From contig NC_092670.1 in assembly GCF_964355755.1 (NCBI RefSeq), positions 19,281,201-19,345,200 of the forward strand: a stretch of DNA of 64,000 nucleotides, in the 5' to 3' direction. The first letter of the stretch is position 1; every line of letters starts with the position of its first letter. The notes under the pieces are model-generated. The model ran no database searches and was not told where the DNA came from. It worked only from the letters and a program-made list of their open reading frames with translations. Source of the DNA: Antedon mediterranea (taxonomy: Eukaryota > Echinodermata > Crinoidea > Comatulida > Antedonidae). Shown piece by piece: positions 1 through 64,000 of the stretch. Position numbers and translations under genes: made by a program.

Positions 1-595
1 TATACAGGTAATTATGAAATAGTTGACATTAGGTCAATTTAATTTTTAAAAATCAATTTATTACGAAATTATTATATACTATATTTTGACGATTGATTTC
101 CTTGCTTGCAACTTTCAAGACAAATAAACACAGAAGTTAACAACACCTTGATAGAAAAGTTGGTAATTATCCCCGAAACCTCGACTAAGAAATACCGGAA
201 TGGTGTCCGGCGGGGGATAGTTTATTACCATTAGTTAAGGTCCTATGTAAAGCACCTAGAGGGGTCAGTGATCCATTAGGCGCTATATAAATACTGTTTA
301 TTATTATTATTATTATTATTCAAGGGTAATAGAAAGTTTTATTGATTGTTTAACTTTATTATGGACAAATATATTAATTTTAGTGTAAAATAATAAACAT
401 TATTGATTTTCAATTGAGTATCAATGACTTTGGATAAGTTATTATTTATCACGACATGCCTACTTCTAAATACAAGCTGTTGCATTTAACGCACTTTAAG
501 TTTCGCCATTAACATTGACACTTTCATTGTCAGCAGCAGCTAGTCGTTGTCAACAGTGCGTTTCTCTTATATCTGGCTAAACGTCAATATAAACA
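1..595. other. 5' flank of the protease gene, with a SINE-like tail
   Basis: No coding exon is visible before the signal-peptide ATG at 596. Positions about 155-322 hold a dispersed-repeat tail: a GC-richer block, then GTAAAGCACCTAGAGG and GGCGCTATATAAATACTG, ending in a TTA microsatellite (about 299-320). The word GCGCTATATAAAT followed by TTATTA repeats is typical of 3' ends of tRNA-derived SINEs in marine invertebrates. The rest should contain the promoter and 5' UTR of the downstream gene, but I see no clear core promoter motif. Confidence 0.5.
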
Positions 596-3500
596 ATGTT
601 TTATATTATAGCATTGCTTCTAGTTATCGCTACGCCTGGTTTTTCACAGATCATCCGCGGAAGGGGTTGTAAGTATTTCATTATTATTACTATTACAACT
701 GTTGTTTACCCGGTACTAGCTTTAAACTATTTTGAAATGTAAATAATGTATGTCTACAAATTCTGGTTAGACCTGTACTTATTATTAACTAGGAAAACCA
801 GACAAAAGACTCGTCATAACAGCTTTATTCTGCTTAGTATTTAACTACTGATAACTCCTGATTACTACTAATATATAGAGCTCAGTTCAATAGACACACT
901 TTTGCACAAATGCATAATCTTTTTTTGGTTTTTTATTTGTCTTGTATCATAATTATAGCATTTGAAGAAGATGCCCACTGTTTTTATTGGGGCTTGTCAT
1001 CTTTTAAGACGTTCGACGACAGGTTGTACAACTTCAATGGCGGTGACCACACCTATACACTCGCCGCAGACTGCTGCCACAAGTCTTTCCACATAACTGT
1101 ATGTCGTTATGGTTTCGGGTGCCAACCATCTAACAAGTGTCCATTGGTCGTTACTATCACTACAAAGGATGAACCAGAGGAGATTCAGCTGACTGGAGCA
1201 TCCGGTTTTACAGCGCCAGTAGTAATGATCAATGGCACAGTGCAAGAGATGCCATTGGAGACAACCTCCGATATCTCTTTGACTAGGGTTTCAGAGTCAA
1301 TCGTTATAACTAGTAGAAAGTATGTTTATTTCATTCTCTTCTGATTACGTCTTCGTCTGTAGATTACTCCATTCATCCCAGGTCACCACAAACATAATAG
1401 TTATTAGATACTTATATTCTAATTTGGTGAACCCTATTTTGTATTTCTCCTAATTACTAGTTAATTCAGTAAACAATAGTGTAATGTCTCCTTTTTGTCT
1501 GTTATAGTTTTACGGTTATATGGGATGGTCTGCATACGATTACTGTACACGTAATTAGTGACTATAAATTCTGTACATGTGGACTATGTGGTTGCTACTC
1601 TAACATGAAGAATGACGATCTTAAGAAGCCAGATGGAAATACTGCATTTACAGTCGATGAGTTCGCAATTTCCTGGATAGAGGATTCCTTATCAGGTACG
1701 ATGAATACAGTACTTTCTGAGGCGCAGAGATATTACTGTCGTCGAGCAATTCATATATGCATAACACATTCCTAGAAATAGATTGAATATTTAACGAGGT
1801 CCAGCAACATTTCTACCTTCTTATTATACCTCTAGATATAAATATTCCTAAAGCTAGTAGTACGGATGAATCTCAATTGATGGCCACTGGTATTTGTGAG
1901 ATTTTGGAATCTTCAGAATTTGCAAGTTGCCATTCTGTAAGTTATTCTACTAATTAAAACTATAGAAACAGACGAGTAGAAATTAAATCCATATGATATC
2001 AATTTCTCTGGTTTAATCATCACTCGATTGTATTTTATCCCAGAACCATGAATAATATACGTAGGTCATACTTTGCATTAGTTGTATATAAAACATCAAA
2101 GAAAGAAGGCATTCCGTAAACATCATATTCTTTTCCAGAAAGTAAAAGTTGATGATTATAAACAGCAATGCATCGATTATCTTTCTACTTGCCGACCAAA
2201 CGACTTTGATGAGTGTACATGTAGTGCTCTCAGTGGATATGCATTAAAATGTGCAGAACAAGAAGTCTATGTAAATTGGCGCAATGAAAGTTTTTGTCGT
2301 AAGTGTTGTAATGCAAAGTAGTCTTAAATGATTACAAATGTACAAACGTTATTTGTATTGAAACAGTTTTTCCTTTTTCTTCTTTAGCGGCAAGTTGTCC
2401 AGCTAATGCTCCTTACAGCATGTGTAACAAGAACTGTTCTATCGGTGGATGTAATGGCACATTAGAAAGCTGCACTGGGCCTAAGTATTGTGTGGCCGGG
2501 TGTCAATGCCCAGAAGGTGCTTTCTTGCATGATGGCGTATGTGTACTGCCTGATGAGTGCCCATGTTTATATCAGAATTCAGAGTATCCTAATGGGGAAG
2601 AGTTCTATGATGGTGAGAGATGTCAAAATTGGTATGTTTCTGCATATTTCTAGCTGTTACTTGTAGTCGACAATATCTTTATTGGTAAGATAAAAACCAC
2701 CGCAGGACTGGTATATAATAATGTTTAATCTGTTTTTAGTTCGTGCTCAGGAGGTAAAACGGCATGCATGGACATCGATTGTCAAAGTAAGTTTGCTTAT
2801 TAAAATATATATTTTAATGTAGGCCTAGTATGTAGCTGGTCTAACTAGTATTGATGTGTTATAGATGATATCAATTGCATTCGTTTTTCTTTTAGTTGCT
2901 ATACGAGAAGATTCAAGGTCGAAACAAGCTCCAGTAGCTTCTATTAATTCTAGTACGTATACTATCTAAAGCTTGGTTCCCACTAGAACGTAACGCAAGG
3001 ACGTAAACGCAACGCAAGCGTTTTAACCAATGACAAGCGAAGTTATAGACAGTTAGCAATCACAAGCGAATAAGCCATCGCTTGTGATAGGTCAATTCAC
3101 TTGCGTTGCGTTACGTCCTTGTGTGTGCTTAATATTAAACTTTTCACTGTATATTCAATACAATATGTATTATTGATTTTTTTAAACTGCACATTTTAAA
3201 TTTCACTTAATCTTGTTTAAAGCACTTGATAAATTTCGAAAGATAGAGGATGTAGCGTTACAGCGGAACAACATTCATGTCACGTATGCTTCACTGTCCG
3301 ACTGTGCTGAGATGTGTGTTAATGAAACAGCTTTCAGGTGCCTTTCGTTTGACTATTCAACCGACAGAGGTGTATGCTGGTTGCAAAATACAACTAATAA
3401 GTTAGCGAAGACCTACCTACGATTCGACAAGAACAAAGATTACTACGAGCTAATGGGTAAGAATTGGTGGATACGCTGTTTTTTAATGTTTAACAGTGAT

Positions 3501-6500
3501 TGCCATTCCAAATATACCAACTAGGAGTATGTCTCTTACCTGATAATCAAGAGTCCTCTTTGCGAGACGTGTCACTAAATTGGCACCTTTTAAGGATAGT
3601 ACTTACTCGGTTGCTCGGCTGAAACTTAACATTTACTTTTTCTTTTTTCCACAGTTGACGAGGAAGATCCTGAATATGGTATGTAAATTGATTAATGTAC
3701 CTATTTAAGTACAATTTTGTTTTTAAATTGTTAGAAAGTTTTCTTTTCCTTAAGGAATAATTTAGATTTGCCCTGACAGCGCTTTGGTCTTTTTTTTTTT
3801 TTTTTTTTTTTTTTTATAGAAAAGCGCTTTATAATAATAAATCTATATAGTATAGTATATAAGTATACAATAAACATTCAGTTTACTTAAATGTACTGTC
3901 ATTTCATTTTATATCATGGTATTAGTATCTGCCTATGTTATTTTAAATAGCATTTTGAAAATATATTTCAGGAAGTATTGCATGTGATTTTGAGAACGGT
4001 TTTTGTGGATACACTTTCGATGGTGACATGGTCTTCAGCTGGACTCGTGCAACAGGACGCACTAAATCTTATTCTACGGGGCCAAAATATGATCATACGT
4101 TGGGAGATAACCGAAATGGTATTACTTTTTCTAGTAATTAGAAATAAATAATAACAGTGTTTTAAAGAATGAAATCAAGTTCGGCACTACTCAAGGAATG
4201 AATTGTGTGATCTTAGTCTTAATGAATATGCTAGAATGCAATATTAGAAATATTACTTATAAAACCATACAAATAGATCGTAAATGTATACTGTAGTTTA
4301 TTCTAACTACTGTATATGTGCTTGTGTGGTCAAGAGTCGATATTAACAAACTGGCTATGTGATTTGTTTTTATTTGTAAGGTCATTATGTTTATATGGAA
4401 GGATCATACAAGCGTGAAGATTGGCGAGCTGCTCTAAGATCTCCCTTCTCTCTTGCTATGAGTGGTCAAGTTAAATTTTACTATCATATGAAAGATACAT
4501 TCACAGAAGAATCTGGAAAATTTGAAGTTTATTTGAGGTAGGTATGATTCTGGAAGGTTTCTGTATGTGCCATCAGTTACACTTCTGCATACGACTACAT
4601 TAATCTCACCCGAGAGCATACTGAGATGTGACACTGTGACATGTTTGGCCATGACAATCTGGAAAGGACCACAAGAAAATACTTGTTAGGTAGAACGTAT
4701 GAAATGAATATTGCTGAACGTATGAAATGAATATTGCTAAACATAATAATTATCTTCCATATATAGAAGACATGGTTTTGATCTGGAAGAACCGATCTGG
4801 TCCATAACTGGAAACCAAGGTGATTTTTGGCATGAAGTTGTTATTGATGTTACTCCAGAGATGACGGAGTATTACTCATTTCAGGCAAGTATCTACAAAA
4901 AATGTTTGTGTTTCAGTAAACCTACAGTACCTTACATACGGATATTGTATTCGCAGTATTTCTTTATATTTCTCTTGCTTGTGAAACCGGCTATAGAACT
5001 TGTATCTGGTCATACTAACATAATGTTGTTCGCACTAGGTGGAGTTTGTAGGAACCAGAGGACCGACATCAAAGTGTGACATTGCTTTAGACGATATATC
5101 TATTAATGTCAGTGAAACTTATCTTTTGCCAGGTAAAGACTATATTCTTAATAAATTAGTTATTTGTGTGTAAGTTTTTAGTTACTGCAGGTGATCAACA
5201 GTATAACGTAGTTTCTATTTTTCTATTTTAAGCTGTTCACATAAACCTTTTTTGTTTTCTATTTAAAAGAGCCTGTTATTCAACCAGCGTGCGGTAGTCC
5301 AAAAGTTAAGAAGAGCCGCATAGTTGGAGGGCAAACTGCAACATATGGTAGTTGGCCGTGGATGGCAAGTATAAGGATTAAATACTGGTCAACTTACTTT
5401 CATATCTGTGGTGGTACTCTGATTAGTGACCAATGGATTGCTACGGCTGGTCACTGTCTTGGGTAAATTATTTTAGTAATTTTAGAAGAAAATCGTACGC
5501 GTAACAAAACAAATGGTAAGGACCATTTTATCTAAGCTATTGTTATTAATTTCAGCCATTACATTTTTTTCTCTCTAATTTTCACAGCTCCATGACGGAA
5601 TCTGAAATTAATTCAATGCTGATCGTCGTTGGTGCACACAGCACGTTTGGTGGTGATGAATTCGAGCAGACGTTCAAAGTTGCGGATTACATCATACATC
5701 CAGGTTACACAAAATATCTTGACAGCGACATTGCACTCATCAAATTGGACCAACCAGTGATATTTACCGACTATGTTAATCATGTATGCGTTAGAAATGA
5801 AACCTTTCCACCAGAGTACGAGTGCACTGTAACTGGATGGGGAGATACACAAGGTGAGGGCTTACATTGCACTAGTCCCTTTGAACTGCCAATTTCTTGT
5901 TCTTTCCATTCAAGTATGCTTAAGCTGATTTGTGCGGCAAGCTGGTATGATACAAAAACAGCGACGAAGATGATGATGAATAAATAATAATCATATTAAG
6001 TTGAGAATATAATGACTGATAAAAACGATTACATGTTATTGTATTGATGACTAGATATTACGATAACATAGAGTGGTCACTAGTGATTGTAGTTGCTCTG
6101 TAATCAGTCACTAATTTGATATGCTTTCTTCAGGACCTTCAACTGATAGCTTTTACCTGAACAAGGTGGAAGTTAAAATAATAGACAATGACAAATGTAA
6201 CAAACGAGATTGGTACAATGGTGGCGTTACTAAAGAGATGATGTGTGCAGGATATGAACAAGGAGGAAAAGATGCGTGTCAGGTAAGCTTATTTGGCCTA
6301 CAATTTTGTCGACCATGTTATGAAAATAAAAATATATGCGGCTTTAGTAGTAGTTTGCTGTTGTTGAAATAGGAAGAAAGTAGGACTGTGAAAGTCGCGA
6401 AAGGCATCGATCCTTAACAAAATACAAGAACCCTGTTCGACTTATCCACTAGCTCAGAAATAAACATGGGTGTTTTGTCTTTTGGAGAACGCAAATTACT

Positions 6501-6724
6501 CATGAAGACCCAAGGCATATTTTAAAATATCACAGTATCACGTTTTATTACAATTTCAGGGTGATAGTGGAGGGCCTCTTGTTTGCCAACGTTCAGATGG
6601 AGACTACGATCTTGTTGGTCTTGTGAGCTGGGGCGTTGGCTGTGCAGAAGTCCAAAAGCCTGGTGTCTATACACGCGTTCAGTCATATATATCTTGGATT
6701 GAAAATACCATTAATCCATATTGA
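596..6724 (+). CDS. Secreted mosaic serine protease (VWD-C8-TIL-PAN-MAM-trypsin)
   Basis: Eighteen coding exons: 596-668, 959-1319, 1508-1695, 1836-1936, 2139-2298, 2388-2631, 2740-2786, 2896-2952, 3223-3456, 3655-3678, 3972-4118, 4381-4537, 4767-4884, 5039-5132, 5270-5462, 5588-5853, 6134-6282, 6560-6724. They join in frame to 925 aa. Domains: signal peptide (1-18); VWD (about 27-205, with [11 protein letters not shown] and CTCGLCG); C8 (about 220-296); cysteine-rich TIL (298-352) and TILa/VWC-like piece (353-391); PAN/apple (411-488); MAM (499-668, [10 protein letters not shown] start, [10 protein letters not shown] end); trypsin (686-920). Activation should cleave R685-I686 (IVGG). Catalytic residues are His730 (ATAGHC), Asp780 (DSDIALI) and Ser874 (GDSGGP). 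Asp868, six before the serine, predicts cleavage after Arg/Lys. Cys676 in the propeptide probably stays disulfide-bonded to the catalytic chain, as in enteropeptidase-type proteases. The donor after 4884 is GC (CAGGCAAGT). The physiological substrate is unknown. The domain calls are firm; a one-to-one vertebrate orthologue is not evident. Confidence 0.9.
2969..3130. mobile_element. MITE family 1, copy A (in a protease intron)
   Basis: The element begins AAGCTTGGTTCCCACTAG and continues with ACGTAACGCAAGGACGTAA. The right end carries the inverse (TTGCGTTGCGTTACGTCC), so it is a short inverted-repeat element. Other copies in this window are at 26555-26735, 30831-30915, 32421-32569, 33505-33575 and 33850-34000. 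No coding capacity. It lies in the intron 2953-3222 and does not touch the splice sites. Confidence 0.75.
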
Positions 6725-7289
6725 TTCGTAGAAGACTGCAAGCTTTTAACTATTTTTAATCAAATATCGTAAGTAGCACCAACATATTGCCAATTGGAAG
6801 TTCCGGTTTCTTCTCACCAATTGGATTTCGATTAATTTATTCTGACTAAATTAATAATTCATTTTTTCTTTTAGTGTTTATTTCAGTAACTTGTATCATT
6901 TTATCATAAAATTGCTATAATTATTTGAACTATCATAGTATATTTTTGGAAGTACAAATTTTCAAAAATATAGCCAAATGTTGACCCTTTCATTTTACTA
7001 TATCATAATTAACATGCGCAGAATCACATAATGTGTTTTGCGCATGTTACCTCAACATATATTAAAAAAGTCGAGAACTAGTTACTTTTTCTCATTCTCA
7101 CAGATTTCCTCATCTTTATCGTTTCAAATTAATTAATTAAATTTCAGTATATCACCGGGCGGTTTCGAATTAATGTTCATGCCTAATGTGTTTATAAATA
7201 TAAAAGTATCTCTTCGGAGATCCCGCCTCGTGAATAAGAATACTGAAAGATGAGGGCGTATCAATTTGATCTCTGGCGTGCGTACAACT
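6725..7289. other. 3' flank of the protease gene
   Basis: AT-rich sequence after the stop codon. No canonical AATAAA is seen close by; an ATTAAA variant occurs near 7136. It probably contains the 3' UTR. It is followed by a TA-rich stretch and then the composite satellite. No gene seen. Confidence 0.4.
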
Positions 7290-10200
7290 GCTGTTTATAT
7301 ATATATATACATATGTATGCGCATATATGGCAATATTATCGCATAATTATTGAATTTTAGATAATGGATATTTTGGGCAATTGTCGAAAAAACCACTGTA
7401 CAGGACAATTTTCGAAATATGGGCAAATTTCGACACTATTATTTTTTACATAACTAGTTACTATGGCTCTATAAGATCATAATAACACAATATATGCGCA
7501 TATTTGGTAATATTATTGCATAATTATTGAATATTTAAAACGTGGATATTTTGGGCATTTTTCGAAAAATGGGCAAATTTCGACCCCTTACATAACTAAT
7601 TACTATGGCTCTATAAGATCATGATAATAATGTTTATTATGCTATAGTAACCATTTATTTCAAAAGTGGTTACTTTTGACATAAATGGTTACTATAGCAT
7701 ATCAAACATGCGCAGAGCCGAATAATGGGTTCTGCGCATGTAAATTGTGCTATAGTAACCAGTTTTATCGAAAAATAAAAAGGTCGAAAATTTGCCATTT
7801 TTTTGCATAATAAACATGCGCAGAGTCGAATAATGGGTTCTGCGCATGTCAATTGTGCTATCATAACCATATTTGACATAAATGGTTACTATAGCATAAT
7901 AAACATGCGCAGAGGCGAATGATGGGTTCTGCGCATGTCAATTGTGCTTTAGTAACCAGTTTTATTGAAAAATAAGAAGGTCGAAAATTTGCCATTTTTT
8001 GAAAAATCCCTGTACTATAGTACAGGGAAATTTTCTAAAAATGGCCGATTTTCGACCCTTTTATTTTTGGACATAAATGGTTACTATTGCATAATAAACA
8101 TGCGCAGAGTCGAATAATGGGTTCTGCGCATGTCAATTGTGCTATCATAACCATATTTGACATAAATGGTTACTATAGCACAATTGATATGCGCAGAACC
8201 GATTATTCGACTCTTTTCAATTTTTTTTTTTTTCAATTCAAAGTAACATTTATTTTCTTCAAAATAAAACAGTCAACAAAATGATGTAAAAAAAGGTAAT
8301 ATGATTGAAGAAGGCATGATCAAAAAAGCAAAAAGCTTGTGCCAGACATGCCTAAACAAAGATTAGATAAAAACAACACGAAAAAAGAAAATAAATAAAT
8401 AAATAAATTTAAAAAATTAAGAAATAACAATATAAAAAATTTACATAACATGAGCATGTTTATTATGCTATAGTAACCATTTATGTCAAAAGTAGTTAAT
8501 TTTGACGTAAATGGTTACTATAGCATAATAAACATGCGCAGAGGCGAATGATGGGTTCTGCGCATGTCAATTGTGATATAGTAGCCAGTTTTATTGAAAA
8601 ATAAGAAGGTCGAAAATCTGCCATTTTTTGAAAAATCCCTGTACTATAGTACAGGGAAATTTTCTAAAAATGGCCGATTTTCGACCCTTTTATTTTTTGA
8701 CATAAATGGTTACTATTGCATAATAAACATGCGCAGAGTCGAATAATGGGTTCTGCGCATGTCAATTGTGCTATAATAACCATATTTAACAAATTGTTAC
8801 TATAGTACAATTGACATGCGCATAACCCATTATTTGACTCTGCGCATGTTTATTATGCTATAGTAACCATTTATGTCAAAAGTGGTTACTTTTGACGTAA
8901 ATGGTTACTATAGCATAATAAACATGCGCAGAGGTGAATAATGAGTTCTACGCATGTTAATTGTGCTATAGTAACCAGTTTTATTGAAAAATAAAAAGGT
9001 CGAAAATTGGCCATTTTTTTGAAAAAATCCCTGTACTTATAGTACAGGGAAATTTTTGAAAAATGGCCGATTTTTTACCATTTTATTTTTTGACATAAAT
9101 GGTTACTACTGCATAATAAACATGCGTAGAGACGAATAATGGGTTCTGCGAATGTCAATTGTGCTATAGTAACCAGTTTTGACATAAATGGTCTTTAGCA
9201 TAATAAACATGCGCAGAGTCGACTAATGGGTTCTGCGCATGTTAATTGTGCTATAGTAACCAGTTTTATCGAAAAATAAAAAGGTCGAAAATTGGCCATT
9301 TCAAAAAAATTTCCGATTTTTTACCCTTTAATTTTTTGACATAAATGGTTACTATTGCATAATAAACATGCGCAGAGTCGAATAATGGGTTCTACGCATG
9401 TAAATTGTGCTATCATAACCATATTTGACATAAATGGTTACTATAGCACAATTGACATGCGCAGAACCCATTATTCGACTCTGCGCATGTTTATTATGCT
9501 ATAGTAACCATTTATGTCAAAAGTGGTTACTTTTGACGTAAATGGTTACTACTATAGCATAATAAACATGCGCAGAGGCTAATAATGGGTTCTGCGCATA
9601 TTAATTGTGCTATAGTAACCAGTTTTATCGAAAAATAAAAAGGTAAAAAATTGGCCAATTTTTTGAAAAAATCCCTGTACAGGGAAATTTTTGAAAAATG
9701 GCCGATTTTCGACCCTTTTATTTTTTGACATGAAAAGTTACTATTGCATAATAAACATGCGCAGCGACTAATAATGGGTTCTGCGCAAGTCAATTGTGCT
9801 ATAGTAACCAGTTTTGACATAAATGGATACTTTAGCACAATTGACATGTTAATTGTGCTATAGTAACCAGTTTTATCGAAAAATAAAAAGGTCGAAAATT
9901 TGCCATTTTTTGGAAAAAATCCCTGTAGGGATTTGTGCAGGAAAATTTTTGAAAAATGGCCGATTTTCAACCCTTTTATTTTTTGACATAAATGGTTATT
10001 ATTGCATAATAAACATGCGCAGAGACGAATAATGGGTTCTGCACATGTCAATTGTGCTATAGTAACCAGTTTTGACATAAAATGGTTACTATAGCATAAT
10101 AAAGATACGCAGAGGCGAATAATGGGTTCTGCGCATGTCAATTGTGCTATAGTAACCACTTTTTTCGAAAAATAAAAAGGTCGAAAAATGGACAAATTTC

Positions 10201-10480
10201 GACCCTTTTATTTTTTTACATACAGTAACTAGTTACTATGGCTCTATAAGATCATAATTACACAATATATGCGCATATTTGGCAATATTATTGCATAATT
10301 ATTGAATTTTAAAAAGTGGATATTTTGGGCATTTTTCGAAAAATGGGCAAATTTCGACCCTCTTATTTTTTACATAACTAGGCTATGGCTCTATAAGATC
10401 ATAATAACAATATATGCACATATATGGCAATATTATCAAATAATTTTTGAATTTTAGAAAGTAGATATTTTGGCCATTTT
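7290..10480. repeat. Composite satellite of nested palindromic units
   Basis: Two related unit types. The outer type (about 7290-7640 and 10200-10480) repeats TTGCATAATTATTGAAT, TATTTTGGGCATTTTTCG and TTACTATGGCTCTATAAG. The core type (about 7640-10200, roughly a dozen irregular copies) contains ATGCGCAGAGTCGAATAATG followed by TTCTGCGCATGT, which is an imperfect palindrome. That is bracketed by TGGTTACTATAGCA and its inverse TGCTATAGTAACCA, and alternates with TCCCTGTACTATAGTACAGG, another palindrome. Both types share the word CGACCCTTTTATTTTTT. Copies occur in both orientations, so the block can fold extensively. Long apparent ORFs on the minus strand are just repeated satellite translated and are not genes. 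Confidence 0.85.
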
Positions 10481-11014
10481 TGTCGGAACTCAGGTATGGG
10501 GTTTTTTTAAATTTTCCATATTGAAATGAAATGACCATATCTGACCATTTTATTTTGCCATCATTTGTTACTATATACTATGAAAATGTCAACCCTTTTA
10601 TCTGTTGACATAACTGGTTAAGTATGATGCTATATGATAACTGTGCATATACCAGCAGGTACTATTAACAATATGGGTAGTGTGGTAACATGCATAGAAA
10701 AAAATAGAATCTGCACATTTTTTTACCTATTTTATTTTGGGAGATTTTTGGAAAAGTCTATATGATTTGGTCAAAAAATAGACAATACCGTCACTAGTTA
10801 AACATTATACATCAATAAATAATATACATACTGATATCAATTTCATCTGTTTCATACACCTTTTGTTTATATAATAAATATTTCAATAAATATATTTTCC
10901 AACATTTGACCTGTTGCAATTGTCATATTGATGGCATTACTTGAAGCTGTACATATGGCCATTGAATATTTAGCTCGGCCCTCAAATTAGCTTGGCACTC
11001 AATTAGCTCGGCCT
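10481..11014. other. PICK1 3' flank
   Basis: Diverged satellite sequence to about 10800, then unique AT-rich DNA. Contains the candidate polyadenylation signal of the minus-strand PICK1 gene at 10731-10736. No other gene seen. Confidence 0.4.
10731..10736 (-). promoter_or_regulatory. Candidate polyadenylation signal for PICK1
   Basis: AATAAA on the minus strand, about 280 nt downstream of the PICK1 stop codon. Placement is plausible for a 3' UTR end, but similar words are common in this AT-rich DNA. Confidence 0.35.
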
Positions 11015-14000
11015 TCAATCACCAAGTAAATTACCAATAAATGGTTCAACAGGCTCAACAGAATCATTTTCCGCCCCAGCATCACCTGTCAGCAATTCGT
11101 CATCATCATCGTCGTCTTCTTCTTCATCTCCTAAGAACTCTTCCTGCTGTCCATAACTCAATGTTGTCTTCAGAATATCAACTTCGATTGGAAACACATC
11201 AGCATCTTTCATCTGTGTGTGACTGTCTTTGTGATACTGAGCAAATGTGGACACTAAACGTTGCAACTGGAACACAATATCTTGAACTGAAGAAGATAAT
11301 ACATTTTTTTCTCATTCACCATTTAATAAATTCCAGTATAGATTGGATATATACATAAATACATCTTGTTATCTTTATTTGCTAAGAAAACCTTCATACA
11401 ATAAAATTCAACGGCAGCTAAAGGCTGAATTATTACATTTTTACAGTAAAATGACATTTACAATCAAAATTTTATAGCAAAAGAGAGGATGGTTAAACAC
11501 TGGACTAATTAGTAAGTAATCTTGTTTAAAATGGCAACTGTGTACATTTGTTTTTACATGTTTTCTTTAAATTGTTCATTATTATGCCTAAAGGTAATTG
11601 GGGAATCTGCCTTAATAGTGTAATTGACTTGTCAAAAAACACACAGAGAGAAGTCATATAACATACCATGTTTTTGATCAAGTAGCTCCATCTTTACCAT
11701 GACATCTGACCTCATTTTGGCAAATCTTGCTCTTGCTTCTTGACGACAACGAAGAATCAACCTAAGCGAGAAAATTAATATTTAATTAATATTTCTGTGG
11801 GAATATTTTTTTCCAAAGATATTATCAAAGTATTTAAATGAAGTGATTTTACACAAACAAGTGGGCCTATCAATATGCAACTGCTTATAGACATACTGAC
11901 TGCAAATACAGTATTGACTAATTGAAACAACAACCCCATGACAGTAAAGTGCCTTCCAGTGCCAGCCAGAAACTGCTAATGTGCATTGCATCAAACTGAA
12001 ATGCTATAGCGATGGCGCTGCATTATATATAAAAAAAATCCTACCTGTATTCATAATTGCCTGTCTCTACCCTGTAAAGGGGTTCTCCAAGAGCAGCGTA
12101 TGCATACTCCTCATCATCCATCTCTTTTACCTTTAAACAGTATGACTATAAAAAAACAAACATAAACTTAAGTTCTAAGAACTGCAGTACTGTATACTCG
12201 CATTCAATTCAAGGGCTAAATTTAGTACAAGGTTGATAAGCAATATATACTATACTCAGCTGAGCTGGCTAATCTACCTTCACCTGTGTTAAGTAGGCAA
12301 GTGGACCGGAAAAGCGGAGCTTAAGGAGTGACCAAATATAAAGCTCTGTCTACATTATCAAACGGTGATGTGCCCAAATATGGTAGTGATATGCCCAAAT
12401 ATGGTAGTAGTGATATACCTAAAAATCCATAAAACCTTACCAGATATTCAAACTTTGCATCAGCATATTTTCTTATTGTGAGTCTTGTGTCTGGAATGGC
12501 TTTACTAAGGAATGTTCCAAGGTCTGCTAGCATCTAAAAAAAAAACAAGAGTCATACTGTAAAAACAAAAAATGCTGTATTCCGTGTTCTAATTCCTATG
12601 TAACAACAATTGAATGACTCTCAAAGACATTCTGCAAGATGACGGTCATCACACAGATACAGTATGTCAACTGCAGGATAGGTAAAGTAATAGACATTAA
12701 ACTTACTGGCTTGACAGTTCTAAGTAGTCTTATTCCATACTTCTCTACAGTACGATGAGCATCGCCAAACTTTATAAACGCTTCACATGCCTTTGGTTGT
12801 GGTTCACGAGCACCGATAACGGCAAACAAATCTCCAAATGCTGAAAGCAAAGATATATACTTCTTTAAATTCTGTAGAATCCTCTAGGGCTAGCTGACAT
12901 AGTGTACTACACTAATATCATAGGGATGTAGCTACAGAATGATTTGAGTGGATTCACATATTAAAACTTCTTTAAATTCTCTCAAATCTTCTAGGCCTAG
13001 CTGACATCAAGTCCTAATACCACAGAGACGTAGATACAGAATGCTTTAGAGCGGATGCACAAGGTGCAACTAGAAGATTTTAAAAAGGCTTCAGTTGGTA
13101 GTGAGAAATAAAACACCATGAGAACAAACTGGTGTCTGTCGAATTACTAACTAACATAAATAATTCCATTACCATTCTCATTCATAGGTATATTGAAAGT
13201 TAAAGAGAAATTGATAATTTTCTTACCTTTGTGCGTTTGTGACATGTCGTAGAAAGATCGTAAAAGTCTCTTGGAATGTTCCATCAGGCCTTTGTACATG
13301 TTGTGTGTTCTCTCTAATTCTTCAAGCTTTTTAACAAGTAAATCTGAAATCAATTTAAAATAAGCTACTTGTTTTAAATCTGAAATTATATAGTAGAATA
13401 AAAGGTTTTAGTACACCATTGTCTTTATGTTATGTGGAAAGTAATGTTATGTGGAAAACTCTCTGTCAACAAAATGTACAATTGCAATGGTTTGATTGTT
13501 CATTCAGAGACTGTATTGTAAACAGCAAACATTCTACTAAAAACAACTACAGTACTTTGCACATCACAAATATCCCACAAAACTTGGGTTACTGTAAGCT
13601 TCCCTGTGATACAAACTTACCATTGCACAGAATGGCTCTGCTTAGGCCTAGAGCATCGGCAGTAGAGGAACTAAGGTGTTCTACAACCCTATGCTTTGCT
13701 TTTTTCATTACAATATCCAGCGTTTTTCCTTGCTTCGGATCAGCCTGTAGCTTATTATAGTTAATGACAACATCGCTCTGAAAAAATAAATTAATATGCA
13801 GAATAATATGCAGTAATAACTAACTACTAATATGATGAATACTGTACACATAGCACACAGTTGTACAATAGTAAAATCAGTGGTGTAACGCAGAGCCCTA
13901 AGGTCCCTGGTTTAGGAAACCTAAGTGGCCCTTCAAGTTCCAACACTGGAGGCGTTTTTAGCCTTTTTCGGCATATTTTAATACCTGTTTTTTCCTCTGG

Positions 14001-16361
14001 GCACTGCTCAGGGGCTCATGGATTTAGAAAGTGAGTGCTCATAGCTTTTACGCCACTGGGTAAAATACATAAATTCATCGTACAGCATGCCCTAATAATA
14101 TGACATATCGTTTGTACAGTAGTAAAATTCATCATACAGTACCTTAACACCTTGGATTGTCCTTGCAACCTCAACTTTGGTACGACCTTTGACTGATTTG
14201 CCATTCACTCCAACAATCTCATCTCCTGCAGCAAGAGTGCCATCCTTAGAGGCCGGCGTGTTGTCAAACACCTGTACAATGTATAAACAAGGACACATGG
14301 GGGCACCGCCACCAATACTGATCCCAATGAGATTTTGTGCATCTTTCTTCAATGTTACACTTCCTGGGATAGCATCCATGCCCCTAATTTAAAAAGAAAA
14401 TTTCTAATAAAGAAACAAGTTCAATATAATCAGAAATACATGCTATACTATATTTATAATGTCAAATAGTCACACTGTAAATAAATAGCTTCTTCACATC
14501 CAAAATAATTCAATTCAGGCTTTGTTTTGATTTATTAAATTTTCAGGTTACTATGTAATCTTATTATACAGTGCCATTGCTCAAGTCTATTCTGAATGAC
14601 ATCACTAAGATTTTGTTCTCAAAAATATTCCTTGATATATTGAAATAAACTTTGAGCTAATGTACTTGTAGACTGTTAATGTTTAGTAAAAGGAATGTTT
14701 GTTACTAAGGTAGGTAAAGCATGTAAAAACATAAACACATACAGTACTGTACAACATGTAATTTGACAAACAAAGACTACCTAATATTAATAATAAATCC
14801 AAAGTATTAAAATTAAAGCTCTTACCATTGTATTTTGTTAATCATTAAATACTGTAGACTGTAACTGGCATTAGGTATTAATTAACACAACCCATAAATA
14901 ATGCAGGCAAAGAGCAAAAGCATCACAGTGAACATAGTATTAATGCTATACTGTACAGTATACTCTATTATACAGTATATTATTACTGAAATAAGAAAAA
15001 TGGACCGCAAATATTCCCTAATGTACAGTACAGTAGCACTACTGTATATCTTGTTCAAGATTGTACCTGTACATACCGCATGCAAACTAGTAAAACCCCA
15101 AATCATCACAACTTGTCCTCAGCAAGCTATACTACTGAATGACTTTTGACCTTTTTTAACTTGTTATACAGTACACTAGGATGAATTTACATTGAACACA
15201 GATTAAAATAACCAGTTGAATTGCATGATGCTTACATTGGAAATAAATTTTCTTATTGATCTCACTGATACTTTGTTCAATGGAAACCACCTTATGTATA
15301 TGTTAATCGTAATAATTATGCAAATCCACATGCAACAAGTAATGTTTTTAGTATTACCATCCATGGTGATGACCCTAATGAACCACACATCCAAATCCCT
15401 TGCTTAAACCAAATAAGTGTCACTCACTGTTTATCCTCTACAGCGATAAAACCATCGTTATTTTTTATAATTTCCAACGGCATTGTTTCAATATTTTACT
15501 AATTGTCGATTTTGATTCAGATTGTAAGATTCTGCAAACTTTTTATGGCTCTGTACAACTTCCGAAATCCGTATTTCTCTATCAGATTATTCTGTTAAAT
15601 GCAAGCAAGCTTTCTAGGTTAAATTTATTATCACTTCACCTCATTGGCAGTAATTATGGCCCAATAATAATAATATTTTCTGTATTTACTCTAGAATTAC
15701 AATCAGTAAATCACATTTTATTCACACAAGCAACAAAACAAATGAGATATAATTATTATAAATATCAAACTCTAGGTAGTTTAGGCCTAGGCCTTATAAT
15801 ACAGCATGCTACTGACAATACATACTACTGTACAATGAATGAGGTGTAAAATACTAGGCTATCTATATGACTCCTCATTCACTCTACACATACGTAAATA
15901 ATAATACAGTAGGCCTACTACTACTAGGCCTAGCCTAGATATAATATAATTATAATTATTATTCATTAATTATAATACTTTTATTAACTCGCATGCGACT
16001 AAATAAAACATAAATATGCCTACTGTATATCAACCATGACAGGATGGAATAGCTAATCATATAGATAGTAGACTAAAAGGATGGTCTTTCCAAATACGAT
16101 TTACTGGCTAGGCTAGGCACACCAAATTAGATACTTTGTTTAGCAGGTCGAACGTCGTCAGCTCCGCTGTCGATGATGATGAACTGAATGAATTGTCAAA
16201 ATACAGGCTTAGCTTAGCGGTCATATATATGGCCTAGCAAAATTCCCATTAGAAGTATTAAGGACTTACCGTAACATTTTGATAACCTGCAATTATGTAC
16301 TTCTTTGTCAACACAATAAACAGAATACTTACATGCGGTCTTCTTCTAAGTCAAAGTCCAT
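11015..16361 (-). CDS. PICK1: PICK1 (PRKCA-binding protein), PDZ plus BAR scaffold
   Basis: Nine coding exons in transcription order: 16361-16333, 14383-14143, 13777-13621, 13343-13227, 12840-12707, 12533-12441, 12145-12045, 11761-11667, 11286-11015. All introns are GT-AG with matching phases, giving 412 aa (the human protein is about 415). The start MDFDLEEDRM matches the family's acidic N-terminus. The PDZ domain (about 18-100) has the ligand loop KDAQNLIGISIGGG and the CPC motif at residues 40-42. A linker with ADALGLSRAILCN leads to the AH/BAR domain (about 142-358; ELERTHNMYKGL, SQTHKAFGDLF, IPDTRLTIRKY, REPQPKACEAF). The acidic tail (about 373-388, EEEDDDDDDE) is also conserved. In other animals PICK1 dimerises through BAR, binds curved membranes and uses PDZ to traffic AMPA receptors, PKC-alpha and transporters, and it acts in acrosome and dense-core vesicle formation. 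Nothing is truncated. Confidence 0.97.
12335..12425. mobile_element. MITE family 2, partial copy (PICK1 intron 6)
   Basis: Starts AAAGCTCTGTCTACATTATC and contains the family words GATGTGCCCAAATATGGTAG and TGATATACC. Other copies are at 34399-34535, 46022-46095, 51035-51150 and 55096-55235. Confidence 0.6.
12862..13075. repeat. Tandem duplication of about 106 bp in PICK1 intron 4
   Basis: Two diverged copies in direct orientation, about 12862-12966 and 12967-13075. Both contain TTCTTTAAATTCT, TAGCTGACAT and TACAGAATG in the same order. Intronic, away from splice sites. Confidence 0.65.
13878..14058. mobile_element. hAT-like MITE in PICK1 intron 2
   Basis: Terminal inverted repeats CAGTGGTGTAA and TTACGCCACTG bound the element. 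The flanks are AGTAAAAT and GGTAAAAT, a 7-of-8 match that looks like an 8 bp target duplication, as expected for hAT transposons. A related copy without clean ends lies at 57941-58125 (shared words TGGTTTAGG, AAGTGGCCCT, GTGAGTGCTCATAGCT). No coding capacity. Confidence 0.7.
14405..16332. other. PICK1 intron 1
   Basis: About 1.95 kb, AT-rich, with several TACAGTA- and AGGCCTA-type words (e.g. 15780-15800 and 15900-15940). Open stretches here (e.g. 15400-15849) have low-complexity, non-conserved translations and are not credible exons. No other feature seen. Confidence 0.5.
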
Positions 16362-16404
16362 AATTTTATCGTCAAATAAACTTCACTTTTGGGAATGTTT
16401 ATTT

Positions 16405-16460
16405 AGACGCGACACGTACGTACGTCATCTCTCATCGCAGGTATATAAACTATACCATAC
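16405..16460 (-). promoter_or_regulatory. Candidate PICK1 promoter
   Basis: On the minus strand a TATA-like TTTATATACC (about 16440-16450) lies about 85 nt before the PICK1 ATG, and a CRE-like TGACGTACG (about 16415-16423) lies between them. Spacing fits a transcription start a few tens of bases upstream of the ATG. The TATA-like part overlaps sequence that recurs inverted near 25702-25735. Inference from motifs only. Confidence 0.3.
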
Positions 16461-16657
16461 TGGCGAGTAAATCATGTTTTACTTTTTAAACCTCGCAACG
16501 TCTGGTTGAAAAGGCTACTCGGACCAATAATTTCTATTAGCCTAGGGGTTATTGCGATTTGGACGTTTCTGATTGGCTGTAGCCATGGACTATATTGATT
16601 AACACTGTTCTGATTGGTTGTAGCTTTGAATACATCTTCTCGGAACTCGTCCTTAAT

Positions 16658-18230
16658 ACAATAGCAATTTAGCACAGTGTTTTACTATATAACCAGATAA
16701 ATAATAGGAAACATTTAATAATTTGATAAATGACATTTAAATAGCAATTTAGGTAAATGTCTTTTGAAATGAAATTAAATAAATTATAACCAATTTGGTT
16801 AGAGTAAAACACAATGATAAAGAATAGGAAACATTTAATAATATGATAAATTACATTTACATAGCAATTTAGCACTGTGTTGTACTATAACCAATTTGGT
16901 TAGAGTAAAACACAATGATAAAGAATAAGAAACATTTAATAACATGATAAATGACATTTAGCAATTTAGCACTGTGTTTTACTATAACCAATTTGGTTAG
17001 AGTAAAGCACAATGATAAAGAATAGGAAACATTTAATAACATGATAAATGACATTCACATAGCAATTTACCACTGTGTTTTACTATAACCAATCAGATTA
17101 GAGTAAAACACAATGATAAAGAATAGGAAACATTTAATAATATGATATATAACATTTACATAGCAATTTAGCACTGTGTTTTACTATAACCAATTTGATT
17201 AGAGTAAAACACAACGATAAAGAATAGGAAACATTTAATAACATGATAAATTACATTTACATAGCAATTTATCACTGTGTTTTACTATAACCAATTTGGT
17301 TAGAGTAAAACACAATGATAAAGAATAGGAAACATTTAATAATATGATAAATTACATTTACATAGCAATTTATCACTGTGTTTTACTATAACCAATTTGG
17401 TTAGAGTAAAACACAATGATAAAGAATAAGAAACATTTAATAACATGATAAATGACATTTACATAGCAATTTAGCACTGTGTTTTACTATAACCAATTTG
17501 GTTAGAGTAAAGCACAATGATAAAGAATAGGAAACATTTAATAACATGATAAATGACATTCACATAGCAATTTAGCACTGTGTTTTACTATAACCAATCA
17601 GATTAGAGTAAAACACAATGATAAAGAATAGGAAACATTTAATAATATGATATATAACATTTACATAGCAATTTAGCACTGTGTTTTACTATAACCAATT
17701 TGATTAGAGTAAAACTCAACGATAAAGAATAGGAAACATTTAATAACATGATAAATTACATTTACATAGCAATTTATCACTGTGTTTTACTATAACCAAT
17801 TTGGTTAGAGTAAAACACAATGATAAAGAATAGGAAACATTTAATAATATGATAAATTACATTTACATAGCAATTTATCACTGTGTTTTATTATAACCAA
17901 TTTGGTTAGAGTAAAACACAATGATAAAGAATAGGAATTTAATAATATGATATATAACATTTACATAGCAATTTAGCACTGTGTTTTACTATAACCAATT
18001 TGGTTATGGTAAAGCACAATGATAAAGAATAGGAAACATTTAAAAATATGATAAATGACATTCACATAGCAATTTAGCACTGTGTTTTACTATACCAATT
18101 TGATTAGAGTAAAACACAATGATAAAGAATATGAAACATTTAATAATATGATAAGTTGCTAGCACTGTGTTTTACTATACCAATTTAGTTTTGGATAAAG
18201 AATATGAATTTAAAGAATGGATATAATATG
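16658..18230. repeat. Left arm: tandem array of the ~101 bp monomer (about 15 copies)
   Basis: Monomers repeat every ~101 bp with landmarks GCAATTTAGCACTGTG, ACCAATTTGGTTAGAG, AATGATAAAGAATAGG and ATTTAATAACATGATAAA. The rarer variant ACCAATCAGATTAGAG recurs at about 17089 and 17595, a five-monomer period, so short higher-order repeats exist. Short ORFs encoding repeated hydrophobic peptides come from the array and are not genes. Confidence 0.92.
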
Positions 18231-18589
18231 ATATGATACAATATGATTTTCTCCCAATTAGTAAGACATTTTGGAATACTGCGTGCGTAGTGCACCTAAC
18301 AAGATCATGTTCGCTATTTAAAACTCACATTTTAAAACCGTAAACGCATAAATTTGCGGACATACTCGTAAAACACACTTCCAGAGATTTAATAATTTTA
18401 ACAGTACTACAAAATCCATAATATAAAGTAGTATAGATTTGTACAAAAAGAGCAGAACAATTAAATTAACTGTCATTACATCTACTGAACTGTCTCATTA
18501 CATCTACTGAAAAATTCATCGCGATGAATTTATTTATAATACACCAATCAGATCACACGCAATTAGTATGGAATGCCAGTTTATGCGAT

Positions 18590-18850
18590 GATAAAATCGC
18601 GTCGATGATGCAATGAAAATTGCGTCGATGTGATGAAAATTGCGTCGATGAATATAGTATTGATGTAATGATGTGATGAACATTGCGTCGATGAAAATTG
18701 CGTCGATGTAATGAAAATTGCGTTAATGTGATGAAAATTGCGTCGATGAAAATTGCGTCGATGAAAACTGCATCGATGAAAACTGCATCGATGAAAAAAA
18801 AAATAATTTTCATCGATGCAGTTTTCATCGATGAAAATTGCGATCTCCCT
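18590..18850. repeat. GTCGATGAAAATTGC repeat, inner left arm
   Basis: Irregular 15-20 bp repeats of GAAAATTGCGTCGATG and GAAAACTGCATCGATG. The right edge (about 18785-18840) folds back on itself. Inverse copies form the array at 19255-19505. Confidence 0.85.
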
Positions 18851-19254
18851 GCCGGTATGATTTGAATATGATGTCATGGATGCTGGACATCTGGATTTTA
18901 TGTACTGAACTGGTGGATTAACGGAAGCAATTAGCTAGAAGATATAATGTGTCCGAAAGGACAATAATGGATCCATTGCTAAAATGTGTTGACAATAAAT
19001 CACTAAAATGTTAATCAGTGCATATATTTCAACATTGTTTTAGTGCGCGATCACTGCGCGCTTGTCTATAACGCGCGCTAGCGCAAGCGGTAAACATGTT
19101 TATCATATCAAAATATTCAGAAACCGTCAATTTTTAGCAACATAATAACATTATTAACATCATTATTAACATCATCATTTACTTTACTAGTAGTCATTTT
19201 CATCATTGATTGAATTAAAACCATTTGGAATTTTTATAATCAATTAAATTCATC

Positions 19255-19505
19255 ACATCAATTTTCATCGATGCAGTTTTCATCGACGCAATTTTCATCG
19301 ATGCAGTTTTCATCGACGCAATTTTCATCGATGCAGTTTTCATCGACGCAATTTTCATCGACGCAATTTTCATCGATGCAATTTTCATCGACGCAATGTA
19401 AATTGCGTCGACGCAATCTACATTGCATCGACGCAATCTACATTGCGTCGATGCAATTTTCATCGACGCAATTTCATCATCGACGCAATTTTTATCATCG
19501 CCAAA
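19255..19505. repeat. CATCGACGCAATTTTC repeat, inner right arm
   Basis: Reverse-complement counterpart of 18590-18850: alternating CATCGACGCAATTTT and CATCGATGCAGTTTT units of 15 bp, then a variant with ATTGCGTCGACGCAATCTAC. Together the two arms enclose about 400 bp of unique sequence. The repeated SMKIA- or FSSTQ-type peptides read from it are translations of the repeat. Confidence 0.85.
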
Positions 19506-20149
19506 AACTTGTGTAAAACGGCGTTCCAGAAGTGACGAATCGCATATTCGCCGTTTATTGTTGAGGCGCGTAAACAGTGTGCGCAATGCACGTTTTCTTC
19601 CCATGACGAGACGAATCGATATTCGACTCTTCGTGTGACGAATAATCGTCAAATTATAATTAATATAATTAATTAATGAAATAAGATACGCAGTTGATGT
19701 TTGCATCAATTGTTCTTTAGAATAAATACTTTCGAAATACAAAACAAAAAATGTGTGGTGAGTGACGATATGTTCAATCATGGACCTATAAATTACTAAT
19801 TTATAGGTCCATGATTCAATATCTGTAGCTTCAATTCAAACATAATGTAACAGAAAATTTGAAGCGTAAAAAACGTTCGTTTACACAACACTTTTTTTAT
19901 ACTTTATTATTGATTATTATATTATACAGGAATACTATTTATTTCCTCATTTCTACCCAAGAATAAACAATTTTTGGATACAAAACTTTATGTGAATTAC
20001 ATTACCAAAATATTAAAACGAGGATAAAAAAACATCGCGTAAAATACTCGTACTCAAAAGCTTCTGAAATTTGTAGATATATGTCATGAAAAAGAAATTT
20101 GACATTCCCAATAATTTTTTTTGGCAAAAATGTAATATATGAAACATAC

Positions 20150-21990
20150 AATTTACATAGTTTATCATTGTTTTTTATTAGAACCAATATGGTTACACAG
20201 TTAAACATAGTGATAAAGAATAGATACTTGTTAGGTTACTACCCTACCCTCTAGTTTGAAGCGACATTATAAATTCATCGAGAAAAAAAACGTATCATAT
20301 TCAGAAACGTTTGACATTTTGTATAGATATGTTCAATAAGACAAAACAAATTATAAATTTCAAGACAAATCGATGATTTCCATTATTTGCATTTCACAAA
20401 ATTCACACTTATGAAAGACCATACATTTTCAACATTTCCTTTTTTCTGTGTACCGAGTTTAGAAACTTTTTGAATACCAGACGTATTTTTTTGTGATGCT
20501 TTTTCATTTGAATTGTAGTATAAAATGTCATTGAAACGAGATAAAAATCATACAAGACATGTTATAATAGGTTGCTCTATATACATAACAAAATTAGTTC
20601 TTTTTTTTGGTAAGAAACGCCAATGAAGTAGAAAGTTATTTCAGATGTAGTGTGCATTTATACGTCATTAATAGTAGGCCTAAAATATAATATTAAATAT
20701 TATAAAGAATATCAAACATTTTATGTTATGAAAAATAAAATTGACATATAAGTTTATCATTGTGTTTTACTATAACCATTTTGGTTAAAAGTTAAACACA
20801 GTGAGTGATAAAGAATAGAACTGTTTTAGTTTATTTAACCCTAACCCTAGTTTGAAGCGATCACATATTTAATATTCATCGCTAAAAATACGTATCGTCT
20901 TGAAAAACGTTTGATATTTGGTAGATATGTTCAATATAGGTTCTTACATCTATAATGCAAAAGAAATATCCTAATAGTTTTATTTTGATTTCTGAGAATC
21001 ATCAATGAAGTAAAAATGTGTTGGAAATGTATTGTCTTTCATAAGTGTAAATGTTTAGAAATGCAAATTATTAAAATCACGAATTTGTCTTGAAACTTTT
21101 ATTTTTTGTTTGTTTTATAGACGTAAGAACCTATTGAACATTTTATTTACCAAATTTCAAATGTTTCTGAATACGATACGTATTTTTTCGCGATGAATTA
21201 AGTATGTGATCGCTTCAAACTAGGGTTAGAGTTATATAACCTAAAACAGTGTCTATTCTTTATCATTGTGTTTAACTGTGTAACCAAATTGGTTCTGTAA
21301 AACAAGATGATAAACTATGTAACTTGTATTTATTATTATTACATTATATGTATCCTATAATGTAATATGAAAAATAAAATGTACATAGTTTATCATTGTG
21401 TTGTACTAAAACCAATTTGGTTAAAAGTTAAACACAGTGTTAAAGAATGAACTGTTAGGTTATTTAACCCTAACCCTAGTTTGAAGCGATCACATACTTA
21501 ATTCATCGATAAAAATACGTATCGTCTTAAAAAACGTTTGAAATTTGGTACATGTTCAATATAGGTTCTTACATCTATAATGTAAAAGAAATATCATAAT
21601 TTGTTTTATTTTGATTTCTGGGAATCATCAATGAAGTAAAAATGTGTTGGAAAATGTATGGTATTTCATAAGTGTACATTTTTAGAAATGCAAATTATTA
21701 AAATCACGAATTTTTTGTGAAATTTATATTTTTTGTTTGTTTTATAGACGTAAGAACCTATTAAACATATCTAACAAATTTCAAAAGTTTCTAAATACGA
21801 TACGTACCTTTTCGCGATGAATTTATTATGTCGCTTCAAACTAGGGTTAGGGTTATATAACCTAAAACAGTATCTATTCTTTATCACTGTGTTAACTGTG
21901 TCACCAAATTGGTTCTGTAAAACAAGATGATAAACTATGTAACTTGTATTTATTATATTATTACATTATATGTATCCTATTCTTTTCATA
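20150..21990. repeat. Three ~600 bp palindromic units in the spacer
   Basis: Units at about 20150-20700, 20741-21345 and 21380-21990. In units 2 and 3 the left half (TAGTTTGAAGCGATCACAT, ACGTATCGTCTT, TATAGGTTCTTACATCTATA) is mirrored by the right half (TATAGACGTAAGAACCTAT, ACGATACGTA, GTGATCGCTTCAAACTAG), around a centre containing GTCTTTCATAAGTGTA. Each half also carries a diverged piece of the array monomer (TTTATCATTGTG). In unit 1 the centre appears in the opposite orientation (TACACTT-type to CACTTATGAAAGACCATAC). Telomere-like CCCTAACCCTAG lies in the left arms. Confidence 0.75.
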
Positions 21991-22009
21991 ACGTTTAGAT
22001 AATAAGATA

Positions 22010-25000
22010 TGTTTAATATAATATTTTGCTATGTAAATAATATCATATAATAAATGTTTCATTATCATTGTGTTTTACTGTAACCAAATTGGCTATAGTA
22101 AAACACAATACTAAATTTGTATGTAAATGTATCATATTATTATATGTTTCCTATTCTTAATTTGTGTTTTACTGTATCCAGCACAGTGCTAAATATCATT
22201 TATCATAGTTAAAATGTTTTACTCTAACCAAATTGGTTATAGTAAAACACAGTGATAAATTACTATGTAAATGTCATTTATCATAATTATTATTAAATGT
22301 TTCATATTCTTTATCATTGTGCTTTACTCTAATCAAATTGGTTATAGTAAAACACAGTGCTAAATTTCTATGTGAATGTCATTTATCATGTTATTAAATG
22401 TTTCCTATTCTTTATCATTGTGTTTTACTCTAACCAAATTGGTTATAGTAAAACACAGTGCTAAATTGCTATGTAATGACATTTATCATATTATTAAATG
22501 TTTCCTATTCTATATCATTGTGCTTTACCATAACCAAATTGGTTATAGTAAAATATGGTGCTAAATGTAAATAATCATTATTATTAAATGTTTCCTATTC
22601 TATATCATTGTGCTACTTTACCATAACCAAATTGGTTATAGTAAAACACAGTGATAAATTGCTATGTAAATGTCATTTATCATATTATTAAATGTTTCCT
22701 ATTCTTTATCATTATGTTTTACTTTAACCAAATTGGTTATAGTAAAACACAGTGCTAAATTGCTATGTAAATGTCATTTATCATATTATTAAATGTTTCC
22801 TATTCTATATCATTGTGTTTTACCATAACCAAATTGGTTATAGTAAAACACAGTGATAAATTGCTATGTAAATGTCATTTATCATATTATTAAATGTTTC
22901 CTATTCTATATCATTGTGTTTTACTATAACAAAATTGGTTATAGTAAAACACAGTGCTAAATTGCTATGTAAATAATCATTATTATTAAATATTTCCTAT
23001 TCTTTATCATTGTGTTTTACTCTAACCAAATTGGTTATAGTAAAACACAGTGCTAAATTGCTATGTAAATGTCATATATCATATTATTAAATTCCTATTC
23101 TTTATCATTCTACTTTACTTTAACCAAATTGGTTATAGTAAAACACAGTGCTAAATTGCTATGTAAATGTCATTTATCATATTATTAAGTGTTTCCTATT
23201 CTTTATCATTGTGTTTTACTTTAACCAAATTGGTTATAGTAAAACACAGTGCTAAATTGCTATGTAAATGTCATTTATCAAATTATTAAATGTTTCCTAT
23301 TCTATATCATTGTGTTTTACTCTAACTAAATTGGTTATAGTAAAACACAGTGCTAAATTGCTATGTGAATGTCATATATCATATTATTAAATGTTTCCTA
23401 TTCTTTATCATTGTGTTTTACTATAACCAAATTGGTTATAGTAAAACACAGTGCTAAATTGCTATGTAAATAATTATTATTAAATGTTTCCTATTCTTTA
23501 TCATTGTGTTTTACTCTAACCAAATTGGTTATAGTAAAACACAGTGCTAAATTGCTATGTGAATGTCATATATCATATTATTAAATGTTTCCTATTCTTT
23601 ATCATTGTGTTTTACTATAACCAAATTGGTTATAGTAAAACACAGTGCTAAATTGCTATGTAAATAATTATTATTAAATGTTTCCTATTCTTTATCATTG
23701 TGTTTTACTCTAACCAAATTGGTTATAGTAAAACACAGTGATAAATTGCTATGTAAATGTCATTTATCATATTATTAAATGTTTCCTATTCTATATCATT
23801 GTGTTTTACTATAACCAAATTGGTTATAGTAAAACACAGTGCTAAATTGCTATGTAAATAATCATTATTATTAAATATTTCCTATTCTTTATCATTGTGT
23901 TTTACTCTAACCAAATTGGTTATAGTAAAACACAGCGCTAAATTGCTATGTAAATGTCATATATCAAATTATTAAATTCCTATTCTTTATCATTCTGCTT
24001 TACTTTAACCAAATTGGTTATAGTAAAACACAGTGCTAAATTGCTATGTAAATGTCATTTATCATATTATTAAGTGTTTCCTATTCTTTATCATTGTGTT
24101 TTACTTTAACCAAATTGGTTATAGTAAAACACAGTGCTAAATTGCCATGTAAATGTCATTTATCAAATTATTAAATGTTTCCTATTGTATATCATTGTGT
24201 TTTACTCTAACTAAATTGGTTATAGTAAAACACAGTGCTAAATTGCTATGTGAATGTCATATATCATATTATTAAATGTTTCCTATTCTTTATCATTGTG
24301 TTTTACTATAACCAAATTGGTTATAGTAAAACACAGTGCTAAATTGCTATGTAAATAATTATTATTAAATGTTTCCTATTCTTTATCATTGTGTTTTACT
24401 CTAACCAAATTGGTTATAGTAAAACACAGTGATAAATTGCTATGTAAATGTCATTTATCATATTATTAAATGTTTCCTATTCTATATCATTGTGTTTTAC
24501 TATAACCAAATTGGTTATAGTAAAACACAGTGCTAAATTGCTATGTAAATAATAATTATTATTAAATGTTTCCTATTCTTTATCATTGTGTTTTACTCTA
24601 ACCAAATTGGTTATAGTAAAACACAGTGCTAAATTGCTATGTAAATGTCATATATCATATTATTAAATTCCTATTCTTTATCATTCTGCTTTACTTTAAC
24701 CAAATTGGTTATAGTAAAACACAGTGCTAAATTGCTATGTAAATGTCATTTATCATATTATTAAGTGTTTCCTATTCTTTATCATTGTGTTTTACTTTAA
24801 CCAAATTGGTTTTAGTAAAACACAGTGCTAAATTGCTATGTAAATGTCATTTATCAAATTATTAAATGTTTCCTATTCTATATCATTGTGTTTTACTCTA
24901 ACCAAATTGGTTATAGTAAAACACAGTGCTAAATTGCTATGTGAATGTCATATATCATATTATTAAATGTTTCCTATTCTTTATCATTGTGTTTTACTCT

Positions 25001-25335
25001 AACCAAATTGGTTATAGTAAAACACAGTGCTAAATTGCTATGTAAATGTCATATATCATATTATTAAATTCCTATTCTTTATCATTCTGCTTTACTTTAA
25101 CCAAATTGTTTATAGTAAAACACAGTGCTAAATTGCTATGTAAATGTCATTTATCATATTATTAAATGTTGCCTATTCTATATCATTGTGTTTTACTCTA
25201 ACCAAATTGGTTATAGTAAAACACAGTGATAAATTGCTATGTAATGACATTTATCATATTATTAAATGTTTCCTATTCTTTATCATTGTGTTTTACTCTA
25301 ACCAAATTGGTTATTGTAAAACACAGTATATTTTA
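22010..25335. repeat. Right arm: inverted tandem array of the ~101 bp monomer (about 30 copies)
   Basis: Exact reverse complement of the left-arm monomer, e.g. GCTATGTAAATGTCATTT, TTTCCTATTCTTTATCATTG, TCTAACCAAATTGG, AAAACACAGTGCTAAATT. One left monomer (17462-17562) and one right monomer (22370-22470) differ at about one position once one is reverse-complemented. A variant lacking AATGTTT before CCTATTC, with TTCTGCTTTAC after it, recurs near 23090, 23970, 24665 and 25070, showing higher-order duplication of 4-9 monomers. Confidence 0.92.
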
Positions 25336-25701
25336 CCTCAACAACATCGCCGCAAAATTGTTTATACGTTTATTTTGATTGGCTAACTAAAGTACGGTCT
25401 AATGAATATTGATATCAGAAGATTCCCTAGCTTAGTGAAAAAATTTTATTACCAAAAATATGCTGATTACGTCACTACCGGAAGTTGTAGTCTAGCATGA
25501 TGCAGACGCAATTGATTATGTACGTTTGTTAAACATATAAAAAGCTGTAAATTACCACAAAACGACAATAGGAAAGAATTCAAAGAAATGCCCTACGTGT
25601 TCAAAATCATTGTTTTAATATAGTCTGTATGTATAACTAACAATTGACCTTGTGGAAGAGCGTATAAATTTAATTTAAAGTAAAACATGATTTACTCGCC
25701 A

Positions 25702-26892
25702 ATTTGGTATTGGATATATAGCTCCTCATCGACATCGATTATTAGAGTTCAAAGGTTAATCTGTTTGCTGCCCCTATCATCAGGTGGTTGTTTATTTTCA
25801 TAAACTTTGGTTTAATAATACTGCATGGTTTTTTTATTTTTTTCTCAGAAAAATCGACATGTCCTCTCTATTTTCAATTTATAATATAAACAAAATTGAA
25901 AAGAAAAACCAATTTTCTAATTAATAATCCAGACATTTACATTATTTGACACCGCGAATCAGATAGGCCTAGGCCTATAGGCCTACATTATTTATTAAAT
26001 ACAACACTGAGTTCTGCACAACGTTAGTCGAAGACAAAAAAACACGTTCGTAATCATATCCTATCATAAAATTGTATAAAGTGCAATATCATCTTATATA
26101 AATATTGCGATTTAAACAAAATAAATAAACTTCCTTATCTTAATTGTTATTCCAACAAAACGAAATGGGGTAATTAAAAGAAGAGCAACACAGAATAATT
26201 ACAATGATATATTTGTTTTCATATGCTTATAGGAAACTAAAATGTACACTAATAATCTTCTTTGTCATTCCCCCCCCCCCCCCTAGAAATACTAATATTA
26301 CAATTATGCGATGGTTAAATTGTATTGGATCCGCTCCTTGCTGTCTTTCCAGAAATGTGGATATAAAAATGTTGATGATTCACCGCTATTTATTTATTTA
26401 AATTTTCTTTCTTTAAAAAAAACCAAAACAAACACGGGTATATTGCAAAGCTTTATTAGGTCTAATAATCTAAAAAATCATTAATATGGAAATCTTGAAA
26501 CGAGATACTATATATAAACATAAGTGATAGCCCCCACCACCTGTTTGTACCATTTTGACGCAACTCAAGGACGAAAGTAAGTAAGATATTTGACGAATCA
26601 CAAGCGATCGATTACTCGAAGTATATAGGTATTCGCTTGCGTTGCGTCTACGTCCTTGTGCGGTCTGTGAGGACCAAACTTGAACTTGTATCACTAATTT
26701 TAGACGCAACGCAAGGACGTAATTAGCGCATAATAGCTGAGGAATTGACCATCATCTCCGTATCAACAACGTTTGACGTATCGCATCGGTTATACGACGA
26801 TCCTGCTGAGTAAAGGCTATTTATACATTCTGTCAATGTTAATAACGTAAATTGATACAAAAATAGATTTTGGTTTACACTATTGAATAGTA
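25702..26892. other. Intergenic region downstream of the MOLO1-like gene
   Basis: No gene seen. 25702-25735 (TTGGTATTGGATATATAG) is an inverted, diverged copy of the sequence beside the PICK1 promoter. A poly-C run lies at about 26271-26283. A minus-strand AATAAA at 26452-26457 could end the MOLO1-like transcript. Confidence 0.45.
26555..26735. mobile_element. MITE family 1, degenerate copy B
   Basis: Contains GACGCAACTCAAGGACG, AATCACAAGCGATCG, TTCGCTTGCGTTGCGTC and AGACGCAACGCAAGGACG. These are the family's core words with rearranged ends. Confidence 0.55.
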
Positions 26893-29800
26893 TTATTGAT
26901 TCGAATATTTGCGCCCAGTGTTCGTTGGCTTATTTCCACATCTAGGGTCCTTTAGTTTTCCGTCATCCATCTTTTTAGGTATCTGTACTCTGCAACAAGT
27001 ATTTGAAACAAGGCACATAAAGATAAGAAGGACCACCAAGGCTCCAATCACTGTTATTGAGTATACGATCTGTAAACTTAAGCCTGGTCCATTTTCTATA
27101 GATTTGTGAAGTGTTGTTATTATATAATCCAAAGCCATATACGTATTGTTCTTATTGCCGCCAAGTCGACTACGGCCGCTGTCAACAAGCCGCGCGTATT
27201 CCAATTCTGTGACCAGTGGCCACACGTCACTACCAAAAGCGAAAGCAAGCTGTAGAATAAACACAGATATTTTATTTAGTAGCCTATAGGGATCGTTATG
27301 CTAAAACGGTGTAAAACTAAATAAATGTCTACAAAAATGTTATTATATAAAAGATTTGATATAGCTAAATAAAAAATCAAATTGAGAAAGGAATAGGTGA
27401 AATCGCAGTTTAATTATAATATCTCGTTAAATAAATCTAACGTGTGCGCGCGGAGAAACAAAACCATAGGCCTAATTAAGTATATAAAAATAAAGTGTAT
27501 TATTATCTTTTTAAACCTTTTAAATAACACGAGTGTGACCATGCGCTTACTAACGCATTAACAACTCCAATAAAAATACATAAAAACATATCAACGTAGT
27601 TCAACATTACTTAAATTCCGATCACCTGTCTCATTACACTTTCATTTCTCGCAATAAAATCAAACAGTTCTGTTATAAATCTACATATTCACGCTTTCTA
27701 ATTACTCTTAATTTGCAGAATGCATAAACGTTCCCCGAAGGAGTGGTAATACGACTGTATGCAGATACAGAACACATGCGGATCCACCTGAACTTCCATC
27801 TTCACACAAAAACTCCCACTCACCCAACCAACCAACCAACCACCCGCCAACCCTTCCATATTCACATGTCTCATCAACATTTCCTACGATGTTTTTTATA
27901 GTATGGCGATGTTTTTTTGTTTTATAGTATGGCAATAATCGAGCTATTAGCAGCGGTTTGAAGGTCGACATCTTAAGAAATCTGATTAGTGAAAAATAGG
28001 TGAATTTAGATAACAGTACTTGCGCTTGTAGAGACTATTGAAGAGGGCTAGAAGGTTTGGCCGGAAGTCATTGGTTGGAAAATATTTGATGCGAATAATT
28101 CGCCCAGTGAAAGAACAGTTAAAATCGTTAATCATTAATATGATTTAGTAGGTCAAATTAGTTTTTAAAGTCAGACCAGGCAATGTATATCCACACACTC
28201 CACCACTCCTAGTTAAAGTTAATTATTCTTCTCTCTGCTCTGTCAATCAGAAACTACATTATTTGTGTTCAACATGGTTATGAAGAAATTGAAAAGCATA
28301 ATGCATTTTGAAAAAGATATTGATTATTTTTCAACCGTGAGCTATTTTCATATACAAGATAAAATTGTTCCTACTGAGTATAGAAAATCGATTACTTTAA
28401 TTTTCTGTAATTTAAATACAAGGTGAATTGGAATTGAAATATTATATAACGCTGTTCTTTCTTAGAAATTGTGATATTGGTATTTCGTAATTTAAATAAT
28501 CTAAGCACAGAGAACATTTTTGTGTGTTACCATAATTATTACTAAAAAAATTCAAATTCTTGTACCGATCAAAAATAATTTTAAAAAAGACAAACGTAAT
28601 TAAATTATAGATTTCCAAATCCTACTTAACTTGCGTGTCCGAGCTAAATTTGGAGGTTAAATTTAATTTATCTACTAAGGAGATATTAGGCTCAAAATAG
28701 ACAAAGCATTATAGAGCCAGATTATGCATATAAACGCCGATGTATGATTGTGAGAATAATGAAATAATATTGTGTATTGTGATATCGGGCCATACCAGCA
28801 AGTGTTGGTTATAGCTATAGATAACCATTCGTGTTTGTTTGTATAGAATGCAATAGGCCTACCGTATTGAATAATAATTCATATAATACAACACTCTGAA
28901 TTAGAAACAATTAATACTTAAAAAATAATTCATTTCTTAAAATGGTTGTACTGTATTTAGGCCAAATATAGGTTTTAAGTTTGTTTAAACTTTTATATTT
29001 ATATTATTATAGGCTTACAGCATGTGCATAACCATAATTACTTGCACTTTCAATATTTACATTAAGTGCTAGTTTTATGGTTTTGCAGTAATTATTACCG
29101 ATAGCAAACAATAAAAGTGAAAATTGAGAATGAATTAATAATTATCGTAAAATGGCTGATAACGCATGATACAGTATATTTATACAGATGGTTGATGTGT
29201 ATATGTTTGAGTGGAAGTGAAGTAATAGGTGAAGTGAAATAAAACGACAAAAAAATGTTCAGAAAAATATAGAAAATAAAAGATAAAATAAGAAAAGAAA
29301 AGGGAAAATATATTTTAAAGAAGAAAGTTTAAAAATAAAATAAATGAAAATGAAAAAAATTAGAAAGAAAATGCACAAAAATAAAATAAGAAAAACTTAA
29401 AAAAGAAAAAAAAATGAAAAAGAAAAACAAAAATAAGAATGAAAAAAGGTAAATATAAAAAAGAAAAAATAATTTTTAAACAGACAAAAAAGAGAGGGAA
29501 AGGGAAAAAAGAGAGTAAAACAGAAAACAAAATAAGCACGGCGTGCATCAACCATTTGGAGTGAATTTTTGCTGAAAACATTACAATATGCCTAGCCTAT
29601 TAACTTGATAATAGACATAAGCACGGGGTGCATCAACCATTTGGAGTGAATTTTTGCTGAAAACATTAAAATGCCTAGCCTATTAACTAGACAATAAACA
29701 TAAGCACGGGGTGCATCAACCATTTGGAGTGAATTTTTGCTGAAAACATTAAAATGCCTAGCCTATTAACTAGACAATAAACATAAGCACGGCGTGCATC

Positions 29801-32800
29801 AACCATTTGGAGTGAATTTTTGCTGAAAACATTAAAATGCCTAGCCTATTAACTAGACAATAAACATAAGCACGGGGTGCATCAACCATTTGGAGTGAAT
29901 TTTTGCTGAAAACATTAAAATGCCTAGCCTATTAACTAGACAATAAACATAAGCACGGCGTGCATCAACCATTTGGAGTGAATTTTTGCTGGAAACATTA
30001 CAATGCCTAGCCTATTAACTTGACAATAAACATAAGCACGGGGTGCATCAACCATTTGGAGTGAATTTTTGCTGAAAACATTACAATGCCTAGCCTATTA
30101 ACTTGACAATAAACATAAGCACGGGGTGCATCAACCATTTGGAGTGAATTTTTGCTGAAAACATTAAAATGCCTAGCCTATTAACTTGACAATAAACATA
30201 AGCACGGGGTGCATCAACCATTTGGAGTGAATTTTTGCTGAAAACATTAAAATGCCTAGCCTATTAACTTGACAATAAACATAAGCACGGGGTGCATCAA
30301 CCATTTGGAGTGAATTTTTGCTGAAAACATTAAAATGCCTAGCCTATTAACTAGACAATAAACATAAGCACGGCGTGCATCAACCATTTGGAGTGAATTT
30401 TTGCTGAAAACATTACAATGCCTAGCCTATTAACTTGACAATAAACATAAGCACGGGGTGCATCAACCATTTGGAGTGAATTTTTGCTGAAAACATTACA
30501 ATGCCTAGCCTATTAACTTGACAATAAACATAAGCACGGGATGCATCAACCATTTGGAGTGAATTTTTGCTGAAAACATTACAATATGCCTAGCCTATTA
30601 CCTTGATAATAAACATTTACCTGGTTATGTTCATATGCATAAAATATAACCACATTGTTATCACAGGTATCCCTATGAAACCAATCAATCAGAAGATATT
30701 TTGCAAACATGTACGCCTGCTCCTTCTTTGGTATAAAATCTCTATAATGAAAAACAAAAACATTATTACACTATATAAAGTAGGAACAATTGAATTAAGT
30801 AAACCTATAATGACACAAATCGAATAGGCACAAAGCTTGGTTCTTATTTGACGAAACGCGAGGTCGTACGCGTAGCGCAGGTGAGTTGACCAATCACAAT
30901 CGACAGTTCAGATGGTCTAGAAGATTCATGCCAAGTTGCCATTAAATTGTTCCATGACCACACCACCATGAACGTGATGACATTATTGCCTGTTTGTTAT
31001 TGTACCTGTATTATTAAAACACTATGCTAATAATAGATTAATACAAAACCAGCATTAACTCGATTTGCCCATGGGGCAGATTAATTATGTGTCAGTTTCA
31101 TCTTATTAATATGATTAGTTTTGAATATTATGATCATGAAAATTTAAAATGATTGATCAATAAACTGAGCAGAGTCTTAATCGAACCGAGTGGGGAATTT
31201 TGTGATTATCAAACTGCAAACACAAATAAAACAATATTGTGTGAAAACCTTAAAGAATGTCATGTTAGTTATCAAAACAAGATATTTACGGGGACCGTAG
31301 TTTAGCTGAAATAGTAAACCTCTGTGAATATGTGATCGATCAGCCCACGGGTCCCGGCGGTTTGAGTGCTGCACGGTATTATGTCATTGAGGGGGAGGGA
31401 TGATACAAGTTATGCACATCTTTTGTAGGCCTAATATTTTATTTCAATAAGTGCTGCTTTTGCTTCTTACGTCAGAAGATATTGATGATTGTGATTTTGT
31501 ATTTTTTGGACACTTCTAATGTGTTAGTACTATCGAATTTACAACTATACTATGGCAATAAGTATAATCAGTTTTTGAAATGGGTATTTATTATTCATGC
31601 AATTTAGTAAAGATGATTTATATTGTGACAGTAATAGGCTTTACTGGCATCTTCAGACTGCAGATTTGTTCCTATCTATCAGTTAGAATGATCTATAGAT
31701 GCAGTAGCTCGGTGGATACCACTCCTATTTTTATACGGTATAAATGGTATGACATCATCATTGTATTGGCGTTTTTGGCGTTTAAGTACCTTGACGTTTT
31801 GTTAAACTTAGTATAGGACGTTTAATTCTAGTGTACAGCACCGAATGATTTTGGCGTGCTACTGTGTGATCGCGTTTAATTGTAATTAATGCTGTTTATA
31901 TTGTCGATCTAGTTACTGTGTTTGGAGAAGAAGGCCAAACAGCTGGGGTTTCACAGAGAACAAATAAAGTATTACTGTATTATCAATGTCAGTGATTAAT
32001 ATGATTTTATATAACCCATTTTAAGGCCTCTTATGAGGTTCGTATGATATATGGGCTCGTTCAGGCTTAGTTAGTCGGGTAAGTTTGTTGGTTTCTACAC
32101 AAGTTAATACTAATAATATCCTGGATTTATATAGCGCCTCTGTTGAGAAACCTCTCTAAGCGCTGAACATTATTACCCCAGTCATTTTTTGTGTGGATCA
32201 AACACGTATGGAAACATACTCCCATAATACAGCTAGTAATCAGCTGTGTCAACCGGGTTCCCATTTATACATCTGGGTGGAGAGAGGCAAGGCTAAGTAA
32301 AGTATCTTGCCTAAGGATAGGCCTACAAGCAATGCGGCGATAATTGGATTCGAACCTCGATCTCACGATCAGTAGTCCAACGTCCAACACAATGCGCCAC
32401 ACGCCCTAATAATATAATGCGTGGTTCCCACTTGAGACGAAACACAAGGACGTAACGCAACATAAGGAATTTGACCAATCACAAGCGATTCGAGCTGTCG
32501 CTTGTCATTGGTCAACACGCTTGCGTTGCGTTTACGTCCTTACGTTGCGTCCTAGTGGGAACCAAGCTTTACAGTTAGTTATGACTGTGTGACCATGGAA
32601 TCCATTTACCACCCAGGATCGATATTCTATAAAACTATTTTGTTACTGGTCAGGCTTACTTACATGTCGATGGTCATCCATCCCACAAGTGCTACAACAA
32701 TGCGCAGGCCGACGTCATCATCTCCACAACCCGAATCACATAAACAGCTTGAATTCTGGATATCTTTCAGAGTTTCATCAATCATAATATCTATATTTTT

Positions 32801-35800
32801 AAACAAACATTTATGACACCGTTAAACTTGCTCAGAGCATCTTATATATTCCAGTAAATAAATACTCTTTTACAAATTTCTTTTTCTTCTTTATTACCTG
32901 TTATTGGACCATTTTAATGTTTCAATATTTTTTATTTGGTTTTTGCATGTTTTTTTATATCTTGTTTTGTTGTTGATATATTACACTTTCTACTGCAGAC
33001 AATGAATATAACAACAATACTATTATTAGAATATCTCTTCGCAGTTATCAGATGTTTTTGTTGTTGAGTCAAGCGATGGAATTTAATATCTAAGACTACT
33101 CATCTTAACCACTTGAGATATTCATATAACGCATATATATGCATTGCCATGTAGATTAAGCACTCATTATACATAAATCCAATATCATTATTTCGCCGTT
33201 GTTTATATAATATATCGATTTCGTGTTATTAGTGTACAATTTAAAATATCAAGTATTCGTTTGAAATGCGATTTTGTCATTCTGTTGCATTGCACATGCA
33301 AGGCGATTTGTTGAAGAGGTGACAAGAAGGTATCGCACCCTTAATAAGTTCACTCAATCTGTGATTTATAACGCTAGCATGCTTTTTAGTTTCCTCGTAT
33401 GTCAAATCCATGCATCACATGACCATATATTTGAAATATTATTTTTTAAGTTGTTATCCTAATTCGTTTCATGAATATTTTAAATTGATTATTGCATTCC
33501 ATTTATTCGACTGTCGCTTGTCATTCGGGTCAGCTTGCGTCTACGTCATTGCGTTGCATCATTGGAACCAAGCTCTATGCTACGGTTTGTGTTGTATTGT
33601 ACGCGTACGTGCTCTTCTTCAAAATGTTTATTTGGACCGCAGCATTTAAACCATTTACATTTAAATCACAATACTAAACCTGTCCGCCCGAATGGCGTCC
33701 ATGGATTTACTGGGCGCGTAGTTTTATAAGATAGGAGCTTGGCAACAGTTACCTATCTTGCGCCGCTATACAATCTCTGTTGCCTGTGTGTATTCGCGTT
33801 CAAATGTTATTAATAATTGTACGGTTTTTTTCGCTTCAAAATCTGTATTAAGCTTGGTTCCCACTAGCGACGCAACACAAGGACGTAACGCAACACAAGT
33901 GAATTGACCAATCGTGATTGCTAACTGTCTATAACTTCGCTTGTTATTGGTTAAAACGCTTGCGTTGCGTTTACGTCCTTGCGTTCTAGTGGGAACCAAG
34001 TATTAGACTGTTCCGTCATCAACTTTGTCATTTTTTAATATTAGCAAATACGTACATTAAAAATAGAAAATGAAGCACTACGATTGTTCTTGAATACTTC
34101 ATTACAGTTACGGTTTCACGTTAACAAAACACTTTAATTTAACGTCATATATGGTTAGATCGTTCATAACAACCAAACAAACATTGTTAGCGAAATTCAT
34201 TCTAATATTAATTGGTTTTGAAATAACGTGGTAGATCCTTTGTCGTTTGTCTCTTTGTAATAAAACGTTAGATCATAAATGTTTATGAAGTACAGCGTGT
34301 TCAGTATGTATATCAGTTACCGGTATAATGTGTAGTTCGTGTTCATATTGATCATATATGCCATGCAATATAATATTTTTGGAGTATAATATCTATAAAG
34401 CTCTGTCGACACTATCAAACTAGTGTGACAAAAAAAGTGTGATGTGTCCAAATATGGTAGTGATATACCCAAATATCACATTTTTTTGTCACATCAAGTT
34501 TTATTTTGTAGACATAGCTTAACTTTAAAGCTCTAGAGCAGAGTTCAGCCGGAACACCAAATGCAAACTGTCGATTCAAACTGATTTAGAGAAAGCAGAC
34601 ATGTGATATGTAACCTACAGTATGATGGTTGTAAAGTCGCGTTCAGATATAGTTCGAATTTAAGACTGACTTATTAAAGACTGATTTATTAAAGGCTAAT
34701 TTAATGTTGTAAAATATACGTTCAATGAGGAAGCGGTAAAATGTACTAATATCAATGTTAATTTATTACGTAGTATTGACCAGCAGGAAACGTAGTTTCC
34801 GCAAGCCTGTCACACTACCGTATTCAACTGTATAATTTATTTTAACATTACCGAATGGGTGAAAATCATGATGATACTGATGATAGATCAAGGTAATGGA
34901 AGATAATGAAGATATTTGGTGGTGACGATGATAAAGGTGATGATGATAATAGTCTTGGTGGTGAATATGATGATGATAATGGTTTTGGTGGTGAGGTGGT
35001 GCATATGCTGATAATGGTTTTGGTTCCGACAAATATAAAGGTGATGATAATGGTCTTGGTGGTGAGTTGGTGCATGATGATGATAATGGTTTTGGTCGTG
35101 ACAATGAAAAAGGTGATGATAATGGTCTTGGTGGTGAGGTGGTGCATATAAGATGATAAAGGTGAGGATGATAATGGTCTTAGTGGTGAGGTGGTGAATA
35201 TAATGGTTTTGGTGGTAACAATGATAAAGGTGAGGATGATAATGGTCTTGGTGGTGAGGTGGTGAATGGTTTTGGTGGTAACAATGATAAAGGTGAGGAT
35301 GATAATGGTCTTAGTGGTGAGGTGGTGAATATGATGATATTGGATTTGGTGGTGAGGTGGAACATGATGATGATGATGATAACGGGTTTGGTCGTGACAA
35401 TGATAACGTTGATGATGATAGTGATGATAATGGGTGTTTAGATGATGATAATGATAATAGTGCAGGTTTTGGTGGTTATGATGTGATGTATGATTACGAT
35501 TTGGATGCTGAAGTGACATGATGATAGCGGGTTTGGTGGTGACAACAATACTACCGTTAGATGAAGATGGTGGTGCTGATACCAATGATGATGGTTTTGT
35601 GGTGACGATAGATCAAAGTGATGATAATGGGTTTGATAGTGACGACAAATCAAAGCGATGATATTTTTTTTAATGACGATAAATAAAAGTGATGGTAATA
35701 TTAATGTCGGTGACGATATATCAAGGTGATGGTGATGATTGTGGTTGTGACGACAGATCAAAGTAGTGATAATGGGTTTTATGAGTTTTAATGTACTGTG

Positions 35801-36694
35801 TGCTTATGGTGATGTTGTTTTAAACTGTCAATTTGAGCGTAATCGAGTGTTAATTTACGCCAATTAAATATTCACCATACTGATAATCAATATTTGTTTA
35901 GTGTTCCATGTTCGTCATTGGTATTAATAATGGAAAGTTAATCATAAATGGCACTTATACTCATACGTGGAAAATACAACCGAGGTTACTACCGACGACT
36001 GCAGCAGGCCCTGAATAAACTTTCTTAAAATGTATTCATACTGTATATGGTGATATTCAGTGACCAACTTCTTTCAATTGCCATGCCTAATGTATGTTAA
36101 TGAATTTAAAATACAGACAGACAATGTCGCCCATGGAGGCCACCAATTAAAAGAACCGGGCATGGAATAAACATTAATTCACAATACCCCTAAATCATAA
36201 TTTACGGCGGTAGAATAAGCAATAGTGATATGAGGTGAGATTGTCAATGTTGTTTGAACTACCGGTAGGCCTACATAGCATTGGAGGTCGCAAAATGGAT
36301 AAAGAATTCGATGGAAAAGTATTCTTTCAATTTTTTTTTAAGGAAAATAAATAAAACATGTGTACAGTAGGGCACAGTGTCCCCTATCCTATATTTGTGC
36401 TCAAGTACAGCCAAAATGGGTATATATTGCAAAGTGCAAAGATGAGACTAAACTAACTAATATGTTTTTATTTTGCCGTAGGCCTAACGTACCTTGATTT
36501 GATGTAAGAATTCCATCGGGATCACAAATCCATGTGTCGTTTACCCCATAAGGCCTTCCACATTGGTACGGATCCGTAAATATATTTGGATATTGCTCCT
36601 GATGCCAGCCTTTAATACTTGCACTCATTTGAACTTGGCAGAAGAATAATATTAAAGTCTCTGCTAATACGATTATGTAATATTGCATAGCCAA
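26893..36694 (-). CDS. MOLO1-like TPM-domain single-pass membrane protein
   Basis: Four coding exons in transcription order: 36694-36493, 32790-32664, 30741-30621, 27249-26893. GT-AG introns with matching phases give 268 aa. Residues 1-25 form a signal peptide. The ectodomain follows the MOLO1/TPM_phosphatase plan: YPNIFTDPYQCGRPYG, then TWICDPDGILTSNQ (about 35-67), CLCDSGC and LRIVVALVGWM (about 83-107), EQAYMFAKYLLIDWF and DTCDNNVVIFYA (about 116-145). A transmembrane helix (about 209-234, IVYSITVIGALVVLLIFMCL) is followed by a short cytoplasmic tail. N-glycosylation sequons NDT, NSS and NNT lie in the ectodomain. In C. elegans MOLO-1 is an auxiliary subunit that modulates levamisole-sensitive acetylcholine receptors; the role here is unknown. 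The large introns are full of repeats. Family assignment rests on motif order, so it is strong but not alignment-tested. Confidence 0.85.
29240..29533. repeat. A-rich low-complexity tract
   Basis: AAAAT/GAAAA-rich purine tract immediately before the 83 bp minisatellite, in intron 3 of the MOLO1-like gene. The apparent minus-strand ORF rich in Phe is low complexity and not a gene. Confidence 0.7.
29534..30612. repeat. 83 bp minisatellite, 13 copies, in MOLO1-like intron 3
   Basis: Unit landmarks are AAGCACGGGGTGCATCAACC, TTGGAGTGAATTTTTGCTG and ATGCCTAGCCTATTAACT. Starts lie at 29534, 29619, 29702, 29785 and then every 83 bp to 30532. Units are nearly identical and differ at a few recurring sites: GGCG or GGGG, CTAGAC or CTTGAC, TTAAAAT or TTACAAT. 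The last unit ends about 8 bp from exon 3 (30621), so on the gene strand the array begins at the very 5' end of the intron. Confidence 0.95.
30831..30915. mobile_element. MITE family 1, partial copy C
   Basis: AAAGCTTGGTTCTTATTTGA followed by a degenerate form of the family core (GACGAAACGCGAGGTCG, GAGTTGACCAATCACAATCG). The right half is missing. It lies in intron 2 of the MOLO1-like gene. Confidence 0.55.
32105..32406 (-). mobile_element. tRNA-derived SINE
   Basis: Read on the minus strand, a tRNA-like head spans 32406 to about 32334 with box A-like GTGGCGCATTGTGTTGG and box B GAGGTTCGAATCC. The body contains CTTGCCTTAGG-type and AAGCGC words and the tail GGCGCTATATAAATCC, as in the SINE tail near 270-320. 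It sits in MOLO1-like intron 2, directly beside MITE copy D. Confidence 0.7.
32421..32569. mobile_element. MITE family 1, copy D
   Basis: Near-complete copy: GTGGTTCCCACTTGAGACG at the left, TCCTAGTGGGAACCAAGC at the right, with the internal mirrored words GACGTAACGCAAC and GTTGCGTTTACGTCC, and ACCAATCACAAGCG mirrored by CGCTTGTCATTGGT. The whole element can fold as one hairpin. Confidence 0.8.
33505..33575. mobile_element. MITE family 1, partial copy E
   Basis: Right half only: GACTGTCGCTTGTCATTCGG, TTGCGTCTACGTCATTGCG, ATTGGAACCAAGCTC. Confidence 0.6.
33850..34000. mobile_element. MITE family 1, copy F (intact ends)
   Basis: The left terminus AAGCTTGGTTCCCACTAG and the right terminus CTAGTGGGAACCAAG are inverse. 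Core words are as in copies A and D. Flanks read GTATT on the left and TATTAG on the right, a possible short TATT or TA target duplication. It is in intron 1 of the MOLO1-like gene. Confidence 0.8.
34399..34535. mobile_element. MITE family 2, copy
   Basis: AAAGCTCTGTCGACACTATC, GTGTGACAAAAAAAGTGTG, CCAAATATGGTAGTGATA, and the inverse TTTTTTTGTCACATC and TAGACATAGCTTAA at the right. Short inverted-repeat element without coding capacity. Confidence 0.7.
34875..35770. repeat. GATGATAATGG/GGTGGTGAGGTGG minisatellite
   Basis: Degenerate repeats of GATGATAATGGTTTTGGTGG and GTGGTGAGGTGGTG with unit sizes of roughly 45-75 bp, in intron 1 of the MOLO1-like gene. Long His/Ser/Pro-rich or Asp-rich open frames on both strands are a by-product of stop-free repeats. 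No flanking splice context or conserved protein supports coding. Confidence 0.85.
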
Positions 36695-38128
36695 AATCGT
36701 TTACGACGGTCGAAATACAGTCTATCATTTGTAAGGCTACTTAGAGTTTTTCGCCCACATTTCTGGCTTTCGTCTTACTATAATATACTCTTTAGCACGA
36801 ATTTAAGCACTAAACCCTGTTGCTCACTCATCAACAACTAAATGTCCATGCAACAGACCAAAATACCACAACACACCCGGTCAAAGGCTTTCATTAAATG
36901 AAATTGTTATCATACCGTTTTAATCCCACCTGTCCATGAATAAAAACAAAAAGCATTTAGCGATGTTGCAGTATACTATTCCAAGAAGAGCCTTGATATT
37001 ACCTTTGAGAGTCGAATAAGCAGTTAAACTCCGCGGTAATTAAAGCGACAGGTAGGCCTAGCGCGTATCAAACAATGAATGAAGATTAATAATATCAAAG
37101 TGCTGCGATGATTTTGTATTCGCTCATTTCCTCTGCTTCTGTCAGTTTTTAATGAATCATTACTACAGTACTACGCTATCAAAATGAATGTAAATATTGT
37201 GTCTCAGCAATCCTCGAGGGGGCGTGAGTTAGGAGACTTCTATTAGAGGTAGAAAAATCAGAATAAAAATATTAAAATGTAAGTAGTCTGTAATTGGAAA
37301 CGATGTATGTTCAATTACGGTATGCGATTTAGCAAAAATGAAAAACGAAAATGTTATTTTCTCTACAAAAAAATAATTTTAATAATACACACACATGGGC
37401 CTACTAATTACACACTGTACAAATTCGCTGACCAATTGTAGTTCCCATTAACAACTTTAGGCTACAATACTTAATAATACTGTAATATTAAAGATGTATT
37501 GTCCCTTTGACAAATTCCAAAATTTATTTTTTTTTATATTTCGAAAAAAAGTAGGTCATTTTGAAGTATCATAATAGTTATTAACTGTCACCAAAAATTA
37601 GTTGAAAAAAAAATAATTTAACCAAAATACGGACATTTTTTTGTTCAAAAAAAAACTTTGACTTCCAGTCAAAGTTTTCGATCAAAACATATCTCATAAT
37701 GCAGCACGCTTGTTTGGCTACTCTGTATGCATAATCATAAAACTTCCTCGCGATCTGTGTGAAAACACATTCTCAACCCCTACGAGTTGTAAACAATCCT
37801 ATTTAGCATCATGCATAATGCATACTCGTGGTTTGAAATCTTTGTTTACTTTCGCTCGTGATGATTTTCCAGACAAAATGTACCGGTAATCAAATTAATT
37901 TACCTGATAATTACGTAAACTTGTTGTTTTTGCCTCAAATTTTCGACTTAAAGTGAATAACTTTAATATTACTTGATATGGCCAATTTAAATTTAGAATG
38001 TTTTTTTTTTTCATTTTTTGTGTTTCAAGGGACAATACATCTTTAACGGATGGTGGTGTTTTCAGTATTTGTCTTGATATTTCTGAGTGGCTGGTTTCGT
38101 AATAATTACTAATAGATGTAAGCAAAAA

Positions 38129-38129
<1 letters not shown>

Positions 38130-38180
<51 letters not shown>
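38130..38180. repeat. TA microsatellite
   Basis: About 50 bp of uninterrupted TA dinucleotides, directly followed by the minisatellite. Confidence 0.9.
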
Positions 38181-38183
<3 letters not shown>

Positions 38184-38184
38184 T

Positions 38185-38680
38185 GTAGATGTAAGCAAAA
38201 ATGGAAAAAATTGGTATTTTCATGTATTGTAAGTAAAAATGAAAACACAAATTGGTATTTTCATGTATTGTAAGCAAAAATGGAAAAAAAATTGCTATTT
38301 TCTCTAGATGTAGGCCTAAGCAAAAATAGAGACAAGTTATTTTCTCCGAGATGTAAGAAAATGGAAACAAAAATTGCTATTTTGATGTAGGCCTAAGCAA
38401 AAATGAAGAAAAACGACATTTTCATGTAAGCAAAAATGGAAACAAGTTATTTTCTCCAAAACGTAAGAAAAAATAGTTATTTTCTTCAAGATGTAAGCAA
38501 AAATGGAAACAAAAATTGCTATTTTGTCCAACATGTCAGCAAAAATGGGGGGCAATGTTATTTTCTCCAAATTATAAGAAAAATGAAAACAAAAATGGTT
38601 ATTTTCTCCAAGATGTAAGAAAAATGGAAACAAAAATTGTTATTTTCTCCGAGATGCAAGTAAAATTAAAACAAACATTT
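38185..38680. repeat. ~45 bp minisatellite
   Basis: Around ten degenerate copies built from AGATGTAAGCAAAAATGG, AAACAAAAATTGCTATTTTC and TCCAAGATGTAAG. The phase varies between copies. The methionine- and phenylalanine-rich ORFs read through it are not genes. Confidence 0.85.
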
Positions 38681-41600
38681 TCTCTAGTTTTTATACTGAC
38701 CAAACCTGGTTTCTCTTTTTATGTTCCTACATCTAACACGTTGTCTTAACTTCTTCCTCCTTCGTATAGGGATTTAAGCCTAAGACACTACACCATGGAC
38801 CTAAATGATTTTATTACATTTCAATTCCATTACGCTACACTATGGAAACTGATCTCCGACAAAAAAACACATCTTTTAGCCTATATTAAAGTGATCTAAA
38901 TTTCATAGAATACATTATAAACGAAATTCAAAGAAAGCGCATCGATAAATAAGTAGGACAAACGCAAGCCGAAGCACTAATAATCTAATAGAGAGACAAT
39001 TACTATAACTAAGTAAAAGTTCCTCGAGTAATCATGTATAATTTATGATTCTATATTTAAAATACAGACTACAGAATATTTTGTACTCCCACGCGCGTTT
39101 CGATAATTCGTTTTACTTCATTCATTATATTGTTTCGGTGTATAATAAATAATCTGGGCTATCTTTGTTCTGAATACAATATGTTTAATATCAATGACTT
39201 TTGGTAGATAATAATTATAATAGGCCTATAATAACTCCGGTTTTGTGCACGAGTGAGTCCGTATTCGGTCCGGTAGCCGGGGACACCTCCACGGGTTACG
39301 TTACGCTCGATCGCAAACGCCCGTTCTGTACGGAATCTTAAATGTAGTGTGAACGCATTACACCTATTTTTTCACAATTTTTTATCTGGCCACCGGACCG
39401 GAATGAGTGAACGCAACTTTGCTGGGCAGACAGACCGACGTATCTAAAATTACCAATTCGTATTTAAACGGTTAAATTAAGATGAACAAATATGAAAAAA
39501 AAATAGATTGTTAGAATACACACGATATCTAGAACTGCGACGAGAGAACGTCATGTTATTAAGTCTACGTGTATAGAAGACCTTCTGCTCGCCTTCTACA
39601 TCAATCCGTCTCTAATAAAGAGCAATTTAATTAAGATGATTGTAAATTTACAGACATCACAATTAAAGCTCCTAATTTATTGCAGATTGTCTTATCTACT
39701 CCAGAGGGGAAAACAGAAAAAAAGTGATGACATCATTGATAGTGAAAGCCCGCGGAAAACAATATTCATATTGAAAGATAACGACAAATATAAATATAAA
39801 GAAAATGAATTCGACTTCACGACGAATTCTAGGGTTTTGGTGGTTGACGACATAAAATTAAATGTTACATAAAATTATGATTATTTTACTGTAGAACACA
39901 TCATATCGGGACCCAACAAACTGCCCACGCGTCACGACATGTATATAGCCTCATAAACGGAAAATTGTTCAAATGTTGGGTGGGTTGTATGCAGTTATAA
40001 TTGACAGTCTAGAATAGTAGTAGTGTAGGTAATACTGACATAAAGGCAGCACAATATAATAATTTGTCATGCAGTAATTATATATCCGAAATGCCTGAAG
40101 AAATAAGTCGTAATTGAGGGCGACATATTAAATATCATGTTTAGAATAAATGAAAACCTCGTTTTTGGGATATAAATAGTATAGTCGCCTTTGGGGAAAT
40201 ACAATTTATATTCTGTATTATTCTTTATTGAAAAGTAATTTATAACTAATGCAGTACGCATCTGCCTCGTCAACGAATAAAGTGAGATGATTATATCAAT
40301 CATTATGATAAGTTGCGAAGGAGACGCCGGGTAGTTCTACAAACGGACTCTTTTCGTCCAAAAAAACCATAAAAAAAACAAATACAATAGGTAGGGCCCA
40401 TATAAGTTGACTCTTTATAAAATAGTATCATATAAAAAAATAAAGGATTCCCACACGCGCATGTTCAAAGGTACAAAGTATTCACTTATAACAATTTCGT
40501 CGCACAAAGACGTTTCGAGAAAACCATCCTCGGTGCTGGCGGGGAACCAATTTAAATTTTTGTAGCACACTCTCGACAGACATTTCGGTACGATCCTCTT
40601 TGCAGAACGTTTTGTATTCAACCCGCGATGGAAACAATTTTAAGTAAGTTTAAGGTTTTATGGAATTACATTAGCGCTTCTCAAGACATTCGATAGTCGT
40701 GAAGGAGCAGTGCCTTTGGAAGCACACCAGCATCCAATTTGTAAATTTACTAAAGAAATGTTTTTATTATTGTATTAAATACAACTGTGTAGTGGGTCTG
40801 TGTGATTGTGAACTGTCCTGTTGAGTTGGCTGCCGAAATACATCAATAAATTAATACAAATATTGACACACACACACACAACGATCTTTAAAATCTAAAA
40901 TGATTATCTATTTGACAGATATAACAAAGAAATCCAAGACACATGGGCTGATCCAGAGGAGAGGAGAGTAGCAAATTGTAATGCAAAAGATAGGACATCA
41001 AAATAAGCTTAGCCCTTCATTTCACCATTTGTAGGCCCCTATTTCAAAATCCTGGATCCGCCACTGAGACATCCATAATATACGATGATAGTTCTAATTC
41101 ATACCATGTCATACCATTAGGCCTATAAGCCAACTAAATAAACAGTAGTCATACGCCTATTAAGCTTCGATTTTCAATTCTTTCAGTAAAAAAAAAATAA
41201 CTTTCTAGGCCTACATGTAACAAACAACGTAATAATTAAACTTGATTTATACACAATGTATTACAGTCAATAAATACCGGTAATTGTAAAACCGGTACAA
41301 TTTTATTCATGATATTCACAACCTATCAGAAATTGCGAGATAACACATCCGACATTAATTGTACTGTGTGTTAATTATCCAAGAATATACGGACGCATCA
41401 ATAAGCGTAACCATAAACGAGGTATTACATAATAGGCCCTAAATAATACCCGAGCGTAACCATAGAGGTATTATAATATATAATTATTGTATAATACATC
41501 GATGAGCGCAATCATTATAGTATTGCATATATTATAAATATATGATTATTGTAATACCTTTATGATGTGCGTTGTGACCAATCATGCGTGCTAAAATTCA

Positions 41601-43517
41601 ACGTTCTGATAGTGTCTTTGACTACCACAGTGATTCTTATAAACCTGGGTATTTTACAGTACTATTTACATAAACTTACGAATACAACATTTAACTATCG
41701 TATAAAATCTCTGTAATGCCGTAAATATAACTATATAAAATCCTTTTGTGTTATGTACATTTGTATTTGGAAAATAAACTACTGTGTAGGCCTCGGTTAA
41801 GAATTTTAGAAAAAGCAAGCAGCCTCATCGGCTGTCTACGTAGTATCCACTTTGTAAATTATAGACATTCTATAGTCTACGCTAGCAAATTACCAATTCT
41901 TTGTTTAAGAACTTCGAGTTTGCTTGTGTTGGCAAAATAAAGTTTGCTAGTGTAGACTGCGAGAAAACTTCGGAAAAATGTTCTTGCCAAACTCATAGTT
42001 TGCAGAAAAAATGTTGCCATTTTAGACCTTTTTTCAGCAGTTGGCCAAAGTCGATCAACTGTTCTGCACTCCTAGCGAACTTTTATTACCAAAGTTTGAA
42101 GACAAAAGTTTGCCAGTGTGAATTTTTCTTTTTGGAATGTATTTTTGACAGTTTGAGAACAAGGTCAGGGTGGTGGGAGAAAGGGGTAAAAATTGGAGGA
42201 TAGAGAAAGGTCACTAAACCATTGCTCCAGCAAAATTCGTATTGTCACAAGTAGAAACAGAACGGTTTTCACATTGTGGTTAAAACAAACCTCATAAATT
42301 TACAACTTTATATACAAAGGTTACAATTATATTCTTAGTAGGCCTAATCTAAATAAATAATTAATAACGGTATTGTATTATATTTAAGAGCAAATTTTAC
42401 TAAATACTGCACAATCTTTAGAATAAATTTACCTTTTCTTATATGCAAATAATATAAAATGTTTTTGTATTATGATCATAACTTAAACAGAGACCTCTAT
42501 TCATGAGACACTTCTCTTCGAGACCCAATCAGGGTTGTGTTAAACCCTATATTTCCTCTCATTCGTATCATGGGTAAGTGTCCCCTTATTAGAGGTTGAT
42601 CATAGTGTTAACCACTACATTTCTCCTCGTTTGTTAACGGAAAACTGTCCATTAATATGAATGTCTGAAATGAAGTGTTTCTACTATAGTAATTATCAAA
42701 TCAAATTTAAGTAGTATTCATGTACAAAATAACAAAAAATATTAAATACATTAATTAAAAATAAAAATTAGCAGCAATATATTTCTAAAACACAGCACCT
42801 CCTATATCCATTACAGGACAGTAGCTTCAATTATGAAAGGTTGGGTTTACTTCCATTAACAAAAAATAAAGTATCTTATATAAAATTAAATTTGTACAAA
42901 TTATACTTACTTAAAATATATTTAACTATTTAGAAAGGAAGATGTTTCTAGAATCAGGATTTTCCTTTTCTCCATTTTGTCAGAATAGCTATATATTCAT
43001 AGTGTTTGTGAAACAATAAAAGACATAATTGGAGCCTTCTCTTTGGAAGTGACACAGTGACCCATGTTGCATCAAATCTCATAATATTAAAAACCTTTTT
43101 TAATGTACAGTAGTATGACGGAGTATGGAAATTTTTTTTCTTATTCAAATGAAAATTGGAAAAACATATCATGCTTTTCCCAACTCTGAAATAATGTTAC
43201 CAAATACATCTGAGAACAAGTTATACTTGTGTGTGACCCAAACCCACAACCAACCAGTCTGGTGTCCATATCTCTAGACAACCAAGCTTCCTAGTAATAA
43301 TGCCAACAATTGACTTGAAAGACTTTACTCAAGACGAGATTCAGTTTTCTTATACAACTATGCTAATTAAGTACAGAAGCTGAAGAAATATTGGTCAATG
43401 GTGATGAAAACTTAGTGTCAAGTTGAGTCAAGCATCAAAGATATGCTGTCTAGCACAGAGTAATCTTAACAAGACATTGCACTTCTTGGAACTAGTACTA
43501 AAATCAACAGGTGACAA

Positions 43518-46500
43518 TTATTCTTGTGTAATTGCCTCCCCAGTATTGGTCACATCAAAATTAAACTTGAATGGTTTACTATCACCAGTCATCTGGAGAT
43601 TTAGAATTCCTCTTTCAACATCTCCACTTTCATGAGACTCCTTCTCAACAACATCTTTGACTTCTTCCTTTACCTCTTTCTTGATAGATTCAACCTTGTC
43701 TTCATCTTTGTCAGATCTACCTTTTTGAGAATCTTTCATTCGCTTCTTCTTCTTTCCTTTATTCTTCCTTTTTCCTGTATTTATCAAACCTTCTTCATCT
43801 CCTAGTTTCCCTTTCTCTGGTGAACTTTGATTATCTATGAGGTTTTTATCAATTTCAAAATTAAATTTAAATGTTTCTTGATCGTTTGATATACCTTCTA
43901 CCTCCTCTTCTAACTTTTGCAATGATACATCCTTCTCCCAATCTTTCTTCTCATTCACCTCCGAATTGGTCTCCATCTGGTGTTCAGAGTCTTGAGGATG
44001 GCATCGAGAAGCATGTCTGTAAAAGGTGCTAAGTGATTGCTGATCAGAGGCAACTGGTGTCAAAGTAGGTTGACTTTTTTCTTTAAAGAATTAGTATAAA
44101 TTATTTTACTAGAAGAATTATGAGAGATTATTATTATTATTATTAGAAAGTTATTTGGGACATTTTCACCTAAGGGCACGGTTCTGCACCAACCATTGTC
44201 AGAGAAATATTCTTCTTTTCACTTTGAATCTCTCACTTTGGATTGAATGGTCATTGTCAGTTTATCCAGGTAAACTTGGCATGGAATAACCCTATGTTGT
44301 TAGACAAGTATATCTGGTTCTGCAACCTGGCAAGGTGGTGGTTCCAAGGCTGCTTTCAATAACCTGAAATAATTTTGGCTAACTCAAATTTGTCCAAAAA
44401 ACAACTTTTAATAGTAGTTTAAAGGAATTCATTCATTTGTTTTAATATAAGAAAACAAAAACAAATTTAATTAACAAGAACAAAATATTAATTTGCAATG
44501 AATTTTTAATGGAACAAAAAACTTACTCTTTTCATGTTTAGTTTTTTCTGCCATCATCTTCTTGCGATAATCACCAAATGTCATGCGCATGACTTGTCTC
44601 TTCTTGACCATCGGTGCTTTGTGTGATTTCAAGGTGCGTACTAATTTCTCGGCATCTTTTGCTGAAGGAATGGAAGTACATTATTCTTGTTTTAATGGTC
44701 CCAAATTTGAGACTCTGTTTCTGCAGTCTCTTTATCTTTTAAATGCTCAAAAGCAGAATATTGACTATCATTTAAATTCCCTTTATTAAAATACTGAAAA
44801 ATAAATTTAAATACCTTGTTTAGAGGTAGGCTTGGCGGAGGCTAGACCGTGTTCAAGTTGTTGAATACACCAGCATAGCTCACGCTGAAATAGTTCAGCC
44901 GGTGACTGCAAGATATAATTATATTTTACACATACCGGTAACAACTTTTTCTAGGTTATGCATACAAATTACATTCAATCATATATTTATTCATTTCACT
45001 AAACATTTTCTCTCTTGAATGTTACATCATAAACTAAAGTACCAATAATAAATGTAGTATAAAAAAGGGGCATAATCATAGCTTTAGAAAACAATTTCGT
45101 CTCAATAACCCTTGCAAACATTTTAGAATTAATTATGGAAATTTTTAAAAGAAACAAAATCTTTTTTAATAGTGGAAAACACTTGTATTGTGTTTACAAT
45201 TTTGTTACGCATTGCTAAACTTTACCTTCTTGTTGGTACAGTAAGCAAGCACCAACCCATTTATTATTAATTTTTACAGAAGAACATTCAATAGTAAATT
45301 ATTTAAGATAGGCCACAGATATATTAATATACTGTATTTATTATGTTATGTAATTTGATCTCTATTAGCAATATCACTAGGGAACGCTAATGGAACATAG
45401 AGCACTTTAAACAATGCATCATGGTCAAGCCATAGACTAAAGTTAATAACTTGAAGCTTTAATGAATTTGAGAACTGAGAAAGTGAAAATGATAAGGATG
45501 TAAAGTAACTGTCCAATGTAGCTACTGTATGATGGGTTAGATGATAGTGGGTTACTTTTTAAATTTAAATTAAAAAGAAGAGAATTGCATTAACATTAAC
45601 AACTAGAACATGAAGAAACAACACTTTCCAGTTAAAAATATTAGTGAAAAATGGTTATTGAGAAATAAAAAATAAAATTTAAAAAAACTTAAATGAAAAT
45701 GTAAAAAATTCCAACCACAATTTTTAATACAACTTTATAAAAAAGATTCGTTATGTATCATTATGTCAGAAATAACTCTTTTTCTTGTGCTGCAATCAAT
45801 CTTCCTATATAATCACTTCACAAAGCCATGGTATTAAATTAAACATTGTTCAGTGAATTTAATCAATATCCAAGGCTACCACCAGACATGTAATGAAATG
45901 TATTTAATTTACTAGAGATCATAAAAAAATCTTTCTAGAGCAACAGACTCTTGAGGTTGAAATTTGAATACTATGTTTGCAAGATATTAATTTCTTAGTT
46001 AAAAAAAGAATTCTTGGTTTAAAGCTCTGACAACACTATCAAACTTAATGTGACTTTTTTTGTCAATTAATTTGATAGTATAGACAGAGTTACAGATTCC
46101 GTATGCTTATTAAAATTACTGCTCCTATTAATTAAATGCAGTAGAACTCCTATATAAGGGGACACACCTTTGGAATTCAACAAAGTGTTCCCTTAATAGT
46201 GGTTGGTTTAATAACACTTTCTTTGGAAAGTGACCAAGGGTCCCCTGAATTGCTAAAAATAGTACAGGGTTAGTAAATTTAACATAGAGAATCATTAACT
46301 AAACAAACCAAGGACAATCTAAACAGCCCATTGATACAGTATAATAAAAAATAATTTATAAACTGTAAGGCAGCCCGGCCGCTAATATCTAAGAGAATAA
46401 ACAAATATTGTACTTTTAATGCTGTCTTCAATGAACCAGGCCAAGATAAGATCTACTGTAGAATGTGTTTTAGAAGTGACTGTTTTAGATGATGGTAAAA

Positions 46501-49500
46501 CTCTGTCAGAGTGTTTTCTTCTTCATTTACCAATTCTACATTTGGTGGAGATTGGTGGTGGAGATGTCAACATCCATAATGACTTACTCTTAATTCAAAA
46601 GAAATTTTCACTTAACAATTATGTATGTGATAATATCATCGTATATTACAAATAAATACACTATGGGTTCAATAAGAAGGATATTAATTGAAAATGTAAC
46701 TACGGTACTGTATATGTTTTTTGGAAAATAACACACTTTACTACACAGTGAGCCTGGTAAACAAGAACATCAATACCTCCATGCTATGCTAATTAGAGTA
46801 AAAACGATTAGTTTGCCGTAGGAAAGCCCAACAGCAGAGGCTTTTTAAATGCTAAATGCCAATATTAATATGGCAAGATCAATTTTATTTTTAGAATTCA
46901 ATAGGAGACTGCAATTAATTAAGTAGAAATACTGTACACTGAAATATGATAATCCCTGACTAAAATATAATATTTGATTTCCTTCCTTTAAAGATGAAAT
47001 TGTCCCTTAAAACATGAAAAATAAAGTTGATTAAAATTAACTAAACTGTATGCCATTTTTTAGTTTTAATATAGTTATTTAATTCCGCCGAATAAAACAG
47101 ATAATTATACCGTATATCCTCGGGTTCAGGAAAAAAATGTGTAATATTCTTGTAAAAACTCATCTGAAACTGGCAAGAGTCAAGACCAAAAGTAAATACT
47201 GGGACTACACTATACCCAGGGATATGCCTGTTTGTGACATCAGACATAAAGCAGGGTTGTTGGGTTGGCTATTACAGTAAAGTTATTTTACCCCTTTCAA
47301 TTACAGTTTATCAGGTAATATGATTATTAAAATATTATTTTTGAACGACCATTCAATAGTGTGTACTATTGCTCGCCATGTGATCTACAATTTTCCAATC
47401 AAATGACAGGAATTTATTTAGGTGTTTATATAAACAGTATTATTATTAAAGACTAGAGATCAACTACTGTACAACTGTATACAAACCTTTTCAGTGATGT
47501 ACTAGAAAGCTGCTGCAAATAATAAGTGATAGCTAAAATGTCTAATGTTTCATATATACAAAATTTTCTGATAAAGTCTGAGTTTTAATTTTTTAGGAGT
47601 AGCCATGCTGGCAAAGAGAGAATAAGCATGAAAAGAGGTGCGACTGAGACTCAGTACAGTAGTTCTGTCATGCACAATGGCAAATAATACAATTTATTTA
47701 GGTTGACTGAAGAAAAAAACATTATTTTCAGTAAATATAAATCAGACACATTTTGCATACTTTGAATGACGTCAGTTTGCTCCTTAAAGTAAATAGGTCA
47801 TCATCACGAAATGCAAGTCTAAAGCTACGAGTAGTTTTATCTTAATTAGAATTTCGTGTAAATATTGAGTGCTTGTTGAAGTCATTATTGAGAGCATAAA
47901 TTATTACAGCCAGTAATAAGAGCTTGAACATGAATCTAAATTATACAGTATATCAAAATCGATACCACTACTAATGATTAAAATAACGTTTTTTTATCTT
48001 TTGCCACAACTCTTTTACTACATTTGGACCTAGATAGCTTCAAGATTATTAGCTTTGTGTAGATTTTATGAACACAAATAAGCAAGATGCTTGGATCTGA
48101 GGATGTGGTAGGATAGGTCTAGCTCTGCATATCAATTTGACCAATCAGACAGTTTTACTGTAGCTACTGGCCATTTTTGAATAATTTATCCTCATAAAAA
48201 AAAATTAAACATATATTTTTGCTTATGGCTGAATACAATGATTTGAAATTAATATAATTAATTTAATATTATTCAAGATTATGTTGATGAAATGCATTAT
48301 ATCTAATGCATGCATTAAATACTGAAATAGTCATAAACATTGATAACATGAGTTTTAATATAATGTAGTCATTCTAATATGAGCTAATGATATGTATTAA
48401 TAACAATAATATTAGACTGTAATGTAGTCATATAATATGAGCAATAATATTAAATATAAATATAAGCTGTAATGTGAGTATAATATGAGCTCTATAAGCT
48501 AATAAAATGTGGGTATTATGAGCTGAAAGCTGTAATATATTGATTGTGAGCATATCCATTCATTCATTCATTATTTACTTGGTCTATTTTAGTATACATA
48601 ACAACAAAAAACAGAAATTGGGGAAACCAGGGTCAACCTAAGTGAACTTAATCACTGTAGCTGAGTTGGTATAATATACAAAAATGAATGTTTATGAGTG
48701 TAATGGTACAAATAATGGCATGAGGTGAATGATGAAAGGTTATATCAACGAGGCAACGCCGAGTTGATATAACCTTTCATCATTCACCAAATGCCATTAT
48801 TTGTACCATTACACGAATATAAAACATTTATTATTTGTTTTATATAACATCTAAATAGATTCCTGTCATTTGAATGAAATAAAGGTAGCCCTATCCAAGA
48901 GGCCTACATTTCATTCACATTGATTAAAACAGTAACATTTGGTTTTTAATATTATATTAAATGTTATATTTATATGGATTTTATAAACACAACTACTTTA
49001 GTGTTAATTATGTCAACAACAACGACTAAACAATCCTAGGCCTAGCAAGGCTAAAACGCCTAGGCTAGGCCTAGCGTAATCCTAACAGGCCTAGCTTAGT
49101 AGTTACTAGTAATAGTACTGTACTAGCTTGGCTGAAAGGCAAAACTTCGACAGAAAATTGGAACTTATCTAGGCTATAATTATGGTTTTTTCCAACGATT
49201 CCACGTCTTGTAGGGATGTCCCCATTAATTAATCAAAATCCTAAAAAATCTAAAGCTAATTTAAATGCCTTTTTGAATGAAATTAGTACATATATCTCCA
49301 AATCGTACACAAAAATCTGCTGCTGTTGCATATCTCGCGGTGTGGTGTTTACAACAAACAGAGGCAGGACGACAGGTGGCGCTGTTGTATTTCACAGTAA
49401 TTTTTGTATAGGGGATTTTATTTCATCCGCGAAACGTTTTTTTTTTCGCACACAAAAACGTTTAAAAAAGTACTATTAAACGATCGTTTAATAGTGCGTA

Positions 49501-52236
49501 CTATTGCACGTCATGTGACCCACAATCGTCCACTCAAATGACAGGAATTTATTTAGGTGTTATAATATCATAATATAATAATAATATAATATCATGAGCT
49601 GTAATATAATTACGGTAATAATCTGTTTATATTACATAGCCTATGTAAATACGCGAACGTGATTGGTTGAAACTGCATCACATGACTACCGCTGCGAGGA
49701 TCGTAAATCGTATATATCCTCGAGAACGATGATATTGACTGTGTAATTTTCGCGTAATAATCGTGTCCCCTGTCATTAATCATATAAATTCTCGAGTACG
49801 ATGATATTGACTGTGTAATTTTCGTGTGCAACACTCGAGTTTGCCGATAAATAAACAAAAGTCATCTACTCGATCTTGAACTCGGGTGGAATTGTCACTC
49901 CATCGCAAGACAATGTTTCATCCGCTGGGCCACGGAATTTGCTTGAAGAAATTAATCTTCTAAACTATTTAAGCTATGCATACATAGCGCCCTCATTTGT
50001 TATAAGTCCACCCTAAATGTGATGAAACACCGTTTGTGATTGGTCAATACTCACGGTAGTAACCTAGTAACTAGTACGCGCTGAACATCCAGTGATTCGG
50101 CTCCTCGAAGATCGAGAGAAGACAAATTGTTTATTCGGCCTACCTGATTATAATATTATTATTAATAGGCTTATTGATGGAAATTCTTCTGTTAATTTAA
50201 ACGACCTAGGCCTAAGTGAATATTTTATTGCCAAGGAATCATTAATTAGTAATTATCTGTATATTATTCTTCGCAAGGTAAGGTGTCTAGGCAGGCTTGT
50301 TTTAAATACAATACAAATACTATAGGAGGCCTAGCCTAGCTTCACCCAACCCAGCAGACTTGTTCTTGGCTATATAATATAACAGATATTGCCTTTTATA
50401 TATCGGTTAAATATAAGATTTGACATCCCCTCGGGAATGATATTAAGTTCTCGGGGAATATATATTCCCTCGAACTTAATATCATTCCCTCGGGGATGTC
50501 AAATCTTATATTTAACCTCTAAGCAGTCAATATCTGTATAATAGTTAATGTGGTTATAATGGGCTGTATGTTATGTAATCTAATGTAGTCATTTTTATAT
50601 TCTGATACTGAATTAACATTTTGAGAAATTAACCACAAGATTTATAGGATACTAAACATACTTTAGTTATATTCAAAGATACTATATTGATTAAATGCTG
50701 TAGTAAACCTATTCATAACTAAACTATGTAAATATACGTTCCATTTTACAATGGATCAACAATACAGGTAATAAGTAGGTTGAGCTGTTGAAGAAGCAAT
50801 CTATAATCTACAGCACTAGTAATAGATCATGTTAATATCTACTAAAGCATTTATAGCAGTCTGTCGGTGCATGTGTGTGGTAGTCATACAGACTCTGTGA
50901 TAATAATTAGTCAACTCAGTATGTTTGTTATGCAGGAATTAATAATAAACTTCTCTTACATGATCTAAATGCATTGGAAAACATGCTACTACGGTATGAT
51001 AGGGAATATTTACTGTATGAAAATTGTTACAAGTGACAAAAAAAATGATTGTGATGTGCCCATGTTATAGACATGATGTCATATCACTACCATATTTGGG
51101 CACATCAAACATGTTTTGTCAAACCAGTTTGATAGTGTAGATAGAGCTTAAAAATAGTATTGATGTAGCAAAACAGAATCATATGAACAGTATTTAAATA
51201 ATAAATGTTTATATGGGGATTATATTATAATATTTCAGTTGATAACAAATTGATCAACCATGGTGCAGATATCCCTACCCCTCCCACTCAATGAATAAAC
51301 ATTAATTATTATTATTTGTTTTATAACACACCAACTGTCAATCTAATAACTGTTTCCATTTAAATAAATGTCTACAAAATATGTAAACAGTGTGCTCTTT
51401 TGTTTAGTAATTACAATAATCACCATTGCAATTCATCAAAATGTAAGTGTCATTGATTTTAAACATGGCAGTCCTACCTCTTTTTCTGCTTCGTCATTAA
51501 CATTGTCATTTGCAACGTCTTGTCCGGCAACGTTGCGTTGTCGTTCACGGTCAATAGCATCCTATAACAAATCATTATATTTAGTTTACTGTATAAAATA
51601 TTAATTGTGTCAAAAGTTTGTTTTTTTAATTTAATTTTTAATCTTAAATTTGCATTTTAATTTCGATAACCATAACCCGTATAATTATTTCTAGGTCAAT
51701 TTATTAATATCAATGCAGTTATTTACAGGATGGATACACTTTTTTGTTTATCAATATGATGAATAATATAATAAAAAATACTGAGCCTGTTACTGTATGT
51801 ACAGTATAGTGAATCAAAACAAGTGATGGTTTTAAGGAGTAAAAATGTTGCATTTTGAATACATAAATCTTTACCTACTGACTCTAGTTATGAATGACAT
51901 TAGATATAAAATTGTGTGATTGCAAAATCTGTTTGGGCTTTAGCCTATTCACAATCCTGCTGGTTATTTTTCATTGGTGACCGAATATTAAAATATTATT
52001 AACAACAATTAATCACAGATTCATTTGAATATTGTTTTTTGTTTTAATTGGAAACAATATGCGATACTGTACTTTATTCTCAACATTGAAGTTCAACATT
52101 AGATAAAGACACTTGCCTCTCTTCGTTGGTCCTTCACCTCTCGATGTCGTAGCACCTCTCTTTGCTGCTTAGACTTTTTTTCATTATCACTCCTTGTTCT
52201 TCTGATATCGTGCTGTAATCTCCAAATTGGATTCAT
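43518..52236 (-). CDS. UPF0488 family protein (C8orf33-like)
   Basis: Five coding exons in transcription order: 52236-52117, 51561-51478, 44905-44815, 44661-44527, 44080-43518. Phases match and the model closes at 330 aa (human C8orf33 is about 229). An in-frame TGA just upstream supports the ATG at 52236. The conserved core is ELFQRELCWCIQQLEHGL (about 72-89) then KAPMVKKRQVMRMTFGDY (about 112-129), matching the QELGWCVEQLELGL and KRQLMHSLFGDYR blocks of the family. The N-terminus is charged and coiled-coil-like. The long C-terminal half is Lys/Glu-rich with a lysine block and two FKFNF motifs (residues 214-218 and 314-318); the vertebrate protein ends in a single FRFNFF. Molecular function is unknown. 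The first intron has a GC donor (GAGGCAAGT). Intron 2 is about 6.6 kb and holds many repeats. Confidence 0.88.
46022..46095. mobile_element. MITE family 2, short copy
   Basis: AAAGCTCTGACAACACTATC at the left and TTTGATAGTATAGACAGAG at the right are inverse, separated by about 35 bp including GTGACTTTTTTTGTCA. A minimal, nearly perfect hairpin version of the family. Confidence 0.7.
46138..46262. mobile_element. Dispersed repeat with CCTATATAAGGGGACAC
   Basis: CAGTAGAACTCCTATATAAG then GGGACACACCTTTGG, AAAGTGTTCCCTTAATAGTG and AGTGACCAAGGGTCCCC. Related degenerate copies are at about 42480-42620 and 56318-56420. Class uncertain; probably a non-autonomous DNA element. Confidence 0.5.
47344..47430. 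repeat. Dispersed repeat, copy 1 of 3
   Basis: CGACCATTCAATAGTGTG, TACTATTGCTCGCCATGTGA, AATGACAGGAATTTATTTAG. A close direct copy is at 49483-49565 and an inverted partial copy is at about 48836-48880, so this ~85 bp sequence may be an end of a longer element. Confidence 0.65.
48698..48818. mobile_element. Near-perfect hairpin element (~55 bp arms)
   Basis: The left arm (TAATGGTACAAATAATGGCA, GGTGAATGATGAAAGGTT, ATATCAACGAGGC) is mirrored by the right arm (GCCGAGTTGATAT, AACCTTTCATCATTCACC, TGCCATTATTTGTACCATTA) with only a few bases of loop. Arm mismatches are minimal, suggesting a recent palindromic insertion or ongoing homogenisation. It lies in intron 2 of the UPF0488 gene. Confidence 0.85.
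49483..49565. repeat. Dispersed repeat, copy 2 of 3
   Basis: CGATCGTTTAATAGTGCG, TACTATTGCACGTCATGTGA, AATGACAGGAATTTATTTAG. Direct partner of 47344-47430. Confidence 0.65.
49710..49835. repeat. Tandem duplication with CTCGAGAACGATGATATTG
   Basis: Two direct copies, about 49710-49760 and 49785-49835, each TATA..CTCGAG(A/T)ACGATG followed by ATATTGACTGTGTAATTTTC. Confidence 0.7.
49866..49940 (-). repeat. tRNA-like SINE head
   Basis: On the minus strand, box A-like CCGTGGCCCAGCGGATG and box B-like CGAGTTCAAGATCGAG are about 45 bp apart. The folding is poor for a real tRNA and no anticodon arm is evident, so a SINE-derived fragment is more likely. Confidence 0.45.
50071..50280 (+). pseudogene. 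Orphan coding-like fragment
   Basis: An open frame of about 70 codons from after the TAA at 50068-50070 to a good splice donor (CGCAAGGTAAGG, cut near 50279). It reads a normal-looking peptide including REKTNCLFGLPDYN and LNDLGLSEYFIAKE. There is no in-frame ATG at its start, and a possible acceptor TAACTAG lies just before it. It is antisense within intron 2 of the UPF0488 gene and surrounded by repeats. I do not recognise it. It may be an exon of an unannotated nested gene or a fragment of a mobile-element protein. Weak call. Confidence 0.25.
50391..50537. mobile_element. Near-perfect hairpin element (~65 bp arms)
   Basis: GGTTAAATATAAGATTTGAC, CATCCCCTCGGGAATGATAT and TAAGTTCTCGGGGAATATAT are mirrored by ATATTCCCTCGAACTTA, ATATCATTCCCTCGGGGATG and GTCAAATCTTATATTTAACC. 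ACAGATATTG and CAATATCTGT mark the outer ends. No coding capacity. Confidence 0.85.
51035..51150. mobile_element. MITE family 2, copy
   Basis: GTGACAAAAAAAATGATTGT, GATGTGCCCATGTTATAG, ATATCACTACCATATTTGGG and the right end TTTGATAGTGTAGATAGAGC, inverse of the family's left terminus. In UPF0488 intron 2. Confidence 0.7.
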
Positions 52237-52346
52237 ATTTATGAAACGGCATTCAGATGATCAAAGCAACAATGGGTTGTCTAAATAAAGTTTTCACATT
52301 TCTATTTTTATTCATTATTATTTTAGAAAAAAAGGCAACAAAAAAC

Positions 52347-53230
52347 GGCGCTAGTTCCGTTTCACACCTGTTTTTATTTCGACTTCCTTTTGACTCCAAA
52401 TTGTTAAGCAACTTATTGTGAATACCACACCTTAAAATTGGGCCTCAAAAGTACTTTTATGAAGAAGAATCACATAAAAAGTAACTAATAAATCCTTAAA
52501 TTGATGATTTTACAGACATGTTTCTCGCATACCGTTCACGAATTTAGCATACTCGAAATTCAATATTTTCGTTTCTATGGAGCGCCAAAAGAGCGACAAC
52601 AATAGATGGTTAAAAACTCCGTGGAATGCATTTATTATTGACGTTTAATTTTATTATATTTTGTCAATAAAAATGCTGTAACATTTTACTGCTAATAATT
52701 TGCTGTTTTCAAATAGCAACCAACCCTAGACCTAAGAGTAAGACTAAGACTATAAGAGGAATATTATTTATTTATTTATTTATCTACAGTACATGTAATA
52801 TGATGATGAATTTGTCGATTTTCATTCCTAAAAGTTCCTGCAAAAACCATGTACAGTATCAACAGTAATATTTTTGTTGCATTGACATTGACAAAATATG
52901 ATAAAATTGAACGTAATTTTCACCAATAAATGCATTAAATATACGCAATTTATTGAGTTTTTAGCCCTCTATTATGATTGCTCTTTTGGCGCTCCATAGA
53001 ACAACAACATTGAACATGGAGTATGCGAAATTCACGAACCGATATGTGGTGCGAGAGAAACACACCTGTAAATTCATCAATTTAAAGGATTAATTTTTAC
53101 TTTTTGTGTAATCTCCTTCGTAAAAATATTGTTGAGGCCTAATTCTAAGGTGTGGTACTCACGATAAGGTTACTTAACCAATTTTGAGTCGAAATAAACG
53201 ACAGGTGCGAAACGGAACTAGGCTAGCGCC
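52347..53230. mobile_element. 884 bp TIR element with 8 bp target duplication (hAT-like foldback)
   Basis: The left arm (52347-52594, starting GGCGCTAGTTCCGTTTC, ending GAGCGCCAAAAGAGC) is mirrored by the right arm (52980-53230, starting GCTCTTTTGGCGCTC, ending GGCTAGCGCC), roughly 80% alike by eye. The flanks are CAAAAAAC at 52339-52346 and CAAAAAAC at 53231-53238, an exact 8 bp direct repeat, as made by hAT-type transposases. The ~385 bp centre is unique AT-rich DNA with no transposase. It occupies half of the gap between the divergent UPF0488 and TEKT4 genes. Confidence 0.85.
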
Positions 53231-53994
53231 CAAAAAACTATTAAAAAAAATAATTTATTTCATTCAGTCATTTTCAAATAGAAGTACCTCTCTGATTACT
53301 ATAGTAAAATTATTTATTAGAAGGCATGGGCCTAATAAAATATTCATGTCCCACCCACTCCATATCCAATCTGACTAGAGTTTGTAGGCCTACTGTTCGG
53401 TGATCTTCCCCAGCACACACACCACCACAAGTCTAGCCTAACATAACATATCACATGCAATACTTGTATATCCATTCATGATGCCTAGGCTAGGCCTACT
53501 CCGAACTCGGCTAGCTTAGCCTCTAGGCTATCTACCACATTAAAACCCTTTTAATCTGATAAATAAAAAATACTTGCCATAAGTGTATACTAACAGAATC
53601 ATACAAACGTCTACTTTTCTACGATTGTATAAATAATGAATAAATAATTAACAATCCAATCTGATTCATTGACATTATTGACAAAACACGTCGAACCCTA
53701 AAAAAAGTTAATTACAAAGTACCCCCTCTACCGACAAAATGAATGTTAGACTTCCATAGACCAGCCATCAATAGTGACAACCAATGGGTGATTCGAAAAC
53801 TATGACGTTAATTTACTATGACAACAGCAGATACAACAAAAACAAAAGACTGTTGGCAACCACAAATACAAAGCATGTCATTTCGGCTAGCAACTGCAGT
53901 AGTCGTTCGCTGAGACATTCTCCAGTAAGACGATCAAGGTTAGACTTAGATATTGACATACTGTTTTATTATTTCTATATTTTTATTACACAAC

Positions 53995-58579
<4,585 letters not shown>

Positions 58580-58682
58580 TCTTTTAAAAGTACCAAATAC
58601 CAAAAAGCCTATTAAATTTAAAATGATAAACCCAACATATTGAAATCAATTAATTTGATGTTATGTAAATTATTAATTATGC

Positions 58683-58688
58683 AATAAA
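58683..58688 (+). promoter_or_regulatory. Candidate TEKT4 polyadenylation signal
   Basis: AATAAA about 105 nt after the tektin-4 stop codon. Confidence 0.5.
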
Positions 58689-59164
58689 AAATGTAAAAAT
58701 GATAAATGCTTAATTTTTGTTAAATGTTGATTTATAGTAGATTATCATTCAAAATCATGGACATTCTGAAAGATGTATATTATGATAATAATAATGCATA
58801 CATATAGGTATACACAGCATGGAAGAAATAGGGTGCCACTCAAGGCAGCTAGAACTCTGCTATGCAACGGACAATAACAATTAAAAGCCACAATGTTATG
58901 TCATTGTATACTTAAGCCAGTATTAAAAATTTAAGTTACATAATAATTAATAATACGTAAAATGTATATGCCATTAGATAATATTTTGTGACCTGTCAAT
59001 GTGAATGTAAATATGTTTTAAATATAAAATTAAATAAATTTGCTATTACTACAGTACATCTCATTGGTTCATTTCCTTTTTGGCGTCTCCACATCAGCTT
59101 GAATACACCAGAGACACTTCCTGAAATGCGAGTACATCTTTTTGTCGCTCATATGGTAGACGTG

Positions 59165-59250
59165 AGTGAGTGGCCGAACAGTTACGACAGTGGAACTGTA
59201 ATTATGTAGCCATAACATCGGCAAGGGTTCGAGGCTCACTCACTCCATGG
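59165..59250 (+). repeat. tRNA-derived SINE head
   Basis: Box A-like GAGTGGCCGAACAGTTA and box B GGGTTCGAGGCTC about 50 bp apart. The ends GTGAGTGAG and CTCACTCAC pair like an acceptor stem. The interior does not give a clean anticodon arm, so a Ser/Leu-type tRNA-derived SINE is more likely than a working tRNA gene. Confidence 0.5.
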
Positions 59251-60434
59251 TTTTGGTGGTAGCAATAGCATGCGCACAAACCCTGCTTGTTTGGATGGTT
59301 AAGCAGTATTCGAAAGAACTTGTTTAAATACTGTTTCCACGATTGTTTTAAAGACACCTTCCCTACGTTTTTTAGATCTAATTTAAGATCACAAACTATA
59401 TTTAATGTAAAAATAATACTATATGGTCCTATTGCGATAACATTTTTCGTCTTTAAATGGTTAAAAATGTGAAAAATAAGTCGATTCTGATAATTATAGC
59501 GGCCCACTATAAATCCCAAAATGCATTGCGCGCAGATTGATATTTTTGTTTTTCTTCTGTAATTCACCCACTTTTCGATCGATCGTGAGGCCAAAACAAA
59601 TGGAGAACTTTTCTGTAGAAATACTGGGTTTTCCTCAATTTGTATCAACGGAGTCTGGCAAAAATAGAAAGAAAATTAATGCAGCAACTATACAACGTCA
59701 GGCTAGGTATATAGCTAGCATACAATGTTCGTACGTTACCGATGTTTACCAGCTAGGCCTACAAAACTAGGCCTAGCTAGGCTAGGCCTAAAGACCGTCC
59801 ACGAGAGGTCAGTCGCCGCGAGCTACTACTTAGGTAGTGCATTGTTTCTCATTTTTTATCATAATTTACCATAAAACGTACATTTAAGACAAGGAATGAG
59901 CTGGTTCAATGTAATATATATGTATTATTGATGTCACAAATTGTAGGGAAGGTATCTTTAAACTGATGTAGTGGTTAAAAATACACAGAAACTGTATACA
60001 ACATTTTATTTGTTTGTTTTGTTCTGTAAATATTTATTTTATAACATTTTTAACACTCCATAAAATCTATTCAAATTATATTAGTGTATTGGTATGTTAC
60101 CTTACACCCTACTAGCAGACCAATACCCGATGTCAAGCATTCCATCACTAATATTGTATTATAATTTAGTTACAGTGTCAACATGTTGCACACAATGGAT
60201 GGAAATTTAGTTAAAATGTTGCATTAAGAAAGTTGTTGTCACCAATTGATCCGGTCGAACTGAAAGGCCTTCATGCCATTTGAGAGTACATTGTTTTTTT
60301 TCAACAGCAGAAATTGTAGCATACTGTCAAATCAAAATCACTTTCACAAAATGGAACAGTCCGTTTCACTGCCAACCATGGGAAATTTAAAAGTTAGAAA
60401 AAAGATTAAGGCAGTGAATCTACTAACAATATTA

Positions 60435-61986
60435 CTAGCTTTCTTGTTCTTGTTCTGCTTTCCTTCGTTCATCTACCATCCTATGTTGTTGTTTAGCGTA
60501 GCACCTTCTTGCATTTCCATGGAAGCCTAGTTCTGAATCTATAGAAGAAAACGGACATAATTAATTTTATAACTTGACTTTAGCCCACATGCCATTTCAC
60601 TAACCAAAGTAACTTTTGGTTCAGATTGTTAAAACAAATTGAACAAATTCAGGAGGGCGTCTAGAATTATGCTTCCTTGGGTTACGTACAATGAAGCACT
60701 TTCTTTAAAAAATATTCCTTTGCTTGAAAACTGTCGTACCCGACTGTGCAAGGAATATTTCTGAAAACTGAAAACCCCATGTCATATCCTCCACAACCTA
60801 TTTCCACCTCTTGTTTCATAACAATTGAGATCAGTCACTCAATTTCCTTTACCAAAGTTCAAAACCAATAGATCAAAAAACTTTATTATCAACAATGGTA
60901 TCTTTAATTGATGGGTAGTTGCTTTTTCCTTGCAGAGTTGGGTACCCGACTTCTTTTTCTGTTTTTTACTTTTAATACAGTATTTTTTGTAAAATGAATT
61001 ATATATTTTTTTTATATTGATTGCAATAATCTTGCACTAGTCCACCAGCAATAAAGACATTTTTTTTATACAAAGTGGTTAGGATTTTGGCAGAATCCAT
61101 GCAATTGATTGGTCAAGTGAAAATCGCTCATGCATGCATATTTTTATAACCTCGTGTAAAAAGTTTAACACCAATTTTTCCGACTGGTTGGCTGGCTTAG
61201 TGGTGTGGTACTGCGGCTAGGTGACTAGTGGTTTTGTAGGTTCAATTCTCGATCAAATTTTTTTCATTTTTTTTAAATTAAAAAAATTGTCTTTTATTCA
61301 TCCTCGTCCTTTGCCTAGAGGGATGTTTTAGGTCCCAGTGTAATATTTTCTGTCGGAATCTGTTACAATGGGCAGTTGAGTTCCTAATTTTAATATACTA
61401 GTACAAAATAGAGCACTTCATACCTAATAACAAATTATTCTTATACTTTTTTCAAGACTTACATTTAGTGTAGAAATTGTCAGCTGCCTCTTCATATTCA
61501 TCTAAATATGCCTTGCAGGTCACCTTAGCACTGTTACCTTGTTCAGCCACACACTTACCCATTGCTTTCTTCAACAAGGACAGTATCTCCTGATCAACCA
61601 TTCTGTGTTAAAAAAAATTTAAAACATTAAAAATCACACTGATGTATGGCAATATGGGTGGGCGTGACACTGTTGTAGTTTTTTAGGCATTCTATTCTAG
61701 CCTGTTTAAATTTCATCAACAACCCACCCCAACCCTGTCCCATAAGCTACTAAACTGTAGTACAGTGTACTACTGTTTTAAGATTTAATTTTTTCTTAAG
61801 TTTAAGATCAATGGCCCTGGGCCGGCAGAACAATTGTGACCGCATACCTGTCTCTTTTATACTGCGAGTCAGCCTCAAACATACAAACTATATCTTCTTC
61901 ATTACAGTCCCAAATGTCTGTTACCCTAGGATATCTGCGATGATAGTACTGTGTGGGGTTTTTAGCATGTTGTCTTTCAATAAAAT
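60435..61986 (-). CDS. NDUFB10: NDUFB10, complex I subunit (5' exon missing from window)
   Basis: Three coding exons in transcription order: 61986-61848, 61602-61463, 60538-60435, with phases that join. They encode about 127 aa: [18 protein letters not shown], then [33 protein letters not shown] and [19 protein letters not shown] before the stop. This matches human NDUFB10 from [11 protein letters not shown] to the C-terminus, including the cysteine pairs C-x6-C and C-x11-C that form intermembrane-space disulfides. NDUFB10 is an accessory subunit of the membrane arm of respiratory complex I. The first exon used here begins in phase 1 after a good acceptor, so at least one N-terminal exon lies upstream; I could not find it before 64000, so the first intron is probably over 2 kb. 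Confidence 0.93.
60630..61000 (+). pseudogene. LINE reverse-transcriptase C-terminal remnant
   Basis: In an NDUFB10 intron, antisense to the gene. The frame reads [19 protein letters not shown], then [20 protein letters not shown], the usual C-terminal end of CR1/jockey-type pol proteins (family form: RALRIIL..YEEAL..LTLEERRE.LC), then a stop. It is followed by LINE-like 3' sequence GTTGGGTACCCGACTTC. Only a short 5'-truncated piece remains. Confidence 0.7.
61190..61262 (+). repeat. tRNA-like SINE fragment
   Basis: Box A-like TGGCTTAGTGGTG and box B-like GGTTCAATTCTCG, about 40 bp apart, in an NDUFB10 intron. It is then followed by poly-T-rich sequence. No convincing tRNA fold. Confidence 0.4.
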
Positions 61987-62670
61987 CTGCAGTTTTAAAC
62001 AAATACAATATTCAATAATTATATTATAATATAAATTTAAATAAATGAAACATGATATGAATATAAAATAAATAGGATCAACCTGAGTTTTCGGCATGTA
62101 TTGAATATAGGACTATTCCATTATTATTTATAGGGGTGTTAGTCAATATGTTGGGTTGGGTGTGCCAGGCTTGTTGAGGCTTCTATTGTTTGTGTCATTG
62201 TGCCAATTGTTTTGTATTTCACTGTGTTTGATAAAAACAAACAAAAAACTGCTACTGTAGTTAGCCTATAGCTTTTATTATGTGTCTGTAAATTATATCG
62301 TATTTTACACTATATACAGTAGCCTATACGCCCTAACATGTTTTTTTACTCAACAGTTAAATCAAGTAGCCTCTACAAATAACAAGAAAAGATCAAGAAA
62401 AAGATTCATATACATTTTAATCTTATTTAATTTATGTTTTAATTTATATAAAATATCCAATTTATGTTTTAATTTATATAAATACATCCATGTTTGGTTT
62501 TTTCTCAACAGTTGCAAATAGCCTCTACAAACAACAAGAAAAAAATTGATAGATTGAAAGATACATTCTTCAAACTTTATTCAAATATAAGGCACAAGAA
62601 CTTTAACATTATTTAATAAGGCACAAGGAACATATACTATTTTAACTTACTTAATCTGTTTAATTTATAT

Positions 62671-62880
62671 TATTCCATATCTTTCTCGCCACATAAATTC
62701 GTCAAGGTATTCCGGTAACCATTCCCGTTTACACATATTCTTTTTAACTTTAATTTTTCACGATTCCAGTAGGATTCTATGTTTTGAGTGTGGACTCCTG
62801 TTATTGGATCAACAACATTCTTACTGTGGTTTACTGTTAAGTGTCCATCTACCACATCCAGGTCCTGTACTCTGGAATAA
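62671..62880 (-). pseudogene. ISXO2/Merlin-type transposase C-terminal remnant
   Basis: Minus-strand frame DGHLTVNHSKNVVDPITG then VHTQNIESYWNREKLKLKR matches the C-terminal signature of ISXO2-like (IS1595/Merlin) transposases (VNHS..FVDP.TGAHTQ.IES.W...K). About 15 codons later the frame breaks by one base: the second frame reads EWLPEYLDEFMWRERYG, the family's usual end. So it is a 5'-truncated, frameshifted fossil. Catalytic region upstream is absent. Confidence 0.8.
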
Positions 62881-63033
62881 ACCTTCCATTTATTTGATGG
62901 TCATTTTAATATAAGGCATATTTTGATGATTGTAACATCCATATTAATTATTTAATGATCAAGCATAGATGGTACTGTAGGTCTAATTTTAATAGATTGT
63001 TTTTTTAAAGATTTTCGATCGATTGTAAATATC

Positions 63034-63979
63034 AATTACTTAAATATTTTATATATAAATGATGCACTGTTGAATAGTGATCTAAAAGTATGTAAATACG
63101 TTGATGATTTATGATATGATATGATAACTTTATTTCGTCCACATAGGAAAATATTTTGAGTGCTTTTCACAATATAGTACAAAAATATATAAAAACGTTT
63201 CATATTAAAAATAATTAATTACAATATTTAAAAACACTATATATTATTTAACAATGTATGTATCGGTGAAGTGGTTAAAAGAAACAATTCTTCTAATATC
63301 CAACAAACAGTTAATGATTTTTGTATATGGTCAAATGAAAATAAACTCAATCTTAATGTCGATAAATGTAAAATGATGTACTTTTCGTTTCAAAAAGTAC
63401 TTCCAGTCATTGATCCCATTGTAATTGACGACCGACAACTGGAATGTGTCACAGAAGTGAATATCTTAGGTGTCTGGGTCCAAAACAACCTTAAATGGGA
63501 TAAAAATGTTAGTGAAATCATCTTAAAAAGTAGTAGAAAACTTCATATGTTATGTCGTCTAAAAAAATTCAGTGTCCCTGTAGAAGATCTAGTAGCGGTT
63601 TATACTGGCTACATTAGATCTACCCTTGAATATGCGGCACAAGTGTGGCATTCAGGTATAACTAACGAACAGAGCAATGCCATTGAGAAAATACAGAAGA
63701 GGGCATTCCGAATCATTCTAGGCCATAAATATATAGATTATCCCCACGCATTGCATAACCTTAACCTCCTAACTTTATCAGAACGTAGAACAAAGCTGTG
63801 CCTTAAACTTGCCAAAACTTGCGCAAAAGTGGGGGTTCAATAAAAATAACACAGCTCACAATATGGTTCTTCAAAATCCAAAAAAATATGTTGAGCCATT
63901 AGCCAAAGTCAACCGTTATCATAATAGTGCAATCCCATATTTTACCAGAATTCTAAATAAAAATAATAATAATATATAA
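63034..63979 (+). pseudogene. LINE (jockey/CR1-like) reverse-transcriptase remnant with an insertion
   Basis: Starts in the RT palm: ILYINDALLNSDLKVCKYVDD, with the catalytic YxDD box as YVDD at 63097-63108. A ~140 bp insertion (about 63109-63250, beginning TATGATATGATAACTTTATT) interrupts the frame directly after it. It resumes TMYVSV, shifts frame, and runs 63271-63843 with WSNENKLNLNVDKCKMMYF and RSTLEYAAQVWHSGIT, typical of the RT thumb and C-terminus. A shift at a GGGGG run near 63835 continues as NPKKYVEPLAKVNRYHNSA to a stop near 63979. At least three lesions make it inactive. Confidence 0.85.
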
Positions 63980-64000
63980 AGATTTAACAACTTCAGCTAC

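Follow-up and report, generated by a model that had tools for sequence, protein, structure and literature searches.

A Recently Mobile DNA Transposon of the Foldback Kind with Unequal Inverted Arrays in the Crinoid Antedon mediterranea

Introduction

The growth and role of foldback arms are unsettled, and Tetris of Drosophila virilis, the closest analogue of the element presented here, is described from three complete copies (PMC4079207). A structure of about 9.2 kb in the genome of Antedon mediterranea, in which two tandem arrays face each other beside the PICK1 gene, raises the question of whether such a locus is a mobile element or the product of a local inverted duplication and, if it is mobile, which enzyme moves it. 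The stretch of DNA analysed, referred to below as the window, comprises 64,000 nucleotides, and an earlier inspection of its letters (the sequence-only reading) had offered both interpretations. No crinoid foldback element was found in the open-licence literature searched.

Structure and Ends of the Element

The structure in the window is a single copy of a dispersed DNA transposon, located at 16438-25724. The inverted-arm structure of ~9.2 kb proposed earlier is thus confirmed, with a full length of 9,287 bp once the true ends are placed. The extreme ends had been sought in an exact inverted 25-mer (16461-16485 and 25677-25701), which is indeed present and has no further match in the window when up to 3 mismatches are allowed (100 shuffles: 0). 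Termini at 16461 and 25701 are nevertheless ruled out, because the target-site duplications (TSDs) put the ends 23 bp further out: the 25-mer makes up the inner half of a terminal inverted repeat (TIR) of 48 bp, of which the inner 25 bp are identical between the ends and the outer 23 bp have diverged. The fixed ends of the element are CAGGTATATA... and ...TATATAGCTC, and the outer termini are unlike each other (CAGG versus GAGC). The features are as follows.

11018..16361, minus strand: PICK1 (PRKCA-binding protein) gene; joined exons match A. mediterranea PICK1 at 100% identity (98% query coverage)
16431..16437, no strand: left TSD CTCATCG, flush with the TIR end; same 7-mer at 25725-25731
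16438..16485, plus strand: left 48-bp TIR; terminus shared with the other 11 complete copies
16486..16660, plus strand: left flanking domain, unrelated to the right one (self-BLAST: only TIR matches between the ends)
16661..18238, plus strand: left array, 14 full ~101-bp monomers and a partial one; both edges degenerate; includes a 505-bp five-monomer higher-order repeat
18240..18586, plus strand: unique inner segment A, conserved among copies, with pairs diverging by 0.46% on average (20/21 stretches)
18587..18797, plus strand: inner left array of the 15-bp unit GATGAAAATTGCGTC
18835..19250, plus strand: unique inner segment B, separating the two 15-bp arrays
19259..19499, minus strand: inner right array, 15-bp unit GATGAAAATTGCGTC inverted
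19500..20128, plus strand: unique inner segment C, which contains a palindrome of 53 bp (19770-19822)
20129..22000, no strand: central palindromic block, a partial unit (20129-20690) followed by a pair of inverted-repeat units of ~640 bp
20691-21358 and about 21327-21980: the two ~640-bp units, 89% identical, with diverged 101-bp monomer copies as their ends
22062..25327, minus strand: right array, 32 ~101-bp monomers and a partial one, in the opposite orientation to the left array; near-identical monomers at spacings of 7 and 9 monomers
25328..25676, plus strand: right flanking domain, unrelated to its left counterpart
25677..25724, minus strand: right 48-bp TIR, an inverted match to the left TIR
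25725..25731, no strand: right TSD CTCATCG, same 7-mer as the left TSD

TRF reported period-101 arrays of 13.6 copies at 16785-18154 and of 31.4 copies at 22215-25327, and their reverse-complementary consensus units bear out the claim that one monomer, inverted, builds both arms; counting by position gives 14 full monomers and a partial one on the left and 32 and a partial one on the right, the earlier counts having been about 15 and about 30. The inverse-orientation match between the arms is mostly 84-90% over long stretches. Apart from the 48-bp end and the array the arms have nothing in common, since their flanking domains are unrelated, and a diverged single inner monomer lies outside the left array proper (20702-20795). 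The unrelated flanking domains, the nested pair of inverted 15-bp arrays and the ~640-bp palindromic units had gone unmentioned in the sequence-only reading.

A 9-mer common to the TIR and the monomer, TGTTTTACT, occurs 85 times in the window, 83 of these within the element; we give this sharing no weight, since by our estimate chance is too likely an explanation.

The left end of the element is upstream of an ATG at 16361, at a distance of 76 bp; we read this ATG as possibly belonging to a further first exon of PICK1. The element was earlier said to abut the PICK1 promoter, and this is only partly borne out: it does lie beside the gene, but the adjoining putative exon is missing from the two annotated isoforms inspected, X1 and X3, neither of which uses this ATG; the annotated isoform X1 starts at 15483.

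Copies in the Genome and Their Mobility

With up to one mismatch, a 23-mer of the TIR matches 59 times on the forward and 59 times on the reverse strand of the 354-Mb assembly (reversed-pattern control: 0), which gives a family size of about 59 copies. The 100 TIR matches listed comprise 49 facing pairs and 2 singles. Both ends of all 49 pairs were read, and an exact 7-bp TSD was present in 45 of them; this recurrence of the outer ends in facing pairs with exact TSDs supports the interpretation of the locus as a large foldback element. The exact TSD was seen in 12/12 complete copies and, by script, in 30/35 further pairs, while reading the ends recovered it in three of the five script failures, in which a 5-bp insertion in the TIR, a recessed end, and a left TIR split by another insertion, respectively, were found. 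The pairs lacking an exact TSD are #33, #41, and the older degraded copies L029 and L030, without which the tally is 45/47. Among 43 TSDs, no palindromic preference was observed.

Twenty other copies were taken as 10-kb stretches, 9 of which stop short of the right end, and most of the remaining copies were read at their ends only. The six unique segments show mean divergences of 0.4-1.2% (12-21 stretches each). The window copy differs from copy L010 at 7 positions over 9,283 aligned bp, with 11 additional gap columns, whereas L011 (C5) and L013 (C3), on different chromosomes and with different TSDs, show 1 difference in 9,066 bp. The family has therefore moved very recently.

The monomer core has 1,791 matches in the genome; 99 of the first 100 listed (all on C1) lie within TIR pairs, the one outside being at C1:58764. 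By these listed matches an ordinary satellite is rejected, and the outer ends do recur elsewhere. Joined flanks searched by BLAST against the fetched loci revealed no true empty site. The lone flank-spanning match, of the L011 flanks to their own locus, was taken as alignment overrun. Viral contigs contained no match to the TIR or the monomer core.

Evolution of the Arms

The number of monomers in the inverted 101-bp arrays differs between insertions. In the 12 complete copies (458 array monomers), none of the 26 distinct left monomer cores equals any of the 70 right cores, whereas 96% of left and 88% of right monomer cores recur exactly in the corresponding arm of a different copy. The arms would thus grow and shrink by unequal exchange or slippage within each arm, rather than by exchange between them. 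In 23 hand-picked diverged monomers (gaps counted), the palindromic core deviates from the consensus by 9.6%, as compared with 16.6% for the remainder. By analogy with Galileo, for whose THAP domain such binding has been shown by others, the arrays may offer the transposase many putative secondary binding sites.

Class of the Element and Source of the Transposase

The element is very probably a non-autonomous cut-and-paste DNA transposon of the foldback kind, moved by a transposase from elsewhere, which would cut it out and reinsert it with a 7-bp stagger. A Pfam scan of 85 of the 115 listed window ORFs found no transposase domain in the window copy; some of the 30 ORFs left out are low-complexity ones within the element. 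Long inverted arms with tandem repeats and fixed-length TSDs at dispersed sites are foldback features, while inverted repetition along the whole length of the arms, another such feature, is absent; as the flanking domains between ends and arrays do not match, the element is filed as a variant rather than a classical member.

A P-superfamily, Galileo-like enzyme appears the most likely supplier of this transposase, a view we hold with modest confidence. The 7-bp TSD agrees with the 7 or 8 bp of the P superfamily and with the 7 bp described for Galileo (PMC2775673), and the 48-bp TIR falls within the range of 30-50 bp given for other members (PMC3688188). According to PMC7776569, the P transposase cuts one of the strands 17 bp into the TIR; in one copy (C7:30411685), a single case, one TIR is short of precisely its outer 17 nt and is flanked by a perfect 7-bp TSD. 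P transposase domains have 35 matches in the genome, some in long open frames. The assignment is weakened by the 8-bp TSDs of Drosophila P and zebrafish P-like elements (PMC7776569) and by the unlike outer termini of the element, and the Galileo-type palindromic consensus GTAGTAC is absent from the 43 TSDs. None of the 35 domain matches lies within the 49 listed TIR pairs; 11 fetched P loci (5.0-5.5 kb) lack a TIR like that of the element within those stretches, beyond which ends would escape. The TIR was also sought with another interior: its inner part had no exact match, and the one match of its outer part was the element family itself. ORFs of at least 90 aa in the extra DNA of L012, L018, L019, L020, and L028, inspected by eye, yielded no autonomous partner.

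It is unlikely that the enzyme belongs to another superfamily leaving 7-bp TSDs, Dada-like or an unusual hAT, even though the left terminus CAGG occurs in many hAT elements and TSDs of 6-7 bp are described for Dada. The TSDs of hAT elements are normally 8 bp. BuT4, a hAT element, likewise has 8 bp (PMC2775673). The end recessed by 17 nt finds no ready explanation under either variant. That the same kind of element is moved by a Mutator-like (MULE) transposase seems rather improbable, given that the TSDs of the Mutator superfamily are 8 bp or more and those found here are 7 bp in 45/49 listed pairs. Mobilisation by a MULE was proposed for Tetris (PMC4079207) and, going by a paper title, for nematode Tm1, but the TSDs described for Tetris are 8-10 bp. 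No MULE domain was found among the 85 scanned window ORFs.

Large inverted repeats are prone to assembly error, and an artefact of the palindromic region must be considered; it is highly improbable, the structure having been assembled independently at 12 fully read sites, where the arms are unequal and the TSDs match, although individual arm lengths could still be wrong. The chance that the locus is an immobile satellite reshaped by inverted duplication, the other interpretation offered earlier, is negligible: at this locus taken alone, the arms would look the same under that reading, but the TSD census rules it out, with facing TIR pairs and 7-bp TSDs throughout the genome, and different chromosomes carry near-identical copies of 9 kb.

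Relation to Known Foldback Elements

The FB and FB-NOF elements of Drosophila melanogaster have long inverted arms of 10/20/31-bp tandem repeats and a 9-bp TSD; the present element shares the long inverted arms of tandem repeats and differs in repeat and TSD lengths. TU of sea urchins is an echinoderm foldback element (Lieberman 1983, cited in PMC4079207). The arms of TU contain 15-bp tandem repeats, which the inner 15-bp arrays resemble, and its TSD is 8 bp, as against 7 bp here. Both are compared by description only. The arms of FB and TU are homologous along their whole length, unlike those of the element, which have just the 48-bp end and the array in common; the likeness to FB and TU suggested by the sequence-only reading holds for the structure.

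By analogy, and by description only, the element appears to work like Tetris or Galileo. Tetris is described as non-coding, with an unknown autonomous partner and ~220-bp tandem repeats in inverted arms (PMC4079207); as in our element, the repeats lie between a flanking and a middle domain and vary in copy number. It is known there from 3 structurally complete copies with TSDs of 8-10 bp, as against about 59 copies and 7 bp here, and its TIRs of up to 1.7 kb span the flanking domain and the tandem repeats, whereas the TIR here is 48 bp. Unlike Tetris, the element has unrelated flanking domains between its arms and a nested pair of inverted 15-bp arrays. The TIR-220 repeat of Tetris is also described in kb-sized satellite arrays, while a single one of the first 100 listed core matches of our monomer lies outside elements.

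Galileo, a P-superfamily element of Drosophila, resembles our element in its 7-bp TSD, in the conservation of about 40 bp at the termini, in having tandem repeats close to the ends (of about 210 bp for the F subfamily), and in a repeat number that differs independently between the two TIRs or arms (PMC3688188, PMC3573991, PMC2775673). Transposase-binding sites in the repeats are reported as demonstrated for Galileo and are putative here. Some Galileo copies are described with remnants of a P transposase gene, TIRs of 0.5-1.2 kb, and a TSD consensus; in our element no coding sequence and no TSD consensus were found, and an arm may hold up to dozens of monomers.

Conclusions

The picture may extend further, although we put it forward only tentatively: a Galileo-like lineage of the P superfamily, active outside insects, may have evolved giant foldback derivatives in a crinoid, with the satellite-sized arrays acting as transposase-docking arms that evolve as two arm-private satellites within one mobile element, and with the 17-nt staggered cut of the enzyme leaving its footprint in recessed ends.

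One genome thus holds about 59 copies with exact ends and unequal arms, many of them near-identical, and for this reason three questions about foldback elements can be tested directly: does the length of the arrays influence mobility, is sequence exchanged between arms (no sign of this in the 12 complete copies), and do mobile elements give rise to satellites? The family places inverted kilobase arrays beside genes, as at the possible PICK1 start codon, and, like Galileo, it could provide sites for chromosomal inversions.

Structure of the element and its locus

The foldback-type element adjoining PICK1 (window 16438-25724; 9,287 bp) lies in a window that corresponds to C1:19281201-19345200 in the 354-Mb, 18-contig assembly. 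The two arrays, their inverted orientation and the exact 25-bp ends claimed in the sequence-only reading are all real in the window sequence, and the ends reach beyond 25 bp to form a terminal inverted repeat (TIR) of 47-48 bp with 87% identity. From the outside inwards, the element is composed as follows:

TIRs
flanking domains of 175 and 349 bp, differing between the arms
arrays of the 101-bp monomer: by position, 14 full units and 1 partial in the left arm, 32 full and 1 partial in the right
segment A, unique (18240-18586)
inverted 15-bp arrays flanking the unique segment B (18835-19250)
segment C, unique (19500-20128)
palindromic units of ~640 bp, ending in diverged monomers

The 101-bp monomer contains a 37-bp near-palindrome that is self-complementary at 34 of 37 positions. 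Short telomere-like motifs, AACCCTAACCCTAG or its inverse (with variants), occur within the central palindromic units at 20820-20873, 21197-21250, 21455-21515 and 21831-21893.

The minus-strand exons joined over 16361-11018 encode a protein 100% identical to the PRKCA-binding protein of the feather star Antedon mediterranea (98% of the query), and the left end of the element (16438) is located 76 bp upstream of the ATG at 16361. Read from the sequence, this ATG could possibly mark the first PICK1 exon; it is unused in two annotated isoforms, X1, with its start at 15483, and X3, which begins at a methionine inside X1. Other repeats are present in the window: MITE-like ~88-bp units with inverted ends (TTTTGACATAAATGGTTACTATAGCA...), clustered in both orientations between a trypsin-like gene and PICK1 (6995-10481), a separate tandem array of 13 copies of an 83-bp unit with 97% matches (29532-30616), and a minisatellite-like stretch (34900-35800) with extreme GC skew (0.575 in 35001-36000).

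Genomic family and target-site duplications

The element belongs to a dispersed family. Its left 340 bp has at least 40 full-length matches of 96-100% identity, 10 of them with the top score, and its right end at least 40 matches of 98-100%; the window's own copy is included in each count, and 40 of 219 and 40 of 60 candidates, respectively, were scored. A 23-mer of the TIR matched the assembly 59 times per strand, while the reversed-pattern control gave 0. Among the 100 matches listed, 49 facing TIR pairs were found, 2.4 to 22.8 kb in length (median 8.5 kb); the other two matches are a left end lacking a partner (C7:6825655) and a right end with an unlisted partner. Twenty other copies were fetched as 10-kb stretches, and 11 of these were complete, giving 12 complete copies with that of the window.

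The window copy is bordered by a flush 7-bp duplication, CTCATCG, at 16431-16437 and 25725-25731. For a single locus, the chance of a flush match of at least 7 bp is ~1% in the same scan, and evidence for a target-site duplication (TSD) therefore needed further copies. An exact 7-bp TSD adjoins the CAGGTA/TAGCTC ends in all 12 complete copies. The ends of 35 further pairs were read as 121-bp stretches, and a script found an exact TSD in 30. Three more carry it around altered TIRs: #71, with a 5-bp insertion within a TIR (ACATATC on both sides), #51, where another insertion splits the left TIR and the TSD (AGCCAGC on both sides) was read at the true left end, and L099 (#99; C7:30411610-30411730), in which one TIR end is recessed by exactly 17 nt and a perfect AACACGA lies on both sides. 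When read, the ends of #41 shared just 5 bp and those of #33 showed no obvious duplication. The total is thus 45 of 47 pairs, or 45 of the 49 listed once L029 and L030, degraded older copies with no exact TSD, are counted.

Source of the transposase

Pfam scanning of 85 of the 115 listed window ORFs, 17 of them inside the element, detected no transposase at E <= 0.01. Fourteen of the 20 other stretches lack any piece of at least 150 bp dissimilar to the window copy; the extra DNA of L012, L018, L019, L020 and L028 held no long transposase-like ORF as judged by eye, and that of L023 is 99.7% like that of L019. Since no transposase was found in these ORFs and extra DNA, the element seems to depend on an enzyme supplied from elsewhere.

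TSDs of 8 bp are reported for the Drosophila P element and for zebrafish P-like elements, and P transposase cuts one strand 17 bp inside the TIR (PMC7776569). The 17-nt recessed end of L099, a single case, agrees with such a cut. P transposase domains have 35 matches in the genome, in open frames of up to 794 aa; none of the 35 falls inside the 49 listed pairs, and none of the 11 loci read (5.0-5.5 kb) carries the TIR of the element. The 794-aa frame belongs to a P-superfamily locus scoring equally at three places (C1, C3, C8). Two of its copies, L103 (C1:2820900-2826400) and L104 (C8:6206400-6211900), are 99.4% identical over 5.3 kb; this P element has been duplicated recently and does not carry the foldback family's TIR.

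Age and diversification

Across six unique segments (12 to 21 stretches each), copies compared in pairs diverge by 0.4-1.2% on average. A single difference in 9,066 bp separates L011 from L013, which lie on different chromosomes, and between the window copy and L010 there are 7 differences in 9,283 bp of alignment, not counting 11 gap columns. The family lineage predates its present burst, since L029 and L030 match the window copy at ~85% and 88-95% over their best stretches. L019, L020 and L023 form a subfamily; they share a ~1.3-kb segment (99.4-99.7% identical) absent from the window copy and lack the full segment C. L012 (C4:31170782-31180781) holds repeated extra segments of ~3.4 kb, two of which are inverted copies with 96% identity and one type of which is common to L028.

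The 12 complete copies have 12-14 full monomers in the left arm and 8-35 in the right; cruder counts in nine stretches ending at 10 kb, which may include an inner monomer, gave 9-23 and 0-41. The spans of the 15-bp arrays also vary (170-262 and 199-249 bp; 20 stretches). The complete copies hold 458 array monomers, in which the 26 distinct left cores and the 70 right cores have no member in common; the nearest right core lies 1 to 6 differences away for 24 of the 26 (28 and 29 for the other two). Cores recur exactly in the same arm of another copy in 96% (left) and 88% (right) of cases. The between-arm excess divergence in the window copy is small (0.008; reached by 1 of 2,000 label shuffles). 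Both arms thus look to have descended from one inverted ancestor and to be changing separately now, and homogenisation by arm pairing is unsupported.

Relation to known elements

The TSD length disfavours Mutator, and judged by the TSD consensus the element is not Galileo. A search of open-licence papers found no published description of such an element. It works like Tetris and Galileo; with its short TIR, its non-homologous flanking domains and inverted arrays nested at two levels, it is a variant foldback element.
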